From positions 248,001-312,000 of the forward strand of contig NZ_JAGGJA010000001.1 of the NCBI RefSeq assembly GCF_026229185.1: a DNA stretch of 64,000 nucleotides, given 5' to 3'. The notes beneath the pieces are model-generated. The model was not told the origin of the DNA, made no database searches, and saw nothing but the letters and a program-made list of their open reading frames with translations. This document shows, in pieces, positions 1 to 64,000 of this stretch (positions are counted from its first letter, which is position 1; every line of letters starts with the position of its first letter). Made by a program: the position numbers and the translations under genes. The DNA comes from Fodinibius salsisoli (lineage in GTDB: Bacteria > Bacteroidota > Rhodothermia > Balneolales > Balneolaceae).

Positions 1-146
1 TGATCTACTCCATTGATAGCGTCAGAAAGCACCTCCGAAAATGATTGCTCATTTTCTTTTTCAGTGACTATTTCACGCTCGGGTGAAGCCTGCTCAATGT
101 CATTCACCTGTTCTAATAGGCCGCTTGCTTCAATTCCTTCAATCAT
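1..146 (-). CDS. fliE: Flagellar hook-basal body protein FliE (N-terminal part, cut by window edge)
   Basis: The reverse strand reads from an ATG at 146 off the left edge, giving about 48 residues that begin MIEGIEASGLLEQVND and contain SFSEVLSDAINGVD. The F-x-x-x-L-x-x-A-I-x-x-V pattern is the usual N-terminal helix of FliE. FliE is the small periplasmic protein that joins the MS ring to the proximal rod of the flagellar basal body. It lies 65 bases downstream of flgC in the flgB-flgC-fliE order seen in most flagellar operons, which supports the call. The C-terminal half is outside the window. The family assignment rests on the short visible segment and strongly on context. Confidence 0.8.
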   Translation of the reverse strand, partial: MIEGIEASGLLEQVNDIEQASPEREIVTEKENEQSFSEVLSDAINGVD

Positions 147-211
147 AATGTGGTGAGTCTTTTAGCTTTCTAATTCCTTACTGCTTTGTTGAATCGAAAT
201 TTGATGTTGGA

Positions 212-712
212 TTAAATTTTCAGTGCTTGCTTTATAATCTGTTTTTCAGCTTCAATGCTGCTTAGATTAGCTTCATACATTTGATTGGCACTTACCATGC
301 GAGTCATCTCCTCAACCATATCGATATCGGGATACCGGACCATACCTTCTTCATTGGCATCAGGATGGTTGGGCTCATATTCATAGCGGAAGCTATCTTC
401 TTCAGCAATCGTATGGTTGGGCCCCAGTGATTGGCTGCCCAAAGCCCTGCCATTACCAAGCACCTTGGGAGACATATGTTGCTCACGTGTCTTTTTCAAA
501 CCTCCCAAGCTTTGGCTTAACATCTCTTTAAAGTCAGTGGGCTGGGGAGCAGATGAACGTACGGACTGTGGCCGGTATCCGTTACCACTGCCCTCAGTAG
601 AACTTGTATTAACATTTGCAATATTTCGGGAGGCTACATTAATACGTTCTCGCTGTACGGCCAAGCCCTTAGCTGCCGTCTGAAAAGCTGTAGAAAGTCT
701 GTCAGGTATCAT
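212..712 (-). CDS. flgC: Flagellar basal-body rod protein FlgC
   Basis: FlgC is a proximal rod subunit of the flagellar basal body, exported by the flagellar type III apparatus and assembled in the periplasm. The 166-residue product has the N-terminal rod signature (residues about 5-35: LSTAFQTAAKGLAVQRERINVASRNIANVNT) with the ASxNIANxNT core. Its C-terminal helix (MVEEMTRMVSANQMYEANLSSIEAEKQIIKQALKI) is typical of FlgC, and the family's V/YPDID motif is present before it. The middle is slightly longer than in enteric FlgC (about 134 residues). It starts 16 bases after flgB and is almost certainly cotranscribed with it. Confidence 0.95.
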   Translation of the reverse strand: MIPDRLSTAFQTAAKGLAVQRERINVASRNIANVNTSSTEGSGNGYRPQSVRSSAPQPTDFKEMLSQSLGGLKKTREQHMSPKVLGNGRALGSQSLGPNHTIAEEDSFRYEYEPNHPDANEEGMVRYPDIDMVEEMTRMVSANQMYEANLSSIEAEKQIIKQALKI

Positions 713-728
713 TATATATGTTCTTTAA

Positions 729-1067
729 TTATCGTGTAGTACTTGTAATACCAGTTTGTAGAGTATCAAAATGATGGCGTAGCGACCGGGTTACCAGCTG
801 TACTCTCATTTGGGTATCTGCCATCTCAAGAAGTTCATTTTCTAACACCACCTTATCCCCTGTTTCTTGAATATGGGGATTAACCTGATGCATAGTTTTA
901 CCTGATTTTTGCGCTTCCTGCAATGCTTTTTCAAACTCAACGTTATGCCGGCTATAACCCGGCGTATCAATATTGGCAATATTTGAAGCGGTAATTTCCT
1001 GCCGCAATGAATAACTATCCATCGCTTTTGCCAATAACTGACTGTGTCCACTATCGATTATCTGCAT
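729..1067 (-). CDS. flgB: Flagellar basal-body rod protein FlgB
   Basis: FlgB is the most cell-proximal rod subunit of the flagellum. The 112-residue product has the family's N-terminal helix and its TASNIANIDTPGYSR motif (about residues 27-41), where FlgB proteins carry N-x-A-N-x-x-T-P-G-Y/F. A C-terminal helix with MADTQMRVQLVTRSLRHHFDTLQ follows. Length is within the usual 110-140 residues. It is the first gene of the leftward flgB-flgC-fliE unit, and a sigma-54-type promoter lies about 85 bases upstream. Confidence 0.95.
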   Translation of the reverse strand: MQIIDSGHSQLLAKAMDSYSLRQEITASNIANIDTPGYSRHNVEFEKALQEAQKSGKTMHQVNPHIQETGDKVVLENELLEMADTQMRVQLVTRSLRHHFDTLQTGITSTTR

Positions 1068-1151
1068 AGCAATTAAAAATTATTTTAGATTCTCACATTT
1101 TATTCGGAACAAAACATTTTTACCTAAGTATAAGCCTGCGTAAATACTACA

Positions 1152-1167
1152 GGCAATTGCTGTGCCA
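1152..1167 (-). promoter_or_regulatory. Sigma-54 (-24/-12) promoter of the flgB operon
   Basis: On the reverse strand these bases read TGGCAC-A-GCAA-TTGC-C, which fits the sigma-54 consensus TGGCACR-N4-TTGCW at every position but the last. The essential GG (1166-1165) and GC (1154-1153) are separated by exactly ten bases. The predicted transcript would start near 1141, leaving a leader of roughly 75 bases before flgB. Sigma-54 control of middle flagellar genes is well known in many bacteria; its use here is inferred from the motif alone. The rest of the 345-base gap 1068-1412 is AT-rich and shows only the opposing sigma-28-like element at 1305-1331. Confidence 0.75.
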
Positions 1168-1304
1168 GATATCAATATTCTTAACACGGCGGTACAAATA
1201 CATTATAATTTTCTTTCTTAGACAGGGAACTGCATAAATAACCGCTCCGAAGGTAATTTTTTCCTGACTAATATTAATATGTTGGCGGTGAAACCATCCA
1301 ATGC

Positions 1305-1331
1305 TTAAGTATCCATAATCACAGCTGATAA
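1305..1331 (+). promoter_or_regulatory. Sigma-28-type promoter of the small histidine kinase
   Basis: The forward strand reads TTAA, 15 bases, then GCTGATAA. The flagellar sigma factor FliA/sigma-28 recognises TAAA-N15-GCCGATAA, so spacing is exact and seven of eight -10 bases match. The start codon of the kinase is about 75 bases beyond the likely transcription start. The same architecture occurs before five other units in this window, which makes chance less likely. Confidence 0.65.
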
Positions 1332-1412
1332 CTTGATCAGTTCAAGGATAAAAGTAGACGTATATAGATGGTTGCATAGTAGATTCTTTTTATTCTTACA
1401 AGACAATATACT

Positions 1413-2417
1413 ATGATTATTCAAAATCAACAGGGAAGCGGGGGTACAGCTGAGATGACACTTTTCGATAGTATAGAACCCACCTTCATTGTTAAGATGG
1501 GTAGCAAAATAATATGTAAAGCTAACGATGCAGCTATTACTAGGCTCGGAAAACTTAATCCCGTTGGGAAAGAACTTAAAAAGATTGTTCATACTATACC
1601 CAGTGCCGGACCAAATATTACTCCAGCTTATTTTGATGGAGGATGGTATGAATTAAAACAAGAAACATTCCTTTGGGAAGGAAGCCAACATTTAAAAATA
1701 CAACTCAAACAGCGTGATGGCGTGCCCGGCTTTGATGTTATGCAATCCCTGAAAAAAATGATTGGCTTTTTACTTCACCGGGTTCGATCTCCTTTAACAG
1801 GTATTCAGGGTTATGCTGAGCTGGTGAAGTCAAACACCGATATTGTACAGTCCTCTAAATATCTCAATAAAATTAATGAAGGGATTGAGGAGCTCTTTGA
1901 TTTACTTGACGAGTTGGATACTCTACAGAAAATTTCGTTAACCCATGTGGACCTTAATAACTTCTCTGCAGATCCCAAAGAAATTGTAGCAGATATTCTT
2001 ACTAACTATTCAGCTGATATCAACCAAAATATCAGTTACCATAACAAAGGGCACAACTCACCACTCCGATGCAACCCAGGAGATTTACGTAGAATATTAG
2101 CTTTATTAATTGATAATGCCGTAGAATTTTCGCCCATTGAAGAATATCAGGTCCAAATTTCGCGACCTACCGCCAATACTATCAAAGTAGCTCATAATGG
2201 CAATCCGATTCCAAAACCTATTTCGGACCAACTCTTTTATCCTTTCGTGACTACAACCGCCCGCAAGTTGGGAATTGGTTTAACGATGGCCCTCCTTTAT
2301 GCCAAACGGTATCATGGGTCTATTTTTGTAACGGATAACAATCCATTTCAGGAGACCTCATTTCTACTTTGCCTACCCCCTACTGGAAATCCTAAAGCAG
2401 TTTCATTAATTAAATAA
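1413..2417 (+). CDS. Small sensor histidine kinase (PAS-like N-terminus, DHp and ATPase domains)
   Basis: This is a 334-residue soluble histidine kinase with no visible membrane segment. Residues 1-105 look like a short PAS-type sensing region. The DHp H-box is at about 115-135 (FLLHRVRSPLTGIQGY), with His122 the likely phosphorylation site. The ATPase N-box is ILALLIDNAVEFSP and the G2 box is RKLGIGLTMALLYAKRYHG. The G1 box is atypical: VAHNGNPIP stands where D-x-G-x-G is expected, so nucleotide binding may be altered. A sigma-28-like promoter lies upstream, linking it to the motility regulon. The convergent single-domain receiver at 2581-2979 is a plausible partner. Its input signal is not visible in the sequence. 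Confidence 0.8.
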   Translation: MIIQNQQGSGGTAEMTLFDSIEPTFIVKMGSKIICKANDAAITRLGKLNPVGKELKKIVHTIPSAGPNITPAYFDGGWYELKQETFLWEGSQHLKIQLKQRDGVPGFDVMQSLKKMIGFLLHRVRSPLTGIQGYAELVKSNTDIVQSSKYLNKINEGIEELFDLLDELDTLQKISLTHVDLNNFSADPKEIVADILTNYSADINQNISYHNKGHNSPLRCNPGDLRRILALLIDNAVEFSPIEEYQVQISRPTANTIKVAHNGNPIPKPISDQLFYPFVTTTARKLGIGLTMALLYAKRYHGSIFVTDNNPFQETSFLLCLPPTGNPKAVSLIK

Positions 2418-2450
2418 ATTGGGCCCAGCCACTGAATCATCAGTATGATC

Positions 2451-2486
2451 TTTATCAGTATATTAAGATCTCAACATACTGATAAA
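2451..2486. terminator. Hairpin between convergent kinase and response-regulator genes
   Basis: TTTATCAGTAT (2451-2461) and ATACTGATAAA (2476-2486) form an 11-bp perfect inverted repeat with a 14-base loop. A further CAGCCA/TGGCTG pair flanks it. It sits in the 163-base gap between two convergent genes, where a bidirectional transcription stop would be expected. There is no clear T-tract on either strand, so terminator function is uncertain. Confidence 0.4.
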
Positions 2487-2580
2487 TTAGAATCTAGGAT
2501 GGCTGAGCAATTATTAACCTAAGAATGGGTATCCCTACTTATGGTTTGGGTTTGAAGACGGGTACTAAAAAGCTTTGTTA

Positions 2581-2979
2581 CTAATTGGTTTCAGCAACTT
2601 TGCCTAACATATTAACTATTTGGTCCTTCAACAATACATTGGTCAACGGCTTGGGTACAAAACCCAGTCCTTTACGAAGAATTGCATCAATTCGTTGCTC
2701 ATCATTTTCGGTAGATACAACAATAGCTGGAATGTGTTGAAAGTCAGGATGATCATGGACATAGTCGAGCATATCAAGTCCATCCATCACCGGCATATAA
2801 ATATCCACCAACATCAGGTCTATCTGATGTTGCTCTTTAAGTACCTTTATTCCTTCCTGTCCATTTTCAGCCTCATATATTTTGTCAATTTCTATATCCA
2901 TATCCACTGATTGAATCGTATTTTTGAGTACAACTCTCATTGTTGGATCATCTTCAACAATCAATACACTAATTTTCAT
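2581..2979 (-). CDS. Single-domain response regulator (CheY-like receiver)
   Basis: From ATG 2979 this is a 132-residue stand-alone receiver. It has the acidic pair in VLIVEDDPTMR, the phospho-acceptor Asp59 in LMLVDIYMPVMDG, the conserved Ser/Thr in VVSTEND and the lysine in VPKPLT. No output domain follows. An upstream in-frame ATG at 3033 exists, but it lies inside the preceding gene and would add residues unrelated to the receiver fold, so 2979 is preferred. The gene is downstream of, and probably cotranscribed with, the membrane protein ending at 3017. It could act in phosphotransfer with the nearby kinase or the chemotaxis system, but no direct evidence separates these options. Confidence 0.85.
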   Translation of the reverse strand: MKISVLIVEDDPTMRVVLKNTIQSVDMDIEIDKIYEAENGQEGIKVLKEQHQIDLMLVDIYMPVMDGLDMLDYVHDHPDFQHIPAIVVSTENDEQRIDAILRKGLGFVPKPLTNVLLKDQIVNMLGKVAETN

Positions 2980-3016
2980 CTTACCTACACTTAAACGATT
3001 AGTTTTGGAAATTACA

Positions 3017-3424
3017 TTATACAAAAAAAGCAACTAATAGCGACACAATAGAAATGACAACTGCGATAGCAACTAACAACAAAATGGTTTCGTATTTCTT
3101 TTTTTCATCATATTTATCAGCCAATACCGATGCCACTAATGGAAAGTTTACACTTAACCCTTCAAACTTTTCTGTTGAAAAGAATGACGTTACTTCACCA
3201 TCGGTATTGGTATAACTATAGTTCTTGTTAAAGTGATAAAAAATACGTCCGAAAATCATATCCTCTTCAACCCCACACGCTTCTGCCACATCTTCTACCT
3301 CAATGGGAACCCGAATCCGTGCAATTCTATCGGGATCTTTTTTAGCATACTTACGAAAATCTTTGTGATACCGATAATAAATATCTTCGAGTATTTCTAA
3401 ATCACTGGGTATATTGCCTTCCAT
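3017..3424 (-). CDS. Hypothetical protein with a C-terminal membrane anchor
   Basis: I do not recognise the family. The 135-residue product is hydrophilic for about 110 residues. It ends in one strong hydrophobic segment (ILLLVAIAVVISIVSLLVAFFV), so it looks tail-anchored with the N-terminal part in the cytoplasm. The segment IRVPIEVEDVAEACGVEEDMIFGRIFYHFN has the feel of a small winged or helix-turn fold, but this is not a firm call. It is upstream of the single-domain receiver and downstream of the TonB-domain gene, all leftward. Codon use and base composition resemble the neighbours. Confidence 0.6.
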   Translation of the reverse strand: MEGNIPSDLEILEDIYYRYHKDFRKYAKKDPDRIARIRVPIEVEDVAEACGVEEDMIFGRIFYHFNKNYSYTNTDGEVTSFFSTEKFEGLSVNFPLVASVLADKYDEKKKYETILLLVAIAVVISIVSLLVAFFV

Positions 3425-3537
3425 ACTGTCTTCATTTCAATATATTAAATGGTATCAACCTTTTGCCATCCCTCCTTCTCCATCAACAGACTTTGTCATT
3501 TTGTAAGGTCGACTATCATCACACAGCGCTAATAACC

Positions 3538-3957
3538 TTACTTCTCTAATCGAAATATTACAGGCAATGAATATTTAACCCGAACAGCTTTTCCTTTATT
3601 CTTGCCAGGTTTAAACTGAATTTCTTTAATCGCTTTTTTAGCTGCCTCACCGCATCCTCCACCAATACCTTTAAGCACTTTAGGATTCTCAGTTGTACCA
3701 TCTTTGTTTACAATTACTTGCAGATACACTCGTCCTGAGATATTTTTTCTACGAGCTTCTTCTGGATATGTGATTTCCTTATATAAAGCAGACAAGCCCC
3801 CTTTAATTTCAGGCATCTGATCTACAACCGTGTAGACTTTAGGCTTAGATTCTTGAGCCAAAGCAGTAGATGACAACAGAACCGAACAAAATATCCCAGC
3901 AGCTAATAATCCAATAATTTTAACATACTTATCCTTTTTAGTGTATTGGTCTTTCAT
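3538..3957 (-). CDS. Short TonB C-terminal-domain protein
   Basis: The 139-residue protein has a positively charged start, a hydrophobic segment (about residues 13-34, IIGLLAAGIFCSVLLSSTALAQ) that could be cleaved after Ala-Gln or act as an anchor, and a TonB C-terminal fold (about 55-137). That fold carries the usual YPEEARRKNISGRVYLQVIVNKDG and I-x-x-I-x-F-K-P-G motifs. TonB couples the proton-motive force to outer-membrane receptors. Here the long proline-rich periplasmic spanner is absent, so it may not reach the outer membrane in the standard way. A conserved-looking GGGCGEAAKKAI segment is present. No exbB or exbD lies nearby. The role in this signalling cluster is unclear. Confidence 0.8.
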   Translation of the reverse strand: MKDQYTKKDKYVKIIGLLAAGIFCSVLLSSTALAQESKPKVYTVVDQMPEIKGGLSALYKEITYPEEARRKNISGRVYLQVIVNKDGTTENPKVLKGIGGGCGEAAKKAIKEIQFKPGKNKGKAVRVKYSLPVIFRLEK

Positions 3958-4038
3958 AATGAGTATTTATTTACAATTATTATTTCAAAATTAGAGGTAA
4001 TGTTATTTTAACATGTTGATTGCAACAGTTATACAACC

Positions 4039-6039
4039 TTATCCCCTATATCCATTTGTATTATTTTCTGCCGGCACAAGTTTATCATTCCTGTAATCCC
4101 TATCATTGCCATAAGATGAATAAGTTTCGTCATCATCGATACCATTTGACGGTGAACTAGAATCCTCCTTGCGGTTATTCAGATTATTCACCTCTGAGGT
4201 ATTACCCAGACCAGCTAAGTCAATCAAATTATCTACAATATTGGTGAGCTCATTGGCCTGCGATGAAAGTTGCTCGGCAGAACTGGCAAACTCTTCAGAA
4301 TTGGAAGCATCATTCTGCACATTTTGATCAAGATTATTCATCACAGAATTCATTTCTTCAATTCCCTTTTGCTGCTCAGATGATGCCGCTGATATTTCGA
4401 CAACAAGAGTATTAACACTTTGAACACTGTCTTGTATCTTCTCCAGGTTTTCAGCAACCTCACCGGCTACCTTGGCTCCTCGCTCAGAGCTTTCCTGTGA
4501 ACTTTCGATAAGTTCAGAAGTATTTTGGGCTGCCTCAGCACTTCGCTGAGCCAAATTCCGTACCTCCTCAGCTACAACCGCAAAACCCTTTCCGGCTTCT
4601 CCGGCCCGTGCCGCCTCAACTGCTGCATTCAACGCCAACAAGTTCGTCTGGAAGGCAATATCATCAATCGTTTTAATAATCTTAGACGTTTCAAGCGAAG
4701 ATTCTTTAATTTCTTCCATAGCCTTATCCATCCGCTTCATAGCCTCCACTCCGCTTTCTACACGCGGCCTAGCCTCCTTCATTGCCACTTCGGCTTGTTT
4801 GGCATTTTGCGCAGTTTGTTTAGACTGGGCCGACATCTCTTCCAGCGAAGCCGTGGTTTCCTGCAAACCGGCGGCCTGTTGATTTGTACTTTCCGCCAAC
4901 CCCTGACTTCCACCGCTCATCTGAACAGCTGAATCATTGACCTGACGGGCACCGGCTGATAAACGCTCAATAATATCACCAAGTACATGCGTAACCGATT
5001 CACTCATGATGAACCCAAATACTATTGCTCCTATAACAGCAATAATGACTCCAATAGCTAATATCCACATTGCATTACTAACTGTAGCATTCGTCAAAGC
5101 TCCCTGTTCATTGGCCCAAGTCCTTGACTGCTCAGCCAGTGTTCCCGCATTGCTAATTATCTTATCATAAGCTGCCAACCGTACCTGTTCTTGTTTATCC
5201 ACTGTTTTTCGGGCAGATATCATTGCTTTAATTGCAGCCACATTATCGTTAAGTACAGCAAGCGCGATATTTAATAACATATCTCCTTCAGGGTCAGAAA
5301 CCCCTTTATATAGTTCTCCCAAATCTGTACGCAACTCATTAAAATTCGTTTCTAACCCAGTTAACTTCTCAGCATTATTTAAAGCCTCAGACTGCCATAA
5401 CTTACTTGTATTATTTAAAAACCCTTTCGTTATCTCATCAGCTTTAGCCAATTTTTGTTGTGTCTGCTGAATTTTTTGGGCATCAGTAGAATTTTGGATA
5501 TTCGATGAGGCAATGGCAGCATATTCATCCATACTGCTTACAAACTCCCCTGATGCTGACCCCGTATTTTGCCGATACTGAGATAGTTCTTGTATAGCCT
5601 GGTGAAATAGTTGTACCGATTTCCTATAATTTCCATAAGCAAGCTTCATGTTCTTGAGTTCTTGCTCAAATTCATCTATTTCATACTTCTTGGCTAAGGT
5701 ACTTCCGGTTTCAATTTCCTTTTTGACAGTATCTAATTGACTAACCGCTCTTTTATAAAGTGTATCTTTGTAAGTGGCACTATACCTGGTTAAATTGTAA
5801 CCAACTGCCCACATGTTTTTTTCAATAGAGTTTGCTATATCCCATTCTGATATATTAACATCCGTTAATTGATTAGTATAATTGTTAATAGTATTCAGAT
5901 AGAAAATAGCCGCAATACCTACAAGCAATGTCATCAGTGAACCTCCACCAACAATCATTAATATACGCTTGCCTATGGTCTGATTATTATTGCCATATTT
6001 TGTAACCAGTTTGCGTACTATATTTCTAATATAATCCAT
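4039..6039 (-). CDS. Methyl-accepting chemotaxis protein (HAMP-less)
   Basis: This 666-residue chemoreceptor has a first membrane helix at about 26-48 and a helical four-helix-bundle-type periplasmic sensor at about 49-322. A second membrane helix ([21 protein letters not shown]) lies near 324-346, followed by a cytoplasmic coiled-coil signalling domain. The hairpin tip [28 protein letters not shown] is canonical for contacting CheA and CheW. Between TM2 and the coiled coil only one short helix is visible, without the HAMP pattern of proline and DExG, so the receptor seems to lack HAMP. Glutamine/glutamate pairs typical of methylation sites flank the tip. The C-terminus is a disordered, Asn-rich tail without a CheR-binding pentapeptide. 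A sigma-28-like promoter lies upstream at 6138-6164, so it is its own transcription unit. Confidence 0.93.
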
Positions 6040-6137
6040 ACTATTTAAACTGCTTAGAGTAGTTGGTTAATAATACCCGGTATTAGAACCTGCCCAAAAA
6101 ACCGACTGATACCATATAATTTCTCCTATAGACTATA

Positions 6138-6164
6138 TTATCGGTCTCTTGATAACTTTCTTAA
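6138..6164 (-). promoter_or_regulatory. Sigma-28-type promoter of the first chemoreceptor gene
   Basis: The reverse strand reads TTAA, 15 bases, then ACCGATAA, one base from the sigma-28 -10 consensus GCCGATAA with exact spacing. The predicted start near 6131 leaves a leader of about 90 bases before the chemoreceptor at 6039. Chemoreceptors are typical late, sigma-28-dependent genes. Confidence 0.75.
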
Positions 6165-6277
6165 GAAAATTCTTGCATAAAATATGCTAACCAGATATTT
6201 AGCTAAAAAGAAAATGTCCCTTCAGTTATGAAGGGATACTTTAACGTTATAAGATCTTTTTTCAACAGTAGACTAAA

Positions 6278-8299
6278 TCAGAAACTGCTAAAATCATCTT
6301 CATGTTCATCAAAAGGAATCAGTTCAGTATCATTTGCAAATTCCTGGTTCTGAAACTGGTTCTTGATAGATTCATCCGACCTATTACTATTGGCAGAATG
6401 TGAACCCCTATTATAATTATTGCCATTTGAATTCACACTATTGGAGTCATTTGTCCAAGAATCTTGAGGACTGCCGTTCTTAGTCTTCTCATTTACGTTG
6501 CCAACCAGTGCAGTCAACTCATCAACCACATTATTTAGTTCAGCAGCCTGTGATGATAACTCTTCAGCAGAACTGGCTGACTCTTCTGAAACCGAAGCAT
6601 TACCTTGTACTACGTTATCCATTTCGGACATCGCTGAGTTGATTTCTTGCACTCCATTGGTTTGTTCTTTGGAAGCCGCAGAAATCTCGACAACCAGTGT
6701 ACTTACATTTGCTACCTTATCTTCAATTTTCTGTAAGTATTCCGATACTTCTTCTGCTACTTTGGCCCCACGCTCTGAATTTTCCTGGGAGCTCTCTATC
6801 AAGTCCGAAGTATTTTGTGCAGCTTCAGCACTTCGCTGTGCCAAGTTGCGTACTTCCTCAGCTACAACTGCAAATCCTTTGCCAGCCTCCCCGGCCCGCG
6901 CCGCCTCAACTGCTGCATTAAGTGCTAACAAGTTGGTCTGAAAGGCAATATCATCAATCGTATTAATAATCTTGGAGGTTTCATCCGAAGATTCTCGAAT
7001 ATCTTCCATGGCTCCCTGCATTCGTTCCATCGCATCAACCCCTTTTTCGACCAATGGCTTGGCTTCTTTCATCACGGTTTCAGCTTCGGCTGAATTCTCA
7101 TCGGTTTGCTTAAGCTGCGAGGATATCTCTTCGAGCGAAGAAGTTGTCTCTTCCAAACTGGCGGCCTGCTCACTTGAGCTTTCTGCCAACTCTTGACTCG
7201 ACTGCGACAACTGTTCTGCCGAGGCATCAACTTGCTTTGCCCCCCCACTCAGTTTAAAAATCACCTTTTTGAGCACTGAGATAATCGACCTCTCCATGAA
7301 GAGACCAAAGATAACAGCTCCAATAACAGACACGCCTGCCACAATAAGGATAATCCATAAGTATTGGTCGGCCGTTGCACTGGTTAACGAAACCTGATCG
7401 CGCGTACCCTGCTCAGCGGCTTCTGTTGCTGTAATCACATCCAGCATAAGACTTTCAAACACCTTCAACGCTTGCTGTTCCTGCGCCATCATAACCTGAT
7501 TAGCTTGACGAATCTCTTTAATCAATGATATATTTTCATTAATCAAATCAGAGGCTTTACTCAATTGGTCTCTTCGATCTGTATCCTGATCAACTTCATT
7601 AGCAAGCGCACCTACATCTTCAGCTATGTTTTGATAACCATTTTCAATAGTATCCCAATCTTTTAAACCCGACTTATCAGTCCGGCCAGCATAAAGCATT
7701 CGCTGATAGACGCTACGTAAATTCGTCATCAGATCGATCTTTACACTTTGTACTTTTTGCACATATTCTGCATCAGGGTTATTGATGTATTCCTCAAGAG
7801 CTGTAATGGCTTTACTTGTAGCCACCTCTGTTTTATTATCACTGGAATTAAGCCCTTCTGCTGCTTCATAGTACTTATCTATATTCTCTCGATAATCAGG
7901 GATGCCACTTTCCAATTCAGGCAATACACTCTTAAGTGCAGGCAAGTCATACGCCTTCACATATTCCTGGAATTCACTCAGCTCCTGATTAATCTTACTA
8001 AATCGTTCAATGGCGGCCTCATATTCTTCCTTCTCCCTGTATGTGATATAAGTTCGAAAATGGCTATCTGCCGTACGAACTGCCCGTTCCATAGCCGTAC
8101 CTGTACCCCACTGATTAACGTATACTTCATCAACAGTTGCAGAGTATCCATCAATAATATAAAATGCATAACTGGCTAAAGCACCCACTAAGAGCACTAC
8201 TGTAGCCCCACCGAAAGCAAGTATTTTTATTCTTTTTCCGATTGTCCATGGTTTATTCTTCTCGGCCCCATCACCTTTATTATTTCCAAACGCTGCCAT
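6278..8299 (-). CDS. Methyl-accepting chemotaxis protein with possible CheR-tether C-terminus
   Basis: This 673-residue receptor is paralogous to the one downstream. TM1 is at about 26-50, a helical periplasmic sensor follows, TM2 ([22 protein letters not shown]) is near 313-336, and no recognisable HAMP follows. The cytoplasmic coiled coil has the same hairpin tip ([25 protein letters not shown]) and many paired Glu/Gln residues. The periplasmic domains of the two receptors differ clearly, while the tips are nearly identical, so they probably sense different ligands. The last residues are EDDFSSF after a long Asn/Ser-rich linker. The x-[F/W]-x-x-F ending resembles the NWETF pentapeptide that tethers CheR or CheB. 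It lies 53 bases after cheW and is probably cotranscribed with it. Confidence 0.93.
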
Positions 8300-8352
8300 A
8301 ACTATCCTTCTTTTATATTTACTGTATTAATCTTTTACTATCCTTTGCTATT

Positions 8353-8856
8353 CTAAGACTTATTGAGAACGGCTTCGGGCACATCAAATAATACTTTATG
8401 TACTTCTACAATCATTTTAACCGAATCATCGACCTTCCCTATACCGGAAAGATATTCACTTTGCTCACCGGCACCTACTGAAGGCACTTCTTCAATATCT
8501 GATGTGCTTATATCTACAACCTCAGATACCTTGTCTACCAATACTCCCATTAAATACCCTTCATGTTGGATCACAATGATGCATGTCTCGTCAGTATTTT
8601 CAACCTCCTCAAGACCAAACCGTGTCCGCAAATTCATAATGGGAACAATTTTACCCCGAAGATTTAATACCCCCCGTATGTAGCCAGGCATCTTGGGCAC
8701 GGGTGTAATTTTCATTAACCCTATGATTTCTTGCACCTTCATAATTTCGATCGCATATTCTTCTTCACCTAAAAAGAATGTAAGAAACTTGCCACCATCT
8801 ACTTCTACATTCGAACTACTATCGGCTTCTTGCCCTAAAACTTTTGTATCACTCAT
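8353..8856 (-). CDS. cheW: Chemotaxis coupling protein CheW
   Basis: CheW bridges chemoreceptors and CheA in the cytoplasmic receptor array. The 167-residue product has the full CheW fold: FLTFFLGEEEYAIEIMKVQEIIG at the first barrel, then ITPVPKMPGYIRGVLNLRGKIVPIMNLRTRFGL, which holds the conserved NLRGxIxPxxxLR motif. GVLVDKVSEVVDI follows in the second barrel. The start at 8856 gives about 20 extra polar residues before the domain. It is the first gene of a cheW-chemoreceptor unit preceded by a sigma-28-like promoter. Confidence 0.95.
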   Translation of the reverse strand: MSDTKVLGQEADSSSNVEVDGGKFLTFFLGEEEYAIEIMKVQEIIGLMKITPVPKMPGYIRGVLNLRGKIVPIMNLRTRFGLEEVENTDETCIIVIQHEGYLMGVLVDKVSEVVDISTSDIEEVPSVGAGEQSEYLSGIGKVDDSVKMIVEVHKVLFDVPEAVLNKS

Positions 8857-9260
8857 AGCTAAAATGGTCTATTAAGATAATCTGAGCCTATTGACTTTGT
8901 TTTTATAAATCAATCAGATCTTATTTATCGTCTCACTGAAAAGTTTCTTAAATTATTTTTAATGTGAATGTCACTTCTATTTCTTAGATAAATCCTTCTA
9001 TTTCCATCATTAACTTTTAACTCTCTTTTATTAATCTTCACCGATACATATAAAAATACCACTGAGCTATTTTCCTCCCTCCTTTTAACTTCTTACAACA
9101 CCCGCACTTAATCCATGATAGGTATGTTGAGTCCCACTCAAACAGGCCACCTATGCTCTTCCAAAAATGCAAGCCCTTCCATGCTCCCGTGCCATTACCG
9201 GCCTCAAATATTGAGGCGCTGTCGTAGCCACAGATATTGTATGCGTGTTCTTTTTCTCAA
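8857..9260. other. 404-base intergenic region between cheB and cheW
   Basis: This gap separates the end of cheB from cheW. It contains the sigma-28-like promoter of cheW (8925-8951). A 7-bp palindrome GCCTCAA-ATA-TTGAGGC (9201-9217) lies just past the cheB stop and could be a weak transcription stop; it lacks a T-tract. The remaining bases, roughly 8960-9190, show no convincing gene or RNA. Confidence 0.5.
8925..8951 (-). promoter_or_regulatory. Sigma-28-type promoter of cheW and the second chemoreceptor
   Basis: The reverse strand reads TTAA, 15 bases, then GACGATAA. Spacing is exact and seven of eight -10 bases match the sigma-28 consensus GCCGATAA. It would give a leader of about 60-65 bases before cheW. 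Confidence 0.65.
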
Positions 9261-10319
9261 TTACACCATTTTTTCCTTTGTTCTGTTCATGATAGCTTTT
9301 GCAATCTTAGGTAGCGGCAATGATTCAATAACAGCCCCCATCTCATGGGCTTGTTTGGGCATACCATACACGACACAGGTATCTTCATTTTGTCCGATTG
9401 TATGCGCTCCTTTATCTCTCATCTTTTTGAGTCCTTTAGCACCGTCCGATCCCATTCCAGTTAAAATAACTCCCGTAGCATTTACGCCTGCTGCTTCTGC
9501 TACAGAATTAAACATGACGTCCACACTGGGGCGATGGTGATGAACGGGCGGCCCTTTCTTAATTCGGGAATAATATTTTGCCCCCTCTTTCTGAACCAAC
9601 ATATGATAATTGCCGGGGGCAATCAGGATTTGACCAGGCTGAATCCAATCTCCATTTTCGGCCTCTTTCACATTAACCTTACACACTGTATTCAATCGTT
9701 CAGCAAAGCTTTTTGTGAATACCGGCGGCATGTGCTGTACAATTACCATACCTGGTAATCGTGGTGGCAGTGCAGGCAGTATTTCTTCAAGAGCTTTTGT
9801 TCCTCCGGTCGATGCACCCACCGCAATAAGCTTTTTTGTCGTCTGTTTCAAGCGGGCTCCCCTGCTTCCATTTTGATTAATTTTAACTGACTTCTTTTTC
9901 TTTTGTAGCTTTCTTATCCCAGACTTTATATTGGCCTTCGAAGCCACACGTACCGCTTTTATAATTTTTTGGGATATCTCTTTAGTCGAATAAGCGGAGC
10001 CCGGTTTGCAGATAACATCCACAGCTCCTAACCGAAGTGCGGTTAATGCGTTTTCACTGTTTTTAGGCGTTAGTGAACTTACGACCACTACCGGCATAGG
10101 ATGATACTTCATAACCTTAGACAAAAATGAAAGCCCATCCATCCGAGGCATTTCTAAATCCAGCGTTAACACATCCGGTTTAAGCTGGGCAATTTTTTTC
10201 CTTGCCACATAGGGATTAATCGCCGATCCCACAACCTCAATATCTTTCTGCTTACCCAGCTCCTTGGATAATAGCTTTCTCACTAACGCTGAATCGTCTA
10301 TAACTAATACTTTTGTCAT
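9261..10319 (-). CDS. cheB: Chemotaxis response regulator protein-glutamate methylesterase CheB
   Basis: CheB removes methyl groups from, and can deamidate, receptor glutamates. The 352-residue protein has an N-terminal receiver (VLVIDDSALVRK, phospho-Asp54 in LTLDLEMPRMDG). A lysine-rich linker at about 125-163 is more basic than usual. The C-terminal methylesterase domain has the catalytic triad visible as Ser170 (VGASTGG), His196 (VQHMPP) and Asp292 (GMGSDGAKG). The gene is 180 bases after cheD. That gap shows no obvious sigma-28 element, so cheB may be read from the upstream che operon or from an unrecognised promoter. Confidence 0.95.
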   Translation of the reverse strand: MTKVLVIDDSALVRKLLSKELGKQKDIEVVGSAINPYVARKKIAQLKPDVLTLDLEMPRMDGLSFLSKVMKYHPMPVVVVSSLTPKNSENALTALRLGAVDVICKPGSAYSTKEISQKIIKAVRVASKANIKSGIRKLQKKKKSVKINQNGSRGARLKQTTKKLIAVGASTGGTKALEEILPALPPRLPGMVIVQHMPPVFTKSFAERLNTVCKVNVKEAENGDWIQPGQILIAPGNYHMLVQKEGAKYYSRIKKGPPVHHHRPSVDVMFNSVAEAAGVNATGVILTGMGSDGAKGLKKMRDKGAHTIGQNEDTCVVYGMPKQAHEMGAVIESLPLPKIAKAIMNRTKEKMV

Positions 10320-10499
10320 AATATCTCCTGTATTTGACCATATACTTCCACATCCTTTTCGATGACTGTTCCATAAATTTTTTGGCTGTATGATATGCTG
10401 GGTGTCCCCATTGTTAAATGTTCTTATAGGTTTAATTTCATCAAAATACAGTCGATTTAATATATTCTGGCAACTATCAGACTAATTTAATAATTACAC

Positions 10500-10994
10500 T
10501 TATCTTTGTGATCCAAGCGGTTTTTTATTAATAGTGATGTAGCCATCAGCAACTCGCAGTGCCATAGTACGAGAAATATTCCCTCCCACATCACCGCTAC
10601 TAATCATAAACTTATTTTTCCACAGTAATTTTCGGAGTACCGTAATATTCCGCTTTCCAATTTTGAAATAATCTTTCTTGCCCTTGGGCTTCATACTTGC
10701 GCCGCCGGCCACCGTAACTTTTAGATTTCTCTTTTTAGCGCCCAGTGCATATAACTCCTTAAGTAGTAACTCAAATCCGGTATCAACATACATGGCTGGT
10801 TTTTTTGCAGCCTTGTCAGGGTCGGCCTTGGATAAGGGTAACATTACATGCAACAGTCCCCCCACGTTTATAGTAGGATCATACGCGGCAATGCCAAGGC
10901 AGCTGCCCAATGCATACGTAATGATAGTCTCGTTAGTATTGGATGAGACCCTAAAATCACTAACCCCTACCACTGTTTTCATGCCAAGGCTCAC
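10500..10994 (-). CDS. cheD: Chemoreceptor glutamine deamidase CheD
   Basis: CheD deamidates receptor glutamines and in some bacteria interacts with CheC or CheX. The 164-residue product has the catalytic Cys32 in TYALGSCLGIAAYDP, His49 in VGGLLHVMLP, and the VAGGASM motif with GKRN further on, all expected of CheD. The start used here is a GTG at 10994 that shares one base with the cheR TAG stop, indicating translational coupling. An in-frame ATG four codons later (10982) is an alternative. It lies in the cheR-cheD-cheB order. Confidence 0.93.
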   Translation of the reverse strand: MSLGMKTVVGVSDFRVSSNTNETIITYALGSCLGIAAYDPTINVGGLLHVMLPLSKADPDKAAKKPAMYVDTGFELLLKELYALGAKKRNLKVTVAGGASMKPKGKKDYFKIGKRNITVLRKLLWKNKFMISSGDVGGNISRTMALRVADGYITINKKPLGSQR

Positions 10995-11794
10995 TATTTT
11001 TTCCGGTACACAGCCGGACTTATATTTTCAAAATTTCGATCTGCACTTGCGATACTCTCTGAGTGTCCCAAAAATAGATAACCCCCTGGCTCTAAGATCT
11101 CCCAAAAGCGGGAAACGAGCTCCTTCTGGGTTTTACGATTAAAATAAATCATCACATTCCGACACATAATTACCTGAAATGGTCCATTTAACGGCCATTT
11201 CTTCTTTAAATTTAATCGTCCATAAGTAATCATCTTTCTCACTTTCTTTTTTATCTGGCACTGCCCGTTAGCACCACTGTTAAAATACTTTTTAACAATA
11301 CTGGGCGAAATATTTTTAATCCTGTTGGCTGGATAAATTCCTCGTTTAGCTTTACGTATTACATCGCGTGAGATATCGGTTCCTAAAATTTTAACGGCCC
11401 GTGCATTTATATTTTGCTCTTGGAGCACTATTGAACAGCTAACCGGTTCTTCACCCGAAGAACAACCAGCTGACCACCACTTCACCTGTCGACCGTTAAT
11501 CTTGGGCAGTACATTTTCAACGATAAAATCAAAATGCTGACTCTCTCTAAAAAAGCTGGTTTTATTAGTTGTCAATACATCAACTAATGCCAAAAATTCT
11601 TCGCCCGAAGTATCCCTTTCCAGAAATTCAATATAGTGGCTAAAACCTCTGAGCTCTAGCTTACGAATACGTTTCATCAACCGCGAACGAACCAAGGCCT
11701 GCTTACCCTCATGAAGGTTTATACCGCAATAATCATAAATCTTAGACTGTATCGTCTCGAAATCTGTCTGTTTTAACTTCATGCTTATAACCAT
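10994..11794 (-). CDS. cheR: Chemotaxis protein methyltransferase CheR
   Basis: CheR methylates receptor glutamates using S-adenosylmethionine. The 266-residue product has the all-alpha N-terminal domain (FETIQSKIYDYCGINLHEGKQALVRSRL). The SAM-binding domain holds WWSAGCSSGEEPVSCSIVL, the MCRNVMIYFN motif and a C-terminal ILEPGGYLFLGHSESI. A more likely start is the internal ATG at 11782 (MKLKQTDF), as the first four residues add nothing to the fold. It ends by overlapping cheD by one base. The 86-base gap from cheA is compatible with one operon. Confidence 0.95.
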   Translation of the reverse strand: MVISMKLKQTDFETIQSKIYDYCGINLHEGKQALVRSRLMKRIRKLELRGFSHYIEFLERDTSGEEFLALVDVLTTNKTSFFRESQHFDFIVENVLPKINGRQVKWWSAGCSSGEEPVSCSIVLQEQNINARAVKILGTDISRDVIRKAKRGIYPANRIKNISPSIVKKYFNSGANGQCQIKKKVRKMITYGRLNLKKKWPLNGPFQVIMCRNVMIYFNRKTQKELVSRFWEILEPGGYLFLGHSESIASADRNFENISPAVYRKK

Positions 11795-11880
11795 TTATTC
11801 GGTAGATCCACATATCTACCAAGGGGCTTTCGTAATTCCTGCTGTGTAAATAGGCTAAAAGAAGTTGATATCATTGACAT

Positions 11881-14322
11881 CTAATTCTTGATCAATGCCG
11901 CAGTATCCAAAATCAAGCCAACAGTCCCATCACCCAAGACCGCCCCTCCAGAAATGTGGTCCATCTCGGCAACCATATTGATAGATTTCCCTACCAATTG
12001 CTGCTGACCTACAACTTCATCGACCAGCAACGCATACTTTTTATTCGCATTTTTAATTGCCAACAATGTACCTTCTGTAAGATCTTCCTCCCCGTCATTA
12101 ATATTAAAATGATTGTGCAATCGAATGACCGGCACGGTTTCTCCTCTGATGGAAACTTTTTCTGATTTACCCATCACCGTAAACAGGTCATCGTTCTGAG
12201 CCCGAAAGGCCCGATCAATATTTAATGTAGGTACAATAAATCGTTGTGCCCCAACCCGAACGAGCATGCCATCCGTAATAGCCAGTGTAAAGGGAAGCTC
12301 AATAATTATTTTTGTTCCTTTCCCTTCTTCCGACTCGATATCAACCTTGCCTTTCAGATCTTCAATTGATTTTCGAACTACATCCATACCTACGCCACGC
12401 CCTGATAAATCAGTCACTTCATCCGTAGAAGAAAAACCCGGCAAAAAAATGAGATGATGAATCTCGTTATCCGTCAAGTTTTCATCATGATCTACGAGCC
12501 CCTTCGAAACTGCTTTTTCCAAGACCTTTTCTTTATTGATTCCACGTCCATCATCCTCAATTTCGATAACTACCTTGCCTCCTTCTTGGGATGCGCGCAA
12601 CCACACCTTCGCTTGCTCGGATTTTCCAGCATCAAGGCGTTCTTCTGGAGTCTCAATACCATGATCTATGGCATTTCGCACCATATGAACCAACGGCTCA
12701 TTGATGATATCCACCATATTTCGATCGATCTCTGTATCTTCACCATAGGTTGAAAGGTTTACCTTTTTACCCGCCTTGCGCGAAAGGTCACGAACCAAAC
12801 GATTCATTTTATGGAACGTTCCCTTCAGCGGTACCATCCGAAGAGCAAGACTTGTATCCTGTAGCTCTCGTAAAATTTTGCTGGTATGACTTATTTTCTT
12901 CTGAAGCTCGGAATGGTCGGGAATACTTTCATCTTGCGCTACCACCGAATGGGCAATTACCAATTCACCCACCATATCAATAAGCTGATCTAACCGACTG
13001 ACGTTTACACGCACCGAAGATTCTGCTTGACTCTCATCAGAACCACTTTTGGCTTCGCCATTATTTTTTGCCTCTCCATTTTCAGCTAGTATTGGATCGG
13101 CCTCTGGATCCTCATACTGGATACCTCCAGCCTGTTCCAAAGCTTTTGCCGGAGCAATTTGCTCATCCGCCACGCGATGTAATACCCCCGTTAACCGATC
13201 AAAGTTTAATGGCTTGGGCAGATGGTCACCTCCATCAGCCACCTCAACAACATCCAGCATGCTATAAATAATATCAATAGCCTCCAGCGAAATATCGGCG
13301 GAAGCCACATCAAAATCGATATCTCCGTCGCGTACCATACTTAACACCGTTTCAAGGTGGTGCGTAAAGTCCGATACAGGGTCCAACCCCATAAAAGCAG
13401 AGGTCCCCTTAATGGTATGAAAGGCCCGAAAAACCTTATTGACCAACTCATCATCATTGGGGTTTTCTTCCAGATCCAGCAGGGCGCCCTCAGCCATTTC
13501 CAGCAGCTCGGAACATTCGGTAATGAATTCCCCGATCATAGCGGGGTCAATATCTTCCGGGATATAAAACTCCTCTGATGCTACCTGTTCAGATTGATTC
13601 TGGTTGGGTTCTGTATTCTCAGCTTCAACAATTTCCTGCCCTTCTACTTCTTGATGGTCTACAGAATTGCTTTGTTCAAATGCAATTGCTTTTTCCGTAA
13701 TCGAAGAAATGGTTGACAGCCAGTCAGAGTGGCCCTCCATACCCTCTTCTGAAATTTTCTCCAGTTTATGTTTTGCCTCTTTAATGATTACAGCAACATC
13801 AGAACGCACATCACCAATAACAGCATTGATGACGTCATAAAGGCTTTTTATTTCTTCAGGCGTAACACTTTCTTCATCCAACTCCATAATATAGGAAGCA
13901 AGATCATTCAATGATTTCGAATCCTCAATCTCATCTTCTCTGGCAGTAATTTCAATCATCTCGTCGGCAGACTCCTTTTCACCAGCTAAGGCATCGTCAA
14001 GATCATCATAGGCCCTTTCAAATACCTCAACCCCTATATCACCTTCATTGAGCAAATATTCACGAATGGTGTTAATAGCCTGCATGGTAGCTGTCTTAAC
14101 ACTGATAAAATAATCGTCTTCTTCAAACAGATATTTCAACCCTTTCCAGGCTATATTTATCAGTCGCTGTAGCTGGCCGGGATCATCTTCAAAAGTAGAG
14201 ATAAACTCTTCGAACCGGGCACCCGCAATCGCTACATTATCACGATCCGCCGGCCAGACCTCAGCCAGAGCTCGTATTATCTTCTCAAGATCCTCTATAC
14301 GTTCTTTTTTTTGACTACTCAT
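11881..14322 (-). CDS. cheA: Chemotaxis histidine kinase CheA with a long N-terminal extension
   Basis: CheA is the central autokinase that phosphorylates CheY and CheB. The 813-residue protein has, in order, an unusual acidic helical region (1-255), an HPt/P1 domain (about 258-365, phospho-His302 in AFHTIKGTSAFMG), P3 dimerisation (VNVSRLDQLIDMVGELV), and a P4 ATPase (VRNAIDHGIETPEERLDAGK, DDGRGIN, SGRGVGMDVVR). A C-terminal CheW-like P5 follows. No separate CheY-binding P2 domain is obvious. In most CheA proteins P1 is at the very N-terminus, so the 255-residue extension is atypical; it might contain a degenerate second HPt-like bundle. It sits 12 bases downstream of cheX. Confidence 0.95.
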   Translation of the reverse strand: MSSQKKERIEDLEKIIRALAEVWPADRDNVAIAGARFEEFISTFEDDPGQLQRLINIAWKGLKYLFEEDDYFISVKTATMQAINTIREYLLNEGDIGVEVFERAYDDLDDALAGEKESADEMIEITAREDEIEDSKSLNDLASYIMELDEESVTPEEIKSLYDVINAVIGDVRSDVAVIIKEAKHKLEKISEEGMEGHSDWLSTISSITEKAIAFEQSNSVDHQEVEGQEIVEAENTEPNQNQSEQVASEEFYIPEDIDPAMIGEFITECSELLEMAEGALLDLEENPNDDELVNKVFRAFHTIKGTSAFMGLDPVSDFTHHLETVLSMVRDGDIDFDVASADISLEAIDIIYSMLDVVEVADGGDHLPKPLNFDRLTGVLHRVADEQIAPAKALEQAGGIQYEDPEADPILAENGEAKNNGEAKSGSDESQAESSVRVNVSRLDQLIDMVGELVIAHSVVAQDESIPDHSELQKKISHTSKILRELQDTSLALRMVPLKGTFHKMNRLVRDLSRKAGKKVNLSTYGEDTEIDRNMVDIINEPLVHMVRNAIDHGIETPEERLDAGKSEQAKVWLRASQEGGKVVIEIEDDGRGINKEKVLEKAVSKGLVDHDENLTDNEIHHLIFLPGFSSTDEVTDLSGRGVGMDVVRKSIEDLKGKVDIESEEGKGTKIIIELPFTLAITDGMLVRVGAQRFIVPTLNIDRAFRAQNDDLFTVMGKSEKVSIRGETVPVIRLHNHFNINDGEEDLTEGTLLAIKNANKKYALLVDEVVGQQQLVGKSINMVAEMDHISGGAVLGDGTVGLILDTAALIKN

Positions 14323-14334
14323 CCCACCAATTAT

Positions 14335-14832
14335 TTAGTTAGATTCGCTTAAAACCATTGTTAAAAGAAATGACGTATTGTCGCTGGCAAATTTCATTTT
14401 TTTTGTTGGAGGTTTACTGGGCATAAAAAGAGTTAGATCACTCCCTCTGGTCGCCGTTGGTAACGATGACTGCCCCCGGAACCCTACCTTTTCAACATTT
14501 GCTGCCACATCACCGGCTAAAATATTTGATACCTCTCCAACCAAGTCTCCCATATCATCACTTTCAAAAGGAAGCTCAATGCCGATAAAAACTTTTGAGA
14601 GGAAGAGAGCGGTATCTTTTGGAATTGCCAACATCAGTGATATCGTATGCTCGGCATTAAATACGGTCACATTCCCGATAATCCCATTAAGCGGCCCATC
14701 AGCGTTCTCTTCTTTTACATATTCCAGCTTTTCGCTGAGAATGGATTCAAACGTATTTAAAACCGACTCTCTTACTTTCTCTTCGAGCTCTACAGGTATC
14801 CTATCTAATTGGTCTATCTGTGCTAATTTCAT
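14335..14832 (-). CDS. cheX: CheX-type CheY-P phosphatase
   Basis: The 165-residue protein matches the CheX/CheC/FliY phosphatase fold. The active-site helix is visible as MGDLVGEVSNILAGDVAANVE, with the E-x-x-N pair that positions water on the CheY phospho-aspartate. A single such motif and the length favour CheX over CheC, which usually has two. It removes phosphate from CheY in the cytoplasm. It is sandwiched between cheY and cheA with gaps of 11 and 12 bases, a tight operon that fits a CheY-dephosphorylating role. No cheZ is seen. Confidence 0.85.
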   Translation of the reverse strand: MKLAQIDQLDRIPVELEEKVRESVLNTFESILSEKLEYVKEENADGPLNGIIGNVTVFNAEHTISLMLAIPKDTALFLSKVFIGIELPFESDDMGDLVGEVSNILAGDVAANVEKVGFRGQSSLPTATRGSDLTLFMPSKPPTKKMKFASDNTSFLLTMVLSESN

Positions 14833-14843
14833 CCTCTAATTTA

Positions 14844-15296
14844 TTATGAGTTCAGAATGCCTTTAAAAAAACTTTTTTCCTCTTCATCATCCCCGTCATC
14901 GCTGCCGGCAATAGCTCCATCATCATCAAAATAGCCGCTAATAGCCTTATGCATCTTATCGGCCGTAAATGGCTTCGTAATATACTCATTGGCACCACCT
15001 TCGTTCAGCGCCTTATCAACCTTACCCATCGACTTTTCAGCCGTTACCATAATAATGGGGATATGGTCATACCCTTCTTCCCGAATGGCCTGTGAAAATT
15101 CCACTCCGGTCATGTTGGGCATATTCCAATCCACAAACATGATTTCTATCTCTTCGTTGAATTTTTCAAATGCATCTTCACCATCTTTGGCTTCCACATA
15201 CTCAAATTCAGCCAACATTAAATTATTTAATGCCCGTTTGACGGCACTTCTCATAATTTTCGAATCATCAACAACTAATGCTTTTATTTTAGCCAT
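14844..15296 (-). CDS. cheY: Chemotaxis response regulator CheY with acidic C-terminal tail
   Basis: The first about 122 residues form a classical CheY: VVDDSKIMR, phospho-Asp56 in MFVDWNMPNMTG, Thr85 in MVTAEKS and Lys108 in YITKPFTADK. About 25 extra residues follow (DDDGAIAGSDDGDDEEEKSFFKGILNS), an acidic tail with a short hydrophobic end that is not part of the receiver fold. It may help docking to CheX, CheA or the motor, but this is inference. It is the first gene of the cheY-cheX-cheA-cheR-cheD-cheB series and has a sigma-28-like promoter 125 bases upstream. Confidence 0.9.
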   Translation of the reverse strand: MAKIKALVVDDSKIMRSAVKRALNNLMLAEFEYVEAKDGEDAFEKFNEEIEIMFVDWNMPNMTGVEFSQAIREEGYDHIPIIMVTAEKSMGKVDKALNEGGANEYITKPFTADKMHKAISGYFDDDGAIAGSDDGDDEEEKSFFKGILNS

Positions 15297-15421
15297 TATT
15301 AACTCCAGTCTGCTTTTAAATTTTTAGGACGGCAATACCATTAATAACTATAAGTTACCCTTTGCAATATTAGGTATAACTAAATACCAGATCCATTTAA
15401 CTATAAACTATGTCTTTATGT

Positions 15422-15448
15422 TTATCGGTCTTTTGGGAAGCTACTTAA
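15422..15448 (-). promoter_or_regulatory. Sigma-28-type promoter of the cheY-cheX-cheA operon
   Basis: The reverse strand reads TTAA, 15 bases, then ACCGATAA, matching sigma-28 spacing exactly and seven of eight -10 bases. The leader to cheY would be about 120 bases. The 401-base gap 15297-15697 also holds the oppositely oriented element at 15619-15645. Apart from these two promoters and an imperfect inverted repeat around 15606-15634 no other gene or RNA is seen in the gap. Confidence 0.75.
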
Positions 15449-15618
15449 GTATTTTTTATTTCATGAGAAACTTAAAGACAGGCAAGTCAAATCCTTTTAT
15501 TTTATTAACTATTTTCAGCAATTATCAGACGAACCGTTAGACCTATGTAATTTTGAGAGTTAGGTTTCTAGTTGTATCATAACCCATAACTGTTTTCGGT
15601 ACTTAAGAGGTAAGCCAT

Positions 15619-15645
15619 TAAAGTTTATACCTCTAAAACCGATAA
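15619..15645 (+). promoter_or_regulatory. Sigma-28-type promoter of an unknown gene
   Basis: The forward strand reads TAAA, 15 bases, then ACCGATAA, the closest match in the window to the sigma-28 consensus TAAA-N15-GCCGATAA. The start codon of the gene at 15698 follows after about 50 bases. Arms AGAGGTA (15606-15612) and TACCTCT (15628-15634) overlap the element and may be an operator or coincidence. Confidence 0.75.
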
Positions 15646-15697
15646 TTAGTAAAACGAAATCTTATTATAAGAGTACTATATCAAAGAAGGGTCGTTC

Positions 15698-16147
15698 ATG
15701 TTACCACGTTCATCCCAAACAAGATATGCATCTGGAATTTTATCTCCAGAAAATGTGCATCCCCTACAAAACTATGTTTCAGATCTGCAAACTAACCACT
15801 TTTCGTTTCCTTCCCTGGGAAACGATGAACAAGAGAAGGAAGGGCAAGAAAGCTCACCATCCCAAAAAGAGAGCTTAAGGGCTGAAGAAAAATCTTCTGA
15901 TATCACAAATATTATTTCCGGTGATGATTTTCAAGAAATGCTAAGCTGCTTTTTTGTGACCAGCCATAACAAGCTGAGACTTCTACAGTCTCAGTTGCAG
16001 AATGAAATTAACATCGACAACAACACTCTCTTTGATATAACGGACCTAAACAACCACAAAATTCAAGAAATGCGCCGACATTACTACCAGCTTCAAATGG
16101 TATTATTCCAATCCCCTAAAGGCCAACAACACGATACTCTTCTATAA
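15698..16147 (+). CDS. Unknown protein, probably motility-associated
   Basis: I do not recognise the family. The 149-residue product has no signal peptide or membrane helix. The first half (about 1-70) is polar and probably disordered, with many Glu, Lys and Ser. The second half (about 72-135) is predicted helical, including FQEMLSCFFVTSHNKLRLLQSQLQNEI and KIQEMRRHYYQLQMVLF. The ATG is preceded by a purine-rich AAGAAGGG. The upstream sigma-28-type promoter and the divergent cheY operon argue for a flagellar or chemotaxis role, for example a small chaperone or regulator, but the sequence does not identify one. Confidence 0.7.
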   Translation: MLPRSSQTRYASGILSPENVHPLQNYVSDLQTNHFSFPSLGNDEQEKEGQESSPSQKESLRAEEKSSDITNIISGDDFQEMLSCFFVTSHNKLRLLQSQLQNEINIDNNTLFDITDLNNHKIQEMRRHYYQLQMVLFQSPKGQQHDTLL

Positions 16148-16225
16148 ATATGAAATGATAAAAAATTGAAACCAACTCAATTTGACATACTGTAAACTTA
16201 ATTGAGGTGGCGACTTCTACCAAAA

Positions 16226-16618
16226 TTAAGTTCTGTTATCTAAGATAATTTGGGTATAATTCTCCTCTTCTTCATCAAAAACATCATGCAACTCTTCTAT
16301 AATTTCACCCAGCTCATCAACCCCCTCTTCAATTCTTGAACGATAATGTTCAATTTTGCTACTTTTAGCATCATTCTGTAGAAATATTTTCATCAGTTCC
16401 AAATAACCAGAAATAGCACTAATAGGAGACATGGCCTTGTGCATGTTTTGCCGAATCATCTTTTTTTGCAGATCATGGATCTCCCTGAGGCAATGATACC
16501 GTGTATCATTAATAACTGGTTTAGATACAGGGTATGAAAACTGGGTAATACTTTGCTCTGCCTTTTTTATTTGCCAGCCTTCTATCCCCTGACGGCCAGA
16601 ACTTCCTTCCTTATACAT
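16226..16618 (-). CDS. DHp-only protein (histidine-kinase dimerisation domain without ATPase)
   Basis: The 130-residue product contains one recognisable element: a histidine-kinase H-box at about 57-72, QNMHKAMSPISAISGYLEL, with His60 in the phospho-acceptor position. A second helix (HYRSRIEEGVDELGEIIEELHDVF) completes a DHp hairpin. Nothing resembling an ATPase domain follows: the protein stops 22 residues later, and the gene downstream is convergent, ending at 16147. This layout resembles DHp-type phosphotransferases such as Spo0B or ChpT more than a kinase, although their degenerate ATPase domains are also missing here. The H-box is close to that of the kinase at 1413-2417. It may relay phosphate between kinases and the nearby receivers, or be a degraded kinase. 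Confidence 0.7.
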   Translation of the reverse strand: MYKEGSSGRQGIEGWQIKKAEQSITQFSYPVSKPVINDTRYHCLREIHDLQKKMIRQNMHKAMSPISAISGYLELMKIFLQNDAKSSKIEHYRSRIEEGVDELGEIIEELHDVFDEEEENYTQIILDNRT

Positions 16619-16895
16619 AATACATATATTTAAACCAACGTTTTTTTGTAATACCCTTGAAAAAGCAAAGACAAAATATTAAAAAATTATAATATTAAAA
16701 ATTTCTAATGTTAATGTTGATTGTTTTAAAGGCACTTGTTTTATTCATCAAAAGAAGATAGTGCTACAATCAGAATTGTATTTGACAGGTAGACTTTTCT
16801 CACATTTCAGGTTGTAGAAGTTAAATCACACTCTTCCTGTTATAGTTGCTTTGAGTCCATGCAAATTTTGTATAATTAGTTGCCAAAACCTTTTT

Positions 16896-18902
16896 ATGGA
16901 TGCACAACTAAAATTACTTTTCATAAACACTCCACAAAATTATTTATCCTCCATATTGAGGGTGTTTGGCGAAAGAGATATTGACATTGACTATATAAGT
17001 TTACAAGATGAGAAAAAGATACAAGATGCCCTCAAGGAAAGCGTATATTGGGATACAATCATTTTATCAGGTCAGGAAAGTCCTCCTCTATATAAGCTGT
17101 TAAATCGTATTTCTATAAAGCATGAATATACTCCACTTATATTTCTACCTGAAAATTATAATAGCAGTATAGCAGCAATAGCCATGCAAAATGGAGCTGA
17201 TGATTGCATTTCTATAAATGGCCTCGAGCGATTAATTCCAATTATAGAAAGAGAATTAAAACACCATAACCTAAAGAACAAACATCTTGATCTTTTCAAA
17301 TTTAAGCATATCCTGTCTAACCTGACAGACAAAAGCCAAGAAGAGGTTTTTTTGTTTGACGGGGAAACATTTAAATGCCTATATACAAGCCTTGCCCCCA
17401 TAGGTAAGGGAGAAAAATATTCTGAAAAAAAAATATTAGCGCTAAAACCAGGTGATATATATTCAGAATATAGCACAGAATCTTTCAGGCTACTCATAAC
17501 CCCCCTACTGGAAGGTCAACGGAAGGAACTTTCCATCTGTACATTTGTCACTACAAGATTAGGTACTGTATATCCGGCTGAAATCCATCTTAGAAAGGTA
17601 GTACAACATGAATCATCCTATATAATTGCTATCAATAAGGACATAAGCAGTTTGTGGTTTAAGGTACAAAAATTGCAGCGGCAACGAAGCTTAACAAAAA
17701 AACATACCCTGCAAAGCAAACGAAAAGATATCTTCCTTGCCAATGCAGCTCATGATATGCGAACAAGCATAAATTCTATCATACTCTCTGCTAAACTCCT
17801 TAACCAAAAAAATAATGACCAGTTAACGGATAGCTGTAAAAAGCTTACAAATGCTATACTTTATTCCGGTAAACATTTAATGAAATACATTGAAGAGTTT
17901 TTTAATTCAACAGACAAGCAAATAGCAAATCTAAAATTTAATACAACAACAGTCTCAATAGATACCTTGGGTAAAGAGTTGTACTATATTTTTGATCCAA
18001 TTGCTACCAAACAGGGCCTCACCTTCACCTATCAAGTCCAACAACTTGACCAGTATACAATTCCCACAAACCCTACCTACCTGAAAATTATCTTAAAAAA
18101 CTTACTATCTAATGCGTTTAAATATACCCCAAAAGGAGACGTTTCTTTAACCATATATTCCCCCTCAAACGAAGAGCTTCAAAATATTAATACCGGTTTG
18201 GATCAAGCTATTGCGTTCCAGGTTAAAGACACTGGGGTCGGGATTCCACAATCGAAATTAAATCATATATTTGAACGGTTTACACGCATAAAACAAAACC
18301 GCTCGTGCAATATCAGTGGCTCTGGATTAGGATTAGATATTTCCCAAAAGTTGACAAAAGTCCTTGGGGGAATACTTCATATTGATAGTGAACTAAATAT
18401 TGGCAGTACTATCACCTTATATTTGCCGAGCGATAGCGAACCGAAAATCCACCAGTCGAACCGACAGGATTCTACGATTCTGTCTAAATCAACAAAAGAC
18501 AACGCCGATGGCAAAACGATCCTTGTCATTGACGATAGTAAAATACACAACTTGGCAATCAAAGAATTTTTGGGCTATTCCTTTGCAAACTGCCTAACTA
18601 CTTCTTCAATAGCTAATGCGTATAAAATACTCAGCCAGCAGTCAATAGACTGTATTATATTGGATTATATTCTCTTTGATACCACCAGTGAAAAGATTCT
18701 ACAAAATTTAAAATCACACAAAAAATATGCTAACATTCCTATTATAATTTACACTGGAAAGAAGATAACCGATAAAAAAGAGGAAAAAATTTCAAGCAAA
18801 GTTGATGCCATTATCCAAAAAAGAACCGGGAGCCATAGCAAACTGCTTAGCACAATAAAAGCTTGCTTGCATTCCAAACCTCCGATAAACCTAACAACCT
18901 GA
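16896..18902 (+). CDS. Hybrid histidine kinase with N-terminal pseudo-receiver
   Basis: From ATG 16896 the product is 668 residues with no membrane segment. Residues 1-125 fold like a receiver but have DTIILSGQES where the phospho-Asp would be, so it is a pseudo-receiver. A PAS-like region (about 130-260) follows. The DHp H-box (NAAHDMRTSINSI, His286) is followed by an ATPase with NLLSNAFKYTPKG, DTGVGIP and SGSGLGLDISQKL. A C-terminal receiver has Asp590 in CIILDYILFDT and Lys in QKRTG. A TTG 45 bases upstream also opens this frame but adds residues unlike a receiver start. The gene is cytosolic, adjacent to the che cluster and the DHp-only protein; a phosphorelay among them is possible. Confidence 0.85.
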   Translation: MDAQLKLLFINTPQNYLSSILRVFGERDIDIDYISLQDEKKIQDALKESVYWDTIILSGQESPPLYKLLNRISIKHEYTPLIFLPENYNSSIAAIAMQNGADDCISINGLERLIPIIERELKHHNLKNKHLDLFKFKHILSNLTDKSQEEVFLFDGETFKCLYTSLAPIGKGEKYSEKKILALKPGDIYSEYSTESFRLLITPLLEGQRKELSICTFVTTRLGTVYPAEIHLRKVVQHESSYIIAINKDISSLWFKVQKLQRQRSLTKKHTLQSKRKDIFLANAAHDMRTSINSIILSAKLLNQKNNDQLTDSCKKLTNAILYSGKHLMKYIEEFFNSTDKQIANLKFNTTTVSIDTLGKELYYIFDPIATKQGLTFTYQVQQLDQYTIPTNPTYLKIILKNLLSNAFKYTPKGDVSLTIYSPSNEELQNINTGLDQAIAFQVKDTGVGIPQSKLNHIFERFTRIKQNRSCNISGSGLGLDISQKLTKVLGGILHIDSELNIGSTITLYLPSDSEPKIHQSNRQDSTILSKSTKDNADGKTILVIDDSKIHNLAIKEFLGYSFANCLTTSSIANAYKILSQQSIDCIILDYILFDTTSEKILQNLKSHKKYANIPIIIYTGKKITDKKEEKISSKVDAIIQKRTGSHSKLLSTIKACLHSKPPINLTT

Positions 18903-19013
18903 CTTTGAGGGTTAATATTTTTCTGTAAGTTTGTTCTCAATACCAGGCTTTCTTGTCCCTTCTTTCAATACCCAACTCGTACATTTCTCCACATCTTTTT
19001 TAGAATTATCTAT

Positions 19014-19040
19014 TTAAGGTCAGGTAGATCAATACGATAA
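19014..19040 (+). promoter_or_regulatory. Weak sigma-28-type element before the porin gene
   Basis: The forward strand reads TTAA, 15 bases, then TACGATAA. Spacing is exact, but only six of eight -10 bases match the sigma-28 consensus. The porin start codon is about 60 bases past the element. The call depends on similarity to the five stronger elements in this window. Confidence 0.4.
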
Positions 19041-19099
19041 CCTTACTTATTACTAATAAAAAGAAGTAATATTTTAATAATTCTAAAAAAGCTACAACC

Positions 19100-20143
19100 A
19101 TGAAATTAGCATACAGGGCTATAAAACACCTCTTTCCATTTGCACTCTTACTCATTGTAACCGCTACTTCTGTTTACGCACAAGACCAATCGAAATTCAA
19201 CAAGCAGGCTGATAAACTTCAGCAGCACTTAAAAAACGATTTTTTCTCACTGAGTTTTTTGGTCCAAGGTCTTGCAGACTTCCGTCCAGAAAGAGTAGCC
19301 GGACATAATGGATTTAATATCAATTATGGACGATTCAAACTATCCGGAATATTCGATAACAAATTCGGATATAACCTGCAGGCTACAATGTTAAAAAGCC
19401 CTTCCGTCATTGATGCCAACATCTATTTTAAGCCTATTTCCAACTTATCTATAAAAACAGGGCTCTTTAAATCTCCCTTCACCCATGAATATTTAACCGG
19501 AGCAAGTTCGATTCTGTTTATAGACCGCTCCGTTGTTGTAAACCAGTTGGGAACTAAACGACAGTTAGGCATTCAAGTTGATACTTATACCTCTAACCAA
19601 AGATTCCGGTTTACTGGTGGGGTTTTTAACGGTAATAATTATGGAGGCAACAACAATGCTGACGGTCACTTCCAATATATAGGCCGTGCAGAAGCATATC
19701 TGGGACAGAACAGTACCTCAACTGCCAAAGTTGGTGTCAGTATTTCCCACGAACAAAAAGATACTCCGGCTACTTCTGGCAATTTACAGTCTACATTCCA
19801 GGGCAAACAAACCTTAATAGGCTCATATTTTAGCATTAACCAAAACAAGCTTCTACTTGATGGTGAAATTATTTACGGGTGGATGGAATCTCCCAACGAC
19901 CAAGAGTATAATCCGTATGGATACTATTTTACGGCAGGATACGATGTAACGCCGGTCAGCCAACTTTTACTCCGATGGGACTCTTTCTCTGGAGAATCCT
20001 TAACAGGAGATATGGATTCCATTGTTGCTGGCTTCAATTATGTGCCTAATAAATTTACCAAGCTTAAGTTGAATTATATTCTACCCACCGATAGAGCAGC
20101 AGAATATTCTAACTTCTTAGCAGCAATACAGATCGGTTTCTAA
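19100..20143 (+). CDS. Porin O/P-like outer-membrane protein
   Basis: The 347-residue product has a signal peptide (about 1-28, ending SVYAQ), a short polar helix, and a beta-barrel rich in alternating strands. Features of the phosphate-selective porin O/P family include GLADFRPERVAGHNGFNINYGRFKLSG near the start. The IYFKPISNLSIKTGLFKSPFTHEYLTGASSILFIDRS block and the final strand ending in Phe (AAIQIGF) also fit. Length is slightly short for OprO/OprP-type proteins (about 400). It probably forms a passive channel in the outer membrane; substrate is unknown. A weak sigma-28-like element precedes it and a hairpin terminator follows. Confidence 0.8.
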   Translation: MKLAYRAIKHLFPFALLLIVTATSVYAQDQSKFNKQADKLQQHLKNDFFSLSFLVQGLADFRPERVAGHNGFNINYGRFKLSGIFDNKFGYNLQATMLKSPSVIDANIYFKPISNLSIKTGLFKSPFTHEYLTGASSILFIDRSVVVNQLGTKRQLGIQVDTYTSNQRFRFTGGVFNGNNYGGNNNADGHFQYIGRAEAYLGQNSTSTAKVGVSISHEQKDTPATSGNLQSTFQGKQTLIGSYFSINQNKLLLDGEIIYGWMESPNDQEYNPYGYYFTAGYDVTPVSQLLLRWDSFSGESLTGDMDSIVAGFNYVPNKFTKLKLNYILPTDRAAEYSNFLAAIQIGF

Positions 20144-20160
20144 AAAAATAAGAAAATTTT

Positions 20161-20187
20161 CAGGCCTCTTCTAACAAAAGGGGCCTG
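20161..20187 (+). terminator. Intrinsic terminator after the porin gene
   Basis: CAGGCCTCTT and AAGGGGCCTG pair through a short loop with one T-G wobble, followed by ATCCTTTTC. It begins 17 bases past the porin stop. The rest of the 217-base gap to the next gene contains only a 7-bp inverted repeat (TTCCACT/AGTGGAA near 20226-20250). Confidence 0.65.
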
Positions 20188-20360
20188 ATCCTTTTCAGAA
20201 CTTGCAGACAAGAAATATTTCATCCTTCCACTTCTCAAAATATAGTGGAATTGTCAAGAAATCTGATCCCCAATAGGTATTAAAAGAATTTCACTACACA
20301 TTTATCCAACGGTGCATTAAATTACTTATGTTATTTGTATAAGAAAAAGGGGAGGGTACC

Positions 20361-21371
20361 GTGAAACGCATACTCATCATTATATTAGGCTTGTTTTTTT
20401 TAGAAGTCACAATAAGTTCAGCCCAAGTTGACAGCACCTCGCATATGCAGCCCTACTGGTCGCCGGAAGGGGATCAGATTGCCTTTGCCTCATCAATGAG
20501 CGGCAACTTTGAAATTTATGTAATCAACCTGAATACGAATGCTGTTCAGCAGATGAGCGAGCATCCCGCTAATGACTTCTACCCGGCCTGGTCGCCTAAC
20601 GGCAAATATGTAGCTTTCTTCTCAGAACGAGAACGGGAACATCATTACAATATAAAATATGCCGGTAACGAAGAGCAGCAATTTCCGATCAGCTCTGCCC
20701 GTGATGGTGACCTACCCTCATGGTCGCCCGATAGTCGAAATCTGCTTTACCACTCAAGCGAAGATGGAGATATGGAGATCTATATGCGCAGCTATCGAAG
20801 CAAGGATATCCGGAAACTTACGTTCAATGACGCTACCGATGTATATCCCTTCTTTTCACCCAGTGGTAAGGATATCCTCTTTCTCTCTGACCGGGATGAC
20901 AATATGGAGATCTATAAAATGGATCCTGATGGACGTAATCAAAAACGGCTGACCTTTTCCCCCCATTCCTATGAGGTCGATCCGATCTGGTCGCCCGATG
21001 GGCAAAAGATTGCCTTTGCCTCCGACCGGAATCAAAATTTTGATATTTTTGTCATGAATGCCGATGGTTCAGATCAGATCCAACTTACCACGGATCAACA
21101 CTTCGACCTGGGTCCCCAGTGGTCGCCAGACGGCAAGAAGCTGGTTTTTGTTTCTAACCGATACGGAGACGCCGATATTTTTACCATACATAGCGATGGC
21201 AGTAACCTCAAACGTCTTACCGGTCATCCGGCAAAAGATTTTTATGCTTCATGGTCGCCCAGTGGTCAAAGAATCATCTTCTGTTCCAATCGAGATGGAC
21301 AAAATAAAATCTACATCATGGATAGTGATGGTAGTAATATGAAGAGGATTAATATCAGGCATAATAGATAG
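20361..21371 (+). CDS. Secreted TolB/PD40-type beta-propeller protein
   Basis: The 336-residue protein starts at a GTG and has a signal peptide (about 1-22, ending SSAQ). It then has seven consecutive PD40 (WD40-like) blades, each with the W/F-S-P-x-G-x-x-I-x-F-x-S-x-R core and most with a D-I-Y/F-x-M-x-x-D-G turn. Seven blades fit a closed propeller that would sit in the periplasm or be exported. TolB itself has an additional N-terminal domain that is missing here, so this is a propeller-only relative. Such proteins bind other proteins or small molecules; no catalytic site is visible. It is a single gene. Confidence 0.85.
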   Translation: MKRILIIILGLFFLEVTISSAQVDSTSHMQPYWSPEGDQIAFASSMSGNFEIYVINLNTNAVQQMSEHPANDFYPAWSPNGKYVAFFSEREREHHYNIKYAGNEEQQFPISSARDGDLPSWSPDSRNLLYHSSEDGDMEIYMRSYRSKDIRKLTFNDATDVYPFFSPSGKDILFLSDRDDNMEIYKMDPDGRNQKRLTFSPHSYEVDPIWSPDGQKIAFASDRNQNFDIFVMNADGSDQIQLTTDQHFDLGPQWSPDGKKLVFVSNRYGDADIFTIHSDGSNLKRLTGHPAKDFYASWSPSGQRIIFCSNRDGQNKIYIMDSDGSNMKRINIRHNR

Positions 21372-21672
21372 CTTTGCTCATATTATTTACTGAAGTACTT
21401 CATCCTCATTGGATGAATGGAGAGCCTATAAATGTAACTGAAACCTGTATCTCTAAAACCCCTCGCCCAGCAACAATATCCAAGCGCTAATAATAGCATT
21501 AAAAGCCTCTGTGAGTAATTCTTGATCTGACTGAATTTCTTCCTATTCATTTATTATATTAACCGCTCGATATTTGGCATAATTCAAAATAAATGACTTC
21601 GATCAGCGTGTTTTTTACTGATCGTTCCAGGAATTCAACTTGCAGTAACTATTAACCTTACAGATTGTCGTT
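21372..21672. other. 301-base region upstream of sucC
   Basis: No gene, RNA or clear hairpin is seen. The region presumably carries the sucC promoter. A GATATTTG element near 21570 resembles the Bacteroidota -7 box TAnnTTTG, but no matching -33 TTG was found at the right distance. Confidence 0.4.
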
Positions 21673-22881
21673 ATGAAAATTCATGAGTATCAAGCCAAGG
21701 AGCTTCTAAAAGAACACGGTGTTGCCGTGCCAGCTGGCGTATCAGCTACAAACACCGAAAATGCTGTTAAAGCCGCAGAAGAAATGAAAGAAAACGGGGC
21801 TACATTATTTGTAGTTAAGGCACAGATTCATGCCGGTGGCCGTGGAAAAGGGAAAACCAAAAACAGTGGTGTAAGTGGTGTTATTCTTTGCGATACCATT
21901 GATGAAGTACGCGATGCAGCTGATTCCCTTTTGGGCGACACCCTGGTGACGGTACAAACAGGCGAAGAAGGCCAAAAAGTGCAGCGCATATACGTCACGG
22001 ATGGCGTCGATATTGAACAGGAATTCTATCTTGGTATTCTGCTCGACCGCTCCAAGAGTAAAAATGTGATCATGGTTTCTACCGAGGGTGGCGTAGAAAT
22101 TGAAAAAGTAGCTGAAGAGACCCCCGAAAAAATTGTCAAGGAATGGGTAGAGCCGGGCATGGAGCTGCAGCATAACCAAGCACGCCGTCTGGCTTTTGCA
22201 CTTGGACTTGAAGGCGATGCTTTCAAAAAGGCGGTCAAGTTTATTATAGCCCTATACAACTTCTATCAGAAAACGGATTCTAACATGGTTGAAATCAATC
22301 CGTTGGTGCTCACTCCCGGCGGTGATGTTATGGCACTGGATGCTAAAGTCACCTTCGATGACAATGCCCTGTTCCGTCATAAAGATATTACAGATCTGCG
22401 CGACAAGTCGGAAGAAAACCCTGTTGAGCTGGAAGCTTCAAAATATGGCTTAAATTACATTAAACTGGATGGCAACGTCGGCTGCATGGTAAACGGTGCC
22501 GGTCTTGCCATGGCAACGATGGATATCATTAAGCTTTCCGGCGGCGACCCTGCCAACTTCCTGGATGTCGGCGGTAGTGCCAATGTGGAGACGGTCAAAA
22601 ATGGCTTCCGTATTATTCTTGAAGACGAAAATGTAAAGGCCATCCTTATCAATATCTTTGGAGGTATCGTACGCTGCGACCGGGTAGCCAACGGTGTTAT
22701 CGAAGCCGTTAAAGATCCCGAGATTGCGGAAAAAGTTCAGGATGTACCCATTATCGTCCGTCTGCAGGGAACTAATGCTGAAGAAGCAAAAGAGATCATT
22801 GACAATTCTGATCTTAATGTCATCTCTGCGGTTCTGTTGAAAGATGCTGCGGACGAAGTTTCCAAAGTGCTGGCGGCGTAG
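21673..22881 (+). CDS. sucC: Succinate-CoA ligase (ADP-forming) beta subunit
   Basis: SucC forms the succinate- and nucleotide-binding half of the TCA-cycle enzyme that converts succinyl-CoA to succinate with substrate-level phosphorylation. The 402-residue length is standard. An N-terminal ATP-grasp domain begins MKIHEYQAKELLKEHGVAVPAG and carries VVKAQIHAGGRGKGKTKNSGV. NMVEINPLVLTPGGDVMALDAKVTFDDNALFRH is the metal and phosphate-binding region. The C-terminal CoA-ligase domain has GNVGCMVNGAGLAMATMD and NIFGGIVRCDRVANG. No sucD follows; the next gene is a sulfotransferase, so the alpha subunit is encoded elsewhere. Confidence 0.97.
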   Translation: MKIHEYQAKELLKEHGVAVPAGVSATNTENAVKAAEEMKENGATLFVVKAQIHAGGRGKGKTKNSGVSGVILCDTIDEVRDAADSLLGDTLVTVQTGEEGQKVQRIYVTDGVDIEQEFYLGILLDRSKSKNVIMVSTEGGVEIEKVAEETPEKIVKEWVEPGMELQHNQARRLAFALGLEGDAFKKAVKFIIALYNFYQKTDSNMVEINPLVLTPGGDVMALDAKVTFDDNALFRHKDITDLRDKSEENPVELEASKYGLNYIKLDGNVGCMVNGAGLAMATMDIIKLSGGDPANFLDVGGSANVETVKNGFRIILEDENVKAILINIFGGIVRCDRVANGVIEAVKDPEIAEKVQDVPIIVRLQGTNAEEAKEIIDNSDLNVISAVLLKDAADEVSKVLAA

Positions 22882-22898
22882 ATCAATTCGATGCTTTT

Positions 22899-22940
22899 TG
22901 TCATCCCCAGGCATTCCCTTCGGGTGGATTCGGGATGACA
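22899..22940. repeat. REP-like palindrome between sucC and the sulfotransferase gene
   Basis: TGTCATCCC (22899-22907) and GGGATGACA (22932-22940) are perfect complements, with an inner CCC-TTCG-GGT stem-loop. The GTCATCCC...GGGATGAC pattern is common among repetitive extragenic palindromes in many bacteria. It begins 18 bases after the sucC stop and may also help terminate or stabilise the sucC transcript. Confidence 0.6.
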
Positions 22941-23021
22941 GTCACAGCGTATCAGACTTGCTGAGTGAGATGCTTGGCAAGTCTTTTTTATTGGAACATT
23001 CTAGAGAAAGAGCTTTTTCTT

Positions 23022-23834
23022 ATGAAGCGAATTCATATCGTAGGGGTGAGTCCCCGGACCGGCACCACCCTGATGGCCGAAGCCATGAAAACGTGCTACA
23101 AGATTGATTGCTACACTTCGCATGAAGACCGCTTATTTTCCCGGGCGTCCGGTCAACCGGATATCTTTTTAACCAAAAGCCCAAAGGACATTATGATTGT
23201 CGGGCCGAGCCTGAAAGTCGATCCCGACCTGTATGTCATCTGCATGCTCCGCGATCCGCGGGATATTATCTGCAGTAAGCACAAAAAAGATCCCGACCGG
23301 TATTGGGCCAGCCTGCGATATTGGAAGCTATATAGCAAGCAAGTTCTAAAATTAGAAGCCCATCCACGGTTTATCCTTGTCCGTTATGAAGACTTTGTCT
23401 CAGATCCGGATCACATCCAGCAAAAACTCTCAAGCAGTATTCCCTTTTTGGAGGAGATCACTACCTTCAGCAACTACCATAATGAGGCGGCGGTATCCAG
23501 CTCATCGACGAAGGCACTTAGTGGCGTACGCCCCATCAAACCCACAAGCGTGGGACGATGGCGTAATCATAAAGCGCGTATTGCCGGACAGATAGAGCTA
23601 CACGGAAATATCTCCAACGATTTGATCCAATTCGGTTATGAACAGGATAACCAGTGGCTCGAAGAGCTACAGGGCGTAGAACCCGATCTCAGTCCCAGTC
23701 ACTTTCCGGAATATATGACGACCTCAAAAAAAGCTTTTTCAAAGTTTGGCAAATATCTTGAGGCTGGCCGGCGTGCCATTGAACAACGGATAGGCCGGAG
23801 GATTCGGATTACGCATCCCAAGAAATGGGTTTGA
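23022..23834 (+). CDS. Sulfotransferase-family protein
   Basis: From ATG 23022, preceded by AGAGAAAGAG, the product is 270 residues. It has the 5'-phosphosulfate-binding loop near the start (IHIVGVSPRTGTTLM), the 3'-phosphate-binding VICMLRDPRDIICSKH segment, the RYEDFVSDP motif, and the VGRWRNH segment late in the domain. These are the landmarks of PAPS-dependent sulfotransferases. No signal peptide or membrane helix is seen, so it is probably cytosolic. The acceptor (polysaccharide, lipid or small molecule) cannot be told from sequence. No APS kinase or sulfatase is nearby. The upstream in-frame ATG at 22965 overlaps the palindrome region and is less likely. Confidence 0.85.
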   Translation: MKRIHIVGVSPRTGTTLMAEAMKTCYKIDCYTSHEDRLFSRASGQPDIFLTKSPKDIMIVGPSLKVDPDLYVICMLRDPRDIICSKHKKDPDRYWASLRYWKLYSKQVLKLEAHPRFILVRYEDFVSDPDHIQQKLSSSIPFLEEITTFSNYHNEAAVSSSSTKALSGVRPIKPTSVGRWRNHKARIAGQIELHGNISNDLIQFGYEQDNQWLEELQGVEPDLSPSHFPEYMTTSKKAFSKFGKYLEAGRRAIEQRIGRRIRITHPKKWV

Positions 23835-23978
23835 TTCATCCGGAGATATTTTACATACATACCTATTAAGATTCTAAGAAAGATGGTATCAGCACCTCTT
23901 TTTTATTTTTCTTTCATTTGTAATGAGCAACGGTTTATTTAATTCATCTGATGGCCTGACAAATAATGAGATAACTCC

Positions 23979-24848
23979 TTGAAAATATTTTCCTCCATAT
24001 ACATTCGATCAATCTACTTCTACTGCCTGTTGACTTGCCTATTATTACTCTCAGGTTGTAACCCATCCTTTGACCCTCTCCAAGAGAACGATCAGTATTA
24101 CTTCTCTATGTACGGTTATCTGGATGCCTCCGCCGATACCCAATGGGTCCGCATAATGCCCGTACGCGACTCTCTTTTCTATAATCCAAAAGAAATAGAT
24201 GCCACCGTCACGCTGCAAGAACTTGAAAGCGGGGAAACCGTAACGCTCAACGACTCCCTTTTTCACTTTTCTAATAATCGGTATGCCCATAACTTCTGGA
24301 CCACCCACCCCCTGAAACCGTCCGGAACCTATCGCCTTGAGGCAGAACGATCTGACGGCGCTGCAAGCCATGTTTCCGTCGCCCTACCCGCCGATTTTCC
24401 TATCCCCATCGCCTATATTTGGGAGCCGGACGATTTCACGCCCGATAGAATAGAAGTTGAAGGTATTGAACAACTCGCAGATGTGCAGGTTATTTATCGA
24501 AATCAAGGGCGACATTTCCCCATCAATCATATAGAAGACACGGTGATAGTGCCCGATGGCTCCTATAAAGTTTACATTCGACCGTGGGAAGATATTGAAA
24601 CGATCAACACTGACCTCGGGGAACAACTTGAAATACCCAACGAGAATCGAGAAATATTCGTAGCTGCCGCAACCGATGATTTTCCGGATTTTGCAACCAT
24701 TGATGACATCATTTCTACCCTGCCAGAGGGCATATCCAATGTGGAAAGCGGGGTGGGTTATGTGGGAGGTATCCTCAGCAAGACCATTCCATATAAAAGT
24801 TGTTTCGACGACAACCTGAATCGTATTCCGTGTTCTCCAACCAACTGA
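23979..24848 (+). CDS. DUF4249-like outer-membrane lipoprotein
   Basis: The 289-residue protein begins at a TTG, the only start codon after the in-frame stop. It has a lipoprotein signal with lipid Cys27 (LLLLSGCNPSFDPLQEND). The mature part resembles DUF4249 proteins, lipoproteins that commonly accompany TonB-linked receptors in this phylum. It has an early beta domain (YFSMYGYLDASADTQWVRIMPVRDSL) and a final S-N-V-x-x-G-V-G-Y-V-G-G-I-L segment with a Cys pair near the end (SCFDDNLNRIPC). Function is unknown; an accessory ligand-binding role for the receptor at 25935 is a reasonable inference. A paralogue lies tail-to-tail 22 bases away. Confidence 0.75.
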   Translation: MKIFSSIYIRSIYFYCLLTCLLLLSGCNPSFDPLQENDQYYFSMYGYLDASADTQWVRIMPVRDSLFYNPKEIDATVTLQELESGETVTLNDSLFHFSNNRYAHNFWTTHPLKPSGTYRLEAERSDGAASHVSVALPADFPIPIAYIWEPDDFTPDRIEVEGIEQLADVQVIYRNQGRHFPINHIEDTVIVPDGSYKVYIRPWEDIETINTDLGEQLEIPNENREIFVAAATDDFPDFATIDDIISTLPEGISNVESGVGYVGGILSKTIPYKSCFDDNLNRIPCSPTN

Positions 24849-24870
24849 GTCGTTACACTTTTGAGGTTTT

Positions 24871-25744
24871 TTACCACGGGGCAGGTTCTAATGGACATGG
24901 AACCAACACATCATCTTCATCATAACAGCTTTTGTAGGGCACCGTTTTACTTACAATCCCGGCCAGGTATCCGACGCCATTGGTTACATTGGAGACTCCT
25001 TCCGGAAGAGCAGTAACATTCTCGTTTATTGCACCAAAATCATGAAAACCCGGGCCTGCAGCGGCTACATAAACTTGCCTTTTATAGACCGGTGGAAACG
25101 TACTTAATGCTGTTTCATGTTCCTCGGTATTGATGGAAATTCTAAAGTCGTGAATAGCAGTATTAACAGTGTCCTGGCGATGGCCAATGCCCAAAATCCG
25201 TCCCTTACTGGCAGGTAAACTTCTCCCATAATAAACGGCTTGTACATCGGCTAAATCCTCTACTCCATCAACATATACAAAGTCAGGTGCTCTCGAGTTC
25301 TCATCTATTTTTACAACGGGTGTGGGAAAATCGGGAGGAAGCGTAACTTCAGCATAGCTTCTCACGATTTTTCGGATCTGTTGTGTGCCGGGCCGTTAAC
25401 CGATAGGTCTGCTCGGGCTCCAACTTCATTTTCGTCCAAAAATTATAAACATAAACCCCTTGAAGAGGGGAAAACAAGGAATCATTCATTACAACCGACT
25501 GTCCGGTAGCTACATTTTCTAAGGTTACCTCTGCATCAAGCGGGCGAGGAGAAAAATAAAGGCTGTCTCGTACCGGCATAACACGAACCCATTGGGTATC
25601 GGCAGAGGCATCGAGGTAGCCATAGATAGAAAAATGGTACTGGTCATTTTCCTGTAGTGGTTCGAAGGTGTTACTACAGCCGATAACAACCGAAAAAGCT
25701 ATAGCAGCAAATAATACGGCACTTTTTAACCCAAGTATTTGCAA
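24871..25744 (-). pseudogene. Frameshifted DUF4249-like lipoprotein, paralogue of the neighbouring gene
   Basis: Two overlapping reading frames (25744-25349 and 25365-24871) together encode one protein that aligns end to end with the lipoprotein at 23979-24848. The first part has lipid Cys23 and the same FEPLQENDQYHFSIYGYLDASADTQWV block. The second resumes at the equivalent of ALPADFP (here TLPPDFPTP). The break is at a run of five T on the forward strand (25368-25372). Removing one base restores a 290-residue protein, against 289 in the paralogue. This may be a real inactivating mutation, a slippage-controlled gene or an assembly error. The start appears to be TTG. Confidence 0.8.
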
Positions 25745-25934
25745 ATTGTATTTTAATAACCCTTAATCTATTAAAAATAACATTCTCAACTATTTTTAGT
25801 TATTGAAATATTTTTTAAAAGACAAATAAATTGATTTATTGCAGTAATTTAATCAAGAAAAGTACAGCTGATAACTCTGATTCCATACCTATTGAATAGA
25901 ATCCTCAAAACATTTTTTGACCAAGTGTCGGCCA

Positions 25935-28196
25935 ATGCAGGGAATAATTAAAAGCTTACCCATTTTATTATGTTGTGCTTTAACACTGTGGAAAGCAAAT
26001 CATGCCCGAGCGCAGCAAGCCTCCATCCAGGGTATCATAACCGATGCCGCCAGTGGACAGCCGCTTGAAGCAGCAAATGTCTTCCTAAAAAATCTTGCAG
26101 ATGAGACCGCCCGGGGGATGGCTACCGACGGAAATGGCTTCTACCAAATCAGCAATATCCGACCTGGTACGTACCTGTTTCGTATTACTTTTGTAGGGCA
26201 CATACCCTACCAAGATACCCTTACTCTTAAAGCAAACAGTCGCCAAAATATAAATATTGGCCTGCAGACGGATACTGAAGAACTTGATGAAGTGGTTGTA
26301 TCACTTAAGCAAACCACACAGGTAGAGGCAGGGCGACAGCGACTTTCCGCAAGCGATTTAGGGCGGGTCCCCACGCCGGGCGGGAGCGGAGACCTGGCTG
26401 GATATCTTCAGACGCTTCCAGGCGTAGTTTCTACCGGAGACCGTGGGGGACAGCTCTTTATACGGGGCGGCACGCCGGCTCAAAATATGGTACTCATTGA
26501 CGGTACCTTAATCTATAAACCTTTCCACATACTCGGTTTCTTCTCGGCTTTCCCGGAGGACCTGGTCTCTGGAGCCGACTTTTATGCCGGGGGATTTGGT
26601 CCGGAATACACCGGACAAATTTCTTCGGTCATTGACGTTAAGATGAGGGATGGGGACCGAAACCAAACCAAAGGGTCGGCCTCTCTGAGTCCTTTCCTGG
26701 GAGAAGTAACGATTGAAGGACCGCTCAAAAAGGGCAAGTCTTCCTGGATCGCCTCCACACGGCGATCCTTAGTTGAGCAAACAAGCTCAACAATATTGGG
26801 AGAGAAACAACCCCTTCACTTTGAAAGCCAATACTTAAAAATGAGCTTCTTCGGTGAAGGCAACTCTCGCTGCTCAATGATGGGTATGCGTACTTATGAC
26901 CGGGGGAGACTCGATCCGGTTGAAGATAATGTCTTTAAATGGCGAAACCTGGTGTTAGGTGGTCGCTGTGTGGTGCTCCCCGAAGGATCGGATCTTCTTT
27001 TCGATATGAATGCGGGCATTTCTCATATAACAAATAGTGCCGGCAGCGCCAATAACCCGGAACGCTCTGCCAGGGCTACCCGCTTTAACCTCGATGTGAA
27101 GCTCACACAATATTCCGGTTCTATTCGGTTTGACTACGGCGGATTCCTGCACGTCAATTCACTCAACTATGACATGAGTGAGCGGTTTGGCGGACCTCAA
27201 ACTGATTCTGAGCACCTGCCAAGTTTAGGTACTTTTATACAATCAACCATTCCCATCGGGGATAAAATGCAAATAAAACCCGGTCTCGCTCTCTCCTATC
27301 ACAGAAATAACTACCCCGTGAGTTTAGAACCCCGTCTTCGGCTTTCCTGGCACCCCTGGGGTAACGACCAGCAATCGTTTCATGCAGCAGTCGGGCGTTA
27401 TCTACAACCCATTTCAGGAATTACGGATCGGCGAGATGCCGGCTCGGTCTTTACGGCCTGGATGCCCTCTCCCCTGGGCAGCTCCCAGATGGAAGCCATT
27501 CATGTATTGGGAGGATGGAATCAATCTTTGGACAATGGCCTTAATATTTCTGTAGAAACGTACTACAAAAAGCTTGACCACCTGCCAGTGTCAGCATGGA
27601 GCAGTATCGCCCGATTTACTACCGACTTAGCATTAGCAGATGGGATGTCTTACGGCAGCGATATCCGCTTAGAATATGCCGGTAATTCGTGGAATGCTTT
27701 CCTTGGATATGGCTATTCACATACGGAATATGAAACCAGCCAAGGACATTTCGATGAATGGTTTGGATCTTCAACTCAGCAATACCACCCCACTCACGAC
27801 CGCCGGCACCAGCTTAGCAGCCAACTAAATGTTGATCTCCGCTCGTTTACAGTGGGACTCAGCTGGCAGTTCGGCAGCGGACTCCCTTACACCCGTCCAC
27901 TGGGTTTTGATGACCTCCTCCGGTTCAAAGAAAAGCTGCCCAATGTCAAGGAGGAATACGGCACACCTCGCGTTATCATGAACAAACCATACAACGGGCG
28001 CATGCCACCATTCCATCGCCTTGATATTTCTCTGGAACGCAGCTTCCGGTTTGCTAACAGCCAGCTTACGGTTAAAGGCGGGGCCATGAATACCTACAAC
28101 CGTACCAATCTATTTTATTACGATGTATATGATCATGAACAGTTTAACCAACTCCCGATTGCCCCCTATCTTTCCTTAAAGTTCGAAACTCATTGA
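25935..28196 (+). CDS. TonB-dependent outer-membrane receptor
   Basis: From ATG 25935 the product is 753 residues. It has a signal peptide (about 1-27, ending NHARAQ) and a carboxypeptidase-regulatory-like domain (SIQGIITDAASGQPLEAANVFLKN to about residue 95). The plug domain carries LQTLPGVVSTGDRGGQLFIRGGTPAQNMVLIDGTLIYKP, and a 22-strand-type beta-barrel runs to the terminal LKFETH. It imports an unknown substrate across the outer membrane using TonB. Two DUF4249-like lipoproteins, typical companions of such receptors, lie immediately upstream. A TTG at 25917 in the same frame is a less likely start. No SusD is adjacent. The gene ends 4 bases before a convergent transporter. Confidence 0.9.
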   Translation: MQGIIKSLPILLCCALTLWKANHARAQQASIQGIITDAASGQPLEAANVFLKNLADETARGMATDGNGFYQISNIRPGTYLFRITFVGHIPYQDTLTLKANSRQNINIGLQTDTEELDEVVVSLKQTTQVEAGRQRLSASDLGRVPTPGGSGDLAGYLQTLPGVVSTGDRGGQLFIRGGTPAQNMVLIDGTLIYKPFHILGFFSAFPEDLVSGADFYAGGFGPEYTGQISSVIDVKMRDGDRNQTKGSASLSPFLGEVTIEGPLKKGKSSWIASTRRSLVEQTSSTILGEKQPLHFESQYLKMSFFGEGNSRCSMMGMRTYDRGRLDPVEDNVFKWRNLVLGGRCVVLPEGSDLLFDMNAGISHITNSAGSANNPERSARATRFNLDVKLTQYSGSIRFDYGGFLHVNSLNYDMSERFGGPQTDSEHLPSLGTFIQSTIPIGDKMQIKPGLALSYHRNNYPVSLEPRLRLSWHPWGNDQQSFHAAVGRYLQPISGITDRRDAGSVFTAWMPSPLGSSQMEAIHVLGGWNQSLDNGLNISVETYYKKLDHLPVSAWSSIARFTTDLALADGMSYGSDIRLEYAGNSWNAFLGYGYSHTEYETSQGHFDEWFGSSTQQYHPTHDRRHQLSSQLNVDLRSFTVGLSWQFGSGLPYTRPLGFDDLLRFKEKLPNVKEEYGTPRVIMNKPYNGRMPPFHRLDISLERSFRFANSQLTVKGGAMNTYNRTNLFYYDVYDHEQFNQLPIAPYLSLKFETH

Positions 28197-28200
28197 TGCT

Positions 28201-29103
28201 TTAAGAAGTCTTCCCTTTAACTGATCCCAAATAGATGGCTGCTAATACGATAACACCTCCTACATATTCCAATGGGGTTGTCGGGCGGTCAAAAAAGAGG
28301 ATATCCCACATGAAGGCCAGCGCTGGCTGCATCAAAATCGCAAGTCCGCCTATGGAAGCATCAACATCCGGAAGGCCTTTGGAGATAAGCACCCATCCAC
28401 AAACCTGTCCCATAATCCCCAACCCTAACAGGGCGCCCCAGGTCTGTACATCTGGAATTATAAAGCTGGTATTGGGTTCTACCCATGCGCTGACGCCCAA
28501 CAACAAGGCTGCCAAGAGGCTTATCCAACCCATATTGGCAAATATTGAAAAGGATTGCTGGTTGTGCCCCGCTCGGGATCTCCGCAAGATCAATACATAA
28601 CCGGCATAAGAAATGGCTGTTAGCAGCCCATATAAGACTCCTAATTTAGTGGCTCCGTCGTGCTCCCCCCATCCTGTGCGAACAATCAGAAATAAGCCGA
28701 ATACCGCTACCGGTATGGCGGTCATTAGTTGCCAGCTGAGCTTCTCTTTGAGAAACCAAACTGCAAAAAGAGCCACAAAAAATACCTGCATATTACCCAG
28801 AATCGTTGCCAAACCCGGCCCGACAAATTCAATACTCCGATGCCAGAAAAACAGGTCCAGGCTGAAGAACAGAGCACAGCCAAAAGGCAGCGCCAGATTT
28901 TTAATCCCCAGCCATAACTGGTCTCTCCGGATAAGCGAAATGGCTAATAAAATAACGCCACCAAATAAAACCCGATAAAAAGCCGATACGGTAGGACCGA
29001 CATGGGCAAGCTCTACAAAAACGGAGGTAAAGCTCACCATTGATGAACCTGTGATGATATATAAAAGTGCTCGAGCTGAGGAGGAAAGTGAAGCCTTATT
29101 CAT
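28201..29103 (-). CDS. DMT/EamA-family inner-membrane transporter
   Basis: The 300-residue protein has about ten hydrophobic helices arranged as two EamA repeats (about 12-145 and 158-292). The first begins LLYIITGSSMVSFTSVFVELAHVGPTVSAFYRVLFGG, and the second carries GLLTAISYAGYVLILRRS. The AFYR motif after the second helix is common in EamA permeases. It probably exports a metabolite or takes up a small solute across the inner membrane; the substrate cannot be inferred. It is 62 bases downstream of the MBL-fold gene and likely in the same leftward operon. Confidence 0.88.
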   Translation of the reverse strand: MNKASLSSSARALLYIITGSSMVSFTSVFVELAHVGPTVSAFYRVLFGGVILLAISLIRRDQLWLGIKNLALPFGCALFFSLDLFFWHRSIEFVGPGLATILGNMQVFFVALFAVWFLKEKLSWQLMTAIPVAVFGLFLIVRTGWGEHDGATKLGVLYGLLTAISYAGYVLILRRSRAGHNQQSFSIFANMGWISLLAALLLGVSAWVEPNTSFIIPDVQTWGALLGLGIMGQVCGWVLISKGLPDVDASIGGLAILMQPALAFMWDILFFDRPTTPLEYVGGVIVLAAIYLGSVKGKTS

Positions 29104-29165
29104 GAGGGCGGAAAATAGGCTCTTCCTTCACGACTTGCAAAGCATGTAATGACCATTGTTCTGCT

Positions 29166-29972
29166 TTATTCCAAGGCAGCAATATATCGCTGTACGGAAC
29201 GCTCAACAGCGCTTTCTGCATCCTGTAAAATATTACGATTCCAGAAGGCCCCATAAATGCAATCATAAGAATAGCCATCCAAACGATCGGCAATCTGCTG
29301 CACTTTCAAGGCACTCAGTGGAATCTGGTTGGGATAGCTGTACATGAAGCTCAGGTGCTTACGATCGGCTACCACCTGCAGGATGTCACCGGATAACAAT
29401 ACCCCTTTACTATCAGCCCCGGAAGGCCAGTGCAAGACCGTTCCGCCTTCAAAATGTCCACCGACCCGAATCAGGGTTAGATCATCCAATAATGGATAGG
29501 TATCTCCTTCCCAAAAATGGATGCGTTTATCCGGACGCATCACCCATTCCTGATCAGCGGCATGGAGGTAAATGGGAATATCGCCAAAGGCTTTACTCCA
29601 TTCAACCATGGTGGTATAGTAATGGGGATGTGAAATGGCAATCGCTTCCAGACCTCCCAGTGCCTTGATGATATCGACGGTGGCTTCATCAAGAAATGTC
29701 AGACAATCCCATAACACATTTCCGGCTGCCGTCTGGATCAAAAGAGCTCGCTGTCCTATACCTACTGTGGGAGTGGTTCCGATGCCATATAATCCATCTT
29801 CTTTCTTCTGAAAGGTATTTCGATAGCTGCCCTGTAGCTTCTCAAGGGTGGTCCATTGCTGTCCGCTGGCAGGTACGTACTGGCGTTCATCTTCACAGAT
29901 GGGGCATGATTCAGGCACTTGATTACTTTGCTCAAATTGCGATCCACAAGTAGTACAGACGTAATGTTCCAT
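29166..29972 (-). CDS. MBL-fold protein with N-terminal rubredoxin-like zinc/iron knuckle
   Basis: From ATG 29972 the product is 268 residues. It opens with two CxxC pairs (YVCTTCGSQFE and ESCPICEDE), a rubredoxin or zinc-ribbon-like knuckle. A metallo-beta-lactamase-like fold follows. The usual H-x-H-x-D-H motif reads HPHYYT, so the Asp and third His are absent. Later ligands such as GGHFEGG and the Asp in LLSGDILQV remain. The metal site is therefore probably single or altered. Its reaction is unknown. A GTG at 30005 would add 11 residues. It lies 36 bases after a VOC-fold gene and upstream of an EamA transporter. Confidence 0.8.
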   Translation of the reverse strand: MEHYVCTTCGSQFEQSNQVPESCPICEDERQYVPASGQQWTTLEKLQGSYRNTFQKKEDGLYGIGTTPTVGIGQRALLIQTAAGNVLWDCLTFLDEATVDIIKALGGLEAIAISHPHYYTTMVEWSKAFGDIPIYLHAADQEWVMRPDKRIHFWEGDTYPLLDDLTLIRVGGHFEGGTVLHWPSGADSKGVLLSGDILQVVADRKHLSFMYSYPNQIPLSALKVQQIADRLDGYSYDCIYGAFWNRNILQDAESAVERSVQRYIAALE

Positions 29973-30008
29973 AGCAATTCGTATCTTTTCACTTTCAAAT
30001 GACACCCC

Positions 30009-30356
30009 TTATTCAGACCATACCGCCAATTCATTGCCCGAAGGATCCTGGAAGTGAAACCGTCGTCCGCCCGGGAAGCTAAAAATATCTTTAACGATTG
30101 TTCCCTCGCTCTCTTTAATTTGTCTGAAAATGGCTTCCAAATCATCAGTATAGATAACGACTAACGGATTACCACCGGGAGGGATATCAGTCGTGAAGCC
30201 ACCGCCCAGTTGTCCATCATGAAAGCTGGTATACGTTGGACCATAGTCGGTAAACTGCCAACCCAAAATAGTGTTGTAAAACCTTTTGAGCTCCTCAATA
30301 TTCGTAGCCCCAAACTCTATATAATCAATTTGGAAGTTGCGGCCTGGAGATTCCAT
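30009..30356 (-). CDS. VOC (glyoxalase/bleomycin-resistance) superfamily protein
   Basis: The 115-residue protein contains the paired beta-alpha-beta-beta-beta modules of the vicinal-oxygen-chelate fold. The first is IDYIEFGATNIEELKRFYNTILGWQFTDYG and the second is VVIYTDDLEAIFRQIKESEGTIVKDIFSFPGGRRFHFQDPSGNELAVWSE. Such small proteins isomerise, cleave or merely bind small molecules, usually as dimers with a metal. The typical FxDPxGNxLxxW ending is present. The substrate is unknown. It starts 4 bases after the bshA stop and is followed by the MBL-fold gene, so these genes are likely one operon, which suggests a link to thiol or electrophile handling. Confidence 0.85.
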   Translation of the reverse strand: MESPGRNFQIDYIEFGATNIEELKRFYNTILGWQFTDYGPTYTSFHDGQLGGGFTTDIPPGGNPLVVIYTDDLEAIFRQIKESEGTIVKDIFSFPGGRRFHFQDPSGNELAVWSE

Positions 30357-30360
30357 ATGA

Positions 30361-31506
30361 CTATATTACCTGTTTATCCAATTCCTGACGGCAGGACTCA
30401 TAATACTCCTCATACCGGCTGACAATATCACCAAGCTCATACTTTTCAGCTTGGTGACGGGCTTGCTTAGATATCTGCTTATGTTTTTCCGGATTGGAAA
30501 GAAGTTCTACCGCATATTTGCCCATCTCTTCTGTATCTCCCAAATCACAGAGGTAGCCCGTTTCTCCATGAATATTTACTTCGGGCAATCCTCCAATATT
30601 GGAACTGATAACCGGCACACCACATCCCATGGCCTCGAGGGCAGCCAGACCGAAGGTCTCAGATCCGGAAGGAATTAAAAACAGGTCAGCGATGGAAAGC
30701 ACTTCCTCTACCTGCTCCTGTTTGCCTAAAAATCGAACCTGCCCGCAAATGCCTAAATCACGGCACCGCTGTTCGGCCCGATTTCGGTCGGGACCGTCGC
30801 CGACCAGCAGCAGCTTGGCCTTAACATCATGTTTTAAGATGTAATCAAATACAGATACCACATCCGGCACTCGTTTCACTTCCCGGAAATTAGAAACATG
30901 TACAATTATTTTTTCATCTTCCGGGCTAATAGCTTTCCGAAAATGATCTTTGTCGGAACGCTTGAAACGATCCAGGTCGATAAAATTGGGAATCACTTCG
31001 ATATCTTTTTTTATATCAAATCGCCGGTAGGTCTCGTCTTTCAAATATTCCGACACCGCCGTTACTCCATCACTTTGGTTGATGGAAAAATCGACCACCG
31101 ACTTATAACTGGGGTCGCTGCCCACCAGTGTAATATCAGTTCCATGAAGCGTCGTGATAATCGGCACATGTGCCGCCTGTTCACCCAAAATTTGTTTGGC
31201 AAGATAGGCACTGGTGGCATGAGGTATGGCATAATGTACATGCAACACCTCAATACCTTCGTAATCGATAAGGCTGGCCATTTGATTGGCAAGAGCCAAA
31301 TCATAAGGAGGATACTCAAACAGGGGGTAAGAATTTAGATTTACCTCGTGATAAGAAATATTTGTTTGAAAGGTATCGAGCCGGGCTGGTTTGGCATAAC
31401 TCAAAATATGAACATTATGATTTCGCTGGGCTAACCCCTTTGCCAGCTCGGTAGCTACAACTCCACTCCCCCCGAAGGTAGGATAACAAACTATTCCTAT
31501 ATTCAT
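30361..31506 (-). CDS. bshA: N-acetyl-alpha-D-glucosaminyl L-malate synthase (bacillithiol step 1)
   Basis: BshA is a GT4-family glycosyltransferase that joins UDP-GlcNAc and L-malate in the first step of bacillithiol synthesis. The 381-residue protein has the characteristic start MNIGIVCYPTFGGSGVVATELAKGL. HVHYAIPHATSAYLAKQI and TTLHGTDITLVGSDPSY follow, both typical of BshA rather than other GT4 enzymes. The C-terminal nucleotide-sugar site has PSGSETFGLAALEAMGCGVPV. Bacillithiol is the main low-molecular-weight thiol in many Firmicutes and Bacteroidota. bshB and bshC are not in this window. It is the first gene of a leftward operon with the VOC and MBL-fold genes. Confidence 0.93.
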   Translation of the reverse strand: MNIGIVCYPTFGGSGVVATELAKGLAQRNHNVHILSYAKPARLDTFQTNISYHEVNLNSYPLFEYPPYDLALANQMASLIDYEGIEVLHVHYAIPHATSAYLAKQILGEQAAHVPIITTLHGTDITLVGSDPSYKSVVDFSINQSDGVTAVSEYLKDETYRRFDIKKDIEVIPNFIDLDRFKRSDKDHFRKAISPEDEKIIVHVSNFREVKRVPDVVSVFDYILKHDVKAKLLLVGDGPDRNRAEQRCRDLGICGQVRFLGKQEQVEEVLSIADLFLIPSGSETFGLAALEAMGCGVPVISSNIGGLPEVNIHGETGYLCDLGDTEEMGKYAVELLSNPEKHKQISKQARHQAEKYELGDIVSRYEEYYESCRQELDKQVI

Positions 31507-31721
31507 CTTATAATATCTTACTACAGTTTATATTACAACGCCTTAGCAATACGGTTATTACGATATGATGATAGACTAACAAAAAAAATTGACGGTCCAT
31601 TTCCGGCTTTTGGGCATTAGGTGTAAAGCCAGCAATCTATTATATTATAGCCTTTTGAAGGCTTGTACAAAAGCACTTTATTTTATCAATGTCATACATT
31701 TACTAATAAGCATATAATCTT

Positions 31722-32483
31722 ATGGCAGGACATTCCAAATGGTCAAATATAAAGCATAAAAAGGCCAAAGAAGACAAGAAAAGAGCAAAGATATTTAACA
31801 AACACCTCCGCGAAATTGCTGTAGCGGCTCGCGAGGGAGGTGGAGATCCGGATATGAATCCCCGGCTCGATACAGCCATTGATAATGCCAAGAGTGATAA
31901 TGTTCCAAAGGATAATATTGAGCGGGCTGTCAAGAAGGGGACCGGCGAGCTTGACGAGGGTGATGGGCGTTACGAAGATGCCACTTATGAAGGCTATGGA
32001 CCCGGTGGCATTGCCTACTTTATTGAGGTAACAACCAATAACTACAACCGTACCGTAAGCGAAATCCGCCATATCTTCTCTTCTCACGGAGGCAACCTGG
32101 GCACTGACGGATCGGTCGGATATCTCTTTGAACAAAAAGGCATGATTCGTGTAAAGGCGGAAAATCACGACGAAGAAGAATTTATGCTTAATGCCATTGA
32201 TGCCGGTGCCGAGGAAATTGATACGGAAGGTGATTTCTTTAATGTCACCACGGGTCGGGAGACCATGTACGATGTACGTGACGAGCTCGAGGAAATGGAC
32301 TATGAAATTGAATCAGCCGAACTCATCCGGATCCCAATGACGGAAGTAAAAGTGGAAGCGGGGGTGGCAGAATCTAATTTTAAGCTGATGGACAAGTTCG
32401 AAGACAGCGACGATGTTTCCAATGTATTTACCAATATGAAAATGGATGACGAGACCCTGGCCATCGCCGAACAGATGGATTAA
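31722..32483 (+). CDS. YebC/PmpR/TACO1-family protein
   Basis: The 253-residue protein starts MAGHSKWSNIKHKKAKEDKKRAKIF, the near-invariant opening of YebC proteins, and keeps the three-domain layout. It includes ARxGGGDPxxNPRLxxAIxxAKxxNxPKDNIERAIKKGTG and EVTTNNYNRTVSEIRHIFSSHGGNLG-type segments. YebC homologues act as transcriptional regulators in some bacteria, and a ribosome-associated role on difficult-to-translate sequences is reported for others. It faces bshA across a 215-base divergent gap that includes a small AGCCTT-TTG-AAGGCT palindrome (31649-31663), and precedes the bat genes on the same strand. Confidence 0.95.
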   Translation: MAGHSKWSNIKHKKAKEDKKRAKIFNKHLREIAVAAREGGGDPDMNPRLDTAIDNAKSDNVPKDNIERAVKKGTGELDEGDGRYEDATYEGYGPGGIAYFIEVTTNNYNRTVSEIRHIFSSHGGNLGTDGSVGYLFEQKGMIRVKAENHDEEEFMLNAIDAGAEEIDTEGDFFNVTTGRETMYDVRDELEEMDYEIESAELIRIPMTEVKVEAGVAESNFKLMDKFEDSDDVSNVFTNMKMDDETLAIAEQMD

Positions 32484-32545
32484 TGCCTTACAATTTACCG
32501 GCGGCTATTTCGTTATCTTTTCTGAAATCCTAATGGACTAATTTT

Positions 32546-33289
32546 ATGCGATATCTTCTTATCACCACACTGTCTGTCTTTCTGTTGATGGGAGCTTCTA
32601 TCGAGGATGCCCGTAAAGCAAATGAAGCTTATGAGCACGGTAATTACGAAAAGGCCATATCCCTTTACAAGAAAGCAATCGACGCTGAGCCCAAAAATCC
32701 AAAACTCTACTATAACCTGGCCAGTGCCCAAGCTAAAGCCGGGCAGTCTGAACAAGCCATTCGTACGTTTGAGCAGTTCAAAAGCATGTCGGATGATGCG
32801 GAGCGCAAAGCCATGAGCGACTATAACATTGGCAACATTCTCTCTAAGGCAAAAAAATGGGACCAAGCTGTTGATTACTATAAAAAATCACTGCGGTATA
32901 TTGCCAACGATGAAGACGCCAAACACAATTACGAGTTAGCCAAGCAAAAGCAGCAAGAACAGAAGAAAAAACAGCAGAAGAATAAAAATCAACAGAATCA
33001 ACAGGATAAGAAGAACCAAGACCAGCAGGACCAGAAGCAGCAAAACAAACAGGATCAACAGCAGAAAAAACAAAATCAGGATCAGCAAAAGCAACAACAA
33101 CAGCAACAAAACCAGCAGCAGAAACAACAAAATCAGCAAGAGCAACAGCAGCAGCGTAAAAGTAAAATAAGCAAGGCTGAAGCCGAAAAGATTTTAAAAG
33201 CGCTGGAGCAGAAAGAGAAAAACCTGCTTAAGGAATTCAAGAAACAGAAAATGGAGTCCAGTAAAAGTAAGAATGAAAAGGATTGGTAG
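32546..33289 (+). CDS. batC: BatC-like TPR protein with a glutamine-rich segment
   Basis: The 247-residue protein has a short hydrophobic N-terminus that serves as signal or anchor (MRYLLITTLSVFLLMGAS). About three TPR helices pairs cover residues 22-135 (ANEAYEHGNYEKAISLYKKAI, LYYNLASAQAKAGQSEQAI, YNIGNILSKAKKWDQAVDYYKKSL). A run of about 70 residues of mostly Gln, Lys, Asn and Asp follows, encoded by CAG/CAA repeats at 32946-33160. A conserved end (KAEAEKILKALEQKEKNLLKEFKK) matches BatC of the Bacteroides aerotolerance operon. It overlaps batD by 17 bases. The Gln-rich tract is prone to length change. Partner binding at the inner-membrane periplasmic face is inferred. Confidence 0.85.
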   Translation: MRYLLITTLSVFLLMGASIEDARKANEAYEHGNYEKAISLYKKAIDAEPKNPKLYYNLASAQAKAGQSEQAIRTFEQFKSMSDDAERKAMSDYNIGNILSKAKKWDQAVDYYKKSLRYIANDEDAKHNYELAKQKQQEQKKKQQKNKNQQNQQDKKNQDQQDQKQQNKQDQQQKKQNQDQQKQQQQQQNQQQKQQNQQEQQQQRKSKISKAEAEKILKALEQKEKNLLKEFKKQKMESSKSKNEKDW

Positions 33290-35051
33290 TTTTTTCTGTG
33301 TCATTTGTTCTGCCTTCTTGTTGGCTGGCTTCCTTCCGCTGCAAGCCATTGGCCAATCGAATGTATCTGTAAAGAGCACGGTCACTCAAACAACGATTTA
33401 CACCGGGGAACGCATCCAGCTTACCGTTGAGATAAGTGGTGATTTTAATGACGTTTCTCGTCCTGAATTACCCAATTTCCAAGGGTTTCGCCTGCTGAGC
33501 AACACGCCTTCAACCTCCCGCAGCTTTCGATATGTCAATGGTCAAAGCAGCACTACCTACAGCTACAGCTACCAGCTCATTGCCCAGCAACAGGGCGACT
33601 TCCGGATACCTCCGGTTACCGTCACAATTGATGGAGAGGACTATCAGACAGAGCCCATTGATGTATCCATTGTTGATCGCAATGATGCGGCACAGTCGGG
33701 CGGCTCCCAGCGGCCCGATATCTTTCTACAGCTTGAAGTATCGGATGAGCAGCCGATCACCGGACAGCAAATCATCTCTGATGTAGTGCTCTATTTTCAG
33801 GATGGGCTGGAGGTCAACTCCTATCAGCCGGTTCCGGGGTGGAAAGCGGAGGGGTTTTGGAAAGAAGAACTGGAAAACACTCAACGCCCGCAGGCTACTT
33901 CTACGATTATTGATGGGGTTCGATATCGCAAAGCAAGACTTTTACAATTTGCCCTCTTCCCCACCAAAAGTGGTGAGCTGCAAATTAGTCCCTATGAGAT
34001 TGTTGTATCAGTGCGATCAACCCGCTCGCGTGGCGATTCATTCAGTAGCTTCTTTGGGGGATTTGGAGGTAACCAACGGCAGGTAGAACTTAAAAGCGAT
34101 CCCGTAACCCTGAATGTACAATCGCTTCCGGCTGCTGAGGACAGCTACTATTTCGGAGCGGTTGGGAATTACAATATTAGTCGCGATGTAAGCGCTCAGA
34201 AAGCTACTGAAGGAGAATCCATTGAAATTAAAACCCGGATTAACGGTACCGGCAACATCCCGCTTATCACCAAGCCCGAGTATGAGCTTCCGGATGGGCT
34301 GGAAGTCTATGAGCCGCAGGAAAATTCACAACTTAACAGGCGCAACCATCAGATTAGTGGCAACAAGACGTTTACGGATGTTATCATTGCTCGTAAAGCC
34401 GGCCATTATACCATCCCCGAGCAGAAAATTGCCTACTTTGATCCCAGTCAAAACCGTTATGTATCCCAAACACTGCCGGCCCTTAATTTTAAAGTAGCTC
34501 GCAACCCGAATACGGTAGCTAACGGACCTTCAGCCGGAACCATGCCAGTGAGCCCGGTAACAGGCCTGGCGGCATGGACTACTCCCGCTCCCACAGACTT
34601 ACTATCGCATTGGTGGTTCTGGATAGGCTTGCTCTTGCCCATTGGACTTCTGGTGGTGGCATACTGGCAAAAAAGATATACGGATCGTATGTCTAATGAT
34701 CGCGCTTTTGCACGCTCACAAAAAGCAGCAGATACTTCCAATGATCGACTGAAGCGTGCCGTTGAGCTTTCGGAGAAGGGGAAAGTAAAAGAGGCGTACA
34801 ATATGTTGCAAAAGGCTATCACCGGCTTCATTGGAGACCGCCTCAACCTTTCGGAAGCCGGGCTATCAAATAAGGATTATATTCAAGCACTGGAGCAGCA
34901 GAATATTGATGCGGAGCTCATCAAAAATATCCGTATGCTGTTGGATAAATGCGATTCCATCAGCTATGCTCCTACCACCACACCAGAATATTTGAAATCG
35001 CATGTGGGATTAGCGCAAAGCACGCTCGAGAAATTGAAAAAAGTACTGTAG
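33273..35051 (+). CDS. batD: BatD (oxygen-tolerance) membrane protein
   Basis: The 592-residue protein has a signal peptide (about 1-28, ending LQAIGQ) and a long periplasmic region of beta-sandwich repeats. It includes VKSTVTQTTIYTGERIQLTVEISG, typical of BatD, and KPEYELPDGLEVYEPQENSQLNRRNHQISGNKTF. One membrane helix lies at about 446-468 (HWWFWIGLLLPIGLLVVAYW), followed by a cytoplasmic helical tail. BatD forms part of the Bat complex implicated in aerotolerance and stress in Bacteroides and Leptospira. It is translationally coupled to batC by a 17-base overlap and to batE by a 2-base gap. Confidence 0.9.
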   Translation: MKRIGSFFCVICSAFLLAGFLPLQAIGQSNVSVKSTVTQTTIYTGERIQLTVEISGDFNDVSRPELPNFQGFRLLSNTPSTSRSFRYVNGQSSTTYSYSYQLIAQQQGDFRIPPVTVTIDGEDYQTEPIDVSIVDRNDAAQSGGSQRPDIFLQLEVSDEQPITGQQIISDVVLYFQDGLEVNSYQPVPGWKAEGFWKEELENTQRPQATSTIIDGVRYRKARLLQFALFPTKSGELQISPYEIVVSVRSTRSRGDSFSSFFGGFGGNQRQVELKSDPVTLNVQSLPAAEDSYYFGAVGNYNISRDVSAQKATEGESIEIKTRINGTGNIPLITKPEYELPDGLEVYEPQENSQLNRRNHQISGNKTFTDVIIARKAGHYTIPEQKIAYFDPSQNRYVSQTLPALNFKVARNPNTVANGPSAGTMPVSPVTGLAAWTTPAPTDLLSHWWFWIGLLLPIGLLVVAYWQKRYTDRMSNDRAFARSQKAADTSNDRLKRAVELSEKGKVKEAYNMLQKAITGFIGDRLNLSEAGLSNKDYIQALEQQNIDAELIKNIRMLLDKCDSISYAPTTTPEYLKSHVGLAQSTLEKLKKVL

Positions 35052-35053
35052 CA

Positions 35054-35833
35054 GTGAAAAACATTAAGCGACTATTCTTTTGGATCATACTGTGTGTCCT
35101 CATATTACCCACCCACGGCTTGGGCCAACAAAGTCCACAAGCAACCTTCGACCAAGCCAATGAACTGCTCAACTCCGGAGAGTATGAACGGGCTATCACA
35201 CACTATCAGCAACTTGAAAAGCAAAAACAATGGTCCGGGGCCCTTTTCCTTAATTTGGGTATCAGTTACCAACGACTCGATTCGCTTGGCAAAGCAAAAT
35301 ATTATTACCTGAAAGCATCTGACTTTGAAGAAACCGCCTCCAAAGCTCAACAGGCTCTTTCGTACGTCAACAGTCAGTTCAGCCATCAATCTGCCGTATT
35401 GCCCAAACTGCCCTGGGATGTGGCAACCACCTGGCTGCAAAAAAATATTGGCGCTTCAACCCTGTTAGCGGCGGCAATCATTGTGCTGAATATCGGCATT
35501 TTACTATTTATAGCCCGCTGGTTTATCCCATGGATTCCATCTTATTTTCGGATGGGAAGCTTCGTCGTCATTGGGATTTCATTACTGATTATGGCTACCG
35601 CTTTTTACACCCAATATATAAGTGATCGTTATCGGGAAGCCGTTATGGTTACCGAAGAAGCCTCCATTGTAGAAAATCCACAGGCAGAGACTTCGCTTGT
35701 GAGTCAGGCATTTGAAGGCTATACCTTTACCGTGGATCACAGGCGCAGCGGTCGGCACCCGAACTGGAGTTACGTACGGATGAGTAACGGGCTGTACGGA
35801 TGGATTCCAACAGAAAATATCCTCATACTCTAA
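35054..35833 (+). CDS. batE: BatE-like TPR and SH3-domain protein
   Basis: The GTG at 35054, two bases after the batD stop, gives a 259-residue protein with a signal peptide (about 1-25, ending HGLGQ). TPR helices come next (FDQANELLNSGEYERAITHYQQL, FLNLGISYQRLDSLGKAKYYYLKA), then two membrane helices near 140-162 and 170-190 (STLLAAAIIVLNIGILLFIARWF; FVVIGISLLIMATAFY). It ends in an SH3-like domain (about 195-259, ending GWIPTENILIL). The order TPR, membrane helices, SH3 is the BatE layout. It completes a batC-batD-batE operon; the VWA-domain genes batA and batB, normally upstream, are not here. Confidence 0.85.
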   Translation: MKNIKRLFFWIILCVLILPTHGLGQQSPQATFDQANELLNSGEYERAITHYQQLEKQKQWSGALFLNLGISYQRLDSLGKAKYYYLKASDFEETASKAQQALSYVNSQFSHQSAVLPKLPWDVATTWLQKNIGASTLLAAAIIVLNIGILLFIARWFIPWIPSYFRMGSFVVIGISLLIMATAFYTQYISDRYREAVMVTEEASIVENPQAETSLVSQAFEGYTFTVDHRRSGRHPNWSYVRMSNGLYGWIPTENILIL

Positions 35834-35839
35834 CTTTTG

Positions 35840-35880
35840 CGTATTCCGTAGTGCGTATTGATATCCTCAAACGGAATACG
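35840..35880. repeat. Inverted repeat between batE and the M20 peptidase gene
   Basis: CGTATTCCGT (35840-35849) and ACGGAATACG (35871-35880) are perfect 10-bp complements with a 21-base loop. A direct GCGTATT repeat lies within. No T-tract follows, so it may be a mobile palindrome or an mRNA stability element rather than a terminator. Confidence 0.5.
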
Positions 35881-35911
35881 AAATAAGCAACATCAATCTA
35901 ATATTACCATT

Positions 35912-37282
35912 ATGTCTACTGTATCCAATTATATTGATGCCAACAAGGAGCAGTTCAAAGAAGAACTATTCGAACTGCTTCGCATCCCCAGCATCAGCAC
36001 CAGTTCCGAGCATAAAGGAGATATCAAAGAAGCGGCCCAGTTCTGGATTAACAAACTGAAGGAACTGGATCTGGACCGGGTTGAACTTTTTGAAACCGAA
36101 GGTAACCCCATTGTATATGGAGAGCTTGTCACTGACGAAAGCAAGCCCACCGTTTTGGTCTATGGGCACTACGATGTACAGCCGCCAGACCCGCTGGATC
36201 TCTGGGAGACTGAACCCTTTGAACCTACCGTACGCGACGGCGATATTTACGCCCGGGGAGCCAGTGATGATAAAGGACAATCGTACACGCACCTAAAGGC
36301 GGTGGAATCGTACCTGAAATCCGGTGAAGATTTTCCCGTCAATATAAAGTTTATCCTGGAGGGGGAAGAAGAGATCGGCTCCCCCAATCTGGTGCCTTTT
36401 ATTAACGAGCATAAAGAGCTACTCGACTGCGATATGGTGCTTATCTCTGATACGGCCATGTTTGCTGAAGATACGCCCTCTATCACTTACGGTCTTCGCG
36501 GACTCGCATATATGGAAGTAGAAGTGGTTGGCCCTAACCGGGATCTCCATTCAGGAGTCTATGGGGGTGCCGTTGAAAATCCCGCTAATGCCCTTGCCGA
36601 AATTATTGCCAAGCTAAAAGATGAAGACGGTGTGATTCAGATCCCCGGGTTTTATGAGGATGTCAAACCCTTAAGTAAAGAAGACCGGGAAGCATATGAA
36701 AAGCTGCCGTTTGATGAAGAAAAGTATAAAAAAGATTTAGGGCTCCAAACGGTGAGCGGAGAAAAAGGATACAGTACGCTGGAACGTGCTTCGGCCCGTC
36801 CGACTCTGGACGTCAACGGCCTGTGGAGCGGCTACCAGGGAGAAGGTGCCAAAACCGTGCTCCCATCCAAAGCAAATGCCAAAATAAGCATGCGGCTGGT
36901 GCCCGACCAAGATCCCAAAACCATTGCTAGGCAGTTTAAGGAATATGTGGAATCCCTGGCCCCGGAGTCTGTGTCGGTGACAGTGACTGAACATCACGGC
37001 GGGCATCCGGCCATCACGGACCTCTCATTCTATGGTCTGCAAGCAGCAGCCCAGGCCTTTGAGAATGTCTATGATAAAGAGCCCTTTTTTGCACGCGAAG
37101 GCGGTTCTATTCCTATTGTCGCAGACTTCCAAAAAATCCTGGGAGCTCAGTCGATCCTGATGGGTTTTGGCCTGAACAGCGATGCCATTCATTCTCCCAA
37201 TGAGAAGTTTGCCCTAAAGGACTTTTACCGCGGTATCCATACCTCGGCTAAATTCTTTGAGCTTCTGCCTGATTACAGCTAA
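35912..37282 (+). CDS. M20-family metallopeptidase (dipeptidase)
   Basis: From ATG 35912 the product is 456 residues. The M20 dizinc site is visible as VYGHYDVQPP (first His and Asp), IYARGASDDKGQ (bridging Asp) and LEGEEEIGSPNL (Glu base and ligand). The dimerisation domain holds VVGPNRDLHSGVYGGAVENPA, and AREGGSIPIV and HSPNEKF lie near the end. The motif set matches the cytosolic nonspecific/Xaa dipeptidase branch of M20. No signal peptide is present. It hydrolyses short peptides in the cytoplasm; the exact substrate is not defined. An in-frame ATG at 35858 is separated from the fold by unrelated residues and is less likely. Confidence 0.93.
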   Translation: MSTVSNYIDANKEQFKEELFELLRIPSISTSSEHKGDIKEAAQFWINKLKELDLDRVELFETEGNPIVYGELVTDESKPTVLVYGHYDVQPPDPLDLWETEPFEPTVRDGDIYARGASDDKGQSYTHLKAVESYLKSGEDFPVNIKFILEGEEEIGSPNLVPFINEHKELLDCDMVLISDTAMFAEDTPSITYGLRGLAYMEVEVVGPNRDLHSGVYGGAVENPANALAEIIAKLKDEDGVIQIPGFYEDVKPLSKEDREAYEKLPFDEEKYKKDLGLQTVSGEKGYSTLERASARPTLDVNGLWSGYQGEGAKTVLPSKANAKISMRLVPDQDPKTIARQFKEYVESLAPESVSVTVTEHHGGHPAITDLSFYGLQAAAQAFENVYDKEPFFAREGGSIPIVADFQKILGAQSILMGFGLNSDAIHSPNEKFALKDFYRGIHTSAKFFELLPDYS

Positions 37283-37321
37283 GTCCGTCCAATTCAACAA
37301 ACAACCAAGCGAAAAGCCATT

Positions 37322-38302
37322 ATGAAAAATATTTGCCTTCTTCTGATAATACTCCTGAGTTCAGGATCTTTATTTGCCCAGCAACAAGACCCTGAACGAG
37401 CCGGAAACCCGGTATTTGAGGGATGGTATGCCGATCCAGAAGGGATAGTATTTGGCGATGAGTACTGGATCTTTCCCACTTTTTCGGCACCTTACGCCGA
37501 ACAGGTACATATGGATGCCTTCTCCTCCCCAAACCTTGTTGACTGGACTAAGCACGATCAGATTATTGATACAGCAGCTGTAGCCTGGGCCGACAGTGCC
37601 ATGTGGGCGCCATCCATCATCCAGAATAATGACAAATATTTTCTCTTTTTTGCCGCAAATGATATCCAAAATAATGAGCAATACGGTGGAATTGGTATCG
37701 GTGTTTCTGACAAACCGGGCGGTCCCTACAAAGATTATTTAGGCAAACCGTTGCTGGATAAATTCCATAATGGAGCGCAGCCTATCGACCAGTTTGTCTT
37801 CCAGGATAAAGATGGCCAGTTTTACATGATTTATGGTGGCTGGGGCCATTGCAACATCGTTAAACTCAAGGATGATTTTACCGGCTTTGAACCTTATGAG
37901 GATGGTACCATTTTCAAAGAGATTACCCCCGAAGGTTATGTGGAAGGTTCCTTTATGTTTACCAGAGATGGCCAATACTATTTTATGTGGTCGGAAGGGG
38001 GCTGGGGCGGCCCCAATTACCAGGTGGCCTATGCCATCGCAGATTCTCCATTCGGACCTTTCGAACGGATTGGCGTGGTCTTAAAACAGGATCCTTCAGT
38101 AGCCACCGGTGCCGGACATCATTCGCTGATTAAAGTCCCGGAGGAAGACGAGTGGTACATCGTGTATCACCGGCGACCGCTGGGCGAAACTGATCCCAAT
38201 CACCGGGTGACTTCCATTGACAAGCTGGAGTTTGATGAAAATGGATACATCAAGCCGGTGACCATCACCTTCGAGGGCGTTGAGAAGCGAAGCTTGAAAT
38301 AA
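37322..38302 (+). CDS. Secreted glycoside hydrolase, GH43-like
   Basis: The 326-residue protein has a signal peptide (about 1-19, ending SLFAQ). A five-bladed propeller-type catalytic domain has GH43 signatures: NPVFEGWYADPEGIVFGDEYWIFPT (catalytic-base Asp in ADP), MWAPSIIQNNDKYFLFF, the putative pKa-modulating Asp in QPIDQFVF, and the catalytic acid in YVEGSFMFTRDGQYYFMWS. A late GAGHHSLIKVPEEDEWYIVYHRR is also typical. Enzymes of this family remove arabinose or xylose residues from plant polysaccharides. It probably acts in the periplasm. It sits between the peptidase and the convergent alkaline phosphatase, and close to a SusC-SusD pair, so a carbohydrate-use role is possible. Confidence 0.88.
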   Translation: MKNICLLLIILLSSGSLFAQQQDPERAGNPVFEGWYADPEGIVFGDEYWIFPTFSAPYAEQVHMDAFSSPNLVDWTKHDQIIDTAAVAWADSAMWAPSIIQNNDKYFLFFAANDIQNNEQYGGIGIGVSDKPGGPYKDYLGKPLLDKFHNGAQPIDQFVFQDKDGQFYMIYGGWGHCNIVKLKDDFTGFEPYEDGTIFKEITPEGYVEGSFMFTRDGQYYFMWSEGGWGGPNYQVAYAIADSPFGPFERIGVVLKQDPSVATGAGHHSLIKVPEEDEWYIVYHRRPLGETDPNHRVTSIDKLEFDENGYIKPVTITFEGVEKRSLK

Positions 38303-38377
38303 ACAGATGCGGTCGACTTAGCGAGTGGGCTGCACTTTCACAAAAACGAGGCCTCAAACTCCCAACGGATATCAGCT

Positions 38378-39481
38378 TCAATCAGGAAGCTTGCAGACCT
38401 CCATTAGTTTATGGTAAATCTGGTTATTTGCATAAACCCCTGAAAATAGCTCCTCTTTGTAGCCTTTGGCAAAGACTGGTACCATCGACGCCGTATGTTG
38501 ATCCGTATTAAATTGGATCCCAAGGGTATCGGGGACTTCAATACGATTTCCCACCTCATCTTCTTCGTAATATTTACCGATGGCCACGCCTCCGGTCTCA
38601 TGATCCGCGGTCACCACCAGCAATGTGTTATCATCTGTTTTCGTTTTATCCATGACTGTTCCGATTGTGTGATCAAAATCCACAGACTCCTGAATCATCA
38701 TTTCAGCATCTTCGGCATGTCCTCCCCAGTCGATGTACGAGCCTTCAACCATCAGAAAATAGGGCTTGTCGCTTTTCTTAAAATATTCGATGGCTGAAGA
38801 AGCAGCTCTTTGCAGGAAATCCACCCTGCCCTGCACTTTTGATGGGAGGGAGCCCTCAGCTATCAAAGATCCGTATTTCTTACTGCCATCCAGTTTTGAA
38901 GGAAGAGCCAGGGAATCCATCTCATACCCCTTTTCCCCCAGCTCATGGAACAGGTTTCGATTATCTTTACGCTCAAGAAAATACTTCCAACCCCCGCCTG
39001 CGAAGAAATCAAGATCCGCATCTACAAGTTGCGAAGCGATCTCTTCATGCATATCTCGGTCGGTCACATGGGCATAAAAGCTGGCAGGTGTAGCGTGAGT
39101 AATAGAGGTAAGGCTGATCAGTCCGGTTTGATAACCCTGGTCATGAAGCTCTTCCAGAATCGTTTTCAGATGTGTGCTATCCGACGCTACACCTATTGCT
39201 CTTTTATATGTTTTTTCGCCGGTGGACATAGCCGTAGCTCCGGAAGCTGAATCGGTTACCTTATGACTGGTACTGGATGTTTCCATCAGTCCAACGGTCT
39301 TAAAGTTGTAGTAGTTTGACTTTTGGGGATTCCAATAGTTGGCAGCTGTAACCTGTGCTACCCCCATTCCATCCCCAACCATGAGTATAATATTGGGTTT
39401 CTCGTTTGTGGATTTTTCGTGCTCACAGCCAACTGCGAGAAGCAAAAATGTGGATAAGAATATTAGTACAAACTTAGGCAT
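38378..39481 (-). CDS. Alkaline phosphatase, probable lipoprotein
   Basis: The 367-residue protein has a signal ending in a lipid-type Cys19 (LLLAVGCEHE). It then has the alkaline-phosphatase fold: metal-binding NIILMVGDGMGVAQV, nucleophile Ser78 in VTDSASGATAMSTGEKTY, and the metal-binding VVTADHETGGVAIG and FNTDQHTASMVPVFAKG. It cleaves phosphate monoesters outside the cytoplasm and is probably anchored to the outer membrane. It lies downstream of the SusD gene on the same strand, but a strong terminator intervenes. The length is shorter than E. coli PhoA (about 450 residues) and resembles Bacteroidota homologues. Confidence 0.93.
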   Translation of the reverse strand: MPKFVLIFLSTFLLLAVGCEHEKSTNEKPNIILMVGDGMGVAQVTAANYWNPQKSNYYNFKTVGLMETSSTSHKVTDSASGATAMSTGEKTYKRAIGVASDSTHLKTILEELHDQGYQTGLISLTSITHATPASFYAHVTDRDMHEEIASQLVDADLDFFAGGGWKYFLERKDNRNLFHELGEKGYEMDSLALPSKLDGSKKYGSLIAEGSLPSKVQGRVDFLQRAASSAIEYFKKSDKPYFLMVEGSYIDWGGHAEDAEMMIQESVDFDHTIGTVMDKTKTDDNTLLVVTADHETGGVAIGKYYEEDEVGNRIEVPDTLGIQFNTDQHTASMVPVFAKGYKEELFSGVYANNQIYHKLMEVCKLPD

Positions 39482-39522
39482 ATAAAAGTAACGTTCTTTT
39501 AAATATTTAAATTTTTAGATCG

Positions 39523-39567
39523 AAAAAAAAGGCTGCCCCTAAAGGTTTAAGCCTTTGAAACAGCCTC
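39523..39567 (-). terminator. Intrinsic terminator after susD
   Basis: On the reverse strand, AGGCTG and CAGCCT enclose an inner AAAGG/CCTTT hairpin, followed by eight T. It sits about 25 bases beyond the SusD stop and separates the SusC-SusD unit from the alkaline-phosphatase gene. Confidence 0.85.
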
Positions 39568-39590
39568 TGAACAGGGTTTAGAAACCTTAA

Positions 39591-41339
39591 TTAATAGCCG
39601 GTATTTTGTTCAAGGTAGCCTTCTTCAAGAGATGCCCCATCGATAGCACTTTGTGGAATGGGGAACAACCTTTTCTCGACGTCACTGGCTGTTTTTTCGG
39701 TCCAGGAATCCTCATATTTGCCAAAACGGATTTGATTGGTTCTTCTGAGTCCTTCCCAATAAAGTTCAAATCCTAACTCCCGGTATAAGATGTCAAGATC
39801 GATGGATGATAAAGCAGGTGGCGTTTGGTCAGGCCGGGCATTCCTCGCAGCTCTGAGCGCATTCACATCCTCCAAAGCGCCAGCGGCATCTCCATTTCTA
39901 AGTTTTGCTTCGGCCCGCATCAGGTACACTTCGCCTAGGCGGAGCAGGACAATATCCACACTACTGTAGTTGTTGCAATCATCAGAAGTGCGGCTGCATT
40001 GATATTTGGAGAAACGGTAGCCTGTGTTATGTAATCGTCCTTCGTTGGTAAAATCAACGTTCAATGTATGATCAACATATTCCGTTTCTCCCTCCCCTCT
40101 TGTTCTTGTATTTATGACTGGATAAATCCGAACCCTTCCATCGTCACAGGTAAGAATATTGCCATCGTCTCCTTTTCGAGGCCCCCAAATGATTCCCCGA
40201 AGAATACCTTTGTCCACCTCAAACTCAGTGGCTTCGATGCAAAAGTAGTGATCTTGGTCATTAGCAGGAGATACTCCGCTCAGGTCCTGCAAATCAGCGG
40301 GTACGGGGGTCTCAACCTTGTAGAACCGGGCATCTGCTTCTGCGGGATCTTCATTACCATACGCATCTTCCCAATTTTGGTAAAAATCCGGAGTCGCTGC
40401 CGGACCATCAGTCCCATCCGCTCCCGGAAATTCAGGCCTTGGGTACAAGTCCCCTGAAAGCGACCAATACGCCCAGCGGTTATGCTCGTTGTTCAAGACT
40501 CCTCGCTGATCAATGGCAAATATCAACTCAGGGTTACTGCTGTTTGTGTCATTGAAAAGATCAAAATATTCGGAAGAAAGAGCATAATTGCCAGAATTTA
40601 TAATGTTGTCCGTGTATTCGATCACCTTATCCATATCTTCGGTTGTAAAATCTGGTGTACCATAAGGATCCCGATACACCGCCGCATTCAGGTGTAGCCG
40701 TGCCAACAATCCCCAGACCGCTCCCTGCGTTAACCGGCCCGGACCTTTATCTGTGTTGATGACATCGACCACCGATTCCAGCTCGCTCTGTATATAGTCA
40801 ATGGCCTCTTGCCCCCTCAGGATACGTGAAGTCTCATCCGTTGACTCTTTTTCAAAGGCAAGTCCCCAACTGTCCAACATTAACATGTTTAAATAAGCCC
40901 GCAAGGCAATCATTTCATGTAATGCGCCTGTGGCTTCCGTATCTCCAGCCTCTGAAAGTGGTCTTAATACTTCAATGGCTGCCACCGTTCTTGAAATATT
41001 TTTCGTGACCTCATTCCATGAGCTTGTTATCAGGTCATTGCTGGGCGTCATTAAATGCTGGTGGACCGCAATGAACTTACCCCCATCATACCAGTCGGTT
41101 CCTCCCCGATAAGGAAGAATAGCTTCATCTGAAGCGAGCTGCTGAAGCCCAAAATAGTTAGTATGTCTCCATGTCCAGGCAAGCTGTCCGTAAGCAGGAG
41201 CAATAGCTCCACTCACGGTTTCAGCTTCTCCCGCTCCGGTCAGTGATTCGTCAATGACCTGTTCATCCAGGACGTCACATCCCGAGATAGTTACGATAAG
41301 CACACCTATGATCAATGTGATTAAAGATCGATTTTTCAT
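39591..41339 (-). CDS. SusD/RagB-family nutrient-binding lipoprotein
   Basis: The 582-residue protein has lipid Cys21 (VTISGCDVLDE) and the SusD/RagB helical fold built on TPR-like pairs. Visible landmarks are LRAYLNMLMLDSWGLAF, GLLARLHLNAAVYRDPYG and the C-terminal LLRLGEVYLMRAEAKLRNGDAAGALEDVNALRAARNA block. A final IDGASLEEGYLEQNTGY ends the family domain. SusD proteins form the extracellular lid over SusC transporters and bind the ligand. The gene begins 99 bases after susC and is closed by the terminator at 39523-39567. Ligand type cannot be read from sequence. Confidence 0.93.
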   Translation of the reverse strand: MKNRSLITLIIGVLIVTISGCDVLDEQVIDESLTGAGEAETVSGAIAPAYGQLAWTWRHTNYFGLQQLASDEAILPYRGGTDWYDGGKFIAVHQHLMTPSNDLITSSWNEVTKNISRTVAAIEVLRPLSEAGDTEATGALHEMIALRAYLNMLMLDSWGLAFEKESTDETSRILRGQEAIDYIQSELESVVDVINTDKGPGRLTQGAVWGLLARLHLNAAVYRDPYGTPDFTTEDMDKVIEYTDNIINSGNYALSSEYFDLFNDTNSSNPELIFAIDQRGVLNNEHNRWAYWSLSGDLYPRPEFPGADGTDGPAATPDFYQNWEDAYGNEDPAEADARFYKVETPVPADLQDLSGVSPANDQDHYFCIEATEFEVDKGILRGIIWGPRKGDDGNILTCDDGRVRIYPVINTRTRGEGETEYVDHTLNVDFTNEGRLHNTGYRFSKYQCSRTSDDCNNYSSVDIVLLRLGEVYLMRAEAKLRNGDAAGALEDVNALRAARNARPDQTPPALSSIDLDILYRELGFELYWEGLRRTNQIRFGKYEDSWTEKTASDVEKRLFPIPQSAIDGASLEEGYLEQNTGY

Positions 41340-41438
41340 TTTGAATATGGTTTAATGTTTAGAAAAAATATTTTTTTGTCTTGATGTCGGGTTATTTCAT
41401 TGGGAGTCAAAACCCCCTGCGAACAACCTCTCGGCATT

Positions 41439-44400
41439 TTAGAATGAAAGATTTACCCCTAATTGAAAGGTTCTGGCCGAAGGATAGGTGAAATGGTCGA
41501 TACCAAAGGTCTGTATACCACTCATTGTTGTACCGGTATTTACCTCAGGATCGTAGCCTGAATAATTGGTGAGCACGAACAGATTTTGCCCCGTTAACGT
41601 CAGCTGTAAGTTCCTGATCACGCCTTCAAGACCAATCAGTTCCGGTCTCATCTGGTAAGATAAAGTGGCATTATTCAGCCTTATATAATCTCCATCCTCA
41701 AGGTATCGAGTGGATACCGTGTTTGAGTTGGTGGCGGCTTCATCAGGATATTCGGTGGCAAAGTCTGTGGTATTAAAGCTTGATGCCAGATTCCCCTTGT
41801 TGAAGATGGACATTGCTGTGTGATTATAAATCTTGTGTCCCGAAGCCCCGTTAAAGTTCAGGCCCAGCCCCAGGTTTTTATAATTCATGTTGAATTGAAC
41901 TCCGTAAATCAGGTTTGGAAGCGCGCTACCTACAACAGTGCGGTCATCTTCCAGCACCTCTCCATCGTTGTTGGTATCCACAAACTGGTTCAGTCCATCT
42001 TCGCCAATTCCATCAAACTCCAGCATATAGAACGATCCGATAGGCTCTTCATTGATGTAACCATTGATCGTAGCCCCGGTTTGTCCCGCTCCCTGGGCTG
42101 CACCTGTGGTCAATACCGAATACGGTGAATTTACAACCTCATTATTTATAGTAGAAACATTACCGCCGATGCTGTACTGAAAATCCTTTGAAGCTGCACT
42201 CCTGTACTCAAGGGTCAGTTCAACACCTGAGTTACGAATCTCCATGTCGGAAATATTGGTCCAATAGGTTGACGTAGGCTGGACAGGATCAGCCGGGACT
42301 ACTTCCAACAAAATGTTGTCAGACACCTTGTTATAGTAGTCCAATGTACCTGACAGGCGGTTATTGAAGAGCTCAAAGTCAACACCTACATCGGTCTGAG
42401 TGGAAACCTCCCACTGGAGGTCTGGATTAGCCAGCCGTGTAAATATGGTCCCATAGGGATATCCATCCAGATTGCTGGCATCAGGACTTAAAGGATAGGT
42501 ATTATTACCGTCTCGGCTCTCGCTGTAGCTTAGCTTTGTAATCTTACTCGGGATTTCCTGGTTCCCAGTCTGTCCCCAGCTGGCCCGTAACTTGAGATTA
42601 TCAATAAAAGAACTGTTGAAGAAGTTTTCCTCGGTTATGTTCCATCCCAGGGCAAAAGACGGGAAGTAGCCATACTTGTTGTTTTCTCCAAACTTGGAAG
42701 AACCATCTGCCCGCATCGTAGCAGTAAGCATGTATTTACTATCATAGCTATAATCTATCCTCCCAAAGAACGACTGTAGTTTATTTTTCTCCGCAGAGGA
42801 GTTTATAGAGGTTGGCGTAATTTCAGTACTTGTTTGATCCTGGTACCGAGGCTCAATGCCGTTGTCACTGAAACCCTCCATCGATAACGCTCTTGACTCG
42901 TTGTAGAAGTGTTGGTAAGAATGTCCTGCGAGAAGAGTAGCAGAGTGAACATCCGTATCTATACTGTATGTAAGAGTATTTTCTACAAGAGTATTGGTAT
43001 TTTTAGTATTGAAAGTAGATAAAGTACCATTTTCATAACCTTCCAGCTGTGCATAGGGAGAGGTTTGTACATCTCTGTCGGTTACTGAGTAATCTATCCC
43101 GAGGTTAAGCTTATAGAGAAGCCCATCGAAGATTTCCAATGTAGGCGCAATATTTGCAAGGATGCGATTATTTGCGGCCTCATCTAAATATATATCGTAT
43201 CGCTGAACCGGGTTTAGCATTTCATCCAACTGGGTGGGAGAACCGTCGGTATAAACAGGTATCGTTGGATTGAGCTGCAGCATATCCACAACCATCGCTC
43301 CGTTGTTTGGCCTTAGGTTTTCAGTATGTACAGCATTGATGTGGTAGTCTACATCCAACCGGCCGTTTAGCGCAGACTGATTCATATTTAACCTTCCGGA
43401 ATAGCGTTCAAGGTTATTTTCTTTTAAAATACCTTCTTGTTCTTGTACACCAAGTGATGCGAAATAGTTAAACTTATCGGTAGCAGCACCACTCAAAGAG
43501 AAATTGATGTCATGCGACTGAGCCGTCTGCGTCAGCTCATCCTGCCAATCAGTGCTTCCTCCAAAATCATCCAATGTACCACCTACTTCAGAGACTCGGT
43601 TTCGAAATTCCTCGGCGCCAAATACATCAATTTTATTGGCCATGGTGGATAAGGAAGTAGAAGTGGAAAGGCTCATTCGAGTATTGCCTTCTTGGCCTTT
43701 CTTAGTCGTGATTACCACCACGCCATTAGAAGCTCTTGCACCATAAAGAGCGGTAGCTGACGCATCCTTTAGCACTTCCATACTTTGGATATCATTAGGA
43801 TTGATGAAATTTAGTGGATTGTTGGCAACTCCTATAGATGAATTGTCTAACACAAAACCATCGATTACATAAAGCGGTGTGGTACCCGATCGCAAACTAC
43901 CGACTCCCCGGATAATAACGTCTTGTGAAGCCCCCGGTTCACCACTGGCACTGGTAACATTTACACCGGCTGTCACACCTTGCAGCATCTCTCCGGGATT
44001 TGCAACGACCCCGGCATTAAAATCTTCGGCTTCTACTGAGGATATAGCCCCCGTTATATCTGATTTTCTCTGCTCTCCGTAAGCGACAACCACGAGCTCT
44101 TCGCCCGAAATGGCCTGTGGCTGTAAAACCACATCTATCTGGGTTCGTTCCTGTATGGGTACCTCCCGCGTTTGGTATCCGATAAAAGAAAACACCAGAG
44201 TGTCCGAAAGGGATGGAACATTCAGTTCATAACGTCCTTTTATACCACTGGAGGTACCTGTTGTAGTTCCTTTCAGAGATATATTCACTCCGGGCAGCGG
44301 ATTTCCTGTTTCAGCATCAACAACGGTTCCGGTGATGGTTCCGTCAACTGCCTGAACAGCATTCTCCATTGTAGATCCCGAAGCAGGGTTGGCCGACACA

Positions 44401-44486
44401 AACTGAAAAGCAACGGCCTGAATTATAAATACATATAGAAGTTGTTTGAATAATAGCATCAAAAATTTTCGTAACCTTAAATACAT
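41439..44486 (-). CDS. SusC/RagA-family TonB-linked outer-membrane transporter
   Basis: The 1015-residue protein has a signal peptide, a carboxypeptidase-regulatory-like domain (TGTVVDAETGNPLPGVNISLKGTTTGTSSG), and the SusC-specific plug signature with VVAYGEQRKSDITGAISSV, a repeated VIIRGVGSL and PLYVIDG motif, and SMEVLKDASATALYGARASNGVVVITTKKG. A long beta-barrel ending in VNLSF follows. It imports large ligands with its SusD partner. It is the first gene of the leftward pair. The next genes, after a terminator, are an alkaline phosphatase and, convergently, a GH43-like enzyme. Confidence 0.95.
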   Translation of the reverse strand: MYLRLRKFLMLLFKQLLYVFIIQAVAFQFVSANPASGSTMENAVQAVDGTITGTVVDAETGNPLPGVNISLKGTTTGTSSGIKGRYELNVPSLSDTLVFSFIGYQTREVPIQERTQIDVVLQPQAISGEELVVVAYGEQRKSDITGAISSVEAEDFNAGVVANPGEMLQGVTAGVNVTSASGEPGASQDVIIRGVGSLRSGTTPLYVIDGFVLDNSSIGVANNPLNFINPNDIQSMEVLKDASATALYGARASNGVVVITTKKGQEGNTRMSLSTSTSLSTMANKIDVFGAEEFRNRVSEVGGTLDDFGGSTDWQDELTQTAQSHDINFSLSGAATDKFNYFASLGVQEQEGILKENNLERYSGRLNMNQSALNGRLDVDYHINAVHTENLRPNNGAMVVDMLQLNPTIPVYTDGSPTQLDEMLNPVQRYDIYLDEAANNRILANIAPTLEIFDGLLYKLNLGIDYSVTDRDVQTSPYAQLEGYENGTLSTFNTKNTNTLVENTLTYSIDTDVHSATLLAGHSYQHFYNESRALSMEGFSDNGIEPRYQDQTSTEITPTSINSSAEKNKLQSFFGRIDYSYDSKYMLTATMRADGSSKFGENNKYGYFPSFALGWNITEENFFNSSFIDNLKLRASWGQTGNQEIPSKITKLSYSESRDGNNTYPLSPDASNLDGYPYGTIFTRLANPDLQWEVSTQTDVGVDFELFNNRLSGTLDYYNKVSDNILLEVVPADPVQPTSTYWTNISDMEIRNSGVELTLEYRSAASKDFQYSIGGNVSTINNEVVNSPYSVLTTGAAQGAGQTGATINGYINEEPIGSFYMLEFDGIGEDGLNQFVDTNNDGEVLEDDRTVVGSALPNLIYGVQFNMNYKNLGLGLNFNGASGHKIYNHTAMSIFNKGNLASSFNTTDFATEYPDEAATNSNTVSTRYLEDGDYIRLNNATLSYQMRPELIGLEGVIRNLQLTLTGQNLFVLTNYSGYDPEVNTGTTMSGIQTFGIDHFTYPSARTFQLGVNLSF

Positions 44487-45132
44487 TATGAAATTTTAAG
44501 TGGTTAATAATTTGAGTTTACCCATTTCTGTTACAGAGACCCTTCTAAAAACTATCGTATCTTGTCACTCCGGACCCTGAATAGGCCGGGAGAGGTTTTT
44601 TTAGAGTCTGATTTACCTTGGCAACCTTTCTAAAGGAGAATATGACAAGCCCGGTTTTATAAAGGCCTCTTACAGTAAAGAATAGATTCTTTTTTAGTAG
44701 CACCGTTGAGTATTTATCTGCTCCTAAAAATTAGGAAGCCCTAACATATATAACCTCAAAGACGGAAGTGTTAAGGAACTTTTAAGACTTTGTGATGGTA
44801 TTATTTTCGACTAATAAACAGATCAGCTTTTATGATGCCTTAAGCTTTTTCTTTAGAATCAAAGGGTTAGTTATAGATGACTTTTTATAGAAAGGGAGTT
44901 CTTGAGTATAGTCTTTTTGGGATGCAGGATTTGAGGATCTGCTGCTTGTCTGGGTGTAGCCATTTGACTGGGATATAGAACTGCTCGGCAATGGCTTCAA
45001 TGAGCTCCACATTATCTTTCAGATGGGACCCTCAAATAAGATCCCCTTAAATTATCACTACCCTGAAACAAAAAAGCCCGGCACTTTTAAAGTGCCGGGC
45101 TTTTTTAATCAATACGTATTACCATTTATCCG
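44487..45132. other. 646-base intergenic region with a possible gene remnant
   Basis: No full gene is seen. From 45031 to about 44890 on the reverse strand a short frame reads protein-like (SHLKDNVELIEAIAEQFYIP then VKWLHPDKQQILKSCIP) with an in-frame stop just before it; it may be the decayed end of a gene. Small hairpins occur at 44722-44736 (TCCTAA/TTAGGA) and near 44570-44605, the latter followed by seven T on the forward strand. The susC promoter must lie at the low end. The terminator at 45071-45106 closes the next unit. Confidence 0.45.
45071..45106 (-). terminator. Intrinsic terminator of the giant-protein operon
   Basis: GCCCGGCAC and GTGCCGGGC pair around a TTTTAAA loop, with A- and T-tracts on either side, giving a run of six T on both strands. 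It begins 27 bases after the stop of the beta-barrel gene. It would also stop transcription coming from the other side. Confidence 0.9.
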
Positions 45133-48100
45133 TTAATAAATGCCAACAATGTTGATGAACCAGCCGCGGTCATCATAGTCCAGGTCCGTCAGCCGGTCGC
45201 TGAAGTCCGTAAAGTTATACCCTGCCCCTATATGCAGGAAATCCGTAATCCGCCGGTCAACCCCCACCAGCACCCCGCGGCGGGCATCATCGGACTCCAG
45301 GTTCTCCCGCCAGCGTCCTTCCGCCAGTGCATCCCACCGGCCCCACACCTGGTAGCGTAACTGTAGCGCTGCAAATCGGGTGGTGCTGGTAAACCACTGG
45401 TCAAAAGGCCCGGCGCTTCTATTGCGAATCTCCCCCACCCGAAGGGCGCCTTTGGCCGTCAATTCAACTCGCTGGTGCGGCCGGTAGATGGCCTCCAGTG
45501 CCCCCACCAACGATCGCTGGTCAAAGTTGCTGCCGGTTAACGCCTGCGCGTCGCTGCCCAACTGACCAACAGACTGCCGGTCATACAGGTAGGTCACCTT
45601 CCCAAGCAGTCCCCATCGGGTGCTGTTCCACGGTCGCAGCGACACCCCGAAGTTTGACTCCAAAAAGCGCGCATCCGCCACCGCCGTGGCCTTGTCATCG
45701 GTATCGGCATAATTCAGCCGCGTGGCCAGTCGCCAGGATTCATTGATCTTATGACGAATCCGCTGGGTGGTCACCAGCTGGGTCCGCTCCTCGGCGCCAA
45801 GATCCCCCCGGTATTCAAACTTGCTGCTCCAGTTGGTCTGCCCGTCCCGGGCCCCTACCGTAGCCGTCACCGACCGACGGTCTACCCGGCCACTCTGGGC
45901 TTGCAGGCGCGCCCCGCCCAGCCGAAGCCCCAGCTGCCAATGTTCGGCCGGCATAAAATCCAGCCCCAAGCTGTGCCCCAGACCCGTGTCCGATCCGGAC
46001 TGGATCTGCTGGCTCTCATGGAACACATTCAGCCGGTCGGTCGCCCGCCAGCGCTGCCCCACCGAGAATCCATCCTGCTGGGTCGGCCCAAACAGGGCGT
46101 TGCCCCGGTAGTCCGGCGACCAGCCGTACCGACCGTACACATCGTAGTTTTGGGTGATCTGGTGGCTGGCGTTGACGCTAAAAGACTCCCCGCGCCCCCC
46201 CCGGCTGTACTCTCCGCCCAGGCTCGTGCGGTCTCTCCACAGGTACCGGGCCCCGCCCGTCAGCCGGTCATTATCCCGGTAGTCGTCCCCCGACCACAGG
46301 TCGGTTTGGCCAATACCATATAGCTCAAGTCCGGCCGCCAGGCGAGCCTCATAGCCTACGGCAGCCAAGAGCGCTTCCCCTTCCGGCCCGCCCAGCGACT
46401 CACGCACCTGCCGAACCTCACCGGTCACCGTATGATGATCGTTTATCCGGTAGTCCCCAATCAACTGGGCCTGGGAACGCTCCCGGGCGGCCGTACCGGG
46501 TAGCGGTGTGCTGGTCGGCGCTCCACCGGTGGGGGCCGTTACCTGCTGGTGACTCACTTGTCCGCGAAGCTGAAGGCCCTCGCTCACCTGCCCGTCCACT
46601 TCGGCGCCCCACTCGCGGATATCATAGCCAAAGTCCCGGCGGGTCACCGAGAACCCTCCGTCCCGTTTGCTCCACCAACTGCTGATCGTCCAGGGATTTC
46701 GGTCCCAATATCCGCTGCTATCGCCCCCAAAAACCGTGCCCAGGCTGGCCTGCCCTTCCACACGGTAGGCCTGGCCAGATCGTGACCCGGCCACGCCCTC
46801 CGGAATCGTTTCCGTGAAGGTCAAACCACCGTTATCGGAGAAAAAGACCGGCGCCTGAGTCTTATCACTTTGGGCGGCCTCCATCTTCAGATAGGTCCCG
46901 CGGCCGGCCCGCAGGGTCAGGTCGCCACCAGCCAGCTGGTAAGCATCGGCGGATCCACGCCCTTCATTAACATAGGTTCCGCCCACGCCTACGTGCTCTC
47001 CAAGCCACGCTTTTCCGCGGGCACCGGCGGTAATATTATCGGCGGCCAGCCCGCTCGGGATATATTCGTAATCAATCAGCAACACATTCTGCAGGTCGGC
47101 CTGCGGGGTATCGCGTATCAGCTCCTGTCCCTGCTCCTGAACCATCTGGGCTACGGGACGCTTCAAAATAAGCCGTCCCTGCAGGTAATCAATTTCGTAG
47201 TCCACGTCTGGTTGCAAGGTCAGCTGCCGGGTGGTCTGACCGGTCGTCACATCGCGCAGCTCCACAGTTATTTGCTCGGACCCAGCCAGCACATCCGTAT
47301 GCCGCAGGTAGTAGACGCTGGCCCCGGTAGCCACAAATTCGTTGTGCCCATAGACGGTTTGTGCATCCGAGCCAAAACCGGCCAGCTGTAGTTTACTTTG
47401 TCCCCATTGGGTGGTGGCCGGCGAATTATACCGCAGGGCTCCACCATACAGTCCGCGCTGGTACCGGGCCGTTTCAGTACCGGTAAACCGGGTCGAGTAA
47501 TTGCCCCAAAGCGCCTCACTTTTATCCCAGTTCACCCGCACGTAGAACTTCCCCTGAGAATTAATATCCCGGTGGGTGCTTCCATCATCGCCGTATACCG
47601 GGTAATACCGGTCGGGGTCAATCCGACGGAACAGATCCTGCGGGTTTTTGCCAAAAAAGCCATCAAACATATGCTGCAGCTCCTCCTCCCGGGTATCGGC
47701 CTGGGCGGTAATTAAATACTTACCCTTCACTTTTGCTTTCAGATAGAAGGCCATTCGTCCTTCCACCAACAGATCCTCCTGGAAGTTTTCGCTGCCTTCA
47801 ATGGGTTCCAAATTGCCATGCAGGCCGTTCTTGGAGGCCGTCACGTCGGCAATACCCACCATAAAAAAGTGGCTCCGGGAGGCCTGCACCTGCAGCGTCC
47901 GTTTGATAGGTTCTCCGGATCCGGTCAGCTGGATCTCAAACTGGTGGGACCCGGCCGGCAACAGGTACTCGGCCACAAACCGCTGGTCGCGGTCGACCGG
48001 AATAGATCGTCCATTGATGGTTACCTGGTTGACCGCAATCGGAATATTCTGCCCCTGCACCCGAATCGCCGATCCGACAATCGGGATGTTTTGGATGCGA

Positions 48101-48813
48101 AGATTACTGCGACCAAACACGCTCTCGGTGGCCGCAGCCTGCCCGGAAGCATTCCCTTCTGAGGAGGTTTCGGACCCATCGTAGGCCCGCTGATTGCCAG
48201 ATCCTGTCTGGCTGTTCATTTGGTTGCCGGTGCGGCGCTGCTGCATCTGTTGCGGGGACAGCAGTTCAATACTCCGGGGATAGGTTTCATCCATCTGCCC
48301 GCCCGGACCATATACGCGCATCACATACAGCAAAGAACCACCCTGCTGGAGCCCATGGCCGTCCGGCAGCTGGCCTTCCCACGGAATCTCCATCGACAAA
48401 CCGGGCTCGACCGGCAGGGTCACCAACGGATTATTCAGGGTTTCATCGCGGCCGCGGTAAATCAATAGTTCCGCCCGCTGGATAAAGGGCGCATAGTTCG
48501 CATAGCCCCGGAAGGTGATCGGCTCGGTCAGCTGCTGGCCCTGCAGAGCTGCCACCGAGGTCCCAGATACATTCAGCACTGGGTCCCCCATGGACGGATC
48601 TTCGGTGGCCCAGATGCGCCCGCCGCCCGGCAGGTTCACAAACCAGCGACCTCCCTGAGAGGCCGTCAGGGTTGTATCCGATGGGGCCAGACTGCCAGAG
48701 GCCTGCCCGGAGGCCCCGGAAGGCCATAGCATCAGCCAAACGCCGATGCACACACAGGCTGCTGCTCTCGTTATGATGCCGGCTCGCTTATAATAGTGTG
48801 TAGTCGTATGCAT
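45133..48813 (-). CDS. Large predicted outer-membrane beta-barrel protein, partner of the giant DUF11 protein
   Basis: From ATG 48813 the protein is about 1226 residues (48834 is an alternative ATG, and a TTG at 48843 is also in frame). A signal peptide ends near SGASGQ. The N-terminal 600 residues look like beta-sandwich domains, including INGRSIPVDRDQRFVAEYLLPAG. A VELRDVTTGQ...LQPDVDYEIDYLQGRLIL segment follows, recalling the DY-x-IDY-x-x-G motif of large Bacteroidota outer-membrane proteins. The last 600 residues are strings of short strands rich in Arg, Tyr and Gly, ending in WFINIVGIY, a C-terminal aromatic as barrels have. It is 62 bases after the giant gene and shares its high GC. I infer it anchors or exports the giant protein. 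No known name is assigned. Confidence 0.75.
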   Translation of the reverse strand: MHTTTHYYKRAGIITRAAACVCIGVWLMLWPSGASGQASGSLAPSDTTLTASQGGRWFVNLPGGGRIWATEDPSMGDPVLNVSGTSVAALQGQQLTEPITFRGYANYAPFIQRAELLIYRGRDETLNNPLVTLPVEPGLSMEIPWEGQLPDGHGLQQGGSLLYVMRVYGPGGQMDETYPRSIELLSPQQMQQRRTGNQMNSQTGSGNQRAYDGSETSSEGNASGQAAATESVFGRSNLRIQNIPIVGSAIRVQGQNIPIAVNQVTINGRSIPVDRDQRFVAEYLLPAGSHQFEIQLTGSGEPIKRTLQVQASRSHFFMVGIADVTASKNGLHGNLEPIEGSENFQEDLLVEGRMAFYLKAKVKGKYLITAQADTREEELQHMFDGFFGKNPQDLFRRIDPDRYYPVYGDDGSTHRDINSQGKFYVRVNWDKSEALWGNYSTRFTGTETARYQRGLYGGALRYNSPATTQWGQSKLQLAGFGSDAQTVYGHNEFVATGASVYYLRHTDVLAGSEQITVELRDVTTGQTTRQLTLQPDVDYEIDYLQGRLILKRPVAQMVQEQGQELIRDTPQADLQNVLLIDYEYIPSGLAADNITAGARGKAWLGEHVGVGGTYVNEGRGSADAYQLAGGDLTLRAGRGTYLKMEAAQSDKTQAPVFFSDNGGLTFTETIPEGVAGSRSGQAYRVEGQASLGTVFGGDSSGYWDRNPWTISSWWSKRDGGFSVTRRDFGYDIREWGAEVDGQVSEGLQLRGQVSHQQVTAPTGGAPTSTPLPGTAARERSQAQLIGDYRINDHHTVTGEVRQVRESLGGPEGEALLAAVGYEARLAAGLELYGIGQTDLWSGDDYRDNDRLTGGARYLWRDRTSLGGEYSRGGRGESFSVNASHQITQNYDVYGRYGWSPDYRGNALFGPTQQDGFSVGQRWRATDRLNVFHESQQIQSGSDTGLGHSLGLDFMPAEHWQLGLRLGGARLQAQSGRVDRRSVTATVGARDGQTNWSSKFEYRGDLGAEERTQLVTTQRIRHKINESWRLATRLNYADTDDKATAVADARFLESNFGVSLRPWNSTRWGLLGKVTYLYDRQSVGQLGSDAQALTGSNFDQRSLVGALEAIYRPHQRVELTAKGALRVGEIRNRSAGPFDQWFTSTTRFAALQLRYQVWGRWDALAEGRWRENLESDDARRGVLVGVDRRITDFLHIGAGYNFTDFSDRLTDLDYDDRGWFINIVGIY

Positions 48814-48875
48814 AAAACGATTAAGGTCTAACATTGGAATCAAAAATCGGAGGTTGCGTCAAAAATAAACCGGCG

Positions 48876-51800
48876 TTAGTCGGCTTGGCCGGAGGCGCTG
48901 CCCGCGGTGCGTAGCACACCCGTTGGGGGATTCCCCAACAACGGGCTATCCCGGCGGCCTTCCAGCAGCCGCAAGGCTTTCTGCAGCAGCGGGCGGTATC
49001 GCTCGTCGCCGGCCAGCCGGACATCATCAGCCTGCCCCACTAGAATAAGATTATCATCAGGTGTATAGCTGATTCTCACTGGCCCGGAACTCGCCCCGGA
49101 AGCTGCGATACGATATCGGTCAGTCGACAGTCCGGACTCAGCCAAGGTCTGTTGCAGGGTTTCTTTCCGACGCTCATTAAGCCCGGCATCACTTGAAGCA
49201 GGAATCCCGAACCTCACAGTGACATCGGAATACTCGGCCAAGGCCAAGCTAATGCGTTGCACTATGTACTCGCTTACGAAGTTCAGCTCCGCCGATCCCG
49301 CCGGGAAGTGCAGCCGCGTCGGCACCGCGTTATGACGGAAGTCAAATACGTAATCCCAGGCCCGCGGCTCCGGATCAACCTGCAAGTCTTCGATTTGGGG
49401 CAGGAGCATGGCAGCTGAGTCTCCGGGCTGCAGGGTAAAGCTGGTCCGACGATTTTGAGCTTTATCCAGTACATCTTTTTCTTCAACAGCCGGATTATCG
49501 TAGCTGGCGCCCGTATAGGTTATACGCTCCGCCGGCACGCCTGCTTCTTTAAGATAGGCTGCGATAGCCTCTGCCCGGCGTTCTGACAGATCCTGATTAT
49601 AATCGTGGCCCAGGTCGTGGTCGGTATGCCCCGCTATTTGGAGGGTACACTCCGGGCGGTCGGCCAAGAACACCGCCAACTGATCCAACAGCTGTGCTGA
49701 GGTGGAAATAATGGTCGCCTGGTCCGTCTCAAAATGGACGGCCTTGGGCAGTACTTCGGCTCCCGCACACGGAGGAGGTGGAACCGGAGCAGGCGGGGTA
49801 ACAGTATCGGCTGTAGCTACGGCGCGCACCCGGTCCTTGTTATTATCCGGCGCAGGATCAGGTTGCTCTGCCCAAGCTGTGGCCGTATTGGTGAATGCGC
49901 CAGCGGTATCAATGCGGACCTTCACCATCAGCTGCCGCTGCTGGCCGGGCGCCAGCGGCCCCGGAAGGACGCAGGGCAAGGTATCGCAGCCGGCCCCGCG
50001 CACATCGGTCATCTTCAGATTATCGGACCGGTCGCTCAGGCGAATGCCCTCAGCCACGGTCGGCCCGTCGTTGGCCACCGTCAGCCGGTAAGTGACCTGC
50101 TGGCCTGGGTGATACGAACTGTCGGCCACCAGAGTCTTGGTAATCGACACATCCGCTGAGGGCCACCAGATCCCAAAATCAAAGCGCACGGGAAGCCCCT
50201 GCGTCACCCGGCGTACCAGCGGATTTTCAGTGGTATAAGTGCTGCTTCGTGGCAGGGAGGATCCGTCCACCTTGACCACATAGTTGCGGCCCCGGCGCCA
50301 GCTATCCACCTGAATTGCCTCGATATGGTAGCGGCCGTAGCCGTCGGTCTCAATCATCAGCCCACGGGGGGTCGCCAGCCGGGCACCCGGCAGTCCCCAG
50401 TCGCTGTAGCCGGCATTGCTTATCCGGTAGATCAACTCGTACTCCCCGTTATCTAATTCATTCAGGGTTCGCTCAACTTCCAGACGTTGGCTGTTAGCTC
50501 CCCGTTTCAGCGCTCCTTTCGGATCGCGGCTGATTACCCCGGAACCATCCATCCGTAACTGAGTGCCTTCGTCGCTGGTCAGGCTGAAATCTCCGGTCAA
50601 ATCAGGGGTGCGCAGTCGCTGGCGAATCACAATTTCGGCCGGTTCTGCCCCCACTGATTCCCGACCGCCCAGATCGCCCAGCTCCAATCCTTTCAGCAGT
50701 GGTGCACTGCCGTCGGGGACGGCCTCAGGGCCCGTTCCTCGGTCAATGGCGGTGCTGCCCGGCACGTAGGCATCCGGTGTGAAACCGCCCTGTGCGTGCA
50801 GATCCGTAGCGGTCGCCTTATCCTGCCAGCCGTCGCGATCGTGGTCGCGGAAAACCGTACCAAGCACGCGTGTCTCATCCATCATCGGATCCCCTTCCAG
50901 CATAACAGAGGCTTCATCTTCCCCGCTCACAGGAGAGCCATTCCGCGCGGCATAAGCCACATTGCGCAGCGCCCCGGGCAGGGCCGTCGCGCCCACCCGC
51001 ATCACGTAGCTGACGGTGGCTTGTCCACCCGCGGGTACATCTATTTGACCGATCCTCAGGGGACGGAGCCCTTCCACCAGCCCCGCATTATCCATGTCGG
51101 TAACCCCCAGGCTCTGCTCCACATAGGAGAGCCCCGGGGGCGGAGTATCGACCAGCTGCACGCCCTTCACCGGCACCTCCGAGAGATTATCAATAGTAAC
51201 CGTATAGGGGACAAAGCCGCCTGCCCGGGCCGTCAGGTTCTGGGCCTGTTTGGTGATGCGAAGCTCGGGAGCCTGAGCCGTCGCACTCACCGCATCATTG
51301 TTATTCTCCAAATCCGTATCCTCTTCGGCCCCATTTGCGGATGCGGTGTTATCAAAGGAACCAGCGGCCTGGATGGTGGCCAGTACCGTGATATTTGCTT
51401 GATCTTCTGCTGGCAAAGAGGGTATCGTACAGGGGAAGCTACTGCAGCCCGCCCCGCTGGCCTCATCAATCCTCAGATTCGTCGGAGTGTCTTCCACCAC
51501 CACCCCCGTGGCCTCGGAGGGACCATTATTAGTGACCGTAATCACATACTCCAGCTGCTGGCCCGCCACATATGGACCTTCGGTCTCCAGGGTCTTTTTA
51601 ACGGAGACGTCCGTTAACTTTTGAGCCGTCCCACTGTTATTTTGATCATCGTCCGTATTGTTGGTGAGTTCTGGATCCTCGATGCTTTCACTTTCAGCGG
51701 TTGCGATATTATCAAATTGTCCTCCTCCATCAATGGTAGCCGTCACATCGATCGTTGTTTGTGCACCGACGGCCAGCGACGAAATAGTACAAGGTAATTC

Positions 51801-54800
51801 GGAGCAAGCTCCTACTACGCCGGTAATAGTCAAATTTTGGGGCGTATCCGTTATCTCAACATCCCTTGCAACGGAAGGTCCCTCATTATCTACAACTAAT
51901 CTATAGGATACTTCCTGGCCTGCTTTGTAAGGGCCTGCGGTTTGAAGGGATTTCGCTATCGAGACATCTGCGAGGGTATTAGCCGTTCCTCCATCGCTGT
52001 CCGTATTATCCGAATTATCGCCATCATTTTCTGACGGGGTCGCCGTAGCCGTGTTATTAAAATCACCAGAGGCATCAATCGTTGCTGTAACGTTAATAGA
52101 AGTTTGTCCCCCAGCGGACAGTGAAGGGATGGTACAGGGAAAGCTGCTACAGTCGGTGCCACTGACTCCCACAATGGTAAGATTTTCAGGCGTATCGGTT
52201 ATAACGATATCCGTCGCTTCCGAGGGGCCATCATTGGCTATAAACAAGGTGTATCTCACTTTTTGATCGACCTTATACGGACCACTTGTGCTTAAGATCT
52301 TATCCAGGGAAACATCCACCGAAGCATTTGCTGACCCACCGTTTTCCGGATCATCATCGGTATTATCCGATGGATTCGGATCATCCACCGATGAGGTAAC
52401 GGTGACGGAATTATTAAATGCACCCTCTTCATCAATGGTTGCCGTTATGGTAACGGTTGTTTGCCCGTCGGCTGCCAAAGAGGTTATGGTACAGGGGAAG
52501 TTGCTGCAACCGGCCCCGCTCACATTAGTGATGGTCAAATTCGTGGGTGATTCCGTTATTTCTATCTCCTTTACCGCCGATGGACCATCATTCGATACGA
52601 CAAGCTCATATTCTATCTGTTGGCCGGCACTATAAGGGCCTGTGGTTATAAGCGTCTTATTTACGGACAGATCGGCCGAAGCATTTGCTGATCCTCCATT
52701 TTCCGGGTCACCATCAGTATTATCCGATGGATCCGGATCATCTTCGGTCGGGGTAGCCGTTGCTTTGTTGTCAAAAGCGCCGGATTCTTCTATTGTGGCC
52801 ATAACGGTCACCTGTCTCTCTTCACCATCCGGAATGGAAGCGATCGTGCACGGCAGCGTGGTACAAGCGCCGCTGACATTGTCGATACTCAGATTCGTCG
52901 GCGTATCCTCCACCAAGACACCGGTGGCTTCAGAGGGACCGCTATTGGAAATTGTCAGGGTATATTCTATTTGCTGGCCATCAACATACGGCGCCGGGGT
53001 AACCAACGTTTTCGTCAGGGCAACATCGGCAGATTGTTGCCCGCTGTCTCCATCCCTTCCGGTGTTATTTTCCGGATTAGGGTCGTCTTCGTTCGGTGTG
53101 GCCGTAGCAGTATTACCAAACGAACCGGCACTATTGATCGTGGCGGTTACCGTAATAGACGTTTCATTTCCGGAAGCCAGCGATGGAATGGTACAAGGGA
53201 AGCTGCTACATCCACTGCCACTAACATTGGTAATCGTCAGATTCGTCGGCGTGTCCGTCACCTCAATGCCCGTAGCCTCGGAGGGACCGTTGTTATTAAT
53301 CGCGATGGTATAGTCCACCTGCTGACCTGCCGCATAAGGGCCACCCGTATTCAGGGTTTTGGTTACAGCAACATCCGCAGACGGGTTCGGATTGGGCGTA
53401 GATCCGCCTGTATTATCATTCGGATCCGGATCGGGGGTATCACTGTCAACGGTAGTGGTATTCGCGTAGTCCCCGTCATCCAGCACGGTTGCGGTCAGAT
53501 CCAGGCTTGCATTAGCGCCATCGGCTAAACTGCCGACGGTCCATATGCCCGAGCTCTCATCATAGCTGCCGGCCGTAGCTTGTGCACCCACAAAATCATA
53601 ACCGCTGGGCAGCTGGTCGGTTACCGTTACTCCTGTGGCCTCTGATGGTCCGGCATTGGATATTGACAACGTAAAGGTGACTTGCTTACCTACATCAGGA
53701 GTTGCATTATCAACAGACTTGCTCATCGAAAGATCGGCCGAAGCATCAGCAGAACCTCCGTTCTCCGTATCATCCGTATTATTCGACGGTTCGGAATCCT
53801 CCTCAGCAGGCGTTACCGTAACCGTGTTGTCGAATGCCCCCGGACTATCAATCGTGGCCATGACCGTTACACTGGTTTTTGCACCGGAGGCCAGGGAAGC
53901 AATGGTACAGGGCAGGGTAGTACAAGCTCCACTGACGTTGTCTATGCTCAGGTTCGTCGGGGTATCTGTTACTTCGATATTGGTTGCTTCCGAGGGCCCA
54001 TCGTTGGAAATGTCCAGCGTGTACCGTACCTGTTGACCATCAACATACGAGCCAGGCGTATCCAGTGTTTTATCCACAGAAACATCTACCAGGGCTGAGC
54101 CACTGCTTCCATCGTTGTCGGTGTTATTTTCCGGAGTCGGATCATCCTGTGCGGCATTGATGGTCGCCGTATTATCAAACGATCCCGGGGTATCGATGGT
54201 AGCCAGAAGCGTAATTTCTCTCTGGTCGCTGGCAGGTATCGAAGACAGGTCGCATGGCAGGCTGGAACAGGCCCCGCTCACATTGTTTACGGTAAGGTTT
54301 GTGGGCGTATCGATGACCAGCGCGCCCGTTGCCTCCGATGGACCGGCGTTGGAAACGGTAATCGTATATTGAACCTCCTCCCCATCCACATAGGGACCCG
54401 GGGTATCCAATGTTTTGGTCAGCGACAAATCAGCCAACAGATCACCACTGTCACCATCACTTCCGGTGTTGTTTCCAGGATTGGGATCATTTTCACTGGG
54501 CGTAGCGGTAGCCGTATTCCTAAATGAACCGGCCTCATCTATCGTAGCTTGTACCGTCATAGTCGTCTCATCGCCTGAAGCCAGCGACGGAATTGTACAC
54601 GGCAGTGTGGTACAGGCACCACTGACATTGTCAATAATGATGTTCGTCGGGGTATCCGTTACGTTAATGCTGGTTGCCTCCGACGGGCCCGCATTGGAAA
54701 TCAGAATCTCAAAGGTAACCGTTTCGCCAGCATTGTAGGGACCATCGGTAACGAGGGTCTTCGTCAGAGCGACATCCGCTGAAGGATCGGCTGATCCACC

Positions 54801-57800
54801 GTTTCCATCGTCGTCGGTATTGTTATCTGGCGTCGGATCATCTTCGTTCGGGGTCGCCGTGGCGACATTGTCAAAGGATCCTTCCTGCTCAATTGTAGCC
54901 GTCACATCAATCGTAGTCTCATCTCCGCTGGCCAGGGACGGAATAGTGCAGGGGAAACTGCTGCAGCCGCTACCCGATACATTAGCAATGCTCAGGTTCG
55001 TTGGCGTGTCCGTTACCTCGATCCCCGTCGCCTCTGAAGGACCCGTATTGGCTACCGTCAGGGTATAACTGATCTCTTGTCCCGCTACATACGAACCTTC
55101 CGTATCCAGGGTCTTGTCTATCGATACATCGGCCGAGGGATCAGCGTTGCCGCCGGTGCCGGGATCTTCATTATTGTTCGGATCCGGATCCGGCGTATCG
55201 GAGGTGACCGTGGCCGTATTCTGGAAATCTCCGGCTTCGTCAATGGTGGTCGTCACCGTAATCGTGGTCGAGCCGTCGGCCGCCAAGCTTGGGATCGTAC
55301 ACGGTAGCTCCGTACACGCACCCGAGACGTCCGTGATCGTCAGGTTCTCCGGAGTATCGGTCACGTCAATATTCGTGGCTTCCGAAGGACCGGCATTGGT
55401 TATCTTCAGCGTATAATTAACCTCTTGTCCTGCCGCATAGGGACCTTCCGTATCCAGGGTCTTAGTTATGGAAATATCAGACGAAGTCCCGGCCTCGCCG
55501 CCGTTTTCCGGATCGTCATCGTCGTTATCGCTGGGATCCGGATCATCGGTATCGGAGGTCACGGTAACACCATTCTGAAAGGGCCCTTCCGCGTCGATTG
55601 TAGCCGTTACGCTAAGCACCTGCTGATCGCCGCTGGTCACCGTCGGAATGATACACGGAAAGCTGCTGCAACCACCTCCGCTCACCTCCGTGATTGTCAG
55701 ATTTGTCGGCGTTTCGGTAATTTCTACATTTTGGGCATCCGAGGGACCCGCATTCGCAACCGTGACCGTGTACTGTACTTCCTGACCAGCGCTGTAGGGT
55801 CCGGCCGTATCCAACGTCTTGTCTATTGAGACATCCGCTGACGGATCGGCGGAACCGCCATCCGTGCTTGTATTATTATCTTCATTGGGATCGTTTTCTG
55901 TAGGCGTAGCAGTAACCTCATTATCAAAATCACCCTCCGCATCAACCGTCGCTGTTACCGAAATGGTCGTTTGGCTTCCCTCCGCCAAATTCGGGACGGT
56001 ACAGGGAAAGCTACTACAGCCGGAACCACTGACACCGGTAATCGTCAGATTCGTCGGATTTTCTTCCACCAAAATACCGGTCGCATCCGAAGGGCCATTA
56101 TTACTGAGCGTTATGGTGTAGGCTACTTCCTGCCCGGCATTGTATGGGCCCGCAGTGTCCAGCACCTTCGTAATCGCAACATCAGCAGAAGCATCGCCGC
56201 TATCGCCGTCGTTGTCCCTATTGTCATCCGGATTTGGATCCTCTTCACTTGGCGTAGCCGTTGCAGTGTTACCAAAGGCCCCTTCTTCCTGCACGGTACC
56301 TGTCACCGATATAGTCGTTGTGCTACTGTTAGCCAGGTTGGGAATGGTACAAGGAAAGGACGTGCATCCACTACCCGATACATTATCGATAGTCAGGTTT
56401 GTAGGTGTATCCGTAACCTCAATATTGGTTGCGTCGGAGGGACCATTATTCGTGATGGCAATTTGATAGTCAACGGACTGCCCGGCTACATACGGTCCGG
56501 ACGTATCCAAATTCTTTGTCAATGTTATATCTGCCTGCGGAACAGGATTTGGTGTAGACGTCCCCGTCTCATTGCCTGGATTGGGATCATCCTCATCGCC
56601 GGTAACCGACGCCGTATTTTCATAGTCGCCGTCAGCCAGTACTGTGGCTGTAATGTCAAGAGTGGCATTGGTCCCATCAGCCAAGGTGCCAATCGTCCAT
56701 GTGCCGCTTCCTGAATCATAGCTGCCCATGCTAGGTGTTGCGCTCACGAAGCTATAGCCGCTCGGCAGCTGGTCGATCACGCTGACGCCCGTCGCTTCCG
56801 AGGGACCCGCGTTGGTCGCCGTGATGGTAAAGATCACATCTTGACCCACATCCGGATTGGCATTGTTAACGGTCTTGGTCAACGACAAGTCTGCTTCGGG
56901 ATCTGCCGTGCCGCCATTCCCGGAACCGTCGGTATTATTATCCTCATTTGGATCATATTCATCCGCATTTGCTGTCGCCTCATTGTCAAAGGCCCCGGCC
57001 GCATCAATGGTAGCCGTTATATTGATGGTTGTTGAACCACCGCTGGCCAGGCTGGGGATGGTACAAGGAAAACTGCTACAGCCACTGCCCGATACGTTAT
57101 CCATGGTTAAATTAGTCGGCGTATCTTCCACTACAATATTTGTGGCCTGCGAGGGACCGTAGTTACTTATCTCCAGCGTGTACTGTATCTGCTGATCTAC
57201 TTTAAAAGGTCCATTTGTATCCAGGGTTTTGATCACTTCTACATCAGCTGAAGCACTGGGATTGGGTTCGCTGGTATCCTCATCATTATTGGGATCCGGA
57301 TCTTCCTGGTCGGAATTACTGACCGATGCCGTATTCTCATAAGGACCAGACGGCTCTACCGTAGCTGTAATATCTAACGTGACTGCAGCCCCGTTTGCTA
57401 CGGTTCCAATAGTCCAAATTCCGGTACCATCGCTATAATTGCCCTGGCTTGCCGTCGCACTAACAAAACTAAAACCAGAAGGCAATTGGTCTGTAATGCT
57501 CACATTCGTCGCCTCTGCCGTACCGTTATTGGTGACACTTACGGTAAAGATTACATCTTCGCCTACATTAGGTGTTGCATTGTCAACGGACTTACTCACC
57601 GCTAAATCTGCAACAGGAATGGGTTCTGTAACCTGATCCTCCTCCTCCACGGGATCTCCTGCAGGGTCATCCCCCGTTGCGGTGGCCGTATTCACCACTT
57701 CTTCGGCATCTACATCGGATGAAGTGACAGTATAGGTTCCGGTTAGTGTACAGCCATCACCGACATTAAGTGTTCCACACGATTCTGTATCGGGTGTTAA

Positions 57801-60062
57801 CATCGGATCGGTAATTGCTACATTCGCAAGCGTTACATTGCCCGAGTTCGTGGCCGTAATAGTATATTCCAGCTCACTACCCTCCACTATGGGCGAAGGC
57901 ACATTTGTCAATCCCTTCTCAACGGTCAGTTCCGGAGTTTGATCGGCTGTCACCGTTGCCTCGTCGGTTTCTCCAATCACTGTTCCGCCTGGATCCTCCC
58001 CAGAAGCTGTCGCTGTATTCGTAATTTCGCCATTATCCACGTCCTGCTGGGTGACTGTGTATTCAACCGGACCACAATCGGTGCTCTCGCCCGGCGCCAG
58101 GGTGGTTAAACTACAGGGCACTGTTCCGCCCAGCATAGGATCTTCCACCTCGATATTTTCCATCGTTACATTACCAGTGTTCATCACGGCAAAGCTGTAT
58201 TCAATGGTTTCGCCGGATGCTCCATACGTCACCGGATCTGTACTTTTGACCAAATCTAAAGCGGCATTCTGTTCAACTGTTACCATATAGTCATCACAGT
58301 GCTCCGCATCGGTGCAAGAGGGGCCGGGAGCAGGAGTATTTCCATCGTTAAAAGGATCGCGCCCACCGGCAATACTGGCATAGTTTGTTTGCTGACCAAT
58401 AGCATCTTCCGTAACCTGAACAGGCAGCTCTATTACCGATGTATCCCCAGCTTGGCCAGCCGCTTCTATGACTTCAGAAGTTTCACAAGTCACTTCCTGG
58501 CCCGCATAAGTACAACTCCAGCCATTAGTAGTATATGTGCCGGTCCAGTCGGGCTCAATACCGGTGGGTAACTGATCACGGACCGTTACTGGCTCTACTG
58601 GTGTATCAGGGAGATCACCGGTACCAACCGGACCGTTGTTGGTTACTGTCAAGTCATATCGGGCGTTTTGCTCCCCTACATCCCAGGTACCACCGGTAGC
58701 GTTACTGCTTTTAGTTACAGACAGCTCAGGAGCAGTAATCTCCATTACATGGTCCTCGGCCTCTCCATCACTGGCCGTTCCTGCTGGGCCAGTGATTTCT
58801 GTACTATTTGTGCTGAATCTCAGGCGTACATAACTGGTACCCGCCGTTAGATCTGAAGAGATCGTCCACGACAGGTTTGCCGTCCCTCCTGAACAGAGCG
58901 ATTCCGCACGTTCTGTCGGACTATCAAATGTTCCATTTCTATCAAAGTCAATCCAACCGGCTACCGAACCACTGCCTGTACAAGGGATAGTCTCTGACAA
59001 GGTTTCTCCTTCCTGAAGGACCGTAATGGTGTAGTTATCGGGCCAGGCATCTTCTTCGCTATTACCATTATCATCAGTCGCAGCATTGGTATCATAGTCC
59101 TGCTCAAGCTCTGTATCGGGTCCCTGACTACCAACGAAATTATCCATCGAAGGTGCCAGACCACCTGGTTGATAACCGGAATCATTTAGATCATACTGAT
59201 TTCCATCCGCCGGCAAATTATCATCTTGGAATTGTAAATCATTAACCAAATGCATAGCATCTCCATAACTGGCCGGTGCATCCCCGAAATCCGCATATGG
59301 CACCAATAGACCAATGGCGATGGCTGTTGTCCCTCCACCCTCAATGCTAAAGTCCATGCTTATACTGTTACTGGGGTTGGTAAAAGATAGAAAAGTTACG
59401 GCGGCTGTTTCATCATCTGTGCCAGGGCCGAAACGGATAGTTTGCAGGCTTCCATTATTAGTTTTTACTGCATTATAGACTCCTGCACCAGGATTTTGTG
59501 CCATCTCTACTACATTCCAGGTACCTTCGGCCGTCGCCTCCACATATTCGGTACCAGTATTAATCGCCTCTGCATCAGCCATAACCAGCCCCTTAAGGTT
59601 ATAAGCCTGCCCGCCTAATGTTGCGGTACACCCAATCGTAAAATCGGCAACTCCACCTGATCGACTAATCCCATTAATTAATTGATTATTTCCACCAGTA
59701 CCTCCAATATTATACAAATCATCCAATATGTCACCTTGCCAATCACCAGGACGGTAACTTTGTAATTGAGGAGTCCCCCCACCTGAATGTGAAACGGCGT
59801 CGATACTACATTGAATGTTCAGCTGTGATCCTCCTGCTACCTGAATACTCGCTGAGGATAAAGAACCTACATTCAAGGGCTGATTGGGCGTTCCATTTTC
59901 ACCTCCTCCCCATGTTAGCCAGAGAACCTGGTCACGATAGGGGCTGCTGCCCCCTGTGGCATATTGTGCATGGGCAATGCTTCCCAGCAACATGAATAAG
60001 CAGAAAAGTAGAAATGCCTTAAAAGCCTGTTTATGATCGTAGGCAGTTGAATATATATGCAT
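48876..60062 (-). CDS. Giant secreted DUF11-repeat protein with GEVED and C-terminal OmpA domains
   Basis: This 3728-residue protein has a signal peptide (about 1-32, ending IAHAQ) and a beta-rich N-terminal domain (to about 270). A GEVED domain comes next (GSVAGWIDFDRNGTFDSP, AEDHVMEI at its end), then about 23 DUF11-type beta-sandwich units of 115-120 residues. Sixteen have the opening ADVSxxKTLxTxGPY. Late in the chain a divergent DUF11 unit is followed by a non-repeat segment with VFRDHDRDGWQD and one last unit. An OmpA-like domain starts near residue 3439 and keeps the peptidoglycan-binding residues (AGHTDHDLGHDYNQDLSERRAEA). A second OmpA-like domain follows near 3583-3670. Acidic Asp/Asn-rich linkers join the units and could bind calcium. 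Type IX secretion signals are absent. Surface adhesion is the likely role, by family. Confidence 0.85.
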   Translation of the reverse strand: MHIYSTAYDHKQAFKAFLLFCLFMLLGSIAHAQYATGGSSPYRDQVLWLTWGGGENGTPNQPLNVGSLSSASIQVAGGSQLNIQCSIDAVSHSGGGTPQLQSYRPGDWQGDILDDLYNIGGTGGNNQLINGISRSGGVADFTIGCTATLGGQAYNLKGLVMADAEAINTGTEYVEATAEGTWNVVEMAQNPGAGVYNAVKTNNGSLQTIRFGPGTDDETAAVTFLSFTNPSNSISMDFSIEGGGTTAIAIGLLVPYADFGDAPASYGDAMHLVNDLQFQDDNLPADGNQYDLNDSGYQPGGLAPSMDNFVGSQGPDTELEQDYDTNAATDDNGNSEEDAWPDNYTITVLQEGETLSETIPCTGSGSVAGWIDFDRNGTFDSPTERAESLCSGGTANLSWTISSDLTAGTSYVRLRFSTNSTEITGPAGTASDGEAEDHVMEITAPELSVTKSSNATGGTWDVGEQNARYDLTVTNNGPVGTGDLPDTPVEPVTVRDQLPTGIEPDWTGTYTTNGWSCTYAGQEVTCETSEVIEAAGQAGDTSVIELPVQVTEDAIGQQTNYASIAGGRDPFNDGNTPAPGPSCTDAEHCDDYMVTVEQNAALDLVKSTDPVTYGASGETIEYSFAVMNTGNVTMENIEVEDPMLGGTVPCSLTTLAPGESTDCGPVEYTVTQQDVDNGEITNTATASGEDPGGTVIGETDEATVTADQTPELTVEKGLTNVPSPIVEGSELEYTITATNSGNVTLANVAITDPMLTPDTESCGTLNVGDGCTLTGTYTVTSSDVDAEEVVNTATATGDDPAGDPVEEEDQVTEPIPVADLAVSKSVDNATPNVGEDVIFTVSVTNNGTAEATNVSITDQLPSGFSFVSATASQGNYSDGTGIWTIGTVANGAAVTLDITATVEPSGPYENTASVSNSDQEDPDPNNDEDTSEPNPSASADVEVIKTLDTNGPFKVDQQIQYTLEISNYGPSQATNIVVEDTPTNLTMDNVSGSGCSSFPCTIPSLASGGSTTINITATIDAAGAFDNEATANADEYDPNEDNNTDGSGNGGTADPEADLSLTKTVNNANPDVGQDVIFTITATNAGPSEATGVSVIDQLPSGYSFVSATPSMGSYDSGSGTWTIGTLADGTNATLDITATVLADGDYENTASVTGDEDDPNPGNETGTSTPNPVPQADITLTKNLDTSGPYVAGQSVDYQIAITNNGPSDATNIEVTDTPTNLTIDNVSGSGCTSFPCTIPNLANSSTTTISVTGTVQEEGAFGNTATATPSEEDPNPDDNRDNDGDSGDASADVAITKVLDTAGPYNAGQEVAYTITLSNNGPSDATGILVEENPTNLTITGVSGSGCSSFPCTVPNLAEGSQTTISVTATVDAEGDFDNEVTATPTENDPNEDNNTSTDGGSADPSADVSIDKTLDTAGPYSAGQEVQYTVTVANAGPSDAQNVEITETPTNLTITEVSGGGCSSFPCIIPTVTSGDQQVLSVTATIDAEGPFQNGVTVTSDTDDPDPSDNDDDDPENGGEAGTSSDISITKTLDTEGPYAAGQEVNYTLKITNAGPSEATNIDVTDTPENLTITDVSGACTELPCTIPSLAADGSTTITVTTTIDEAGDFQNTATVTSDTPDPDPNNNEDPGTGGNADPSADVSIDKTLDTEGSYVAGQEISYTLTVANTGPSEATGIEVTDTPTNLSIANVSGSGCSSFPCTIPSLASGDETTIDVTATIEQEGSFDNVATATPNEDDPTPDNNTDDDGNGGSADPSADVALTKTLVTDGPYNAGETVTFEILISNAGPSEATSINVTDTPTNIIIDNVSGACTTLPCTIPSLASGDETTMTVQATIDEAGSFRNTATATPSENDPNPGNNTGSDGDSGDLLADLSLTKTLDTPGPYVDGEEVQYTITVSNAGPSEATGALVIDTPTNLTVNNVSGACSSLPCDLSSIPASDQREITLLATIDTPGSFDNTATINAAQDDPTPENNTDNDGSSGSALVDVSVDKTLDTPGSYVDGQQVRYTLDISNDGPSEATNIEVTDTPTNLSIDNVSGACTTLPCTIASLASGAKTSVTVMATIDSPGAFDNTVTVTPAEEDSEPSNNTDDTENGGSADASADLSMSKSVDNATPDVGKQVTFTLSISNAGPSEATGVTVTDQLPSGYDFVGAQATAGSYDESSGIWTVGSLADGANASLDLTATVLDDGDYANTTTVDSDTPDPDPNDNTGGSTPNPNPSADVAVTKTLNTGGPYAAGQQVDYTIAINNNGPSEATGIEVTDTPTNLTITNVSGSGCSSFPCTIPSLASGNETSITVTATINSAGSFGNTATATPNEDDPNPENNTGRDGDSGQQSADVALTKTLVTPAPYVDGQQIEYTLTISNSGPSEATGVLVEDTPTNLSIDNVSGACTTLPCTIASIPDGEERQVTVMATIEESGAFDNKATATPTEDDPDPSDNTDGDPENGGSANASADLSVNKTLITTGPYSAGQQIEYELVVSNDGPSAVKEIEITESPTNLTITNVSGAGCSNFPCTITSLAADGQTTVTITATIDEEGAFNNSVTVTSSVDDPNPSDNTDDDPENGGSANASVDVSLDKILSTSGPYKVDQKVRYTLFIANDGPSEATDIVITDTPENLTIVGVSGTDCSSFPCTIPSLSAGGQTSINVTATIDASGDFNNTATATPSENDGDNSDNTDSDGGTANTLADVSIAKSLQTAGPYKAGQEVSYRLVVDNEGPSVARDVEITDTPQNLTITGVVGACSELPCTISSLAVGAQTTIDVTATIDGGGQFDNIATAESESIEDPELTNNTDDDQNNSGTAQKLTDVSVKKTLETEGPYVAGQQLEYVITVTNNGPSEATGVVVEDTPTNLRIDEASGAGCSSFPCTIPSLPAEDQANITVLATIQAAGSFDNTASANGAEEDTDLENNNDAVSATAQAPELRITKQAQNLTARAGGFVPYTVTIDNLSEVPVKGVQLVDTPPPGLSYVEQSLGVTDMDNAGLVEGLRPLRIGQIDVPAGGQATVSYVMRVGATALPGALRNVAYAARNGSPVSGEDEASVMLEGDPMMDETRVLGTVFRDHDRDGWQDKATATDLHAQGGFTPDAYVPGSTAIDRGTGPEAVPDGSAPLLKGLELGDLGGRESVGAEPAEIVIRQRLRTPDLTGDFSLTSDEGTQLRMDGSGVISRDPKGALKRGANSQRLEVERTLNELDNGEYELIYRISNAGYSDWGLPGARLATPRGLMIETDGYGRYHIEAIQVDSWRRGRNYVVKVDGSSLPRSSTYTTENPLVRRVTQGLPVRFDFGIWWPSADVSITKTLVADSSYHPGQQVTYRLTVANDGPTVAEGIRLSDRSDNLKMTDVRGAGCDTLPCVLPGPLAPGQQRQLMVKVRIDTAGAFTNTATAWAEQPDPAPDNNKDRVRAVATADTVTPPAPVPPPPCAGAEVLPKAVHFETDQATIISTSAQLLDQLAVFLADRPECTLQIAGHTDHDLGHDYNQDLSERRAEAIAAYLKEAGVPAERITYTGASYDNPAVEEKDVLDKAQNRRTSFTLQPGDSAAMLLPQIEDLQVDPEPRAWDYVFDFRHNAVPTRLHFPAGSAELNFVSEYIVQRISLALAEYSDVTVRFGIPASSDAGLNERRKETLQQTLAESGLSTDRYRIAASGASSGPVRISYTPDDNLILVGQADDVRLAGDERYRPLLQKALRLLEGRRDSPLLGNPPTGVLRTAGSASGQAD
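51240..57620 (-). repeat. Tandem block of 18 DUF11 units of about 350 bases
   Basis: Within the giant gene, 18 adjacent units recur with a period of about 350 bases. Two types alternate unevenly. Fifteen units carry C-x4-C (CSSFPC or CTTLPC class) and the text TPTNL with small changes; three units (starting near 57610, 56900 and 53740) lack the cysteines and instead have QLPSGYxFV and SVDNATPDVG-like openings. Every unit ends in an acidic DPNPxxNxDxD-type linker. Sequence similarity between neighbours is high enough that unequal crossing-over could change the copy number. Confidence 0.8.
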
Positions 60063-60444
60063 GCCTGTAGTATGATAGTTGTTAGGTAATAATGGCTATC
60101 TATAAAGAGGGTCTATCTTGATATATCCTTATCAATTAGATTGCGCTAATGTCTGATAAACACAGACTCAACGCTCTAATCTGAAAGGATACTCCAATGA
60201 TGATGTCCCATAAAAAGATGAGATGATAATCCGTTATAACTTTAAATATTATCTCATCTTTGACCCGATCACCCAATCACTTGAATGATCAGTGCGAATG
60301 TAGCCTGTTGTGCCCCAAAGGTGTTTGAACTTATTTGTAGTAATATTTGAAACTATATGTTATTTTAGCACCTTTTGATTAAAACCCGTGTTATTTAATT
60401 AACAGGATAGTATTCATTTCTTTTTGGAAGCCTACTAACTATTC
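60063..60444. other. 382-base divergent promoter region
   Basis: This gap drives the giant DUF11 gene leftward and the hybrid sensor rightward. It is AT-rich, unlike the gene to its left. A long inverted repeat sits at 60214-60261. No RNA gene is seen. A TAATATTTG sequence near 60345 resembles the Bacteroidota -7 box, but a -33 partner is not clear. Confidence 0.5.
60214..60261. promoter_or_regulatory. 11-bp inverted repeat in the divergent promoter region
   Basis: AAAGATGAGAT (60214-60224) and ATCTCATCTTT (60251-60261) are perfect complements with a 26-base centre that adds a partial GATAAT/ATTAT extension. In the leader of the giant gene it could form a hairpin, or act as a dimer binding site for a regulator such as the adjacent hybrid sensor. 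Neither is shown. Confidence 0.4.
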
Positions 60445-63400
60445 ATGATGAAGTGGATTCGTTACATCGTTTTTTCTTTCTTCTTGGGTCTGACTCTTTC
60501 TTCTTTTACGGAAGTTTATGCACAATCTCTGCCTGATATCGAAGGACTTCAGCCCTTCATCCGTACCTTTCAACCGTCTGACTATCAGGCCCGTCCACAA
60601 AACTGGGATGTAGTCCAGGACCCCGACGGACTGATCTATGCTGCCAATACGGGTGGAGTTTTACAATACGACGGCTACCGGTGGGAGAAGATATCAATGC
60701 CTAAGCATAATGTTGTCAGGCAGGTGGAGTTCTATCGTGATACGCTATTTGTGGGCGGCAGAGGTACCTGGGGTTACATTAAAAAGGACTCGACCGGGCA
60801 GGCGACCTACATTCCATTGGTTAAAAAAACCGAAGAAGCGGGCATCAGAGTCGATAAAATAAGGATGATGGCAAGCACCCCTAAAGGGCTTTATTTTAAC
60901 ACTGGAGCTCGTCTCCTGCGATGGTACCAGGGAAAGATCTATCCATTTCCCGACTCTTTGAAGATTAAAAGAATGTTCAAAGTGCCAAACAAAGGGTTGT
61001 TGGCCTTTCTCCAGAATGGAAAAATTATGGCCATTAACGGGCAAGAGATTAATCCTGTTTACACAGGAACAGCCCTAAAAAAAAGGGGTGTCAGGAACGC
61101 CTATGATATTGGAGGCAGCCGCCTGGCGCTTTTTACTCTTAATGGCACCTATATTTTACAAAACAACCGCGTTACTCCGTGGATCACAGAAGCCCAGAGT
61201 TTGATTAAGGAGACCAAGATTACTCATACCAAACGCCTTCCCGGTGGTAACTTTGCATTAGCCACAAGAAAAGGGCTTATTGTTATTTCCCCTTCCGGCC
61301 ATTTGATTGCCAATATAAACAAAGCGAACGGTCTGCCAACGGATTTTATCATAAACATTTTCGTTGACCAAGCGGAGAATGTATGGCTTTCAATGAACAA
61401 CGGCTTAGCTGTTATGAATCTAAATTCTCCGGTCAGCCATTTTGCAAAAGATACGTTTGCAGGTAGAGTTAACGACATTGCTTTCTACAACCATCACCTG
61501 TATATCGCCACCACACAAAATGCCTATAAACTCATCTCATCCAAACACCAAGCAATATTTAAAAGGCTACATCAAACGAATAATCAATGCTGGTCGCTGC
61601 TTCCTACCCGCCAGGAATTATTCCTGAACTGTACACGCAACATCCAGTTGATAAAAAATAACAGCAACCACTCCCGGGAGATTTTAATTCGCCGTCCTGC
61701 ATACGGCTTAACAACACCGTCTCAATATGATTCAACAACCATATATGCCCACTCTAATAACGGGTTATTCCCGATTCATCTGGTAGACGGGCAATGGGAA
61801 GCCGGAAAATTTCTCTACAGGGGACGGTTTGGCTCAACCTATGTTATAGGGAAGAACGAGCTTATCACAAGGTCAGCAAGAAAAGGGGTATTACGTATTA
61901 AAATGGCCAAAGATACCGTTATTACACAACCCTTTGCCGAACAAAAAGTATCTCCGTCAAGCAGAATAAGGATTTACAAAATGGGGCGCTTGTTTGCGTT
62001 CCCAACGGATACCAGTCTCGTCTGGTTCAAAGTTAAGAAAAAGGGAATTCAGATTGTGCCCGATCCGGTTCCGAACCTGGCTCTCAAAAGAGTTCAGCCT
62101 CTGGATAGCACAACGGCCTGGGGTTGGGATGGCAAAACTTTCTTTAAGTTAACAAAAGACAATACGGGTTGGCACGGAGAACCCCTCAATACCGGAATAT
62201 ACCATCCATATAACCTGGATGGGATATTTCCAACCAAAGAGCATGGTTTATGGATCAGCGGTGATGGCAAGCTCGTTCATATTCGGACGAAAAAGCCTGC
62301 AGGTAAAGTTGAACCACCCCAAACACCCGTCGTCCGAAGTATTACAGGCATAAACGGAAAGCCTGTCCCCTTTAATAAAAGTAAGGGAGCGGTCGTTGGG
62401 AACCAATTTAAGGGATTTCGGATAAACTATTCATCCTTGCCTTATTTATCATCAGATAGAGTACAATATCAGACGCGGCTGACGGGATTTAGTGACCAAT
62501 GGTCTCCCTGGACCCAAGAGCCCTTTGTGAATTACAGCAACCTTTCTCCCGGTGATCATACCCTACATGTACGTGCCAGAAATCAGGCTAACCTTATTAG
62601 TCCTACAGCCACTTTACAACTGTATATTGAGCCCCACTGGTATCAAACCTGGTGGGCCAGGCTGATATTTTCAGTCATACTGCTAATGATCCTTGCAGGG
62701 GTTATTTATTTGATCACCAATCGTTATCGCTTGCAAAACTACCGGCTCCGGCGTCGTGTGGCTGAGCGGACAAGGGAACTTTCCCTCAGCAGAGATAAGA
62801 TTTCCCGGCAGGCCAACCGGCTGGAGGAACTTAACCAGCTCAGAACACAGTTTTATACAAATATTAGTCATGAACTGCGAACACCTCTGACCCTTATTGC
62901 CGGGCCCATTAAACATATTTTAACCGATAATATCCGGGATCCCCAAAAAATACGGACAACGCTTAAATCTACACTGCAAAACAGCCAGCGCCTGCACCGC
63001 CTGGTGACCCAGCTGCTTGATTTAGAAAAAACAGATTCTGACAATCTAAACATCCATGTTTCCAAGAATGATCTGACTGATTTTATCAGGAAAGTGATGA
63101 GCTCTTTTGAATCGTTTGCTGATAGCAGGGAGATAACATTAACGGCAAACCTCCCGGATCATCCCTGTTATATCTATTACGACGCCGAACAGCTCGAAAA
63201 AGTGCTGACAAATTTACTATCCAATGCAATAAAATTCACCTCCGAAGGTGGAAAAGTATCAGTTACATTAATGAAGAACGACGATACGGTTGCCATTGAA
63301 GTAAAAGACAACGGGATTGGAATAAATGAAGAGGACCTGGATCACATATTTAGTCGTTTTTACCAGGTTGACTCCTCGATGACGCGAGAGGAAGGCATAG

Positions 63401-64000
63401 GGATTGGGCTTTCGCTCTCCTATCAATTAGTTGAGCTGCATCATGGTAAGCTGAGTGTTCAAAGTGAACACGGTGAAGGTAGCACCTTTACAATCCGTCT
63501 GTTAAAAGGCAGCGCCCACTTTAGCAGCGAACGGATTGAAGATCACCCCGAAGATGTTTCCTCAGAGAACGAGTCAGCGACGACTCCTGAATTGGCCGGC
63601 CTTAAACAACAAGACAACGGAAAGTCAAAACCAACCTCAGGCGACCGGGACAAGAAAACATTGCTTATCATTGATGATAATGAAGATATGTGCCGGTATA
63701 TACGGGATGTCATGGAAGCCGACTACTGTGTCGTCGAAGCCCATAATGGGAGGGCCGGGCTTAGGATTGCCCGAAAAAAACTGCCGGATATGATCCTTTG
63801 CGATGTGATGATGCCGAAAATGGACGGATTTACCTTTACAGATCGACTTAAAAAGGATCCGATGACTGCAGCTATTCCGATTATCTTCTTAACCGGCCGG
63901 GCTGATAAAGCGGGCCGGCTTGAAGGCCTGGAAACCGGCGCTGACGATTATCTCACGAAACCGTTTGATGCCGATATTCTTCAGGTCCGCATAAGGAACA
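60445..64000 (+). CDS. Hybrid two-component sensor (propeller, Y_Y_Y, kinase, receiver), cut by window edge
   Basis: Starting at ATG 60445, with a second ATG directly after, the open frame runs to the window end (1185 codons visible). A signal peptide (ending VYAQS) precedes a two-component-regulator propeller (about 40-640) with blades such as VVQDPDGLIYAANTGGVLQYDG. A Y_Y_Y-like domain (about 640-725, RLTGFSDQWSPWTQEPFVNYSNLSPG) follows, then a membrane helix near 735-757. The DHp domain has His809 in YTNISHELRTPLTLIAG. The ATPase holds NLLSNAIKFTSEGG, DNGIGI and EGIGIGLSLSYQLVE. The receiver has Asp1120 in LCDVMMPKMDG. An AraC-type output domain is usual after this receiver but lies beyond the window. 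Such sensors bind periplasmic glycans and activate nearby loci. Confidence 0.92.
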   Translation, partial: MMKWIRYIVFSFFLGLTLSSFTEVYAQSLPDIEGLQPFIRTFQPSDYQARPQNWDVVQDPDGLIYAANTGGVLQYDGYRWEKISMPKHNVVRQVEFYRDTLFVGGRGTWGYIKKDSTGQATYIPLVKKTEEAGIRVDKIRMMASTPKGLYFNTGARLLRWYQGKIYPFPDSLKIKRMFKVPNKGLLAFLQNGKIMAINGQEINPVYTGTALKKRGVRNAYDIGGSRLALFTLNGTYILQNNRVTPWITEAQSLIKETKITHTKRLPGGNFALATRKGLIVISPSGHLIANINKANGLPTDFIINIFVDQAENVWLSMNNGLAVMNLNSPVSHFAKDTFAGRVNDIAFYNHHLYIATTQNAYKLISSKHQAIFKRLHQTNNQCWSLLPTRQELFLNCTRNIQLIKNNSNHSREILIRRPAYGLTTPSQYDSTTIYAHSNNGLFPIHLVDGQWEAGKFLYRGRFGSTYVIGKNELITRSARKGVLRIKMAKDTVITQPFAEQKVSPSSRIRIYKMGRLFAFPTDTSLVWFKVKKKGIQIVPDPVPNLALKRVQPLDSTTAWGWDGKTFFKLTKDNTGWHGEPLNTGIYHPYNLDGIFPTKEHGLWISGDGKLVHIRTKKPAGKVEPPQTPVVRSITGINGKPVPFNKSKGAVVGNQFKGFRINYSSLPYLSSDRVQYQTRLTGFSDQWSPWTQEPFVNYSNLSPGDHTLHVRARNQANLISPTATLQLYIEPHWYQTWWARLIFSVILLMILAGVIYLITNRYRLQNYRLRRRVAERTRELSLSRDKISRQANRLEELNQLRTQFYTNISHELRTPLTLIAGPIKHILTDNIRDPQKIRTTLKSTLQNSQRLHRLVTQLLDLEKTDSDNLNIHVSKNDLTDFIRKVMSSFESFADSREITLTANLPDHPCYIYYDAEQLEKVLTNLLSNAIKFTSEGGKVSVTLMKNDDTVAIEVKDNGIGINEEDLDHIFSRFYQVDSSMTREEGIGIGLSLSYQLVELHHGKLSVQSEHGEGSTFTIRLLKGSAHFSSERIEDHPEDVSSENESATTPELAGLKQQDNGKSKPTSGDRDKKTLLIIDDNEDMCRYIRDVMEADYCVVEAHNGRAGLRIARKKLPDMILCDVMMPKMDGFTFTDRLKKDPMTAAIPIIFLTGRADKAGRLEGLETGADDYLTKPFDADILQVRIRN

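Follow-up and report, generated by a model that had tools for sequence, protein, structure and literature searches.

The window, a 64,000-nucleotide stretch of the Fodinibius salsisoli genome, contains two adjacent genes on the minus strand, organized with a gene for a giant repeat protein (the adhesin) first, then a short gap, and then a gene for a predicted outer-membrane barrel protein. The barrel gene can be read from a TTG codon at 48843, but the translation makes an ATG three codons downstream (~48834) the more probable start. The genome as a whole codes for no DUF11 protein besides the adhesin and for no second barrel of this kind. There is no Rfam match within the window, and the terminator-like hairpin between the two genes is no more than chance would produce. 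The features of the pair, in window coordinates, are:

48876-60062, minus strand: adhesin ORF, 3728 aa, ATG start
59967..60062, minus strand: Sec signal peptide, residues 1-32 (hydrophobic stretch ending in SIAHA, followed by QY; read from the translation)
59307..59933, minus strand: CshA_NR2 adhesive domain, residues 44-252 (Pfam PF18651, E=3e-38)
58746..58964, minus strand: GEVED, residues 367-439 (Pfam PF20009, E=1.8e-13)
51264..58730, minus strand: stalk of DUF11/CLIPPER (and DUF7507) units, residues 445-2933 (Pfam; isopeptide-type Lys/Asp(Glu)/Asn)
50160..51263, minus strand: conserved "late segment," residues 2934-3301, 368 residues (sequence comparison; AlphaFold)
49833..50156, minus strand: last DUF11 unit, ~residues 3303-3410 (Pfam; triad K3309)
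49428..49754, minus strand: OmpA domain 1, residues 3437-3545 (Pfam PF00691, E=3e-16, match 3444-3538)
48936..49427, minus strand: OmpA-like domain 2, ~residues 3546-3709 (similarity to fused Bacteroidota proteins; low-confidence model)
45133-48843, minus strand: barrel ORF, 1236 aa with the TTG start
48706..48843, minus strand: start region and Sec signal peptide, residues 1-46 (read from the translation)
47878..48705, minus strand: N-terminal beta domains, residues 47-322, expected to be periplasmic (AlphaFold secondary structure)
47104..47877, minus strand: most conserved core, residues 323-580 (invariant columns in alignments; a ~100-residue module is locally SprA-like)
45139..47094, minus strand: predicted outer-membrane barrel, residues 584-1235, 34 long predicted strands (AlphaFold2, pLDDT mostly 80-95)

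The pair is flanked on one side (38378-44486) by a SusC/SusD pair and an alkaline phosphatase-like gene, and on the other (60445-63999) by a divergent hybrid two-component regulator with Y_Y_Y, kinase, and receiver domains.

The adhesin and the barrel protein

The 3728-residue protein is in all probability a fibrillar adhesin. The initial annotation described it as a protein with GEVED, 23 DUF11 units, an OmpA domain, and a second OmpA-like domain, all of which Pfam and homology bear out, but it overlooked the CshA_NR2 domain near the N terminus. Pfam recognizes the 23 DUF11 stretches with 1396 bits, and a listing of residue triads places the isopeptide Lys and acid in every one of them; the Asn lies at +75 to +86 in 21 units and further off in the other two. 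The stalk cysteines fall mostly into C-x4-C pairs, of which there are 16. This architecture has precedents. DUF11 was renamed CLIPPER in 2025 after the crystal structure 9IFR, from Acinetobacter silvestris B9T28_05395, which is itself laid out as CshA_NR2, GEVED, CLIPPER stalk, and OmpA-like anchor (PMC12617251), and a 2023 survey of CshA_NR2 proteins described proteobacterial members with OmpA anchors and DUF11 stalks (PMC10952558). The adhesin shares with B9T28_05395 and the CshA_NR2/GEVED adhesins its domain order, isopeptide residues, close-set cysteine pairs, and OmpA anchor, but it is longer (3728 versus 2129 aa), its host belongs to the Bacteroidota, and it has two OmpA-like domains. 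By its sequence it is thus a member of the known CLIPPER/CshA-type class, with surface adhesion itself a prediction, and the suggestion that the whole two-gene scheme is new does not hold for the long protein, an already described type of adhesin with an OmpA anchor. The barrel partner is another matter: the word "barrel" is absent from the texts of PMC12617251 and PMC10952558, neither of which mentions such a partner, and as far as the searched open-licence PMC papers show, it is unreported.

Conservation within the adhesin is highest in the late segment, and it is this part that accompanies the barrel from one phylum to another. The segment consists of a DUF11-like domain followed by an SdrD_B-like domain with a ~135-residue insert, is modeled by AlphaFold at a pLDDT of ~95, and is 40-48% identical to proteobacterial adhesins over ~370 aa (E about 1e-90 to 1e-107). 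In the tail, D3481, N3489, and R3496 of OmpA domain 1 form the Asp/Asn/Arg pattern (+0/+8/+15) that contacts peptidoglycan in the OmpA fold, as in PorE (PMC7463736). OmpA-like domain 2 lacks this contact motif, its strand/helix order is OmpA-like in a low-confidence AlphaFold model, and the double OmpA tail as a whole matches the tail of fused Bacteroidota proteins with 36% identity over 277 residues (E=5e-48). The proposed grip on peptidoglycan fits domain 1, where the contact residues are present, but in several relatives OmpA is missing or degenerate, and several stop right after the late segment, so the grip is optional rather than essential.

Neither Pfam nor NCBIfam finds a type IX C-terminal signal (type A/B domain or CHU_C) in the adhesin, in keeping with the initial annotation, and neither protein contains TPS, POTRA, ShlB, autotransporter, or intimin-type barrel domains (Pfam, E<=1).

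The downstream gene is predicted to code for an unusually large outer-membrane barrel with ~34 or more strands. AlphaFold2, run on a 64-row alignment, models it with a mean pLDDT of 81 and a pTM of 0.80, in agreement with the initial description of N-terminal beta domains and a large barrel, and the model's secondary-structure string shows ~10 shorter strands and then, from residue 584 on, 34 long ones in succession. Pfam gives only a sub-threshold OMP_b-brl match and a weak Glucodextran_B (Ig-like) match at residues 259-320; there is no match to the TonB plug or receptor barrel (PF07715, PF00593), to SprA_N or TIGR04189, to any NCBIfam family, or, by sequence, to the PDB. A search with Foldseek returns LptD, SprA, TonB receptors, and others, all with TM-scores of <=0.21 by query length. 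The barrel thus appears to belong to none of the known transporter families, and the possibility raised earlier that it might fall into an unrelated one finds no match in Pfam, NCBIfam, or the PDB.

One parallel is SprA, which has 36 strands and a ~7 nm pore that passes folded cargo, putting the predicted barrel in the same size range, and which was called the largest outer-membrane barrel known in a 2020 review (PMC7463736). When the barrel profile is compared with 30 SprA sequences using hhalign, a local match of ~100 columns is obtained (probability 85%, pairwise E=7e-6; reversed-profile control 0.03, shuffled-profile controls 0.6-0.7), a similarity that is no more than suggestive. Like SprA/Sov, the protein is predicted to be a very large barrel, and SprA is among its top structural matches, but it is half the length, has no C-terminal-domain cargo, and occurs mainly in Proteobacteria. 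The true SprA of this genome matches the SprA profile at 1528 bits. If the prediction is correct, the protein may join the few very large outer-membrane barrels known.

Pairing and fusion across genomes

A scan of 84,980 species genomes yielded 456 barrel relatives among the candidate stretches, and the best 80 of these are nearly all from Gammaproteobacteria, with others from Betaproteobacteria, Desulfobulbaceae, Nitrospirae, and Myxococcales. The two genes had been proposed to form a dedicated pair, and they are almost never found apart. Across 28 proteobacterial genomes, a same-strand late segment lies no more than 6 kb upstream of 45 of 47 barrels; of the other two barrels, one is at a contig edge and one is in reversed but adjacent order. 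In a sample of 229 gammaproteobacterial genomes, 34 have the barrel, and the late segment is present in 26 of these versus 1 of the 195 without it (p=4e-26); there is no detectable late segment in the remaining 8, and a few late segments lack a barrel nearby. Among 296 Bacteroidota genomes, the barrel is present in 21, all with a late segment (21/21, p=9e-28). The barrel is therefore very probably a dedicated partner of the adhesin, and the late segment and barrel together form the constant core of the system.

The arrangement of the two parts is varied. Where they are separate among the best barrel relatives, the upstream late-segment gene often overlaps the barrel gene by 4 bases; in Hydromonas (locus L113) the order is reversed, barrel then adhesin. 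One gammaproteobacterial genome (G605) codes for a CshA_NR2-GEVED-DUF11-OmpA adhesin with the barrel just downstream; its barrel gene is split over two frames (L172, 7886-11604), either a real frameshift or an assembly error. Copies on plasmids of Alpha- and Betaproteobacteria have the same order as in the window, and are annotated as "OmpA family protein" or "DUF11" together with "hypothetical" or "TonB-dependent receptor." A conjugative plasmid of Sinorhizobium meliloti bears the pair (L126, 881-14751), a possible route of spread. Late segment and barrel are separate genes in 6 of the 21 Bacteroidota barrel genomes, including that of the window; the other five genomes, from different families, mostly have them in one cluster with 5-16 kb between them. 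In other Bacteroidota families, a multigene cluster combines a ~1040-residue barrel with a number of short proteins resembling DUF11 (L174, 548-19683; L175, 1578-12366).

Single-chain fusions are common and occur in two orders. In Proteobacteria, Myxococcales, and Nitrospirae the order is rod, late segment, (OmpA), and barrel, with OmpA between rod and barrel in several proteobacterial proteins, and the window's own family has rod, SdrD_B, barrel, OmpA, and OmpA, with the double OmpA tail directly after the barrel. The late segment adjoins the barrel in fusions. The own-family proteins are mostly ~2400-residue chains (L030-L044) of DUF11, SdrD_B, Big_1-like, barrel, and double OmpA domains, in a recurrent cluster of a ~900-residue DUF11 gene, the fusion, and a further giant DUF11 gene. 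They share DUF11, SdrD_B, the barrel family, and the double OmpA tail with the window's pair, but differ in being one chain with OmpA after the barrel, set between two further DUF11 genes. An assignment of the ~2400-residue relatives as SprA was considered and rejected, as they are DUF11-barrel-OmpA fusions. A gammaproteobacterial open frame of 11,777 residues also ends in a late segment and barrel (G493:C2:458950-463992). Either fusion order can accommodate a periplasmic OmpA and an N-terminal rod outside the cell, similar to an autotransporter with extra periplasmic domains.

Proposed export and anchoring of the rod

We favor, as reasonably probable, a two-gene fibrillar-adhesin system from Proteobacteria in which the adhesin's own barrel passes and/or holds the rod and the OmpA tail sits on peptidoglycan. 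The adhesin and the barrel protein would each cross the inner membrane by Sec, and the second gene product would form a very large barrel in the outer membrane. The late segment would dock in or under this barrel, which would pass and/or hold the rod; the CshA_NR2/GEVED head and the CLIPPER rod, with its 23 units roughly 90 nm long and stiffened by isopeptide bonds, would project outside the cell, and the OmpA tail would remain periplasmic, on peptidoglycan. Surface display, docking of the late segment, and translocation by the barrel are the parts of this scheme that we infer, and whether the barrel is an export channel rather than an anchor only is about evenly balanced. If isopeptide bonds and short disulfide loops form in the rod units before export, they would presumably resist unfolding, and a wide pore would suit such a rod. 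A broader version, still tentative and rather less probable, is that giant CLIPPER adhesins leave by an outer-membrane export route not recognised before, with the barrel as its translocon. In this version the barrel, possibly distantly related to SprA, would recognise the late segment and release the stiffened rod as the tail stays on peptidoglycan, and the route would be distributed across Proteobacteria, Bacteroidota, Myxococcota, Nitrospirota, and Desulfobulbaceae. Type V systems (two-partner and autotransporter) are alike in having a passenger and a dedicated outer-membrane barrel, as two genes or as a chain with an N-terminal passenger, but the system here has no type V domains by Pfam, at least twice the number of strands by prediction, and OmpA domains positioned either between the rod and the barrel or C-terminal to the barrel.

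Several other readings fit parts of these data. The barrel could be a docking or anchoring platform only, with the adhesin exported otherwise, for example by the general barrel-assembly machinery, and the late segment then plugging in; the conservation of the late segment and its position next to the barrel in fusions are consistent with this, as is the fact that type IX systems use outer-membrane barrels to hold surface proteins (PMC7463736). It is nonetheless unlikely, since Pfam and NCBIfam find no other export signals in the adhesin, and the simplest reading of a fusion in which the rod precedes its own barrel in the chain is self-export. An entirely periplasmic rod, acting as a spacer or scaffold between outer membrane and peptidoglycan and fixed to the barrel and, via OmpA, to the wall, would account for the intact peptidoglycan-contact residues and for a Sec signal as the only signal, but a ~90 nm rod is too long to span the periplasm, the CshA_NR2 head is of an adhesive type, relatives can do without OmpA, and stalk length varies widely, all of which make this improbable.

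Roles for better-known machinery are more doubtful again. Although the genome codes for SprA, export of the adhesin by the host type IX system with the barrel as an accessory is highly improbable: the adhesin has no type IX C-terminal domain by Pfam or NCBIfam, and the pair is widespread in Proteobacteria, with type IX secretion being specific to Bacteroidetes (PMC7463736). We give almost no credence to the barrel being an ordinary TonB-dependent nutrient receptor that is only incidentally adjacent to the adhesin, as the annotation in plasmid records and the TonB-dependent receptors among the structural matches might imply, because it has no plug or receptor domain, whereas the adjoining true SusC is readily recognised, and because it co-occurs strictly with the adhesin and is fused to it. 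The recurrent "TonB-dependent receptor" annotation of these barrels is corrected accordingly.

A dedicated barrel that passes and/or holds the rod would bear on a wider question. OmpA-anchored fibrillar adhesins are common in Gram-negatives, their crossing of the outer membrane is undescribed in the searched open-licence PMC papers, and a survey lists many fibrillar adhesins without a known anchor (PMC8286594). A partner barrel that is conserved and in many cases naturally fused to the adhesin offers a specific, testable answer as to how such fibers are exported or held.

Origin of the pair

The barrel is 48% identical to its Lysobacter and Kangiella homologues but shares only ~20% identity with the own-family fusions, and in a quick tree it nests within Proteobacteria with high support. 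A full-length late segment is present only in the window's genome within the Bacteroidota sample. The GC content is 0.60 in the barrel and tail versus 0.45-0.49 (about 0.46) in neighbouring genes. Together, these comparisons indicate that the window pair is of proteobacterial origin. The adhesin gene is less uniform: third-position GC climbs along it, from 0.38 in the N-terminal part through 0.51 in the stalk to 0.66 in the tail (0.70 in the barrel), suggesting assembly from several sources. The double OmpA tail is Bacteroidota-like and the late segment and barrel are proteobacterial-like, and the adhesin gene is therefore a mosaic.
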